Below, piece after piece: positions 1-38,068 of a stretch of DNA of 38,068 nt. Numbering within the stretch: position 1 is the stretch's first letter; each line of letters opens with the position of its first letter. A program made the translations under genes and the position numbers. The notes under the pieces were generated by a model. It was not told the DNA's origin, did no database searches, and saw only the letters and a program-made list of their open reading frames with translations. Source of the DNA: an uncultured Bacteroidales bacterium (GTDB lineage Bacteria > Bacteroidota > Bacteroidia > Bacteroidales > UBA4417); contig CAIRMR010000043.1 in NCBI GenBank assembly GCA_903879715.1, positions 1 through 38,068 of the forward strand. The letters run 5' to 3'.

Positions 1-2
1 AC

Positions 3-224
3 CGAATGACCACTCATTCCTCAACAAATACTCCACAACTCAATCTTCAACAACTGAATGACCACTCTGTCATCTCATAATACACTGAACCTCATTCTTC
101 AACCATCGAATGACCACTCATTCCTCAACAAATACTCCACAACTCAATCTTCAACAACTGAATGACCACTCTGTCATCTCATAATACACTGAACCTCATT
201 CTTCAACCACCGAATGACCACTCA
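3..224. repeat. 104-bp direct tandem repeat
   Basis: Two complete 104-base units (3-106 and 107-210) differ only at their last base. They are followed by the first 14 bases of a third unit (211-224). Each unit itself contains two half-units that both begin with a GAATGACCACTC core about 50 bases apart, so the array has a nested structure. It lies just downstream of the stop codon of the radical SAM gene, which reads leftward. The array may extend beyond the left edge of the window. No open frame of note is seen. Confidence 0.95.
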
Positions 225-230
225 ATTAAC

Positions 231-1193
231 TCAATTCCCCGTTTTCTCAATCATCTTCCCCTGCCACGTATCCCTCTTCTCCATTTCCTCTTCAATTAAA
301 ATCTGAACCTGGTCACTGCGCAATTTTCCCCAGGTCGGACCCGCCTGAAACCTTGGAGGAGCTTCACCTGTAAAGCGTTCAATAACAAAAGCAGGATTTA
401 ACCTTTCCGTAAAGCGCACAATGAAATCAATATATTTTTCGAGTGTAAATAAGTTGAACGAATCCGGATTATTCAGGAAATCGTTTGCCATCGGGGTATC
501 CTTAATGATCTGAAGCTGATGGAATTTAATCGTATCCAGCGGAAGTTCTGACAATATTCCGGCTTCGGCAAGCATATCTTCTTCCGTTTCGCCTTGCAAC
601 CCAAAAATAATATGCGCTCCGGTATGGATTCCGTATCCGGCAGTTTTTCGGATAGCTGCCTCCGATTCTTCAAAAGTGTGTCCACGGTTTATGCGTTCCA
701 ATGTTTGGTTGTAGCAGGATTCAATCCCATATTCAATGATCACGTAATGCGTTTCAGCAAGTCGGGCAAAATATTCAAGTTTTTCGTCATCAATACAATC
801 CGGCCGTGTTCCGATTACCAGCCCGCTTACTCCCGGAAATGCCAGTGCCTCATCGTACAACGATTTAAGGTAATCCAATGATCCGTAAGTATTGGAATAT
901 GCCTGGAAATACGCCAGGTAATTCCCTGCTCTCCGGTACCGCACTTTATGAAACTCGACGCCTTCCGTAATCTGCTGTGTAATGCTTTTATGCGGCTGGC
1001 AGTAGGATGGATTAAAAGCGTCGTTGTTGCAATACGTGCATCCACCTATGCCTTTTGAGCCATCGCGGTTCGGACAGGTAAACCCGGCATCGATAGTAAC
1101 TTTTTGTACTCGGGTGCCAAATGTTCGTCTGAAATATTCGGAATAGGAATTATAACGGCGCTTATGCTGCCATGGGAATTGGATTTCTGTCAT
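231..1193 (-). CDS. TIGR01212/YhcC-family radical SAM protein
   Basis: This is a 320-residue cytoplasmic radical SAM enzyme of the YhcC/TIGR01212 type, close to the family length of about 310. The [4Fe-4S]/SAM cluster cysteines are C40, C52 and C55 in a C-x11-C-x2-C spacing, a signature of this Elp3-like group. The N-terminal stretch (residues 14-35) and the later GIESCYNQTLERINRGH and HIIFGLQGE segments are also typical. The molecular substrate of the family is not established; some annotations suggest RNA modification. The ATG at 1193 is preceded by a TATTTTTG -7 element only five bases upstream, so the mRNA may be nearly leaderless. The gene is followed on the same strand by the 104-bp repeat. 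Family assignment is secure and function is not. Confidence 0.93.
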   Translation of the reverse strand: MTEIQFPWQHKRRYNSYSEYFRRTFGTRVQKVTIDAGFTCPNRDGSKGIGGCTYCNNDAFNPSYCQPHKSITQQITEGVEFHKVRYRRAGNYLAYFQAYSNTYGSLDYLKSLYDEALAFPGVSGLVIGTRPDCIDDEKLEYFARLAETHYVIIEYGIESCYNQTLERINRGHTFEESEAAIRKTAGYGIHTGAHIIFGLQGETEEDMLAEAGILSELPLDTIKFHQLQIIKDTPMANDFLNNPDSFNLFTLEKYIDFIVRFTERLNPAFVIERFTGEAPPRFQAGPTWGKLRSDQVQILIEEEMEKRDTWQGKMIEKTGN

Positions 1194-1197
1194 CGGG

Positions 1198-1205
1198 CAA
1201 AAATA
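1198..1205 (-). promoter_or_regulatory. Putative -7 element of the radical SAM gene
   Basis: Read leftward the bases are TATTTTTG, matching the Bacteroidota TAnnTTTG element. It sits five bases before the ATG, which would place the transcription start on or next to the start codon. No clear -33 TTTG was identified. Confidence 0.4.
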
Positions 1206-1210
1206 ATGAA

Positions 1211-1241
1211 AAAGGCTGCCTTTTGCAGGGGCAGCCTTTTT
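1211..1241 (-). terminator. Intrinsic terminator of the POT transporter gene
   Basis: AAAGGCTGCC pairs with a complementary arm ending in a T-run, with a loop of about eight bases. The hairpin lies 20 bases after the transporter stop codon. The A-rich left flank and T-rich right flank could let it work in both directions, but only leftward transcription is expected here. Confidence 0.85.
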
Positions 1242-1261
1242 TAATGTTATTTGGATAAAGT

Positions 1262-2758
1262 TTATTTTGAAATCCTTTCGAGCCAGCTAACCATTGTAAA
1301 CATGGCAATCATTGACAGGAGACAAACCACAACAAATACGGTCCAGGTTACTGAAATTGAAATGCTTTCGTACATCATAGCTCCCAGGAACAAAGAGAAG
1401 TTTCCAATGGCGGTAGCTGATAGCCACCCCCCCTGCATCAATCCCTGTAAATGAATCGGAGCCACTTTTGATACAAAAGAAAGACCCAGCGGCGAAATGA
1501 ACAGTTCAGCAACTGTTAGTATAAAGTAAACTCCAAAAAGAAACCATGGAGTCATTTTCTGAGCATCTGGTAAACCACCCATTGCCGTTACATCTTTTAG
1601 CATAGGTAATCCAATAGATCCTACCGCCATAAGAATAAAAGCTGAGGCTGCAATACCCATTCCGATACCAATTTTCCTTGGAGTGGAGGGCTCTTTGCCT
1701 TTTTTTGCCAAGGCTCCGAAGATTAAGATAATTACCGGTGTCAGAAATACAACCAGGAATGGATTAATGGATTGGAAACTCTCAACCGATGGGAAAATTC
1801 CACCCAGTAAGGTGTAGTCCTTTGCAAACATCGTGAGCGTAAGCCCGTTTTGGTGGAAGGAGAACCAGAAAAAGATCACAACACCAAATACGGCCATGAG
1901 GGCGAGAATACGCTGTTTGATTTCTTTGGCATCCTGCCTGATTTCCTCTTTTGACATTCCGTGACCAGCTTTAACTTTGTCCTTGGGATCAGGAAGAATT
2001 TTTTTGGAGGCAATGAAAACCACTAGAGAAATAAGCATTGCTACAACTGCAGTATAAAAGGCGTAGTGAAAACCAGTATTAAAAGCATCCAGGTATTTGG
2101 TGGCAAAGTCACCCAGATTTGCCGGCATGTTGCCAGAAACAGATGTTGCTAACTCGGTAAACCGGCCACTTACTACATCCTCTGCCATTTTGCCGTCAAG
2201 ATATTGATGGCAAAGGCCAGGTAACTCGGCATTATAGCCAAACCCCTGCATTTTTACAAAGGTATTCCTCACCCATGTGGCCATAAAAGGGGCAAACATT
2301 GCACCTACATTGATGAACATGTAGAAAATCTGAAAACCGGAATCACGTTTGTCGCGATATTTATCGTTGTCGTACATCTGCCCAACCAGTGCCTGAAGGT
2401 TTCCTTTGAAAAGACCGTTACCGAATGCAATCACAAGCAATGCAGCCAGTGCAATATACTTGGATGTAATCAAGGATGGAGTTGCCAGGAAAACATAACC
2501 GGCTGCCATTATAATCAAACCTACCATGATGGTACCTTTGTAATTACGCAGTTTGTCGGCAATTAAACCGCCAACTAAAGCAAGTATATAGATTGAGCCA
2601 TAAAAAATGGAGTAAAATGTTCCTGCTTCTGTTCCGGTAATGTTGAATTTCGACATCAGGAACAAAGTCAGGATTGCCATCATTGTGTAGAATCCGAAAC
2701 GCTCACCCATGTTGGCTAAAGCTGCGGCGATAAGTCCTTTAGGTTGGTTTTTAAACAT
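1262..2758 (-). CDS. POT/PTR-family proton-dependent oligopeptide transporter
   Basis: This is an inner-membrane major-facilitator transporter of 498 residues that imports di- or tripeptides with protons, by family. The first helix carries the PTR2 signature region ANMGERFGFYTMMAIL, containing the ExxER-like helix-1 motif in a shortened GERFGFY form. About 12-14 hydrophobic segments follow, and residues 105-140 include GNGLFKGNLQALVG, the conserved FxxGxxx(N)xx segment of the family. The frame is open up to 2851, but I place the start at the ATG at 2758. A TTTG-N18-TATTTTTG promoter at 2805-2834 would start transcription downstream of the longer start, and homologues begin near MFKNQPKG. A hairpin terminator follows the stop. 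Confidence 0.93.
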   Translation of the reverse strand: MFKNQPKGLIAAALANMGERFGFYTMMAILTLFLMSKFNITGTEAGTFYSIFYGSIYILALVGGLIADKLRNYKGTIMVGLIIMAAGYVFLATPSLITSKYIALAALLVIAFGNGLFKGNLQALVGQMYDNDKYRDKRDSGFQIFYMFINVGAMFAPFMATWVRNTFVKMQGFGYNAELPGLCHQYLDGKMAEDVVSGRFTELATSVSGNMPANLGDFATKYLDAFNTGFHYAFYTAVVAMLISLVVFIASKKILPDPKDKVKAGHGMSKEEIRQDAKEIKQRILALMAVFGVVIFFWFSFHQNGLTLTMFAKDYTLLGGIFPSVESFQSINPFLVVFLTPVIILIFGALAKKGKEPSTPRKIGIGMGIAASAFILMAVGSIGLPMLKDVTAMGGLPDAQKMTPWFLFGVYFILTVAELFISPLGLSFVSKVAPIHLQGLMQGGWLSATAIGNFSLFLGAMMYESISISVTWTVFVVVCLLSMIAMFTMVSWLERISK

Positions 2759-2804
2759 AACAGTCAAATTAAATTTATAGTAAGTTTGGTTTGATTTCCG
2801 AAGG

Positions 2805-2834
2805 CAAAAATAAACTAATTTCTCAGTTTTCAAA
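2805..2834 (-). promoter_or_regulatory. Bacteroidota-type promoter of the POT gene
   Basis: Leftward, TTTG (2834-2831), an 18-base spacer and TATTTTTG (2812-2805) match TTTG/TAnnTTTG. It places the mRNA start near 2798, leaving a leader of about 40 bases and excluding the in-frame start at 2851. Confidence 0.7.
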
Positions 2835-2885
2835 GATGCTATTTCTACCAAACTGAAAAGTTATCAAATTACAATATAGTGTGAT

Positions 2886-4988
2886 TTAAAAAGATAACCG
2901 CAGTACTGCTTTAATATCAGATTTTTTGTTGCCATCTATTTCATCCGGCCCACTGCTTATAACATTCCTGTCGGAATACCATGTTTGTGAAAATCGTAAA
3001 ATCAGGGAAACATTCCTGGTTAAGCTTGAATTCAGCAACATATAAAAACGGCTTCCCTCACCCGAAAATGCCGGCACGGAAAAGGAATATGGAACATCCT
3101 GTTCAAATGCATACAGCCTGGCATCATACGAATCGGTATCAAACATTGAATACCTGAAACTTAACGACCAGTTTTTATTGAGTGGACTAACTTGAAAACC
3201 CTGGTACATCAGATATCCGGATTCTCTGTCTTTCAGTTGAGCCTGGCGTTTTGTTATTTCGATGCGGCTTTGCAATTTGAGCCAGGGCAAAGCCTGGTAG
3301 TTAAATTGTACCCGGTAATAGCTGCGTTTCGATTCACCGACCTGATTCATTTTATCCGTGGCAAGCGCATAATTCATCGGGTTGATCATATTCCTGTAGC
3401 TTAGAATAATATCACCGCGACGTGAAACATTGTAAACAAGCTGTGCTGAGTATTCCTGGCCTCCTGATGGTGCGTCAACCCTGTAGCTCAGCCATTCGTA
3501 TTTAAACATATCGGCATAAGCGCTCAGGGTAATTTTATTGAAAGGTGTGGCTACTATTCCAACATACAAACCTTTCTCATTGGTACTGTTGCTGCTTTCG
3601 CCAAAAGCCGCGTTAAAAGTGTTCAGGTAGTTTTTTTGATAATTGCGGTAAACCATGGCCAGGGCCAGCCGCGGATCAGGGCTGTAGGAAAGCCCCTGTA
3701 AAACAGCTATGCCTGCGTCAATTTGTTTGGAAGCTTCGCCATAAAGAGTAAGCGTTTTGTAATTATAACTATAATCAATTCCGAGATAGGTATTTGAGTT
3801 GAGCGTTGGCTGGAATTTTTTATATAGTGAAGCCTCAGGTTCAAAAGGAATTTTATACTCAACATGAAATGTGGTAATGCCTGCCCTGAGCCTTTGGCCA
3901 TTGTATGCAATATGACCGCCTTCTGCGATTTCACGGTTTGCTCCATTATCGGCAATTTCAGCTGGTGTACGGTGATAACCCGTTTGCTGGAGCGAAGTAA
4001 CCATATCTTCCGAAATTTCCAAAGTATCCGCAGGCACAACATTTGCATCCACTTTACGGTTCGAATAAAATGCCGTAATGTCGAATTTCCCGACCACAAT
4101 TGTTGTAGCTGCGCCTCTCATAAACGCGTATTCGTTCGAAGAAGAATGCGCGCGTAAAGCCGGGGCTCTTTTTCGCATCACTACTGATCCTGCTGCCTTA
4201 CCCACCGAAAATCCTGACCACAAAGTTAATCCCTGGCCAAACTGAACGTGGTAATCGCCTATAGCCAGTTGCTTTACAAACCTTATGTTTTTGACGAAAA
4301 GGTGAACTGAATAAAAGTCAAAACCTTTGTGCAAAGTATCTGATTTAGGCAGGAATGGTTCTCCCGGATCTTTTTCACCAACCAATCCAAATTTCAGATA
4401 ATCCTTGTACGAATATTGAATGCGGAAAAACAAACTGTTTTGATCCCCAACATAATAATTGTTAGGATGTGCCAGCCTCACTGAATCAGAAACATTCGCA
4501 TATCCGCTTTGAGGCTGAATTACCCTCTGGTAACGCAGCATAACATCGGTTCCTCCATATTTAAAAGCGCGCTTCAGCGAAAACTTTTCAGGAACATAAG
4601 GCGACAAAGAGATAAACGGTAAAATCTGGCTGACCACTTTTTCGTTGAAGCCTTCAATTACAGGTAATTCATAGATGGAAGCCAGTTGCCCATATTGCTG
4701 TGTATATTCTAGTATATTACTGATTTGCAAATCATTAAGAAAGAACAAACGACGTAATTCATTTTCGTCGCCGGAGTTCAGGTTGACGGGCCTTTGGCGA
4801 AGCAGGTTCATCTCTTCCACCCAATCGCTGTAGTCCATTTCAACATCCGAGCGTTCAGCAAGGTTTTCAATCTGCTGTTCAATTTCTTCGCTTCCGGTAT
4901 ATTTTGTAGTATCCGGCACCTGGGCCGAAACACTGCCAAGGCAGGCGAAAAGCAGAACGCTTAAAAGAATTACCGCTTGTTTGAACAT
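2886..4988 (-). CDS. Helix-hairpin-helix outer-membrane beta-barrel protein
   Basis: The 700-residue protein has a signal peptide (residues 1-22, ending VSAQ). An acidic linker follows, then a ComEA-like helix-hairpin-helix segment at about residues 64-127 (RQRPVNLNSGDENELRRLFF and the following IEGFNEKVVSQILPFI). The remaining 560 residues alternate aromatic and polar residues and end LRLSF, as outer-membrane barrels do. ComEA-type HHH units bind DNA in the periplasm of transformable bacteria, but in Bacteroidota this architecture is annotated only as an HHH-containing protein. It follows the PorV-like gene on the same strand, with a 165-base gap, and the two are probably co-transcribed. No terminator is seen before the POT promoter. 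DNA uptake is a guess; protein-protein contact by the HHH is equally possible. Confidence 0.85.
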   Translation of the reverse strand: MFKQAVILLSVLLFACLGSVSAQVPDTTKYTGSEEIEQQIENLAERSDVEMDYSDWVEEMNLLRQRPVNLNSGDENELRRLFFLNDLQISNILEYTQQYGQLASIYELPVIEGFNEKVVSQILPFISLSPYVPEKFSLKRAFKYGGTDVMLRYQRVIQPQSGYANVSDSVRLAHPNNYYVGDQNSLFFRIQYSYKDYLKFGLVGEKDPGEPFLPKSDTLHKGFDFYSVHLFVKNIRFVKQLAIGDYHVQFGQGLTLWSGFSVGKAAGSVVMRKRAPALRAHSSSNEYAFMRGAATTIVVGKFDITAFYSNRKVDANVVPADTLEISEDMVTSLQQTGYHRTPAEIADNGANREIAEGGHIAYNGQRLRAGITTFHVEYKIPFEPEASLYKKFQPTLNSNTYLGIDYSYNYKTLTLYGEASKQIDAGIAVLQGLSYSPDPRLALAMVYRNYQKNYLNTFNAAFGESSNSTNEKGLYVGIVATPFNKITLSAYADMFKYEWLSYRVDAPSGGQEYSAQLVYNVSRRGDIILSYRNMINPMNYALATDKMNQVGESKRSYYRVQFNYQALPWLKLQSRIEITKRQAQLKDRESGYLMYQGFQVSPLNKNWSLSFRYSMFDTDSYDARLYAFEQDVPYSFSVPAFSGEGSRFYMLLNSSLTRNVSLILRFSQTWYSDRNVISSGPDEIDGNKKSDIKAVLRLSF

Positions 4989-5153
4989 TAATAATCAGTA
5001 TTTTATCTTAAGTATTACGGATGATAGGTTTTGTCGTTTTTTGATTTATGAAAGATTTGACAAAATGAGAGGCAACAAAGAGAAAAAGTTTCAGGTTTCA
5101 GGCATTTCGTATTTTGTCTTCCGGCTCCGGACTTCCGACTCCAGGCTATCCAG

Positions 5154-5966
5154 TCAAAACGCATATTGCATTGAAACCTGCGGCGAATATCCTAATTGTG
5201 AATGCATCGATGACGAAAGATCGAAAGTGAAGTTTTTTAATATAACGCCGAATCCAAATGTATAACGTGCGGGATTTGTGCTGAGCCCGATACGGGCGTA
5301 TGCAACATTACCAAGTTTGTATTCGGCTCCTGTGCGGAGTTCCATGGGAAATTCACTGTGTTTATATGCTTCGGCAGTCAGCAATAGCTTGTCGGAAAAA
5401 GTAAAACCAAATCCGGCATTTAAAGTTGTTGGTATTCTTTCATTATTATAATCCGAAAGTTTGACATGGATTGGGTTATAAGTATGAACCCCGAAAGTAA
5501 GCTGATCCGTAATTTTAACCATAATTCCCGCGTCGAAAGTTACATTGCTTCGTTTGCCATATTCTTCGCCCAGCTTTGTCCCGATATAATCTAACTGTAT
5601 ACCGGCTGCAAACCGGTTGCCGAATTTAAGCGCGTAAGCTATTCCTGCTTTAGTATTGCTGTAATTTGCATCTCCCGAATAGGCAAAGTTCGCTCCAAGC
5701 ATCCCATATTTTGTCTTTAGAGTAAATGCGCCGGCCTGGGTTCCCATTTCTTTGATCAGGAAGCGGTTTTCGAAATAAATGCCTGCTGCGGTTTTATCAA
5801 AAAACGCCATGCCGGCCTGGTTATTATTTATACTCCAGAAATCGCTGACAGCCGCTGACGATAAGCCCATCGCAGCTGACCGGCCACCCTGGGCGAACCA
5901 TTCGCCTGAGGCATTTCCTGATTTTAAAAATCCTAATAACAGAAAGAGGATTAAACTAGATCTCAT
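5154..5966 (-). CDS. PorV/FadL-like outer-membrane beta-barrel protein
   Basis: The 270-residue exported protein has a short signal peptide (about residues 1-19) and a GGRSAAMGLSSAAVSDFWS segment. This is the N-terminal signature of the PorV/PorQ/UPF0164-like barrels of Bacteroidota, whose N-terminal loop is followed by the NNQAGMA turn. The rest alternates as amphipathic strands and ends in MQYAF, with a terminal Phe expected for BAM-dependent assembly. PorV relatives act as shuttles for type IX secretion, while others are of unknown role. The conserved pairing with the helix-hairpin-helix barrel downstream suggests a joint envelope function. It is smaller than PorV (about 380 residues), so I do not call it porV. 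Confidence 0.8.
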   Translation of the reverse strand: MRSSLILFLLLGFLKSGNASGEWFAQGGRSAAMGLSSAAVSDFWSINNNQAGMAFFDKTAAGIYFENRFLIKEMGTQAGAFTLKTKYGMLGANFAYSGDANYSNTKAGIAYALKFGNRFAAGIQLDYIGTKLGEEYGKRSNVTFDAGIMVKITDQLTFGVHTYNPIHVKLSDYNNERIPTTLNAGFGFTFSDKLLLTAEAYKHSEFPMELRTGAEYKLGNVAYARIGLSTNPARYTFGFGVILKNFTFDLSSSMHSQLGYSPQVSMQYAF

Positions 5967-6094
5967 TTCGTGCTAATTTTCGACTAATTAACCAAAAATC
6001 TATAAACTGAGTCAGTGTAGTTAATACGAATAATTCATCATAAAATAGCCATGCTAATGTAAGAAAAAATCAGTTCAGATATCTCCGATTAGTG

Positions 6095-6102
6095 TAATTT
6101 TG
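6095..6102 (+). promoter_or_regulatory. -7 element upstream of the DUF2461 gene
   Basis: TAATTTTG matches TAnnTTTG and lies 33 bases before the ATG at 6135, a normal leader length for Bacteroidota. The -33 region is not clear. Confidence 0.5.
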
Positions 6103-6134
6103 TGAAAAAGCTTATTCATTAAACTATTTTCCAA

Positions 6135-6800
6135 ATGAATGCAACACTTGTTCTTGATTTCCTCTCTCAACTAAAGTTGAATAATAACCGCGAATGGTTC
6201 CAGGCCAATAAAAAATGGTACGACGATTCAAAAAAAGAAGTGGAGAACTTTGTTTCGGGAATAATAACCACCATTTCAGCTATTGATCCCGGATTACAAA
6301 CCCCGCCCATGAAAGATTGCATGTTCCGTATTTTCAGGGATGTGCGCTTTGGTGCTGATAAATCGCCTTACAAGACTAATTTTGGCGCTTTTATTGCGCA
6401 CGGAGGCCGTAAAAGCAGCTATCCCGGTTATTATTTTCACTTCGAACCAGGTGAATCCATGCTGGCTGGTGGCGTTTATCAGCCACAACCTGATACACTC
6501 AAATTATTACGCAACGAAGTGTACTTTCATAGCACGGAATTAAAATCTATAATAGAAATGCCTTCATTTAAGAAACATTTTGATAGATTAGGCGATTTTG
6601 ATAAAATGAAAAAAGCCCCAAAAGATTTCCCGGCTGATTTCCAGGATATTGATCTGCTGAAATACCGCTCCTATATAGTTTCCCGGCAAATTCCCGATAA
6701 AATTGTTATTTCAGATAGTTATCAGATAGAGGTGTTGGAAATGGTGAAGGAACTGCAGCCGTTTATGGCGTTTCTGAACAGGGCGATTAGTAATGGGTAA
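6135..6800 (+). CDS. DUF2461 (TIGR02453) family protein
   Basis: This is a 221-residue soluble protein with no signal peptide or membrane segment. It carries the family hallmarks in order: NNNREWFQANKKWYDD (about residues 16-31), FRIFRDVRFGADKSPYKTNF (about 64-83), then GGRKSSYPGYYFHFEPGESM and GGVYQPQPDTL. The length matches the family (about 220). The biochemical role of DUF2461 is unknown. It is transcribed alone toward gyrB and shares a bidirectional hairpin terminator with it. Nothing is odd in codon use or length. Confidence 0.95.
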   Translation: MNATLVLDFLSQLKLNNNREWFQANKKWYDDSKKEVENFVSGIITTISAIDPGLQTPPMKDCMFRIFRDVRFGADKSPYKTNFGAFIAHGGRKSSYPGYYFHFEPGESMLAGGVYQPQPDTLKLLRNEVYFHSTELKSIIEMPSFKKHFDRLGDFDKMKKAPKDFPADFQDIDLLKYRSYIVSRQIPDKIVISDSYQIEVLEMVKELQPFMAFLNRAISNG

Positions 6801-6833
6801 ATTGAGTTATGAAAAACTGAGACTTGCAGATAT

Positions 6834-6867
6834 AAAAAAAAGACAGGTCGTTTGCCTGTCTTTTTTT
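6834..6867. terminator. Bidirectional terminator between DUF2461 and gyrB
   Basis: AGACAGG at 6841-6847 pairs with CCTGTCT at 6855-6861 around a seven-base loop. It is flanked by seven A on the left and seven T on the right, so it reads as an intrinsic terminator for both converging genes. Confidence 0.92.
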
Positions 6868-6899
6868 ATTTACTTTAACTCAGATTGTTTTATCAAAGC

Positions 6900-8906
<2,007 letters not shown>

Positions 8907-8923
8907 CTATCGTTAATGCATGG

Positions 8924-8931
8924 CAAAGGTA
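8924..8931 (-). promoter_or_regulatory. -7 element of gyrB
   Basis: Read leftward the bases are TACCTTTG, a full TAnnTTTG match 35 bases before the gyrB ATG. The -33 region is A/T-rich without an exact TTTG. Confidence 0.55.
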
Positions 8932-9127
8932 CGTATTTAATTCGAGATAAACATAAAAATGGCTTCCCGGATGACATGAATTTATCAACAATTTTTTAAA
9001 ATATAAAAAACATTAACTATCAGTAAATGAACATATTACAATTTAAAGATGTTCGTATTTCTATAGCACCATTTGATTCCCTGATTATCGCACGCTGGCA
9101 TTTTCAAAAGCAGGTAAACGGAGGTGT

Positions 9128-11740
9128 TTAAAAAATTATCGCATATGATATTTTAACCAAAAAGTCATTCTGGGGATGTGAATTTCTTAACTCATCAGCA
9201 TAATTTCCAAACATAAAATTTGCATCAGATCCGTCTGTTGTACGCCCCTGCGACCATACCAGAAAAATTGTTGAACCCGGCTTGTATTCCCACCGGTATA
9301 CCAGGTTTGACCTGTATTGCAGAAAATGAAAATTCGGGTTATCAAAACTGTAATCGTCGTTGCCATCTGTATGAACAGTATAAACTCCGGATTCACTGTC
9401 GCTTATTAGTTCATCAGCTGTATATTCGTGAAACCTGTCGTTATAATCCGGAGAGTCAGATTTGGTAATAGTTTTAAAGTGTGAATAATTTCCTGAGAAA
9501 AAGAAAGGTTGTCCGTAATATTGAATTGACATATCGGGTGTTAAACCAATATTGATTCGGGCAGCAAGCGAAAACTGTTTGCTGTCGAGCTGGCCCATAA
9601 CATATTTATCCGCACCATCTCCTTCGATGGTAGTAACATATTGAAGATTATCCTGAGCTTCAAAATAGGAAGGTGAAAGCGAAATTGAAATTGTGTTGGT
9701 CGGTTTATAAGTCAGCGAGTATTCAATTTCAGCCATATTTGAATTATTGTATTCACTCCATCGCTTCATCAGGGAAAGATTCATTGATATCTTCTTCCTC
9801 TCATCACTGTTAAGACCTAAACGAAAGTTAAAACTGGGTGGTGTTTTAAGCATGGGCCCGCCTCGTAAATCATAAGCAGACAAGGAGTTGCCTTGCAGGT
9901 TAAATCCCGAAAAAACGGAATAGTAATTTTTAAACTGAAGGTTCCCGTTCATTTCTATCCCTTTATAGATACTTTGCCCGGCGAAATTCCAGCCCGTATA
10001 AATATCGCCACCAAAGTTGAACGAGTTATAAAAGTGCTTTGGCTGCCATTCGTTATATCCAAACCAGGCTACCTGCTGAATATTGTCCGACTGCTGCATA
10101 AAACCAAGATCATTGAAGTCGAGACCTGGCGAGGTCCATGTAATCCAGGAAAGCATCCTGAGATGCCCACCACCAAATTTTCCAAATTCAAGTGTTCCGC
10201 CATGACCGCTGAGGCTGGTACGTGTGCTGTCGACTTTCAGGTGTGTAGCGTCGGGCCGCTGAAAATTGTGGGTTGAGTTAGTCTGTAACTCAGTGATGGC
10301 TTCTTTCGAACCATAAATGCTGCTGAAAATCCCTCTGACGCTTATAAAATAGTTCTTGTTATCCCAGTAATGCGTGGCATTAACACCACCCGTATATGCA
10401 GCTCCAGGCAAAGTGATAAAGTTTTCACTGTTGATATCCCTGTGAGTGGATGTTAAAATTCCCCCAATCACACTATTCCCTTTATTTATATCCTGTTCAA
10501 CCCTGGCCACCATATAGTTAGTAAAAGGCTCGACAGGATATTTGCTTTTTACGCCTTGTATCTCCAGGTCAGCGCTTTCTCTTTGTGTAAACGATTCAAG
10601 AATTCCGATGGAAAGCCCCTTACGGGTTTTCCCCGAAAGTTTGAATGCCCCTAAAATACTTGCATTATCAGGAACCTTCGCGTATTCATTATCATTAAGA
10701 TCCGGCGCAAAATGAGGCGACCTTCCGATTCGTCGCGAATAAAACATGCCGGCAGCAGAACCGTCACCATCTCCTGAAGTCATCCTGAAATCAAAAATAT
10801 TCCGGCCTTCGATAAAAAACGGTCTTTTCTCAGGGTAAAAGGATTCAAACGAGGAAAGATTAACCTGGGAAGGATCAGCTTCTACCTGGCCAAAATCAGG
10901 ATTTACGGTCAGATTTAATGTAAGATCGTTGGTAATGCTTATTTTGCCGTCAAGGCCGGCTGAAAATGAGTTATCTCTACCGCTAACAAAAGGATTACCA
11001 TCTTCTTTCTCGGCATAGGTAATCTTGCCTAGGGTAAATGGAATTAATTCTATGTCTTTTTTAGGTGAAATATCGCGGATTCCTTCCAGTGTGCCGAAAT
11101 CACTCACTGTTTTATTTGCGCTTTTATGTAAGGGCTCCCAAAGAGATATTTCGCTTTTCCGAAAAACAAAACGGGCAACTTCAACGCCCCATTCATAACT
11201 GTTTTTCTTTGTAAAACGGAGTTGTGATAATGGGATGCGCATTTCGGCATTCCACCCTTCGGCATCAGTACTTGTTTTTACATACCATATCGGATCCCAG
11301 CTTGCATCCTGTGAGTTATCGTTAGTGAATATCGCATCCATTTTTGAGCCGGCGGCAGTCACACTAAAACTGAATCCGGTTAGCTTATCTTCATAGCTAT
11401 CAATAATAATTCCGGCCCAATCACCATCTTCTGCATCACGCCTCGAAAGCCGTTGGTTAATTTTATCCGGCTCGGAATCATACGATTTAATAGCAACATA
11501 TAAATTATTGTCATCGTAAAGTATAGCGAATTTTGTCTTCTGGCTTGGAAGTGTGTCTTCATAAGGCTGGAATTGAGTGAAATCCCCCGCCCATTCAATC
11601 TCTTTCCAGCAGGCATCATCAAATTTACCATCAATGGCAGGAGCTTTGGAATTTAATTTTTGGGTGGTATATGTTTTTTTCTGCGAAATCGCAGAAAAAG
11701 GTATTACTATGAGAATCAGAAAGGTAAGTATTCTTGTCAT
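9128..11740 (-). CDS. DUF5916 outer-membrane protein with CBM9-like N-terminal domain
   Basis: The 870-residue protein has a signal peptide (residues 1-19, FSAIS before QKK). A carbohydrate-binding family 9-like beta-sandwich lies at about residues 28-215, including APAIDGKFDDACW, LYDDNNLYVAIKSYDS and WNAEMRIPLSQLRF. The DUF5916 barrel starts near DIELIPFTLGKI and includes LTLNLTVNPDFGQVEADPSQ and FYPEKRPFFIEGRNIF. The C-terminus, KISYAIIF, ends in Phe as an outer-membrane barrel should. The family is widespread in Bacteroidota and its substrate is unknown; the CBM9-like domain suggests sugar or polymer contact at the surface. It has a full-length paralogue at 27808-30435. It is transcribed alone, away from the kinase gene. 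Confidence 0.93.
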   Translation of the reverse strand: MTRILTFLILIVIPFSAISQKKTYTTQKLNSKAPAIDGKFDDACWKEIEWAGDFTQFQPYEDTLPSQKTKFAILYDDNNLYVAIKSYDSEPDKINQRLSRRDAEDGDWAGIIIDSYEDKLTGFSFSVTAAGSKMDAIFTNDNSQDASWDPIWYVKTSTDAEGWNAEMRIPLSQLRFTKKNSYEWGVEVARFVFRKSEISLWEPLHKSANKTVSDFGTLEGIRDISPKKDIELIPFTLGKITYAEKEDGNPFVSGRDNSFSAGLDGKISITNDLTLNLTVNPDFGQVEADPSQVNLSSFESFYPEKRPFFIEGRNIFDFRMTSGDGDGSAAGMFYSRRIGRSPHFAPDLNDNEYAKVPDNASILGAFKLSGKTRKGLSIGILESFTQRESADLEIQGVKSKYPVEPFTNYMVARVEQDINKGNSVIGGILTSTHRDINSENFITLPGAAYTGGVNATHYWDNKNYFISVRGIFSSIYGSKEAITELQTNSTHNFQRPDATHLKVDSTRTSLSGHGGTLEFGKFGGGHLRMLSWITWTSPGLDFNDLGFMQQSDNIQQVAWFGYNEWQPKHFYNSFNFGGDIYTGWNFAGQSIYKGIEMNGNLQFKNYYSVFSGFNLQGNSLSAYDLRGGPMLKTPPSFNFRLGLNSDERKKISMNLSLMKRWSEYNNSNMAEIEYSLTYKPTNTISISLSPSYFEAQDNLQYVTTIEGDGADKYVMGQLDSKQFSLAARINIGLTPDMSIQYYGQPFFFSGNYSHFKTITKSDSPDYNDRFHEYTADELISDSESGVYTVHTDGNDDYSFDNPNFHFLQYRSNLVYRWEYKPGSTIFLVWSQGRTTDGSDANFMFGNYADELRNSHPQNDFLVKISYAIIF

Positions 11741-12044
11741 GAAAGCCTTTTCAAGTAAGACGAAAATGGTTGAAAAATGTTACAAAATAAAACATTTTAA
11801 ATTGTTTTATGTTGTCGAAAAGGCTTCCAGAACTATCCTAATATACGTAATAAAAGATATGTTCGCTGAACTATTAAAATTTATCGGTCAAAACACAATT
11901 CTGAAATAACTTATTGTTATTATGACGGCTTAAAATCGGATGACCTGATATAGACCGGGATTAAACTCTCCATCGATTAAATTCATTCTTTCGCTGATTT
12001 AAATTCGTTTTTCATTTAGCAAAAGCAGCATTACGCTGAAATCA
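11741..12044. other. Non-coding spacer, AT-rich
   Basis: Apart from the promoter of the kinase at its right end (12045-12076), I see no gene, RNA or repeat here. The short open frame that covers part of it on the plus strand runs out of the DUF5916 gene antisense and has no coding character. Confidence 0.6.
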
Positions 12045-12076
12045 TTTGTTAATGAACCGGGCTAAACTTACCTTTG
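12045..12076 (+). promoter_or_regulatory. Promoter of the LytS/LytTR pair
   Basis: TTTG at 12045-12048, a 20-base spacer and TACCTTTG at 12069-12076 are an exact match to the TTTG/TAnnTTTG consensus. They lie 31 bases before the kinase ATG. Confidence 0.78.
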
Positions 12077-12107
12077 TGATTGTATCTGTTTTCCCTAAAT
12101 TGAAATT

Positions 12108-13251
12108 ATGAGAAATAAAATACTCAATATACGAATCATTGAATTTTTTGTTTTTGTGGTTATCTGGATGGCGGTATTTTCCGTACCTTTTTTTAATCAA
12201 CGGATTTTTAATACAATAAACTGGGGGAAAGTATTCGGGGAATGGATAAGCATGTTCTCGTTTTTACTCATTTTTGTATTAAATACGTTATGGCTAGTTC
12301 CGATTCCTTTTTCAAAAGAAATACCGGTCTTATGTTGGAACTACGCTAATAGTGATACTATTGGTTACAGGTGCTACAATTTTAATTAAGATAAACATAT
12401 TACCACCTCAGCCCTTGGCAATGCCACCCATGAATCTGGGGCCAGGTATGCCGCCGATGGAATTGGGGCCGGGAATGCCGCCTCCAATGGGATACAATCC
12501 GGTAACAGAGCCTGTATCAAAATCATTGTTGATGAATTTTATTGATAATCTGATACTTTCCATTCTCGTTGTAGGGGCCGGAACAGCTTTCAAATTGGTA
12601 TCACAATGGCTTAACGAGGAAAGCAAACGAAAAGATCTTGAAAAAGAGCAGCTTAAGACTGAATTGGCATTGTTGCGGCACCAGGTAAGCCCTCATTTTT
12701 TTATGAATACCTTGAATAATATCCACGCGCTTATCGATATAAATGCCGAAGACGCGAAAAATACAATTATCCAGCTGTCGGTAATGATGCGTTATTTGCT
12801 ATATGATACAGCCCACGGACAAACCACTCTAAAAAAAGAGATTGCTTTTATTGAAAGCTACATAACACTAATGAAATTGCGATTTCCGGAGAATGTAACC
12901 ATTACCCTTGAGGTTCCTGAAGATATACGGGATATAGAGATCCCTCCCATGCTTTTTATTTCTTTTCTCGAAAATGCATTTAAACATGGGGTAAGCTACC
13001 AGGCCGAATCGTTTGTGTTATTCAAAATAGCACAAAATGGCAATAAGCTTAACTGCAGTATCCGAAACAGCAAATTCAAGAGTAAGGAAAAAGACGAGAA
13101 AAGCTATTCCGGTATTGGATTGACCAATATCAAAAAGAGCCTGGAACTTCTTTTCAAAAATGATTACATACTCAATATTCGTGAGAGCGAAAAAGAATAC
13201 GAAGTACATCTAACCATACCCGTTTATGAAAATAAAATGCATAGCAATTGA
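12108..13251 (+). pseudogene. LytS/YehU-type sensor histidine kinase, split by one-base frameshift
   Basis: This His_kinase (PF06580) membrane kinase is split over two frames. The first part, from ATG 12108, encodes two membrane helices and then leaves the correct frame near the T5 run at 12308-12312. Removing one T there restores LVPIPFQKKYRSYVGTTLIV and joins it to the rest, giving about 380 residues. That is a normal length, with four membrane helices. A Pro/Met-rich loop lies between helices 3 and 4. The phospho-acceptor region LRHQVSPHFFMNTLNNIHAL, the FLENAFKHG N-box and the SGIGLTNIKKSLELLF G-box are all intact. Without the repair, only a GTG start at 12352 would give the 299-residue catalytic part. 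The 3' end overlaps the regulator gene by 26 bases. This could be a true mutation, phase variation at the T-run, or a sequencing error; the intact remainder points to a recent event or an error. Confidence 0.85.
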
Positions 13252-13945
13252 TGATGAGCCGCTTGCGTTGAAGCAAATAAACTCTTACATCGAAAAAACG
13301 CCATTTCTTGAAGTTGTAGCATTATGTCATAATGCTTTTGATGCTATGAAATTCCTGGCAAACAACGAAGTAGATCTGATGTTCGTTGACATAAACATGC
13401 CTGACCTGAACGGCATGGATTTTGTAAAATCGCTGACACAAAAGCCACAGATTATTTTTACAACGGCATACAGTCAGTATGCAATCGAAGGATTCCAGGT
13501 TGACGCACTGGATTATATTCTGAAGCCTATCAGTTACGCCAGTTTTCTAAAATCAGCCAATAAGGCGAATACCTGGTTCGAGCTGAATCAGAAACAATCA
13601 GAGTCCGTTCAAACAACACAGGATAGCCTTTTTGTAAAATCGGAATACAAAATGGTCCGAATCTTCTTGTCTGAAATCAAATACATCGAAAGTTCAAATG
13701 AATATATTCAGATTCATCTGGTAAATGATGAGCCTGTTACGACTCTGATCCGACTGAAAGTGATGGAGGAACAGCTTCCTAAAGATAAATTCATGCGTGT
13801 TCACCGCTCATTTATCGTGAATCTTGACCGCATCAGGGTGATTGAACGAAACCGCATTGTTTTTGACCATAATGTGTATATACCTGTCGGAGATCAGTAT
13901 AAGGAAAGCTTTCAGGCGTTTGTGGACAGGACTTTTATAGTTTAA
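13226..13945 (+). CDS. LytTR-family response regulator
   Basis: This is a 239-residue cytoplasmic regulator. The receiver domain (about 1-120) has the acidic pair D9/D10, phospho-acceptor D55 in FVDINMPDLNG, T79 in FTTAY and K99 in the YILKPI turn. The LytTR DNA-binding domain (about 135-235) has the VKSEYKMVRIFLSEIKYIES and FMRVHRSFIVNLDRI signatures. The start overlaps the kinase gene by 26 bases, so translation is probably coupled and the two form one two-component system. Targets cannot be deduced from the window; LytTR proteins bind direct repeats, and I did not find a convincing pair nearby. The gene ends 45 bases before a converging membrane-protein gene with no clear hairpin between. 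Confidence 0.95.
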   Translation: MKIKCIAIDDEPLALKQINSYIEKTPFLEVVALCHNAFDAMKFLANNEVDLMFVDINMPDLNGMDFVKSLTQKPQIIFTTAYSQYAIEGFQVDALDYILKPISYASFLKSANKANTWFELNQKQSESVQTTQDSLFVKSEYKMVRIFLSEIKYIESSNEYIQIHLVNDEPVTTLIRLKVMEEQLPKDKFMRVHRSFIVNLDRIRVIERNRIVFDHNVYIPVGDQYKESFQAFVDRTFIV

Positions 13946-13990
13946 ACAATCCGTGAATCACAACTTGTTGGTTGCTGTTTAAGCTGCAAC

Positions 13991-15031
13991 TCAAGATGGT
14001 GTCTTTTTGAATTTCCGGAGTAACATCAGTTTGACTTTTTCAATCAAAAACACGAATAATACTGTTGCACTAAAAATGCCTCCAAACCAATACATATAGC
14101 TGTTGATTGAATAGCTCTGATAAATAGCAGTAGCAATATTCCCAATAATCAGCCATTGGATCACATAAAACAGGGTTATGTTTTTACCCATCCAGCAGAA
14201 GAAATTACCCACCCTTGTATCAGGAAACAATTTCAGGAAAAGTTGTAGTAAAAGAGTCCAGAGCAGGGTTAATCCCAAAGCCCACAATGCATATCCGGCC
14301 GTGTGATGGTAATATGAGGGCAGGTTAATAGTAATATTTATTCCTTGTTTGTAGAATATTAGTACCAGTACTGCGATTACCACAAGAAATAGTAATGATA
14401 TATTTTTCCGCATCTCAAAAAAGAGTTTGATTTTCTCCTGGTGCTGGGCAAAAATAAAACCGGTTAAGGGATAGGTCAGCCACGGAAACAAAGGAAAGTA
14501 AGACCAGGAATATGTTCCGGCGATAAATGGCAACACAAAGTAATGGTTCGTAACCATTAGCTTCTCATTCATAAAACCGGTTAGGGCGATAACTGCCAGC
14601 AACAAAATCAAAGAAGTCCATCCCTGTCCTTTTTTTAATGATTTCAAGCCTGACAGTATAATAATACTCATTCCAGCAAGGTATAGAATGTCGACCCCAA
14701 AGAGGTATTCCAGCGGATTGTATGGCCAGCCGTCAAATTTTATTCTCAGAAGCAGATGAAAATTCAGTCCGGCATTTAACAAAAATCCGAGTATAAATAT
14801 TTTAACACCTCTAAGTAAGTTTTGTGAGGATGAGCTTTTGTTTTTAGCGATAAAATACCCCATCACGATCATAAAAACTACAGCTGCGAAAGGACCCCCC
14901 AGAAACAATGTTGCTTTCCCAAACACACTTTCCCTGCCGGCTTCGTTAATAAAAAGCTCTGTAATATGAATCTGAACCATAAAAAATGCGGCAAGTCCTT
15001 TAAGCAGGTCGGGTAGCAGTATTCGTTTCAT
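13991..15031 (-). CDS. Acyltransferase-3-like integral membrane protein
   Basis: This is a 346-residue inner-membrane protein with about ten hydrophobic helices. Its N-terminus reads DLLKGLAAFFMVQIH (D8-H22), matching the D-x-L-(R/K)-G-x-A-x5-x2-H motif of acyltransferase family 3 and the related DUF1624/HGSNAT group. In those families the His lies in the acetyl-transfer site. The protein ends in a basic tail (LLRKFKKTPS), consistent with a cytoplasmic C-terminus. Such enzymes O- or N-acylate sugars, peptidoglycan or lipids; the substrate here is unknown. It converges on the LytTR gene. The start ATG at 15031 directly precedes the motif and leaves no alternative. Confidence 0.75.
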   Translation of the reverse strand: MKRILLPDLLKGLAAFFMVQIHITELFINEAGRESVFGKATLFLGGPFAAVVFMIVMGYFIAKNKSSSSQNLLRGVKIFILGFLLNAGLNFHLLLRIKFDGWPYNPLEYLFGVDILYLAGMSIIILSGLKSLKKGQGWTSLILLLAVIALTGFMNEKLMVTNHYFVLPFIAGTYSWSYFPLFPWLTYPLTGFIFAQHQEKIKLFFEMRKNISLLFLVVIAVLVLIFYKQGINITINLPSYYHHTAGYALWALGLTLLWTLLLQLFLKLFPDTRVGNFFCWMGKNITLFYVIQWLIIGNIATAIYQSYSINSYMYWFGGIFSATVLFVFLIEKVKLMLLRKFKKTPS

Positions 15032-15680
15032 TGGATTGTATATTTGCGGATGAAATTTAATTTTGGCTTTTCAGTCGGATTATACTCCGGTTTGCCACTC
15101 TTTTTTTTATGAAGCACATACTAAAAAAAACAGGTGCACTCTGCTGTTTATGAAAAAAATTACGATTGAAGAACGCCAGCTGATTGAAGAACACAAATTT
15201 CCAGTGTCCATCGAAATAACAAAGTATTCAGGGGACAATACTCTGCCGGGGTAACGATTTCAAATTTCAGCTAAGCATACCTGTCCCTTTAGACACTTCA
15301 AATATTAAAAACCAGCGGTCTGTGTTCAAAATTCGGATTTTTTTCTTTCATATTTTCCTATTCTTAGCAGATTATTAAAAAATCTTCAGATTTATAGTTT
15401 ATCGGCTTAAACATGTTTAGGTGAATCTTTTTTGATTTACAGCTAATTATCTTTTACCTGGCATGGATTTTAAAAAAGGCATAAAAACGGACAGGCATTT
15501 GCGCTTCGGTTTGTACTCATTCTCTCCATAAATGTATTAACAATAGATGTGTGCTCAACATCAGGAGCATCATTTAATAAAAAACTTATTTTTCATGACC
15601 ATTTACCTGCCAAAACAAGCTTTCCACTTATTGAAACAGCCTTTTTGCTGAATTCATTATAATAGCGCAATCCATCAGAT
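15032..15680. other. Long AT-rich spacer with two doubtful mini-frames
   Basis: No convincing gene is visible. A 34-codon plus-strand frame with an ATG at 15150 (stop 15252-15254) starts MKKITIEERQLIEEHKF and may be a remnant. A second, 22-codon frame starts at 15463 (MDFKKGIKTDRHLRFGLYSF) and lies upstream of the PqqD-like gene. Neither has a Shine-Dalgarno or a recognised family, so I do not call either a gene. A plus-strand TATATTTG at 15039-15046 resembles a -7 element. Confidence 0.5.
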
Positions 15681-15688
15681 TATCTTTG
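15681..15688 (+). promoter_or_regulatory. -7 element upstream of the PqqD-like gene
   Basis: TATCTTTG matches TAnnTTTG. It lies 77 bases before the ATG at 15766, leaving a leader of about 70 bases. No -33 TTTG is present at the usual distance. Confidence 0.45.
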
Positions 15689-15765
15689 TTTCGTAATTAC
15701 AGATAGAAATTAGCACAACTGGCAAAAACATATCTACAATACATTTACATTTAAAACATTAAATA

Positions 15766-16005
15766 ATGAAACTCCGAAAAAACATAGCAAGCAGCGAAGA
15801 AGGATTTATTTTTAATCCGGGTACAGGTGATTCATTTTCAACGAACCCCATTGGTGCTGAAATTATTACTTTGCTGAAAGAAAATAAAAGTGTAAGTGAG
15901 ATTAAATCCCACATGTATGAAAGGTATGATGTGGAGGAGGTGCGGTTCGAGAAAGATCTTGATGACTTTATTTCCCAGTTAAAGGAAGCATCCATTCTCG
16001 AGTAG
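15766..16005 (+). CDS. PqqD-family peptide-binding (RRE-like) protein
   Basis: This is a 79-residue soluble protein with the PqqD (PF05402) layout: an N-terminal beta-hairpin (SSEEGFIFNPGTGDSFSTN), then NPIGAEIITLLKENKSVSEI, the hallmark 'N.tga.I..L..g.tv.eI' helix. A winged-helix tail follows, with YDVEEVRFEKDLDDFISQL. Members bind the leader of a ribosomal peptide and present it to a modifying enzyme; PqqD does this for PqqA. No radical SAM maturase lies beside it here. Instead an ATP-grasp ligase (17085) and a PLP decarboxylase (20581) share the locus, and the decarboxylase carries a leader-like N-terminus. The size fits the family (about 75-95). The family call is good; the partner is inferred. 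Confidence 0.85.
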   Translation: MKLRKNIASSEEGFIFNPGTGDSFSTNPIGAEIITLLKENKSVSEIKSHMYERYDVEEVRFEKDLDDFISQLKEASILE

Positions 16006-16134
16006 CTTGTTGAATCAGAAACTGCCAGGGAAAGTAGTCTTGGAGGAAAATCTTAGCAATCTGTCCCCTCAGAATAAACTGAATTAAAAAAAGTTTAGCT
16101 AAAATAATAACAAACCATCTTAATCGAATATATT

Positions 16135-16935
16135 ATGAAACGCTTTGCACTTATTGTCACCCTATTTGCATGTTTAACATCCGGTTCACAGGCTCAACTG
16201 GCCCTGGAACATACGTACACAGGCGTATCTGCTGCATACATCAAACTTCCTATCGCCGGTTATAAATATTATGTGATGGATGTGGCTAACAAGCAGTGTA
16301 GATTTTATAATAATGATCATTCACTTTGGAAGACTATAAATCTAAGCATTCCGGCTAATTATTTCCTCTGCGATATACAATATGTTACCGAAGATCTTTT
16401 CAATACGGACAATCTGATTGAGCTGCTTTATGTTTCGTATAATTACAATACAACGCTAAAATACTACACTTACGATACCCGGATTGTAAATGAAAACGGA
16501 TCACAATTATTGGGTATGCCTTACGCTGGTTATTCATACATCTATCCGGCAGAAACCGGTTCCAAATTATTTATGTGGATTTATGACTTTTCCGTATTCC
16601 CTGAAACTGTTAATACTATGGTTTATTCTATCCCGGGTAAGCTAAATACATTAACAACTGTATCCCCTAATGGACTAAAAAGTTCACTGGGCAGTGCCTA
16701 TCCAAACCCTACTACCAGCGAAGTCACAATTCCATATTTTTTGCCATCAAATATTGAACAAGCAGAATTGAAACTCTATGCGATGAACGGGGAAATGGTA
16801 AAGTCTTATGCAATTGATCATACGTTCGATTCAATCCTGGTAAAAACAAGTGAACTTCCTGCCGGTATGTATATTTATAGAGTTGAGACAAACGCTTATA
16901 AATCAAAATCTTTTAAACTTGCAGTAAGTAGATGA
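16135..16935 (+). CDS. Exported protein with type IX secretion C-terminal sorting domain
   Basis: The 266-residue protein has a signal peptide (residues 1-20, TSGSQAQ). The Tyr/Asn-rich central part (about 25-175) matches no family I know. The C-terminal Por/T9SS type A sorting domain covers about residues 185-266, with SAYPNPTTSEVTIPYFLP, LKLYAMNGEMVKSY and LPAGMYIYRVE followed by a basic end (KLAVSR). The protein should be exported, passed through the T9SS and anchored or released at the surface. It sits between the PqqD-like and ATP-grasp genes on the same strand with gaps of 130 and 150 bases, so it may belong to the same locus. The role of the central part is unknown. Confidence 0.85.
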   Translation: MKRFALIVTLFACLTSGSQAQLALEHTYTGVSAAYIKLPIAGYKYYVMDVANKQCRFYNNDHSLWKTINLSIPANYFLCDIQYVTEDLFNTDNLIELLYVSYNYNTTLKYYTYDTRIVNENGSQLLGMPYAGYSYIYPAETGSKLFMWIYDFSVFPETVNTMVYSIPGKLNTLTTVSPNGLKSSLGSAYPNPTTSEVTIPYFLPSNIEQAELKLYAMNGEMVKSYAIDHTFDSILVKTSELPAGMYIYRVETNAYKSKSFKLAVSR

Positions 16936-17084
16936 AATAAGCAAAATAGAGAATCTGCTTTCAAAATAGGTATAGTGGTGTGAAATTTAATTGATAAAAG
17001 ACTAAAAATCATCGCTAGCAATTACCACCTGAAAAAAACTAACTAACCTGGCAGGTCAATAACCTGAAAAACAAAACAATCCTG

Positions 17085-18161
17085 ATGAAAGCACAAGCCG
17101 AAAACACTAATAATTCCAACAATCAACAACTCGTAATCGCTGTTACCGGGCTTAATGCTATCGACAGCCCAGGACCTGGTGTGGCAGTAATACGTGCCAT
17201 ACGCGATTGCCATGACTTTAATGTGCGCATTATCGGGCTGTCGTACGAATCGCTCGAACCTGGAGCTTACATGCACGACATTGTTGATAAAACCTATCAG
17301 ATCCCGTATCCGTCAGCCGGTACCGACACGCTCATGGCCAGGCTCATGTATATACACTCAATTGAAAAACTCGATCTGATTATTCCAAACTTTGACGCCG
17401 AGCTTTTTAATTTCATCAAACTTAGAGATAAACTGGCCGAATCAGGGATACGTACATTTCTGCCGGATCTGGAGCAGTTTGAAGCCCGCGACAAGGTTAA
17501 GCTTTATGAATTTGGTAAAAAGAATGGCTTATTTGTGCCTGCTGATAAGATTATACATCAGGCTAAAGACCTAGAAGAAACTGCTGAAGAATTAGGGTAC
17601 CCAATGGTTATAAAAGGGAAATTTTACGATGCAATTATTGTAAACACGCTAGAGCAGGCTCAAAAAGCTTTTTATAAATTACAGGCAAAATGGGGTTTGC
17701 CTATTATTGTACAGGAGTTTATCAACGGCACCGAAATAAATGTAGCTGCTTTGGGCGATGGCGAAGGAAATGCAATCAGTGTGATTCCTATGCGTAAACT
17801 CTATATTACCGATAAAGGGAAAGCATGGTCGGGGATTACAATTGATGATTCGTCGTACATTGAACTTGCCCGTAAATTTATTAAAGTAACCAAATGGCGT
17901 GGTGGCTGTGAACTCGAAATTATGCAGTCGGAAGATGGGAAGCCATATATCATGGAAGTAAATCCCCGGTTTCCTGCCTGGATATATTTAACAGCGGCAG
18001 CCGGACAAAACCAGCCAGCCTCCCTGGTAAAAATGGCTATGGGGCAAGAAGTTGAACCTTTCACCGAATATAAAGTAGGTAAGATGTTTATACGTTACGC
18101 ATGGGATATGATTGCCGATGTGAGCGAATTCCAGAAAATATCAGGAACAGGAGAACTCTAA
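17085..18161 (+). CDS. ATP-grasp ligase (carbamoyl-phosphate-synthase/PylC-like)
   Basis: This is a 358-residue cytoplasmic enzyme with an ATP-grasp fold. The N-terminal Rossmann-like pre-ATP-grasp domain starts at IAVTGLNAIDSPGPGVAVIR (about 18-37). A hinge at FEARDKVKLYEFGKKNGL leads into the ATP-binding lobe, with YPMVIKGKFYDA, then the VQEFINGTEINVAALGDGEG segment. The Mg-binding ELEIM...YIMEVNPRFPAW block supplies the conserved Glu and Asn. The fold forms an acyl-phosphate and ligates it to an amine, but neither substrate can be read from the sequence. It lacks the full CPS architecture and the RimK Lys pattern. Its neighbours (PqqD-like, PLP decarboxylase) suggest peptide or amino-acid chemistry. 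The ATG at 17085 gives a 17-residue polar Asn-rich lead before the fold. Confidence 0.88.
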   Translation: MKAQAENTNNSNNQQLVIAVTGLNAIDSPGPGVAVIRAIRDCHDFNVRIIGLSYESLEPGAYMHDIVDKTYQIPYPSAGTDTLMARLMYIHSIEKLDLIIPNFDAELFNFIKLRDKLAESGIRTFLPDLEQFEARDKVKLYEFGKKNGLFVPADKIIHQAKDLEETAEELGYPMVIKGKFYDAIIVNTLEQAQKAFYKLQAKWGLPIIVQEFINGTEINVAALGDGEGNAISVIPMRKLYITDKGKAWSGITIDDSSYIELARKFIKVTKWRGGCELEIMQSEDGKPYIMEVNPRFPAWIYLTAAAGQNQPASLVKMAMGQEVEPFTEYKVGKMFIRYAWDMIADVSEFQKISGTGEL

Positions 18162-18488
18162 GCTTTTATACAACCCGGACGACGAAAACCTATAGCCTGA
18201 CTATCTCATAAATACAGAATTTGCTATTCAAAAACTAAACCCCAAAAGGTATATTCATTGCACTGAAAATAGCAGCAGATGTGGTTTCCCATCCAGATAC
18301 CCATGGTGAACCAGTCCGTATCAACACATTTGAGATAATTAAAGCGGATACGAAAACACACAGGGTTATTCAGGCCATAAATCCTGAAAATAAAATATGA
18401 GTTTAACATGCACTCATTGTTTGTAAGCAAATCTGAAGTATGAAGCTTGTTCATTCTTCAAAATCATAAAAAAATCAAAATCATAAAG
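18162..18488. other. Spacer with a 54-codon open stretch of unknown origin
   Basis: No annotated gene. In the plus frame beginning after the stop at 18236-18238, an open stretch runs to a stop at 18398-18400 and reads, for example, FIALKIAADVVSHPDTHGEP and INTFEIIKADTKTHRVIQ. It has no ATG. It looks like coding sequence without a start and may be a gene fragment; see the findings. Confidence 0.4.
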
Positions 18489-19214
18489 ATGAAAAATCAA
18501 GGATTAAGAATAGTGTTCCTGGTCGCAGCAATGATCACATCAATGCAGTTGATAGGTTGTTCGAAGGGCACTGCCGAAGATTACACGCTAACCGCAGACG
18601 AATCTGTGGCCAGCATCGAAAAAATCGCAGCCGAATCAATATTAGTTGATAGTTGCATTAACGCTTTACCGGTTGAATCATTGTCGGAAACAGAAATTGA
18701 TGCCCTAAATACTATGCGTGAAGAGGAACTACTTGCAAAAGATGTGTATGTAACGTTATATGCCTTATATAACGTACCTGTTTTCAACAATATTTCAAAA
18801 AGCGAAGCACAACATGCTTTAGCTATTGGGTCATTGATGGTTAAATATAGCCTTCCTGATCCTGCGTTAAATCACGTTGCCGGTGTATTTGTAAATACAG
18901 ACCTTCAGGCACTCTATACCAGCCTGATTGCCCAGGGGACCACTTCGCTTATTGCGGCACTCACCGTTGGGGCAACTATCGAGGATCTGGATATTAACGA
19001 CTTACAAAACCATATTGCAACCGATGTTGACAACCAGGATATCCTGTTTGTGTTTGGAAACCTCGAAAGAGGATCACGAAATCACATGCGCTCTTTCAAC
19101 AGGCAATTAACAGCTCAAGGCGTAACATATACTCCACAGTTTATCAGCCAGGAATTTTTCGATCAGATAATTTCTTCCTCTAACGAAACCGGCACCGGTG
19201 TATGCTCTCAGTAA
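18489..19214 (+). CDS. DUF2202 ferritin-like lipoprotein (copy 1)
   Basis: This is a 241-residue predicted lipoprotein. The lipobox MQLIGC puts the acylated Cys at residue 24. The DUF2202 domain covers about residues 70-238, with MREEELLAKDVYVTLY, the SEAQHALAIG helix, VGATIEDLDINDL and GSRNHMRSF. The Glu, E-x-x-H and NHMR positions resemble a carboxylate-bridged ferritin-like bundle, so metal or electron chemistry is likely, but no function is established. I start at ATG 18489; the frame extends upstream to a TTG at 18447, which would place polar residues before the signal. A paralogue follows 195 bases downstream, and a hairpin terminator separates the two. Confidence 0.88.
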   Translation: MKNQGLRIVFLVAAMITSMQLIGCSKGTAEDYTLTADESVASIEKIAAESILVDSCINALPVESLSETEIDALNTMREEELLAKDVYVTLYALYNVPVFNNISKSEAQHALAIGSLMVKYSLPDPALNHVAGVFVNTDLQALYTSLIAQGTTSLIAALTVGATIEDLDINDLQNHIATDVDNQDILFVFGNLERGSRNHMRSFNRQLTAQGVTYTPQFISQEFFDQIISSSNETGTGVCSQ

Positions 19215-19223
19215 GATTTCAAG

Positions 19224-19267
19224 CCAGGGTGCGTTTAATGCGATATTTTTAATTGCACCCTGGTTTT
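19224..19267 (+). terminator. Intrinsic terminator after the first DUF2202 gene
   Basis: CCAGGGTGC at 19224-19232 pairs perfectly with GCACCCTGG at 19255-19263 across a 22-base A/T-rich loop. It is followed by TTTT. It lies ten bases after the stop codon. Confidence 0.82.
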
Positions 19268-19408
19268 GCATTTCTTTAGACGGGACGAAACGGCACAATC
19301 TTGATTCGTAAAACCGACCGAAAGCTTTAAATTCAAAACCTTATCAGTGATAATTTTCACAAAAAAAACTAGTCAATTCTAAAATTCAACTTCAAGCACT
19401 CAAAAACG

Positions 19409-20089
19409 ATGAAAACGCAACTATTTAATCACAAATCAATCACAATCATATCGAAGAGTATATTTTTACTCTTACTCATGACAATACTAGTAAGCCAGGG
19501 ATGCTCAAAAGATGAACCTGTTGTAGCTACTGATCTTATATCTCAAATTAATGCTTTGCCCTTGGAAGCGTTGAATGAAGATGAAACAAGTTTCCTGCTT
19601 TTAATGCGTGAAGAAGAAAAGCTGGCCAAAGATGTTTATGTAACGTTGTATGCAAAATGGAATATAAATGTTTTTCTGAATATCTCTTCAAGTGAACAGG
19701 ACCATACTGATGCAGTTCTTGTATTAATAAACAAATACTCACTGGTTGATCCTGTTACTACAAATGATGTAGGTGTATTTACTGATGATCACTTGCAGGA
19801 GCTTTATGACCAGTTGGTGGCAATCGGAAGCACAAATGTGCTTGATGCCTATAAAGTTGGCGCAACTATCGAAGATCTGGATATCTTTGACCTGAAAGAA
19901 GCCATCTCGAAAACGGATAATCAGGACCTCAACCTGGTGTGGGAAAATCTTTCGATGGGAAGCAGAAATCATATGCGCTCATTTTATGGTCAGATTGTTG
20001 GTTTGGGAAGTACATATACAGCACAGTTTATTTCCCAGGAGGAACTAACCGCAATCATAAGCACGCCAAGGGAAAACAATAAGCAATAG
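19409..20089 (+). CDS. DUF2202 ferritin-like lipoprotein (copy 2)
   Basis: This is a 226-residue predicted lipoprotein with an acylated Cys at residue 32 (lipobox VSQGC). The DUF2202 domain repeats the copy-1 motifs: MREEEKLAKDVYVTLYAKW, SEQDHTDAVLVLINKYSL, VGATIEDLDIFDL and GSRNHMRSF. By eye about half of the aligned residues are identical, so the two are old tandem duplicates, not recent ones. The signal peptide is longer and the linker between Cys and domain is shorter than in copy 1. Both keep the same putative metal-binding residues. The copies lie between the ATP-grasp gene and the PLP decarboxylase gene and could supply surface-exposed metal or redox chemistry to the locus; that is conjecture. 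Confidence 0.88.
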   Translation: MKTQLFNHKSITIISKSIFLLLLMTILVSQGCSKDEPVVATDLISQINALPLEALNEDETSFLLLMREEEKLAKDVYVTLYAKWNINVFLNISSSEQDHTDAVLVLINKYSLVDPVTTNDVGVFTDDHLQELYDQLVAIGSTNVLDAYKVGATIEDLDIFDLKEAISKTDNQDLNLVWENLSMGSRNHMRSFYGQIVGLGSTYTAQFISQEELTAIISTPRENNKQ

Positions 20090-20580
20090 CCTGGATACAG
20101 CATTGTTGAAAATTAAGCCAGCAAAACTTATTCGGCGTTTTTTAGTCTCATCAGTTCCTTTTCAGCCAGGTTTTACATGAAAGTGCAATGGTATATAACT
20201 GTTGTTGTTTATCAGTAGATTTGTTTGTTAATCTCTACTAACAAAAAAATAGCTTGTCGGCCATTTGTGAATACACCTTGTGAGCAACCTAAGGGTTAAA
20301 AAATTTAAAATCAGGAAATTGAACTTATTATTAACAAAAGAAATAGCTCAGACTAAACCAGATACTTGCAAAATAGTTCAGGGTTTTGGATACGAACAAG
20401 TGATTTTCAGTGATGTATTTAAATAAGTTGGCAATAAATATGTTGTTGAAGATACAGAGGAAAATATTGTTACGTAGCTCAAACCTTTAGGCGAATTTGT
20501 AAAAGGAAGTGGTTCGCCACAATTAGAACATTTTCGATTAGTACACATCCAATAAAAATGCATTTAGTAAATAATAAATC
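20090..20580. other. Spacer with a possible relic reading frame and a -7 element
   Basis: A TAGATTTG (20216-20223) resembles a -7 element. In the plus frame from 20271 to about 20552 the translation is protein-like (LKPLGEFVKGSGSPQLEHFR near the end) but is broken by TAA (20424-20426) and TAG. The last stop lies about 30 bases before the decarboxylase ATG. This looks like a decayed gene, or an upstream short frame starting at a GTG (20280). No hairpin terminator is seen after copy 2 of DUF2202. Confidence 0.4.
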
Positions 20581-21927
20581 ATGGAAAAACTAAGATATGA
20601 AAGACCCGTTATTCAGAAAATGAGTACAGGACTTATGAATAAATTTGGCACGCGAACTGAGAATATTCCAGTTACCCACATCGAAAGTGTACCCGTAAAA
20701 ACCCTGATACAAGAGTATGGTTCACCCTTGTTTGTGATATCGGAGAAGCAAATCAGGCGGAATTACCAGAATGCAACCCGGATTTTCAAAACCCGTTATC
20801 CAAAAGTTCAGTTTGCCTGGTCGTATAAAACCAATTATATGGATGCCGTTTGCCGGATATTCCACCAGGAAGGCTCGTGGGCCGAGGTGGTTTCAGGATT
20901 TGAATATGAAAAAGCGCTTAACAACGGTGTACCGGGAAATAAAATCATTTTCAACGGTCCCGATAAAACCGACGAACAACTTGTTACTGCCGCCCGTAAT
21001 AATTCACTGATCCATATCGACCACTTTGACGAACTCTATTCACTCATTAAACTGAGTGAAGAAAACAACCTGAAACCGCGCGTGGCTATCCGTGTGAATA
21101 TGGATACCGGCATTTACCCGAAATGGGATAGGTTTGGGTTTAATTTCGAAAACGGACAGGCATGGAATGCTATTACACGGATCATTAATTCAGATAATCT
21201 TGATTTGGTAGGACTTCATTGCCATATCGGAACATTTATGCTTTCCCCTTCAGCGTATGCTGTGGCGGCCACAAAATTGAGCGAATTAACCTGGAGCGTG
21301 AAAGAAAAGTTCAATAAAGTCCTGCAGTATATCGATCTCGGTGGAGGATTCCCATCAGCCAACACGCTGAAAGGGGCTTATTTGCCAGGTTCCGATACGA
21401 TTCCTTCCATCGATCAGTTTGCCGATGCTATTACGGATGTCATTCTTGGCTATGGTTTCAAGCAGGAAGATTTACCCTTATTAATCCTCGAATCGGGTCG
21501 TGTGTTGATTGATGATGCAGGTTTTTTACTGGGAACAGTTTTGGCCAACAAACGGCTTTCTGACGGACGCAGAGCAACTATTCTCGATTTTGGTGTCAAC
21601 ACTCTGTTTACTGCATTTTGGTATGATCACCAGATAAGTACAACCCAATCCTACGGCCAGCATACCGAAGAAATGGTGTTGTACGGTCCGCTTTGCATGA
21701 ATATTGATGTTGTTCGCGAAAGTATTACCATGCCATTACTCGAAAAAGGGAACCATGTGGTTGTGCACAAAGTTGGTGCTTACAATATGACACAATGGAT
21801 GCAATTTATTACATTGCGGCCTAATATCGTATTAATAGATAATGATAACAATACACACGTAATCCGTAAGGCAGAAACACTTGAGAATATGCTGTCGAAT
21901 GAGCAGATTCCTGAATATCTGAGGTAA
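20581..21927 (+). CDS. Fold-type III PLP-dependent decarboxylase (DapDC-like)
   Basis: This is a 448-residue cytoplasmic enzyme of the alanine-racemase/diaminopimelate-decarboxylase fold. Its Lys83 in FAWSYKTN should form the PLP Schiff base. GLHCHIGTF (H215) stacks on the cofactor, LILESGR (E304-R307) corresponds to the EPGR loop, and YGPLCMNID (C372) supplies the second-subunit Cys. VGAYNMTQWMQF (Y401) completes the site. All key residues are present, so it is probably active on a basic or diamino acid, but the substrate is not defined. The first about 28 residues are extra: MEKLRYERPVIQKMSTGLMN, containing a Y-x-x-P-x-I motif like those of RRE-bound leaders. The ATG at 20581 is the first in frame and directly opens this extension. 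Confidence 0.92.
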   Translation: MEKLRYERPVIQKMSTGLMNKFGTRTENIPVTHIESVPVKTLIQEYGSPLFVISEKQIRRNYQNATRIFKTRYPKVQFAWSYKTNYMDAVCRIFHQEGSWAEVVSGFEYEKALNNGVPGNKIIFNGPDKTDEQLVTAARNNSLIHIDHFDELYSLIKLSEENNLKPRVAIRVNMDTGIYPKWDRFGFNFENGQAWNAITRIINSDNLDLVGLHCHIGTFMLSPSAYAVAATKLSELTWSVKEKFNKVLQYIDLGGGFPSANTLKGAYLPGSDTIPSIDQFADAITDVILGYGFKQEDLPLLILESGRVLIDDAGFLLGTVLANKRLSDGRRATILDFGVNTLFTAFWYDHQISTTQSYGQHTEEMVLYGPLCMNIDVVRESITMPLLEKGNHVVVHKVGAYNMTQWMQFITLRPNIVLIDNDNNTHVIRKAETLENMLSNEQIPEYLR

Positions 21928-22042
21928 CTTCAGATAAAATGATTATTTTCCCTGTCTCAGTCTCTTTCCAAGAAATAAAAAGTCAATTGCAATTGTAAAT
22001 GATTAATATAGTCCTTATAAACTGATGAATTAAACCATTCAT

Positions 22043-22273
22043 ATGGAAATCGACAAGCGGATAGTTGCAGGTACTTTTAATTGTCTCAATAATTTTGATT
22101 GCCTGAACAATGATAAACATGTTTATTGTAAAGTGGAAAGTTGCATCAATCATAAAATACATTTCATTGAGAACATTGATAAGTCACTTTGCAATTATAA
22201 AATGTCTTTCGGAGATTCATTCATTTGTACTTGCCCGACCAGGAAAGAAATTTTCAACCAGTACAGACAATGA
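22043..22273 (+). CDS. Small Cys-rich hypothetical protein
   Basis: This is a 76-residue polar protein with seven cysteines at about residues 14, 20, 29, 34, 50, 62 and 64, ending ICTCPTRKEIFNQYRQ. The C-x5-C and C-x-C spacings, with His at 26 and 37, suggest a metal site or a disulfide-rich fold. No signal peptide is present, so it is probably cytoplasmic and metal-binding. I think I recognise the terminal C-x-C-P-x-R-K-E-I pattern from other Bacteroidota small proteins of unknown function, but I cannot verify this. It follows the decarboxylase by about 115 bases on the same strand. A start at ATG 22043 fits; no clear Shine-Dalgarno is seen. Confidence 0.65.
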   Translation: MEIDKRIVAGTFNCLNNFDCLNNDKHVYCKVESCINHKIHFIENIDKSLCNYKMSFGDSFICTCPTRKEIFNQYRQ

Positions 22274-22422
22274 TACGTAAGAAATAATGTCGGCTGTTGG
22301 ATTTTAATACCTGGAAAATGAGAAAAAAAAGTGTAACCCATTGAACACCGGAAGCATTCTCACTCCAATCACCAATTACCAGTAACCACAAACCAGTAAC
22401 CATTACCCTTAACACTCCTGAT

Positions 22423-24633
22423 ATGCCCACCCGCCAATACGCTGATACTTTCCGCAATACTATTCTGCCTGCCACGCTAAACAGTTATTCTGCCATTTTC
22501 TTTTCCAAAAACAATATATTAGGGTCAGCAATTATGCTGGTAACCTTTTTTAATTTCTTTGCCGGACTGAGTGGCCTAATTGCGGTTTTGGGAACCCTGC
22601 TTATTGCAAACGCGATGGGCTTTGATAAAATGCAGCTGAAAAACGGGATTTACAGTTTTAATGCACTGTTGACAGGTTTGGGGATGGGAACATTTTTTGA
22701 CCCCGGGTATGTATTTTTCAGTTTGCTGTTGCTGGCTGCGTTGCTCACGCTTATCCTTTCTGTAACATTAGGAGGTTGGTTGGGTAAATATGGATTACCT
22801 TTTCTGAGCATACCCTTTGTGGTAGCGTTCTGGTTTGTTGTATTGCCTTCCTCGCAATTCGAAAATCTGGGTTTAACGCAACGCAACATATTTTGGATGA
22901 ACGAAATGTATGCTATTGGCGGAAAACCGATGCTTGATTTCTTTCAAACCATTGATGCGCTGCCTATTCATAAGATGCTGGATATATACCTGCGGTCAAT
23001 GAGTTCTATATTTTTCCAGAATAACCTGATAGCAGGGTTGATAATTACCGTAGCTGTGCTGATCAGCTCCAGGATTGCATTTTCATTATCCATAGTGGGA
23101 TTTCTGTCGGCTTTCTTGTTTGCACAATTCTCGGGATCGGATGCAGCCAGTATCACCTATTACAATATTGGCGCCAACTATATTATGGTTGCCATTGCCA
23201 TTGGTGGTTTTTTTATCATCCCCTCAGGCTATTCTTACTTATGGAGCATATTGCTGGTTCCGCTTACATCGCTTGTGCTGCTGTTTATGATCAAGTTGTT
23301 AGGCTATATTCAATTGCCTGTTTTTTCGCTGCCTTTTTCATTTGTGGTAATCTTGTTTGTTTATTTTTTGAAGTTAAGGTTGAATTCATCTAAATTAAAA
23401 CTCACACCTATACAATATTATTCCCCCGAAATAAACCTCTATACCTTTAAAAACAACCAGGAAAGGCTTGCACAGTTCCTTTATTTCCCGCTTTACCTTC
23501 CTTTCTGGGGCGAGTGGAGCGTGACTCAGGGATATGATGGCGAATATACCCACAAAGGCGACTGGGGGAAAGCGCTGGATTTTATGATCTATGATGATAA
23601 GATGAAAACTTATAGGTCTAATGGGTTGCTTTGCGAGAACTACTATTGCTATAACAAACCTGTTCTTGCCCCTGCCGATGGTATAGTGGAAGAAGTAATT
23701 GATACCATTGACGATAATGAGATCGGCAAAGTGAATACGTCGAATAATTGGGGTAATTCAATTATAATAAGGCATTTACCGGGACTTTATACCCAGATAT
23801 CACACCTGAAAAGAGGTTCATTTAAAGTAGTGAAGGGACAATACGTAAAACGGGGTGATTTGCTTGCTGCCTGTGGCAATTCAGGCCGTTCGCCAGAGCC
23901 TCACCTGCATTTCCAGGTGCAGACAACACCCATACTTGGCGCAAAAACAATTTATTACCCTTTTGCCTATTTCCATCAGAATGGAAAAACAGAAAAAGAA
24001 CTTTTTCAGTTCCTGGTTCCGGTAGAAGGGGTAAACGTTTCAGGTATTTCGGGCAATGCTATACTTCAGTCTGCATTTGATCTGATGCCTGATACAAGCC
24101 TCACATATAGTTACACGAACGGGAAAGGTAGCGCTATTGCTGAAAAATGGGAGGCCTACACCGATGCATATAATAATAAGTACCTTTATTGTAAAACTAC
24201 CGAGTCGGTTGCCTATTTTGTTAACGATGGCTCCATGTTTTATTTCACAGCCTTTTATGGGGATAAAAAGTCGCTGCTTTACTATTTTTACCTTTCGGCC
24301 TATAAAGTGTTTTTAGTGAATCCTGATGCTGTTGCTGTTAAGGATGCAATGCCATTAAACACTATCAGGAATAAAAAGGTGCGTATCTGGCTTCACGATT
24401 TTATAGCACCCTTTTATACTTACATCAAGGCTGGGTATTCAATTAAAGTAGCCTCTATGGATACATTTTCCGGATCAGGGATAATCACCCTCAATTCAGA
24501 AATAGAGGTCTCCATATGGGGTAAAACAAATAATGAAAGCAATAGCTCTATTACTGTTCAGGATAATTGCATCAAAGAATTCAGTTTTCAATCTGTTAAA
24601 ACCCAAATAAAAGCTACATGTATAAACTCATAA
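22423..24633 (+). CDS. Urea transporter fused to M23 (LytM-type) metallopeptidase
   Basis: The 736-residue protein begins with a urea-transporter domain of about 320 residues and roughly ten helices. The domain shows FNALLTGLGMGTFF, LPFLSIPFVVAFWFV and the second-half counterpart FFQNNLIAGLIITVAVLISS. A LytM/M23 peptidase domain follows at about 355-520, with H377 and D386 in THKGDWGKALDF, H461 and the catalytic HLHF (H494, H496), so all zinc ligands are present. The last 200 residues are unassigned. It would channel urea-like solutes across the inner membrane while its C-terminal half acts on peptidoglycan, assuming that half is periplasmic. The gene overlaps the next by 16 bases. Both domains are clear; the physiological link is unknown. 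Confidence 0.9.
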   Translation: MPTRQYADTFRNTILPATLNSYSAIFFSKNNILGSAIMLVTFFNFFAGLSGLIAVLGTLLIANAMGFDKMQLKNGIYSFNALLTGLGMGTFFDPGYVFFSLLLLAALLTLILSVTLGGWLGKYGLPFLSIPFVVAFWFVVLPSSQFENLGLTQRNIFWMNEMYAIGGKPMLDFFQTIDALPIHKMLDIYLRSMSSIFFQNNLIAGLIITVAVLISSRIAFSLSIVGFLSAFLFAQFSGSDAASITYYNIGANYIMVAIAIGGFFIIPSGYSYLWSILLVPLTSLVLLFMIKLLGYIQLPVFSLPFSFVVILFVYFLKLRLNSSKLKLTPIQYYSPEINLYTFKNNQERLAQFLYFPLYLPFWGEWSVTQGYDGEYTHKGDWGKALDFMIYDDKMKTYRSNGLLCENYYCYNKPVLAPADGIVEEVIDTIDDNEIGKVNTSNNWGNSIIIRHLPGLYTQISHLKRGSFKVVKGQYVKRGDLLAACGNSGRSPEPHLHFQVQTTPILGAKTIYYPFAYFHQNGKTEKELFQFLVPVEGVNVSGISGNAILQSAFDLMPDTSLTYSYTNGKGSAIAEKWEAYTDAYNNKYLYCKTTESVAYFVNDGSMFYFTAFYGDKKSLLYYFYLSAYKVFLVNPDAVAVKDAMPLNTIRNKKVRIWLHDFIAPFYTYIKAGYSIKVASMDTFSGSGIITLNSEIEVSIWGKTNNESNSSITVQDNCIKEFSFQSVKTQIKATCINS

Positions 24634-25760
24634 TTGCCATCCTGCTCCTATTTCCCGTGATACTAAAAGCGCAGGATACACTTACCCAGACTTCGGCTGA
24701 CAGCATAACGTATCAATGTTATCTTACCGGTAACTGGGAAAATCTGATTAAAACAGGGAAACAGGCTTTGGCACAGAATATAGATTTCAAACGACTGAGG
24801 CAACGAATGGGGTATGCGTATTTTAATAAGGCAGATTATTACGCTTCGCAGAAACAGTATGAAAAAGCGCTGGAATTTGATGTTTTTGATCCCGACACCC
24901 GTGAGTATCTCTATTATTGCGGATTAAATACCGGCAACATTGCGTATGCGCGTGTTCACGCCAAAAAGCTTTCAGACGAAACCAAAAACAGGCTCGGTAT
25001 TAGCGCGTTCAATCCGATTGCTTCCATTGACCTGGAATACAATTACAAAAGCAATAACAGCGGAACCCGTTCAAATCCTTCTTATTATCGCGCAGGAGTT
25101 TATACACAAACCGGTTACCGGCTGTCGATCTATCAATCGGCATCAAATTACAAGCAAACAGTAGATACTACCCTGATAAAACAGCCTGATTATTTTGCGT
25201 TGGTGAACTGGTCAATAACTTCGCACACTTCGCTGTCCTTAGCGTATCATCACCTGAATACCAGCCTTGATGGATATAAATATCCCGGAAACCTTGTGTT
25301 TGGATCACTTTCAACCCACATAAACAGGTTTGTTTTGGGTGTAAACGGATCATTTTTCAGGTATGATATAGGAGATTTCAAACAAATTGGCTTACTAGCC
25401 GGAGTCACCTTGCCGGGGAAATCCAATATTTATTTTAATACGTACCTTAGTGGATTGCTTGAAAAAGGGAATAACCGGCTTATTTTTTCACAATATGCCG
25501 GGGCACGTGTTTTTAAATCATTATGGGCCGAAGGAACCGTTACAATTGGTAACATACAAAACTACAATGATCACAACGCGCTTTATATTTATAATTCGAT
25601 TGATCCGACCTTGTTCAGAACCGGATTGTCTTTATACTGGAATCTCAACAAAAACGTTACTTTATACGGTAATTACCTGTACGATACCAAACAGGTGGAG
25701 AAAACTACCAATCAATACATTCAGCAATCATTTTTAGGAGGACTAATATGGAAACTTTAA
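24618..25760 (+). CDS. TPR-containing outer-membrane beta-barrel protein
   Basis: The 380-residue protein has a signal peptide (residues 1-18, FPVILKAQ). A short helical TPR-like part lies at about 35-125 (GYAYFNKADYYASQKQYEKA). About 250 residues of alternating strands follow, from PIASIDLEYNYKSNNSG to the C-terminal QQSFLGGLIWKL. The end is typical of small outer-membrane barrels; the family resembles YaiO-like barrels, though I cannot confirm that. The start overlaps the transporter-peptidase gene by 16 bases and the end overlaps the TPR gene by 13, so the three are translated from one mRNA. Co-expression suggests they serve one envelope function, with the TPR units as adaptors. Confidence 0.82.
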   Translation: MYKLIIAILLLFPVILKAQDTLTQTSADSITYQCYLTGNWENLIKTGKQALAQNIDFKRLRQRMGYAYFNKADYYASQKQYEKALEFDVFDPDTREYLYYCGLNTGNIAYARVHAKKLSDETKNRLGISAFNPIASIDLEYNYKSNNSGTRSNPSYYRAGVYTQTGYRLSIYQSASNYKQTVDTTLIKQPDYFALVNWSITSHTSLSLAYHHLNTSLDGYKYPGNLVFGSLSTHINRFVLGVNGSFFRYDIGDFKQIGLLAGVTLPGKSNIYFNTYLSGLLEKGNNRLIFSQYAGARVFKSLWAEGTVTIGNIQNYNDHNALYIYNSIDPTLFRTGLSLYWNLNKNVTLYGNYLYDTKQVEKTTNQYIQQSFLGGLIWKL

Positions 25761-26368
25761 GAAGAATCTCACTAACTGCCATCTTAACCGTAATGTTCGG
25801 TTACATCATGGCGCAGAATACCGCTGCCACCCAGGCAACTTTTGTAAAAAGCTATGAGTCGGAGAAATCAGGCAATTATGTGGCAGCCATAAATACAATG
25901 AAAACAATTTACAAAGCGGATAGCTATATTGCAAACATAAGGCTTGGATGGCTTTGTTACCTGGCAAAACAGTACACCGAATCAATTAAATATTACGAGA
26001 AATCCATTGGGTTAAAACCGTATGCCATTGAAGCCCGGTTTGGCTGTGTGAAACCGCTTAGCGCCATTGAGAGCTGGGACAAAGTAAAGGCTAACTATGT
26101 CGAAATACTGAAAATTGATCCGCAAAACACAATTGCTAATTACTGGTTAGGTGTTATCTATTATAACCGCAAGGACTTTGTCAGTGCGACAAAACTGTTC
26201 GAAAAAGTGGTCAATCTTTATCCCCTGGACTATGACTCTGTGATTATGTTAGCCTGGTCGAAACTGAGCACTAGCAAATCAGCTGATGCAAGGGTACTGT
26301 TTAATCACGCGCTGATTCTTCGGCCTAACGATAGCTCGGCACTTAGCGGACTGAAGCTGATCAAGTAA
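25748..26368 (+). CDS. Periplasmic TPR protein (copy 1)
   Basis: This is a 206-residue exported protein: a signal peptide (about residues 1-22, FGYIMAQN) then about four to five tetratricopeptide repeats. These include YVAAINTMKTIYKADSYIA, KQYTESIKYYEKSIGLKPYA, TIANYWLGVIYYNRKDFVSA and ADARVLFNHALILRPNDSSA. TPRs mediate protein-protein contact. It overlaps the barrel gene by 13 bases and its GGAGG Shine-Dalgarno (about 25737) lies inside that gene's last codons. A copy with about 85% identity by eye lies at 27099-27719. The strong Shine-Dalgarno is unusual here and conserved between copies. Confidence 0.9.
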   Translation: METLRRISLTAILTVMFGYIMAQNTAATQATFVKSYESEKSGNYVAAINTMKTIYKADSYIANIRLGWLCYLAKQYTESIKYYEKSIGLKPYAIEARFGCVKPLSAIESWDKVKANYVEILKIDPQNTIANYWLGVIYYNRKDFVSATKLFEKVVNLYPLDYDSVIMLAWSKLSTSKSADARVLFNHALILRPNDSSALSGLKLIK

Positions 26369-26408
26369 TTAGCCGGCTTTTTATACCGTGAGTAACAAAC
26401 CTTATTCC

Positions 26409-26591
26409 GTAACTAATCAGTCTGATCAAAATGCGTTTTTGCCACAGATTACACGGATTGCAAAGATTTCAAACTGCATTAAGCAGTTTTTCAATTAATT
26501 TCAATTAAAAATGATAAATAATTATCTGTGAAATCTGAGTAATCTGTGGCATATATTTTTTTTCCTTACTTTAGTCAAACTGATTAGTTAC
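26409..26591. repeat. 183-bp near-palindromic element (MITE-like)
   Basis: Outer arms 26409-26430 (GTAACTAATCAGTCTGATCA..) and 26570-26591 are inverted copies with three mismatches. Inside, GCCACAGATTACACGGATT (26441-26459) and its inverted partner at 26531-26550 form a second arm. The middle is A/T-rich. The layout suits a small non-autonomous mobile element or a long cruciform, and it lies between the duplicated TPR genes. No target-site duplication was identified with confidence. Confidence 0.75.
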
Positions 26592-27087
26592 CATATTCCT
26601 TATCGGAAAAAGATAAAAATTGGAATTCAAACCAAATTTTCTTACGAGGAATAAGCAAGGAAGCTCATTTCAGCATAAAGACATTACGTGGTTCCGTATT
26701 CCATAAATGTTTGGCATACGTTCCAAAAATGTTTTCACCGTTCTCCTTCCGTTTGGTTCTGCTTAGCAAACACACCATGAATAGCGTGGAACGGGTTTTA
26801 GATTCTTATCGAAAAACCATATTCGATCTGAATTGCAGGAAATGAAAATCGAAATCGTAAAAACCTCACTTTTAAAAACGCGCTACACCGAATATTTCAA
26901 CCAGACACATCCAGTACTACAACAAGCATAACGCTTTTTGCCTTTTTAATCAGATACTCCTGAGCATTTCTAAAACCGGATTTTCACTACCGGCTTTGCA
27001 GAAAAACATATTCTTACACGGAAATCATCTTGATGGTACAAAACAAATCGAACATACTTAATTAATACATACACTAATCATTTTTTT
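26592..27087. other. Non-coding spacer between TPR duplicates (holds the DUF5916 remnant)
   Basis: Apart from the decayed DUF5916 segment (26665-26865), no gene is recognised. A plus-strand stretch ending TRYTEYFNQTHPVLQQA and a stop near 26928-26930 could be chance or a further relic. The last 20 bases before 27088 repeat the AATCATTTTT and GGAGGACTA sequence found before copy 1. Confidence 0.5.
26665..26865 (-). pseudogene. Decayed 3' end of a DUF5916 gene
   Basis: Read leftward, the bases translate to fragments of the C-terminal region of DUF5916 proteins: FHFLQFRSNMVFR, then an in-frame stop (where the intact gene has Trp-Glu-Tyr), then ENGENIFGTYAKHLW and FMLK followed by a stop. The intact gene at 27808-30435 has FHFLQFRSNMVFRWEYK and ENGENTFGQYAKDLW in the same order. 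The remnant is 67 codons and cannot encode a protein. It sits downstream of TPR copy 1 at the place the intact gene occupies after TPR copy 2. Confidence 0.88.
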
Positions 27088-27092
27088 GGAGG
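27088..27092 (+). promoter_or_regulatory. Shine-Dalgarno of TPR copy 2
   Basis: GGAGG, six bases before the ATG at 27099, is a strong match to the anti-SD and is shared with copy 1. Most other genes in this window have no clear SD, so this stands out. Confidence 0.7.
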
Positions 27093-27098
27093 ACTACC

Positions 27099-27719
27099 AT
27101 GAAAACTATAAAGAGAATTGTACTAACGCTAACGTTAACCATTTTAAGTGGTTACCTCATTGCACAAAATACAAGTGTAACTGAGGCTGCCTATGTTAAA
27201 AGCTATGAGTCGGAGAAATTCGGCAATTATGACGCAGCTATCAACACCATGAAAACGATTTATAAAGCGGATAGCTATATTGCAAACATCAGGCTGGGAT
27301 GGTTGTTTTACCTGGCAAAACAGTACACAGAATCCATTAAATATTACGAAAAATCCATTGCGCTAAAACCGTATGCCATTGAAGCCCGGTTTGGTTGTGT
27401 TAAACCACTCAGTGCTATAGAGAATTGGGATAAAGTAAAGATGCACTATGTGGAAATATTGAAAATTGATCCACAAAATACTATTGCCAATTACTGGTTA
27501 GGTGTAATTTATTACAACGGGAAGGAATTTGCTAATGCAATTAGCCTCTTCGAAAAAGTTATTACGCTTTATCCGTTGGATTATGATTCAGTAATCATGT
27601 TAGCCTGGTCGAAACTTAGAACAGGTCAGACATCCGAGGCAAGTGTATTATTTAATCATGCCCTTATTCTCAGGCCCAATGATAGTTCGGCTCTCGAAGG
27701 ACTGAAGCTCATTAAGTAA
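27099..27719 (+). CDS. Periplasmic TPR protein (copy 2)
   Basis: This is a 206-residue exported TPR protein. It has the same length and domain order as copy 1 and is identical at roughly 85% of positions by eye. Changes are concentrated in the signal peptide and the last repeats, while KSYESEK, NTMKTIYKADSYIANIRLGW and EARFGCVKPLSAIE are nearly unchanged. Its upstream 20 bases also match copy 1. Unlike copy 1 it has no upstream barrel partner and stands alone, converging on a DUF5916 gene 88 bases away. It probably arose by a segmental duplication. Whether it remains expressed is unknown, but the retained frame and Shine-Dalgarno argue for it. Confidence 0.9.
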   Translation: MKTIKRIVLTLTLTILSGYLIAQNTSVTEAAYVKSYESEKFGNYDAAINTMKTIYKADSYIANIRLGWLFYLAKQYTESIKYYEKSIALKPYAIEARFGCVKPLSAIENWDKVKMHYVEILKIDPQNTIANYWLGVIYYNGKEFANAISLFEKVITLYPLDYDSVIMLAWSKLRTGQTSEASVLFNHALILRPNDSSALEGLKLIK

Positions 27720-27807
27720 CCGGATATTCTTTTCATTTGTCTGCTTTATTTAACCGGACAATTTGTTTAGACCCACCAAACCGGATTTTATTGAATTTGA
27801 CTGGGTT

Positions 27808-30435
27808 TCAGAAAATGATCAGATAGGAGACTTTAAGCATAAAGTTATTTTGTGGTTGAATACCCCAAAGATCTTTTGCATACTGACCAAAGGTGTTTTC
27901 ACCGTTTTCCTCAAGGCTGGTGCGTCCCTGCGACCATACCAGGTAGAGCGAGGATCCTCTTTTGTACTCCCATCTAAAAACCATATTCGATCTGAATTGC
28001 AGGAAATGGAAATCGGGCTTGTAAAATCCATAATCTGCTTCTCCATTGGTATCCTCATCAATAAAATAAGCCTTTATAGTGCCATCGTATGATATCTCGT
28101 TGTTACTGAACTGGTGAAACCTGTTTGTAAACACATCAGCCCTGGCAGTGGTAATCACCTTATAATCGCTGTATTTCCCGGCAAAAACATAAGGCTGTGC
28201 ATAATATTGTAGCGAGAGTTTAGGAGTGAAACTCACATTCACCCGCATCGAAAGGTCATAAATCTTTCTTTCGAGGCTGGCCATAATATACCGGGGCTCG
28301 TTGTTACTGGAAGAGCCGCACACATACTGAATCTGGTTAAAACCGCTGGTAAATTGAGGTATCAGCGAGAAATACAATGTATTGGTAGGTTTGTATGTTA
28401 TTTCGAGCGTATATCTATGGCTGTTACTATAGTCCTGCTGTCCGAAATACTGGGATGTACTCAGCCTGAAGATCAGTTTTTTGCGGCTGTCAGTCTCGGT
28501 ATATGCACTAAAATTCAGAACCGGCGGCAGGAGCAGGGCAGGTCCGCCCCAAAGTTCTCCCCTGGATAATGTTGTGCCTGCGTAATTTACACCTGCTCCG
28601 GCTGTAAAATAGTTTTTAAACTGACCATTAGCATTAAAGTCCAAACCTTTGTTTGTATTCTCCCAGCCGTAATCCCAGGTAATATATTCAGTAAAATTTG
28701 CCGAAGCCCACCTGAAAATGCCAAATGGTTTAAATTTCCGGTAACGCAACCAAAATAAGTGTTGTATTTCGTCCGCTTGTTTAAGGTAACCTACATCATT
28801 AAAATCGAGACCAGGGGAACGAAATGTAAGGTAACTTAAATACTGCCAGTTTCCCCGTCCGGCTTTACCGAATTCAACCGTGCCACCATGTCCGCTTAAT
28901 TTTGTTCGTGTCGGATCGTAGGTAATATATGTATTGTCAGGACGCTGGTAATATCGGACTGCCGATCTTTGCAAATTATTTATTGCCTGCTCACTGCCGG
29001 AAACGGAGGAAAAAACTGCCCGTCCGGAAAGATAATAGGTTTTATTTTTCCAAAAATGTATCGCGTTTAAACCGCAGGTATAGGCTGCTTCGGGCATAAA
29101 CTCAAGTTGAGTATTTTTGATTAAGCGGTTTGTGGCGGTAAAAATGCCACCTATGGTAGTAGTCCCTTTATTAAAATCCTGTGATGCACTTACAATCAAG
29201 TAGTTAGTAAGTGGCTCAATATCTGCATTGTGACGTACACCCGCTGAATCGATGGTTGCTTTCTCATTTTGGGTTACAGATTCAATAATTCCAATTGAAA
29301 GACCTCTCCTTGTTTTTCCGGATAATTTAAATGATCCAAGTATGGTGGTTTGCTCCGGCGCCTTTACATAAATCCCCGAATCGGGGTAAAGTGTGAGCTG
29401 CGGCGTTCGCCCTATTCGACGCGAATAGAACAACATGTTCTGATTATTTTCGCTGTCGGCTCCGGTAAGTTTAAAATTAAAAATATTTTTCCCTTCAACA
29501 AAGAATGGCCTTTTTTCAGGGAAAAATGTTTCGAAAGCCGTAAGGTTAACAACGGAAGGATCAGCTTCAACCTGCCCAAAATCGGGATTAAGCGTAAAAT
29601 TAAGCGTCAGATCATTGGTAAGAGCCACTTTGCCGTCGATACCAACTGCGCCTTTATAACTCTGACCTGTTTTAAAAGGATTTCCCTTTTCTTCCTGGTC
29701 AAAAGTAGCTTTGACATAGGTATACGGAAGCAATTCAATGTCGCGCCTGGGTTTTATACCATCCAGGCCTTTCAGTGCACCATACAGGCTTACAAGCCCG
29801 GGAGCAGTGCGGGGAATAGTTTGCCAAAGCGAAAGTTCCTGTCTGCGATACAGGTAGCGGAAAACATTCAGACCCCAGCTGTGCTTATCCGATTTTGCAA
29901 ATCGCAGTTGCGACAAAGGAATACGCATTTCAACAGTCCATCCCAACGCGTCTGTAGTTGTTGCAGTATAATAAACTGCTTCCCAGTTAACGTCAGTAAC
30001 ATTATCGTTAACAAACACATAATCGAATTGCACACCTGCTGAGGTGATGCCAAAGTTAAAGGCGGTTTGCTTGTCGTTATAACTATCTATCGATACTGCC
30101 ATCCAATCGCCATCATCCTTATCACGGCGTGAGAGCCGCCTGACTATTTCGCCCGGAACCGAGTCGAAAGCTCGTATTGCGATGTATAGGTTGTTGTCGT
30201 CATATAAAATTTTAAATTCGGTATTTTGCGAGGGATGCGCCCCTCCATTCGGGTCACGCTGTATAAAATCGCCCGACCATTTGACTGCATTCCATGCTTT
30301 TTCATCGAACCTGCCATCAATTGCTGGTGCGGTATCGGTAAACCGTTGCGTTTGATAAACTTTGGTTTGCGCAGTATTAGTTATAAATAGACAGACCGTA
30401 AATCCAACAGATAATAATATTCGTAAATATTTCAT
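27808..30435 (-). CDS. DUF5916 outer-membrane protein with CBM9-like domain (paralogue)
   Basis: This is an 875-residue paralogue of the protein at 9128-11740, with the same order of parts. The signal peptide is residues 1-22 (ITNTAQ). The CBM9-like sandwich holds APAIDGRFDEKAW, LYDDNNLYIAIRAFDS and WTVEMRIPLSQLRF. The barrel runs from DIELLPYTYVKATF through LTLNFTLNPDFGQVEADPS and FFPEKRPFFVEGKNIF to LKVSYLIIF. The exported barrel probably handles a sugar or polymer at the surface, by family inference. It converges on TPR copy 2. A decayed copy of its last 67 codons lies after TPR copy 1. Confidence 0.93.
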   Translation of the reverse strand: MKYLRILLSVGFTVCLFITNTAQTKVYQTQRFTDTAPAIDGRFDEKAWNAVKWSGDFIQRDPNGGAHPSQNTEFKILYDDNNLYIAIRAFDSVPGEIVRRLSRRDKDDGDWMAVSIDSYNDKQTAFNFGITSAGVQFDYVFVNDNVTDVNWEAVYYTATTTDALGWTVEMRIPLSQLRFAKSDKHSWGLNVFRYLYRRQELSLWQTIPRTAPGLVSLYGALKGLDGIKPRRDIELLPYTYVKATFDQEEKGNPFKTGQSYKGAVGIDGKVALTNDLTLNFTLNPDFGQVEADPSVVNLTAFETFFPEKRPFFVEGKNIFNFKLTGADSENNQNMLFYSRRIGRTPQLTLYPDSGIYVKAPEQTTILGSFKLSGKTRRGLSIGIIESVTQNEKATIDSAGVRHNADIEPLTNYLIVSASQDFNKGTTTIGGIFTATNRLIKNTQLEFMPEAAYTCGLNAIHFWKNKTYYLSGRAVFSSVSGSEQAINNLQRSAVRYYQRPDNTYITYDPTRTKLSGHGGTVEFGKAGRGNWQYLSYLTFRSPGLDFNDVGYLKQADEIQHLFWLRYRKFKPFGIFRWASANFTEYITWDYGWENTNKGLDFNANGQFKNYFTAGAGVNYAGTTLSRGELWGGPALLLPPVLNFSAYTETDSRKKLIFRLSTSQYFGQQDYSNSHRYTLEITYKPTNTLYFSLIPQFTSGFNQIQYVCGSSSNNEPRYIMASLERKIYDLSMRVNVSFTPKLSLQYYAQPYVFAGKYSDYKVITTARADVFTNRFHQFSNNEISYDGTIKAYFIDEDTNGEADYGFYKPDFHFLQFRSNMVFRWEYKRGSSLYLVWSQGRTSLEENGENTFGQYAKDLWGIQPQNNFMLKVSYLIIF

Positions 30436-31315
30436 ATTTAAAAAGGGGCTAAGTCCAGTGCTTATAGCAAAAGATAAATGAAGTGAAGTGGTTTGGTTTT
30501 ATACTTTATCCGAAAAAACGAAAAAGGTGATACTTATCTGATGATTATTTTTGCATTATTTACCGACAGATGAAACGATCATGACAAAATCAGTCAATTT
30601 CGACAAACAAGTGAGTGAAATTATTTTGTTTCGGATTTCCTTGTGTCCCGTAAAAACTAAACCACTATGGATTAAAAATCCATAGGTTTTTGAAAAATTA
30701 AATTTTTATTCCTTTTAACGGCAAAGTATGCCAAGATAGCGCAGAGAAACGTAAAGAACGAAAATCCATTTCCTGCCATCTACAGGCAGGTTTGCGGTTC
30801 AGTTGAGCAAGCCTGCGGCTGAACTCGTGCCGAAGTCTCACCGCGCCGCATTGCAGCCACTTTGCAGCCTTTGCGGTTATTTTTTTTAGAAACTATAGTA
30901 CCTGCAATAAATAGCAGGGTTTAACCTTTTCTAAGGATAACAAATAATATCACTGAATTTCTCTGCCATTTAACCTGATGCAATCAATAAAGATAATACC
31001 TGATATCTCCCGGGATTCCGAAAATCAATATTTCAATAAGAGATTGGTTTGCTTTATGTTATGTGTTGAATATAAATTTAAAGATGCTTGGTTTTCCCTC
31101 AAAATTCCAGTAATTTTGTTTCACTGCGTTAAACTTGTTTGCATTTTGATTTTCAGCTGATTAGTCCTTCAATATGGTCAATTTAGTTCCAAAAGAATAA
31201 CTTGAGTATGAATTCAAAAAGCTTAAGGCGGAGATTAAGGTTGAGCAGATAAATTCTAAACCTTTACCTTTACCTTAATCTTTACCTTAATCTCAACCTA
31301 ACTTATATAAGAGTT
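30436..31315. other. Long non-coding spacer with small hairpins
   Basis: No gene is recognised in 880 bases. It contains a nine-base perfect hairpin at 30665-30685 (CTATGGATT with loop AAA), followed by a short T-run. A six-base hairpin CCTGCC/GGCAGG lies at 30772-30790. A low-complexity stretch at 31261-31294 has ACCTTAATCT-type repeats, and its ACCTTAATCTC (31284-31294) is an inverted copy of 31231-31241. The stretch 30718-30880 resembles the degenerate GCAAAG-rich filler often seen between Bacteroidota genes. A 60-codon frame at 30978-31160 has no coding support. Confidence 0.55.
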
Positions 31316-32401
31316 ATGCGCCGGTGGTTGAAAGTAATAGTTTTCGTGTTAATACTATTCCTGCTCATCTATTTAGGGCTGGTAGTTGAATCGATTATTG
31401 CTAAACCCAAGATTTTACCGTTAACGTACGTGAAACGCGGGGGCACTGCAGTAGTTATAACCGGCGCTGCCGCGCGTATTGTACAGGAAGCGGCCCTGCT
31501 GGAACATCTGGATAAAACAGGCTGGCTGGCCAATGTTTGTTTTATATCCGGAACCAGTTCGGGTGCTTTAAATACAGTTATGCTGAACGCAGTTCTCGAA
31601 AATAAAATTTCATGGGAGCAATACAATTCCTTATTGTTCGGATTGAATAATGATGATATTTATATCAAAGCCGGCAAATCCCTTCCTGTAAATAATGAGC
31701 CCTATCATGACCTGCTTACCCGTATCGTAAACGACAGCCTGGGATATAAAAAAATTGGAGACTTACCTTTTAACAGTTCGATGTCAATATCAGATGTTGA
31801 CTTATTCCCTCCCTTTTCAAAAACATACCGGCTTAGCAATATTAAAATCAACGCCGAGAGCAATCCTGAATTTAACCTTGTTGACGTATTAATGGCATCT
31901 ACAGCTATCCCTGTCATCTTCCCTCCTATCCGATTTAAAGAATCTTTTGGTTTACCAAATTCCGCCTTCATGGATGGAGGTTTAGGTGAAGATCATATTC
32001 CGTATACGGCAGTGCTGCAATTCGAAAAGTTCAGGAATTATGGCGTGGATACGCTGATTATCGTCAGTCGCAAAAGTGATATCAACCCGGAGTTAAAAAA
32101 TGAATTATTAAATTTAGGAAACAACGATTCCCGGATATCCGGGAGATTAAGCTACAGGATTGAAAACCTGGCAAGGAATAGTTTCATAAAAAGCATGAGA
32201 GTTTTGCAGCAAAAATATCCTGAACTGGCCAAGCGGACCTATGTTTTCATACCCGATTTCCCTGAGGATTTTGCATTATTGAATTTCAGCAATCTCAGGA
32301 AACAATATATGGTTTGTGCCAACTGGGCCGAATCGCATAAGCCTGTGCCACTAAACCAGTTTCTGGCTGAAAGCGCACAGGAAGAAAAAACGCATAAATG
32401 A
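31316..32401 (+). CDS. Patatin-like phospholipase
   Basis: This is a 361-residue protein with one N-terminal hydrophobic helix (about residues 5-26), likely an uncleaved anchor or a signal peptide. The patatin catalytic elements are in order: an oxyanion-hole segment VVITGAAARIVQEAALLEHL, the nucleophile in GTSSG (S81), and the DGG motif (D220) in AFMDGGLGED. The Ser-Asp dyad is complete, so acyl-hydrolase activity on phospholipid or acylglycerol is expected. It is transcribed alone and converges on the YD-repeat-like gene. The first in-frame ATG is 31316. It follows a long spacer with no clear -7 element nearby. Confidence 0.92.
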   Translation: MRRWLKVIVFVLILFLLIYLGLVVESIIAKPKILPLTYVKRGGTAVVITGAAARIVQEAALLEHLDKTGWLANVCFISGTSSGALNTVMLNAVLENKISWEQYNSLLFGLNNDDIYIKAGKSLPVNNEPYHDLLTRIVNDSLGYKKIGDLPFNSSMSISDVDLFPPFSKTYRLSNIKINAESNPEFNLVDVLMASTAIPVIFPPIRFKESFGLPNSAFMDGGLGEDHIPYTAVLQFEKFRNYGVDTLIIVSRKSDINPELKNELLNLGNNDSRISGRLSYRIENLARNSFIKSMRVLQQKYPELAKRTYVFIPDFPEDFALLNFSNLRKQYMVCANWAESHKPVPLNQFLAESAQEEKTHK

Positions 32402-32438
32402 TTTGTCCGGACAAAAAGTCCTTGCAGAAGAATCAGTT

Positions 32439-33314
32439 CTACTCGTATTCAATGCGTATACGGTAATGCTGCGGAATCTGCTGCCCTGGTCTCTGCTCAA
32501 ATACGGATGTGGTTAACGGACGGTTCGCTTCGTCGTACGTACGCTCAATGCTGCTATGCAGTTCGCCGTCCTCGGCTTTTTCTTCCTGAATTATAATATT
32601 ACCTGCAGAATCATACCCTGTATATGTAATTTCAATACCCGACGCAGTTTCATCCAGGGATTCGGAAAGCCTGCCTTCGAAGTCGTACGTAAACGTATTA
32701 CGTTCCATCAGGTGTTTTTCTTCATTGTAACGGCGGCGTACCGAAGCAACTCCTTTCTCATCATAACTATAAAGAATACTATAATTTGCTTCAGGTGTCC
32801 TGAATACTTCTTCAGTTATATTACCAGCTTCATCGTAAATAATCTTTCGCTGTGTAATTATTTCACCGGCAATATCATATTCGGATTCCGAAATCACATG
32901 GGTACCTTCGTACACATTTACCAGGTAATTGCCTGTTTCGCCATCACTGTCAACGCTTCTCCGGCTTATGAGCCTGCCTTCCTCATCATACGTATAAAGC
33001 AGTGAATCAGCAGTTCCGTCGAGGTAATGAATATATTCTTTAACAAGTTGCCCTTTCTCATTATATTCCATGCTGCGATGTTCCGCCATTTCATCGTCGC
33101 TTTCAATTAATATCTCATCAATTAATTTTCCTTCGCTGTTGTATTTATATTGATACCTGTGTTCAACAGTTCCATCGGGGTTGTATGTAATAGCTTCGAC
33201 AGGATGCCCTGCTTCGTCAAATTCAGTATGCTGATGCATGAACTCTTTTCCCCTGATTTCAGTTTCGTCCAGATCAGAAATATTATTTGCCCTGAATGAC
33301 TTGATGTATTTCAT
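32439..33314 (-). CDS. YD/RHS-like repeat protein, cytoplasmic
   Basis: This 291-residue acidic protein is made almost wholly of about 12 degenerate units of some 20-25 residues, of the form YDEEGRLI..., YNEKGQLV..., YDEAGNITEE and FDEAGHPVEA. These resemble YD/RHS and MORN-like beta-strand repeats. There is no signal peptide, membrane helix or toxin-like C-terminal domain, which is odd for an RHS relative: classical ones are exported and larger. It may be an antitoxin-like or structural protein, and no function can be assigned. A TATATTTG -7 element (33358-33365, leftward) lies about 44 bases upstream. The ATG at 33314 is the natural start. Confidence 0.75.
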   Translation of the reverse strand: MKYIKSFRANNISDLDETEIRGKEFMHQHTEFDEAGHPVEAITYNPDGTVEHRYQYKYNSEGKLIDEILIESDDEMAEHRSMEYNEKGQLVKEYIHYLDGTADSLLYTYDEEGRLISRRSVDSDGETGNYLVNVYEGTHVISESEYDIAGEIITQRKIIYDEAGNITEEVFRTPEANYSILYSYDEKGVASVRRRYNEEKHLMERNTFTYDFEGRLSESLDETASGIEITYTGYDSAGNIIIQEEKAEDGELHSSIERTYDEANRPLTTSVFEQRPGQQIPQHYRIRIEYE

Positions 33315-33357
33315 AAACAGTAGTTTAAGTATTGATGTTTTCAGAATGAGCTTTGTG

Positions 33358-33365
33358 CAAATATA
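33358..33365 (-). promoter_or_regulatory. -7 element of the YD-like repeat gene
   Basis: Read leftward, TATATTTG matches TAnnTTTG and lies 44 bases before the ATG at 33314. No -33 TTTG was found at the usual distance. Confidence 0.45.
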
Positions 33366-33455
33366 TTAAATAAATGATCAGCATTAAGTCGAAAAGTGAT
33401 AAGAAAAGTAAATGGTTTGCTGCAAATGGGATAAATTTCCACCTCTGTTAAGTCC

Positions 33456-33595
33456 CAAATTCCAAAACGCAAATTCCAAATCTCAAATTCCAAAACGCAA
33501 ATTCCAAAACGCAAATTCCAAATCTCAAATTCCAAAACGCAAATTCCAAAACGCAAATTCCAAATCTCAAATTCCAAAAACCAAATTCCAAGTCT
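33456..33595. repeat. 14-bp tandem repeat with 42-bp higher-order period
   Basis: Ten units of CAAATTCCAAA plus a three-base variable end (ACG, TCT or close to it) follow each other without gaps. The ends run acg-tct-acg, acg-tct-acg, acg-tct and then two drifting units, so 42 bases is the larger repeat. An inverted copy of similar sequence lies at about 33680-33720, just before the prolyl oligopeptidase gene, so a long hairpin is possible. The region is AT-rich and non-coding. Confidence 0.92.
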
Positions 33596-33752
33596 CAAAT
33601 TATAGGACCCAGGATATATTTCCGCAGTCACCGCCTTATGAAGCTGAAAGTCAGGTAAGCCAAACCTGTGAGGGGCTTAGATTTTGGAATTTGAGACTTG
33701 GGTCTTGGGTCTTGGAATTTTTGTATAAATTTACCCCCTTCAAACAACAATT

Positions 33753-35882
33753 ATGAAAACAATTATAGTAGTAGCTGCAATTACTGCCTCAACAGCAATG
33801 ATCAGCTGTAAAAACAACAAACTTGTGCAGGAAAAAATTAACTACCCGGTGACAAATAAAGTTGCCCAATCCGACACTTATTTTGGTACGCAGGTTGCCG
33901 ATCCATACCGCTGGCTCGAAAATGATACCTCCGCCGAAACCGGTGCCTGGGTTAAAGCTGAAAACAAGGTAACCAATGACTACCTGGCGAAAATTCCTTT
34001 TCGTGACCAGATCCACAAAAGGCTCGAAGCCCTCTGGGATTTCCCGAAAATGGAAGTGCCTTTCAGCAAGGGTGAATGGGTATTTTTCAGGAAGAACGAT
34101 GGAATGCAAAACCAGAGCGTAATTTATGTGCAGAAAGGCGTAACAGGGGAACCGCGAGTTTTACTCGACCCTAATACACTTTCAGATGATGGTACCGTGG
34201 CTGTGGGCGATCTGAGTGTTTCGCACGACGGGAAATATATAGCGTATTCCATCAATAAAGCCGGCAGCGACTGGGCGGAGTTCTTTGTGATGGATATTGC
34301 GACAGGTAAGAACCTGCCAGATAAAATTGAATGGGTGAAATTCTCAGGCGCTTCATGGCAGGGCGACGGTTTTTATTACAGCCGTTACGACGCGCCAACA
34401 AATGGGAAAGAGCTCTCGAACCGGAACGAATACCATAAGGTTTATTTTCACAAACTGGGAACCCCGCAAAGTGATGACAAGCTGATTTTTGAAAACCGCA
34501 ATTTCCCGTTGCGGAGTTATTATGCTGGTACCACGGAGGATGAACATTTCCTTATCCTTTCGGAAAGTGAAGGCACCAGCGGCAACTCTCTTTTCTGTAA
34601 AGATCTCATCAAAAAGGGATCTCAATTTGTGATACTTGCACCCGGCTTCGAAAACGAATACAATGTTATCGACAATATTGGTGATAAGCTACTGGTACTT
34701 ACCAACGAAGGCTCTCCTTGCCGTAAGCTGGTACTTATCGATCCCAAATCTCCTGCTTCGGCAAACTGGAAAGTAATTATTCCTGAAAAGACAGAAGTAC
34801 TTGAAGGTGTTGTTCTGGCTGGCAACCAGATGTTCGCGCAGTATATGAAAGACGCTACCAACCGCGTTTATTCCTATGACCTGGAAGGGAAATTACTCCA
34901 GGAATTGCAATTGCCCGCCTTAGGCACCATAGCCCGATTTAATGGTGAAAAAGGTGTGAACACTTTATTTTACGGTTTTACTTCATTTACTTTTCCAACA
35001 ACCATTTACACCTTTGATGTAACGAAAAAGGCATCCATTGAGTTTTTTAAGCCTGAACTTGATTTTGACGCTTCTGCCTATGAAACAAAGCAGGTATTTT
35101 ACGAAAGCAAGGACAAAACCAAAATCCCGATGTTTATTGTCCATAAAAAAGGACTTGTGCTTGATGGGAATAACCCGGTATTACTATATGGATACGGTGG
35201 TTTCAATATCAGCCTGACTCCGAATTTCAGTGTCAGCCGGCTGGTATTCCTCGAAAACGGCGGTGTATATTGCATGCCTAACTTACGTGGCGGTGGCGAA
35301 TATGGTGAAAAATGGCACGAAGCCGGTACCAAACTCAACAAGCAAAATGTTTTCGACGATTTTATAGCCGCAGCCGAATACCTTATCAGCGAAAAATATA
35401 CAAGCCCGGAAAAACTGGCTATCTCAGGCGGCTCCAACGGCGGTCTCCTGATCGGTGCCTGTATGACACAACGTCCTGAGTTATTCAAAGTATGTTTACC
35501 GGCAGTGGGTGTGATGGACATGCTGCGGTATCACAAATTTACTATCGGTTGGGCTTGGGCCGGCGATTATGGCACCAGCGACGACAGCACTCAATTCCAT
35601 AACCTCCTGAAATATTCGCCCTTACATAACATCAAGGACAATGTTTGTTATCCGGCAACTCTTGTTACTACTGCTGATCACGACGACAGGGTGGTTCCCG
35701 CGCACTCCTTTAAATTTGCGGCTACACTACAGGCTAAACAAGGATGCGATAATCCTGTGCTGATCCGTATTGAAACCAAAGCCGGGCATGGCGCAGGCAA
35801 ACCAACTGCCAAAATCATAGATGAAATGGCGGATATGTATTCATTCCTTTTTTATAATATGGGAATAAAGCCAAAGAAATAA
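33753..35882 (+). CDS. Prolyl oligopeptidase family serine peptidase (S9A), lipoprotein
   Basis: This is a 709-residue enzyme with a lipoprotein signal (lipobox AMISC, Cys19), so it is probably anchored in the envelope. The N-terminal beta-propeller starts with the conserved DPYRWLENDTS (about 50-60) and ends near residue 430. The C-terminal alpha/beta-hydrolase domain carries the triad S561 (SGGSNGGLL), D644 (ADHDDRVVPAHS) and H679 (GHGAG). Length and motif order match the prolyl oligopeptidase family, which cleaves short proline-containing peptides. It follows the AT-rich tandem repeat. The ATG at 33753 is supported by the lipoprotein signal. A perfect 12-bp hairpin terminator ends it. Confidence 0.95.
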   Translation: MKTIIVVAAITASTAMISCKNNKLVQEKINYPVTNKVAQSDTYFGTQVADPYRWLENDTSAETGAWVKAENKVTNDYLAKIPFRDQIHKRLEALWDFPKMEVPFSKGEWVFFRKNDGMQNQSVIYVQKGVTGEPRVLLDPNTLSDDGTVAVGDLSVSHDGKYIAYSINKAGSDWAEFFVMDIATGKNLPDKIEWVKFSGASWQGDGFYYSRYDAPTNGKELSNRNEYHKVYFHKLGTPQSDDKLIFENRNFPLRSYYAGTTEDEHFLILSESEGTSGNSLFCKDLIKKGSQFVILAPGFENEYNVIDNIGDKLLVLTNEGSPCRKLVLIDPKSPASANWKVIIPEKTEVLEGVVLAGNQMFAQYMKDATNRVYSYDLEGKLLQELQLPALGTIARFNGEKGVNTLFYGFTSFTFPTTIYTFDVTKKASIEFFKPELDFDASAYETKQVFYESKDKTKIPMFIVHKKGLVLDGNNPVLLYGYGGFNISLTPNFSVSRLVFLENGGVYCMPNLRGGGEYGEKWHEAGTKLNKQNVFDDFIAAAEYLISEKYTSPEKLAISGGSNGGLLIGACMTQRPELFKVCLPAVGVMDMLRYHKFTIGWAWAGDYGTSDDSTQFHNLLKYSPLHNIKDNVCYPATLVTTADHDDRVVPAHSFKFAATLQAKQGCDNPVLIRIETKAGHGAGKPTAKIIDEMADMYSFLFYNMGIKPKK

Positions 35883-35902
35883 ACGCAATCCGGAATTAGT
35901 GC

Positions 35903-35940
35903 AAAGGCTATCATTCTGGCATGATAGCCTTTATGTTTTT
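35903..35940 (+). terminator. Intrinsic terminator of the prolyl oligopeptidase gene
   Basis: AAAGGCTATCAT at 35903-35914 pairs perfectly with ATGATAGCCTTT at 35921-35932 around a six-base loop, followed by a T-run. Confidence 0.93.
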
Positions 35941-36024
35941 GCCTGTACAAATACTTTAATTTAGTTGTTACACAATAAATCAGTGCTTTCGCAATTACTT
36001 TAACAAGTAAAACTTTCATTGCTG

Positions 36025-37248
36025 ATGATAAAAGATTTAAAAAACAGTTTTTTGCATGGCATTGCGTTGTGCGGGTTTATTGTTGCGGGTTTGCAGGGAT
36101 TTGCACAGGAGGATATAGAAATTAAGACTGATAGCCTGTATGCTGCGCGGTTAATGCAGCAAAACCTGGAATTATTCAGCCAGGTTGACAGTCTTACCCT
36201 TTTGGTAAAAGGATATAAGAGCAGTAATGCTTTGCAGAATCAGGAAGTAGATTCATTGCAAAAAGTAATTGCGCAGATTCAGGCTGATATGGCCATGGCT
36301 GTCACAAAATCCGATACCCTGGCGCAACAAAGGCTCAGGGTTAAACAGGAGTTGCTCGATGTAAAACAGCAAATGCTTACGATAAGCACTACCCTCGAAC
36401 AAAAACTGCAATTACTCCGCGACCAGGAATACCAGCTTTCCGATTGTAAAATTAAACTGCGGGAAGCACAAATGGCCGCATCGCTCGACCAGGCAAAACT
36501 CGAAGGCAAGAACGAAGTTAACTCAACCAAAGTGGAAGCCAAGGAACGGGAAATAGCCTATATGAAGGAATCCATGACAGAAAAGGACCGTATCATCGCT
36601 GAGAAAACCAATGAGCTTGCAAATTATTATCGCGACAAAAGCAATTCGCTCCGGATTGTTGATTCGCTATCAAGGACACTAAATGCCAAAGAACTCGACC
36701 TTGTAAAGATAAGCGAAAGGCTTAAAATTATTGAAGGACAATACAACGAAATGGTCGAGCAAAAAACTGCAGCACAAAATAAGAAAAAGAAAGTCCGTTT
36801 TGTTCAGGGTGTTGGATTGAAAAACTATCGCACTCCTGACTACCAACTAGCCCCGCAAAGTCCAGCTAACCTAACTACCTTTGTTATTACCAACAAAAAT
36901 GCCGGAAATATTGAGTTTGATTATGTTACAGGCGTAAGTCTTTCTATTTATGACCTTAGTAAGCCAGATGGGAAATACACCTACGATGCAGGTCTGTTTG
37001 TAGGATTTGGCGGAACCAATCTTTTCAAGAATTTCTATATTTCGCCAAGTTTTAAAGCGTTCGACTTTTTCCATTTTTTGCTTGGTATTAATATTGCTGA
37101 ATACCAGCAGCTGCAAAGTGGATTTAATGAAGGGTCTGTTTTACTAACTGGCACCAACATTCCAACAGTTAAGGAATGGAAGGCTAATGTGTTTTTTGGT
37201 ATGACGATTGATTTTGAACTGCTCTCGAACATTCCAAAGAAAATGTAA
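36025..37248 (+). CDS. Exported coiled-coil protein with barrel-like C-terminal region
   Basis: The 407-residue protein has a signal peptide (about residues 1-28, ending GLQGFAQ). A long heptad-rich coiled coil covers about 33-255 (SQVDSLTLLVKG, QQRLRVKQELLDVKQQ, KERLKIIE and similar), followed by a basic KNKKKKVRFVQG turn. The final 130 residues are strand-rich and mention YTYDAGLFVGFGG and a terminal NIPKKM, compatible with a small beta-sheet domain or an anchor. I do not recognise a family. The protein probably extends through the periplasm. A frame from a TTG at 36019 exists; ATG 36025 is used because it starts the signal peptide. It is followed by a 310-base spacer before ssrA. Confidence 0.75.
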   Translation: MIKDLKNSFLHGIALCGFIVAGLQGFAQEDIEIKTDSLYAARLMQQNLELFSQVDSLTLLVKGYKSSNALQNQEVDSLQKVIAQIQADMAMAVTKSDTLAQQRLRVKQELLDVKQQMLTISTTLEQKLQLLRDQEYQLSDCKIKLREAQMAASLDQAKLEGKNEVNSTKVEAKEREIAYMKESMTEKDRIIAEKTNELANYYRDKSNSLRIVDSLSRTLNAKELDLVKISERLKIIEGQYNEMVEQKTAAQNKKKKVRFVQGVGLKNYRTPDYQLAPQSPANLTTFVITNKNAGNIEFDYVTGVSLSIYDLSKPDGKYTYDAGLFVGFGGTNLFKNFYISPSFKAFDFFHFLLGINIAEYQQLQSGFNEGSVLLTGTNIPTVKEWKANVFFGMTIDFELLSNIPKKM

Positions 37249-37528
37249 TTAGAGGGGTTGGGAGTTAGGGTTCAAAGGTTAAAAATGTTCAAAACCGGGC
37301 GCTGAGCCGAAGTGCGAAAGTTCAATGTTCAAAGGCTTCTCATTCAAAGGTTCAAATTCCAGTCAAAACTCGTCTGCGTTAAGCCCCTCCGGGGTTTGGG
37401 GTAACTTGTCCACTCAAATGTTCGTAGGTTCACGTGTTAAGATCAATTCCCTGTTTCCCCATTTCCCTATTTTCTGTTTTCCATTTTCTATTTTTCTTTC
37501 AACCCTCCAAACCAAACGAAATTGGCCT
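37249..37528. other. Spacer upstream of ssrA with simple repeats
   Basis: Short TTCAAAGGTTCAAA-type repeats (about 37268-37360) and a CCCCTCCGGGG hairpin (about 37384-37394) occupy it. An 83-codon frame overlapping ssrA is not credible as a gene, because it runs into the tmRNA. Nothing else is seen. Confidence 0.5.
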
Positions 37529-37536
37529 TATCTTTG
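37529..37536 (+). promoter_or_regulatory. -7 element of the ssrA promoter
   Basis: TATCTTTG matches TAnnTTTG exactly and lies 22 bases before the mature tmRNA 5' end, so a short 5' leader is expected to be removed. The -33 region has no exact TTTG. Confidence 0.65.
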
Positions 37537-37558
37537 CACCCCTTTAGAAACACAATCA

Positions 37559-37932
37559 GGGGCTGACCGGTTTTGACAGCAAGGACAGTGGGATTGTAAG
37601 CATGCCGGGACTTTGAGTGAATGGCCCGCTAAAACCAAATACTCACGCCAACTAAATGGCAACAATTACGATTACGCATTAGCCGCTTAATCACAGTATT
37701 AACCTGCTAATTGTCCTCCGGGAAGCCTCGCCATCCGGCGTTCCGATTTAGGGCATCGAAAAGGGAAGGATAAGGTTGCCGGAGTCCTGACGGCAGCTCG
37801 AAAACCAAAGGGAATAAGGTAAGGATTGGGTGGCTTTTTGCCGGCTCTTACCCGACAATCAACTGGAAGCTAAGCATGTAGAAAGCGGTTTTGCTGCTTG
37901 TTTGGACCCGGGTTCGACTCCCGGCAGCTCCA
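37559..37932 (+). ncRNA. ssrA: Transfer-messenger RNA (tmRNA)
   Basis: The RNA starts GGGGCTGACCGGTTTTGACAG and ends TTCGACTCCCGGCAGCTCC plus a discriminator A. The ends pair as a tRNA-like acceptor stem (37559-37565 with 37925-37931). The T-loop reads GGGTTCGACTCCC. The mRNA-like part starts at GGC 37658-37660 and encodes the tag GNNYDYALAA, with a stop at 37688-37690. The resume Ala is supplied by the tRNA-like part, giving AGNNYDYALAA. The terminal CCA is not encoded. Together with SmpB it rescues stalled ribosomes. A group II intron remnant lies eight bases downstream on the other strand. Confidence 0.97.
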
Positions 37933-37939
37933 CAAGCTA

Positions 37940-38068
37940 ATCGAGTAGGAGGAAAATAAAATAGTTTTCCTCCTATTTTATTTTCCGACCTCTCACACCA
38001 CCGTACGTGCCGTTCGGCATACGGCGGTTTGTTAAAATAATGATGGCTGTTTTTCTGTTAAATCTATG
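37940..38068 (-). mobile_element. 3' end of a bacterial group II intron (domains V and VI), truncated by window
   Basis: Read leftward, the element shows a 32-base domain V (38028-37997): ACCGCCGTATGCC, loop GAAC, then GGCACGTACGGTGGT. The catalytic triad position reads CGC, as in group IIC-type introns. GTGAGAGGTCGG follows. Domain VI is a long hairpin (37975-37946) ending CCTCCTACTCGAT, with the branch A followed by six bases to the predicted 3' end at 37940. Known introns such as Ll.LtrB end similarly (CTACTTCAC). The maturase reading frame, if present, lies outside the window to the right; only its last few codons could be inside. Confidence 0.8.
37946..37982 (+). terminator. Possible terminator of ssrA, shared with intron domain VI
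   Basis: TAGGAGGAAAA at 37946-37956 pairs perfectly with TTTTCCTCCTA at 37965-37975, and TTTTATTTT follows. On the plus strand it would act as an intrinsic terminator for ssrA. It is the same hairpin I read as intron domain VI on the other strand, so the assignment is shared. Confidence 0.6.

Follow-up and report, generated by a model that had tools for sequence, protein, structure and literature searches.

A conserved ligase-decarboxylase operon of Bacteroidota in which a PqqD-like protein probably docks an enzyme

We report a ligase-decarboxylase pathway in which, with good probability, a stand-alone RRE protein of the PqqD family docks an enzyme and not a precursor peptide. The genes were studied in a stretch of 38,068 nucleotides (the window) from an uncultured Bacteroidales bacterium. 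PqqD most likely docks the decarboxylase (DC), probably to the ATP-grasp ligase, and the peptide that it recognises most likely belongs to the DC itself, as its N-terminal tail, no separate precursor having been found; the RRE therefore looks like an enzyme-docking device. This docking is proposed because of the tail motif, the lasso-B1-type cleft, the covariation at PqqD position 64 and the lack of a recurrent precursor. The three genes are an intact, genuine unit and belong to a conserved operon with the order PqqD, ATP-grasp, LysA/FslC-like DC, urea-channel/M23 fusion, TPR-beta-barrel protein and TPR protein (Table 1).

Table 1. Features of the window, with coordinates, strand and supporting evidence.
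Feature	Position	Strand	Evidence
PqqD-family RRE protein, 79 aa	15766..16005	+	Pfam PF05402 E 9.6e-14
ATP-grasp ligase, 358 aa, PRK12767-like	17085..18161	+	ATPgrasp_Ter E 8e-12, ATP-grasp_3 E 2e-11
LysA/FslC-like fold-type III PLP decarboxylase (DC), 448 aa, N-terminal tail	20581..21927	+	Orn_Arg_deC_N E 2e-29
DC leader-like tail, residues 1-23, MEKLRYERPVIQKMSTGLMNKFG	20581..20649	+	motif Y6-x-x-P9-x-I11, then K21, G23
Urea-transporter-family channel fused to M23 peptidase domain, 736 aa	22423..24633	+	PF03253 E 2e-50, PF01551 E 1e-15
Predicted outer-membrane protein: signal peptide, TPR hairpins, ~14-strand beta barrel	24618..25760	+	AlphaFold, Foldseek
TPR protein, 206 aa, final gene of conserved operon	25748..26368	+	TPR models
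TPR gene, second copy, 167/206 residues identical to first	27099..27719	+	
T9SS-sorted secreted protein, recurrent passenger between PqqD/ATP-grasp and DC	16135..16935	+	Por_Secre_tail E 1e-10
DUF2202 lipoprotein-like protein, passenger	18447..19214	+	PF09968 E 9e-52
DUF2202 lipoprotein-like protein, passenger	19409..20089	+	PF09968 E 2.5e-58
His_kinase (PF06580) sensor, probable regulator	12352..13251	+	Pfam E 2e-23
LytTR response regulator, probable regulator	13226..13945	+	PF00072, PF04397 E ~1e-21

An earlier note on this DNA had placed the three genes on one strand, with key residues intact and gaps between them. All three were found by profile matches where it had read them, on the + strand, and the likely catalytic residues are invariant in the alignments of the DC (37 sequences) and the ATP-grasp (38 sequences). 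The gaps exist as described, but the note had not mentioned the T9SS protein and the two DUF2202 genes that interrupt the operon in the window; homologues of the former lie near the DC in 27 and of the latter in 18 of 275 loci, duplicates counted. The operon is kept across Bacteroidota, and the neighbourhood comparison that the note had suggested returned a compact trio, with tight same-strand spacing in relatives. Of 395 Bacteroidota genomes drawn over the phylum, 34 had the DC, and the same PqqD type accompanied it in 34/34, as against 1/361 genomes without DC. Spacing, this co-occurrence and three genomes (G041, G793, G794) whose operon genes are scattered on separate contigs, yet all retained, strongly support the co-function that had been proposed from co-location. 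The DC pathway was present in 151 of 393 genomes from the window's order. Among the 60 nearest genomes, 32 had the DC (E <1e-120), and of these 30 had PqqD (E <1e-17) and 31 the ATP-grasp; G008 (72% complete, with a broken DC frame) was without PqqD and ATP-grasp, G011 had the DC without PqqD, and in G031 PqqD lay at a contig end and the DC was missing. No match to the DC was obtained on plasmids at E 1e-80, and a search of open-licence PMC papers found none describing this gene set.

PqqD scored 51.9 bits against PF05402, above the Pfam gathering score of 23.4, which places it in the family, and remained below the cut-offs of the NCBIfam lasso_PqqD models (31.2 against 70 and 28.3 against 80). 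Its best solved relatives by profile were TbiB1 (E 1.9e-11) and TfuB1 (E 9e-7), and the family is nearest to the lasso B1 RREs, whose leader-binding residues it retains. Lasso-type PqqD (RRE) proteins are described as binding the ligand motif [Y/W]xxPx[L/V/I/F/A], and in a solved RRE complex an Asp forms a hydrogen bond with the leader Tyr while an Asn holds the Pro kink (PMC13381572). PqqD carries equivalents of all the LppB cleft residues considered, N27, F68, L72 and D64 aligning with N33, F74, M78 and D70, respectively. N27 was present in 209/210 distinct pairs of PqqD and DC (one gap), F68 in 107/121 and L72 in 118/121; position 64 was D in 157/210 distinct pairs and otherwise covaried with the leader. 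Neither a lasso protease (B2) nor a cyclase (C) was found among the recurrent neighbour families of 81 loci, in which clusters were judged by size and opening residues.

The DC matched the NCBIfam models FslC (E 6e-70) and lysA (E 2e-66) with scores of 236.1 and 224.1, below the cut-off of 500 and the equivalog cut-off of 297.9, respectively. Residues K83, G254-256, E304, G306, R307, C372, D376 and G399-Y401 were invariant (37 sequences); we take them, from family knowledge, to be the PLP lysine, the glycine-rich loop and the ExGR, CxxxD and GAY residues, and they agree with the fold-type III PLP decarboxylase superfamily. The best Foldseek match of the AlphaFold model (mean pLDDT 84.8) was the N-citrylornithine decarboxylase 7kh2 (31% identity), and the closest solved relative by profile was also FslC (7kh2, E 1e-78), the match beginning only at DC residue 29. 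A YERPxI-like tail was present in 272/272 DC ORFs of at least 400 aa, with P9 and K21 each in 210/210 and G23 in 208/210 distinct pairs. Tail residues 1-4 and 6-16 are predicted to be disordered (pLDDT <50), while the model has short strands at residues 18-20 and 23-25, and covariation links residue 27 to positions 358 and 360 of the DC. In one genome with a natural ATP-grasp::DC fusion, the tail with its motif sits between the two halves. The ATP-grasp itself had a mean column identity of 65% with the E-x-NPR motif kept (38 sequences), and no graspetide ligase family was found among its 7 Pfam and 25 of its 28 NCBIfam matches, the best being PRK12767-like.

The earlier note was silent on the downstream continuation of the conserved unit, which runs to about 26.4 kb. 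Homologues of the urea-channel/M23 protein were present in 74/81 loci, and the M23 metal ligands H377, D386, H494 and H496 in 30/30 sequences. With regard to the channel, the urea filter residues are presumably Q24 and E187 of dvUT; the equivalent of the Glu was A in 17 and S in 13 of 30, that of the Gln was Q in 8/30, and the filter pair is thus not kept. Urea transport as a function was rejected, given that the filter Glu is not conserved. The TPR-beta-barrel protein (pLDDT 94.2) resembled OmpG, PelBC and BcsC in Foldseek with low TM, and the 206-aa TPR family was found in 61/81 loci by clustering. Among the 67 loci having at least 5 kb upstream, a His_kinase and a LytTR regulator lay within 7 kb upstream of the DC in 32 and 33, respectively.

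The absence of a radical SAM maturase had also been noted; since CxxxCxxC occurs in none of the non-overlapping ORFs of at least 100 aa in the window, none is seen there. Nor was PqqD linked to a radical SAM partner elsewhere, the motif occurring in only 4 ORFs in 113 PqqD loci of at least 7 kb; we judge three of these to encode housekeeping-like enzymes and the fourth to be a spurious frame. Outside this count, G480 (L294) has a radical-SAM-like gene on the opposite strand, facing the PqqD gene. Among 517 small same-strand intergenic ORFs from 124 loci, no precursor-like family recurred in more than 4 loci, nor did the 18 ORFs bearing a YxxP-like motif group into a family; a standalone precursor peptide was rejected on these grounds. 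When 148 genomes were searched with the leader profile, 15 were matched at E <1e-4, and every match fell where a DC frame (449-496 aa) begins. Weaker matches (E 0.005-0.1) in G158 and others fell in short frames and were not accepted as relatives (the G158 locus, L149, is without DC), and against solved structures the profile yielded nothing beyond an oligopeptidase, weakly matched (E 1.2). A separate precursor with leader and core, as expected of a RiPP cluster, was not found at these loci. The description of the system as one of amino-acid or peptide modification is consequently half right, the peptide being likely the DC tail.

For the analysis of covariation, we started from 275 loci whose DC scored above 300 bits; 35 without PqqD in the stretch were left out, and the remaining 240 PqqD-DC pairs were reduced to 210 after duplicate removal. 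In the seven of these 35 that were traced further, PqqD lay just beyond the examined stretch (G314, G456, G480, G504 and G602) or on a different contig from the DC (G793 and G794), while for L080, where the stretch reads N, the genome had no PqqD. Five left-out pairs, compared by eye, were concordant (L275/L293, L267/L292 and L109/L290 with Y-D; L285/L294 and L277/L295 with Y-N). When the first motif residue (tail residue 6) was Tyr, PqqD 64 was D, N or H in 170/170 distinct pairs; when it was Phe, PqqD 64 was Y, S, A or H in 40/40, and Phe never occurred with D or N. Among 874 columns, PqqD 64 was the top predictor of tail residue 6 (MI 0.801, the next being 0.430), in the mixed clade alone it stood almost twofold above every other column of the three proteins, and the pair was rank 2 of 218,788 inter-protein pairs. 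Position 64 is the one that hydrogen-bonds the leader Tyr in the solved complex of another RRE, and the Phe-type pairs are without this bond.

Tail residue 6 switched about eight times on the best tree, with at least four switches forced by well supported branches. The best tree gave eight disjoint pairs, each Tyr row having D, N or H and each Phe row Y, S or A. The well supported branches alone gave four independent pairs (three concordant, none opposite and one without difference, taking H apart from D/N), which are too few for significance. The case for covariation depends on one putative contact and about eight events. The highest MI between proteins joined residue 296 of the ATP-grasp to residue 19 of the tail. 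On the tree this tail residue changes just three times, and the independent pairs mostly show no difference; since this top pair changes so rarely, a high MI can stem from deep splits. As a second contact it has too few events and was retained as a hint only.

Given these data, the cleft of PqqD (beta3/alpha3) would hold the DC tail and so bring the decarboxylase to the ATP-grasp. The ligase may couple an amino acid, via its carboxylate or its amine, to an acceptor (the substrate is a guess), and the DC would then strip the free alpha-carboxylate, as in BtrJ/BtrK or in N-citrylornithine synthesis with FslC. At a guess, the amine product might be matured by the M23 domain and might exit through the UT-type channel and the TPR-beta-barrel.

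Other explanations must be considered. It is unlikely, but deserves attention, that the DC is its own carrier, PqqD presenting the tail, the ATP-grasp ligating an amino acid onto it and the DC decarboxylating its own cargo; equally doubtful is the accompanying proposal that the amino acid is attached at the invariant Lys21, as the natural acceptor, and that the tail then swings this cargo into the DC active site. Both are suggested by the conservation of K21 and G23 beyond the RRE-binding motif, by the coupling of tail 19 with ATP-grasp 296, a residue that adjoins the NPR motif, by the fusion with the tail in between and by the fact that RREs usually present a substrate to a modifying enzyme. 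However, K21 could be structural, in view of the modelled strands around it and the covariation of residue 27 with the DC body, and the 19/296 coupling has the few changes indicated above.

An ordinary RiPP system, whose precursor is unannotated or elsewhere and in which the DC tail is merely leader-like, seems quite improbable. Lone PqqD proteins usually serve RiPP precursors (PMC7470986) and a precursor could sit at another locus, such loci being covered by the leader profile only; nevertheless, neither the small ORFs nor the profile matches point to one, and the covariation would be left unexplained. We give still less credence to the tail being a structural arm of the DC unrelated to PqqD, with the covariation due to shared ancestry. 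The switches do all fall within a single region of the tree, and starred branches force few of them, but shared ancestry does not account for the nearly twofold lead of PqqD 64 within the mixed clade, and the crystal structure of another RRE singles out this same column (PMC13381572). Finally, that the three genes are adjacent by chance, as the gaps and intervening genes in the window might suggest, is practically discarded, being refuted already by the co-occurrence and also by the recurrent operon in relatives.

RREs are used for finding peptide natural products, under the rule that a PqqD-like protein implies a precursor peptide. This rule seems to fail here, and instructively so, with the leader on an enzyme. 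If docking of the decarboxylase by PqqD is true, RRE-leader pairs would serve for docking in general. Many of the orphan PqqD proteins that lack a precursor may then be partnered by enzymes, which leader motifs at enzyme N-termini could reveal, and a pathway of the whole phylum Bacteroidota would become testable. If the DC were instead its own carrier, the enzyme, the carrier and the 'precursor peptide' would be one protein, that is, a RiPP-like modification on a metabolic-enzyme scaffold.

With respect to known systems, FslC comes nearest to the DC among solved structures, by profile as well as by fold, although it has no counterpart of the first 28 residues in the profile match and the operon described here is without a rhizoferrin-type synthetase. 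The profile matches of the DC also include BtrK, named L-glutamyl-[BtrI acyl-carrier protein] decarboxylase. In butirosin biosynthesis, BtrJ is an ATP-grasp ligase and BtrK a LysA-like decarboxylase, whose amino-acid substrate, Glu, is tethered to a carrier protein. The ligase-decarboxylase pairing is common to both systems, whereas the Btr system has a carrier protein and no PqqD; we know of no leader-like tail in BtrJ/BtrK. The lasso B1 RREs (TbiB1, TfuB1, PbaB1) and LppB share with our protein the PqqD fold family, the cleft residues and the YxxPx[L/V/I/F/A] ligand (PMC13381572), but their ligand is part of a short precursor peptide, as its leader, whereas the motif described here is carried by an enzyme of 448 aa without core peptide, and the protease and cyclase of lasso systems do not recur nearby (81 loci). 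Graspetide systems, which are frequent in Bacteroidetes, also have an ATP-grasp ligase (PMC8939145), ours being PRK12767-like and with no precursor found in 124 loci. In the daptide system MpaB/MpaC an RRE likewise serves a decarboxylation, delivering the precursor peptide to an oxidative decarboxylase (PMC10036551); there the RRE carries the precursor to the enzyme, whereas here the decarboxylase itself would bear the leader.

The PF05402-family RRE protein (PqqD), the PRK12767-like ATP-grasp ligase and the LysA/FslC-like fold-type III PLP decarboxylase (DC) were confirmed at their positions on one strand and with their key residues, as the earlier note had claimed. Its statement that the locus holds no radical SAM maturase agrees with the absence of CxxxCxxC from every non-overlapping ORF of at least 100 aa in the window. 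The three genes are interspersed with one gene for a T9SS-sorted protein and two for DUF2202 proteins. In addition, a 206-aa TPR gene has undergone a recent, tandem-like duplication (167/206 residues identical), the operon is flanked on both sides by DUF5916 + CBM9 proteins, and a tmRNA gene was found.

Coordinates of features in the window and in compared loci (L-numbers)
Feature	Positions	Strand	Remarks
PqqD	15766-16005	+	intact
T9SS-sorted protein	16135-16935		family recurs between PqqD/ATP-grasp and DC
ATP-grasp	17085-18161	+	intact
DC	20581-21927	+	intact
TPR gene, two copies	25748-26368; 27099-27719		
DUF5916 + CBM9 protein	9128-11740	-	870 aa
DUF5916 + CBM9 protein	27808-30435	-	875 aa
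tmRNA	37559-37933		tag GNNYDYALAA
ATP-grasp::DC fusion	L190:388-2895	-	835 aa; tail at residue 388
Diverged PqqD	L137:9194-9454		own genome, G000:C204:63202-63438
Diverged PqqD	L138:8383-8643		
Radical-SAM-like gene	L294:2440-3240		CTIACPHC; genome G480
Separate, overlapping UT and M23 frames	L144:9944-12198		genome G064

PqqD, ATP-grasp and DC form one unit. The operon sample comprised the window and 80 DC loci of named Bacteroidota genomes (the top 80 among 584 confirmed places). The numbers of these 81 loci with a BLAST match were 71 for PqqD, 76 for ATP-grasp, 74 for a urea-transporter-family channel fused to an M23 peptidase (UT-M23), 63 for a predicted outer-membrane TPR-beta-barrel protein and 59 for the small TPR protein; many of the absent members belong to loci at a contig end. 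Clustering gave the order PqqD, ATP-grasp, DC, UT-M23, TPR-barrel, TPR, with all clustered members on the same strand. The recurrence of the trio in other Bacteroidota, which the earlier note had proposed to look for, was observed. The distance from the start of PqqD to the downstream DC is usually 1.25-1.8 kb in loci of the phylum draw, and the 4.8 kb in the window is due to intervening passenger genes. The T9SS protein was present in 27 and DUF2202 in 18 of 275 DC loci (duplicates included), and within 7 kb upstream a LytS-type kinase was found in 32 and its LytTR regulator in 33 of the 67 loci with enough sequence.

Independent occurrence of the genes in related genomes, which the same note had set against a unit, was not the pattern obtained. 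Among 395 Bacteroidota genomes drawn, profiles detected DC in 34 (E up to 1e-120) and PqqD in 35 (E up to 1e-9), namely the same 34 plus G399 (E 9.5e-10); in the window's order DC was present in 151/393 genomes. In three genomes the genes are dispersed over contigs, yet none is lost: PqqD and ATP-grasp stay together away from DC in G041, and all three are separate in G793 and G794. The fit was good, not perfect, in the 60 nearest genomes, where 32 carry DC and, of these, 30 PqqD and 31 ATP-grasp; in one (G031) PqqD occurs at a contig end and DC is missing, and another (G008) has a broken DC frame and lacks both PqqD and ATP-grasp. One genome (G672) encodes a natural ATP-grasp::DC fusion, a single frame with the leader-like tail between its halves.

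Sequence comparison gives good support to a reading in which an RRE-leader pair would dock the enzyme. The motif [YF]xxPx[ILV] lies within 80 residues of the start in 271 of the 272 DC ORFs of at least 400 aa (duplicates included), the remaining one being the fusion. In 210 distinct PqqD/DC pairs P9, I/L/V11 and K21 were kept in 210/210 and G23 in 208/210, and the AlphaFold model of DC gives pLDDT <50 to residues 1-4 and 6-16 and mostly >90 to the body. According to PMC13381572, discrete lasso RREs recognise [Y/W]xxPx[L/V/I/F/A], and the tail motif reads as this same motif. The other half of the match comes independently from PqqD: its profile placed two lasso B1 RREs, TbiB1 (E 1.9e-11) and TfuB1 (E 9e-7), at the top of the solved structures. 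By profile alignment and the residue numbers of that paper, PqqD N27 corresponds to LppB N33, the residue that secures the Pro kink of the leader, and D64 to LppB D70, the hydrogen-bond partner of the leader Tyr; PbaB1, with G42 and Q79 at these positions, prefers Trp, and G42N/Q79D raised its binding of a Tyr leader (PMC13381572). Chains 9x90_B and 9x8z_B were assigned to PbaB1 and LppB, respectively, from names and fitting residues.

Were the tail to lie in the PqqD cleft, pairs that have lost the Tyr hydroxyl should have lost the Asp as well, and the sequences behave as predicted. Among the 210 distinct pairs, a tail Tyr occurs together with D (157), N (12) or H (1) at PqqD 64. A tail Phe is accompanied by Y (23), S (12), A (4) or H (1), and in no pair by D or N; the pattern was already visible in a smaller set of 75 pairs. 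A 124-row tree was computed from the ATP-grasp and DC columns with the tail left out. It implies 8 switches of the leader residue, of which well supported branches require at least 4, and 7 switches of the PqqD class. The four independent pairs on well supported branches were 3 concordant, 0 opposite and 1 without difference, or about 3.9 of 4 concordant with H grouped with D/N (p = 0.25 or 0.125, not significant alone). Greedy pairing on the best tree gave 8 disjoint pairs, each of a Tyr row with D, N or H versus a Phe row with Y, S or A. As a control for shared ancestry, mutual information with the leader residue was computed for all 874 columns of the three proteins, and PqqD 64 scored highest (0.801 vs 0.430 for the next in a 57-row mixed clade; 0.853 vs 0.374 in 124 rows). 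This pair ranked second among 218,788 inter-protein pairs. The first joins tail residue 19 to ATP-grasp 296, which adjoins the NPR motif; it was not accepted as proof of contact, since the tail residue changes just three times on the tree.

A separate precursor peptide was considered as the PqqD ligand and rejected, because neither the small ORFs of 124 loci nor the tail-profile matches in 148 genomes provided a recurrent one. In 124 loci of >7 kb, 517 same-strand intergenic ORFs of 20-90 aa, from 3 kb upstream to 5 kb downstream, included no family in >4 loci, and the 18 carrying a loose motif form no family. The tail profile matched in 15 of 148 genomes at E <1e-4, always at the start of a 449-496-aa frame. 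Nor does the motif recur in the first 40 residues of the other operon proteins (PqqD 0/76, ATP-grasp 0/93, UT-M23 1/90, TPR-barrel 0/69, TPR 0/65). Searches of open-licence papers gave no description of enzyme docking by an RRE-leader pair. The literature drawn on was PMC13381572, PMC12710340, PMC8939145, PMC10352776, PMC7470986, PMC10036551, PMC11405602 and PMC12455567.

Other PqqD neighbourhoods were also noted. A second, diverged PqqD (PF05402 E 1e-5) lies directly upstream of a histidine-kinase-like + LytTR-like gene pair and adjoins a gene for a small lipoprotein-like protein that contains CLGCH; ATP-grasp and DC are absent beside it in both loci. In G480 a radical-SAM-like gene is divergent from PqqD, the one such neighbour noticed beyond the count of 113 PqqD loci of at least 7 kb.

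With regard to the channel, the Glu of the urea filter is lost in the UT domain (A in 17, S in 13 of 30) and the M23 metal ligands are kept (30/30). The M23 domain may be cytosolic, since the separate M23 frame of G064 shows no signal peptide at its start when read by eye. The protein after UT-M23 is a TPR-beta-barrel (AlphaFold pLDDT 94.2). A small product might conceivably be exported. DC resembles FslC and DAP decarboxylase most closely, and BtrK was also matched. In butirosin side-chain synthesis an ATP-grasp enzyme and then a LysA-like decarboxylase act, the amino acid being decarboxylated while tethered. Both enzyme types are present in the two systems, and by this butirosin-type logic ligation first and decarboxylation second, on a docked complex, would be the favoured order here.
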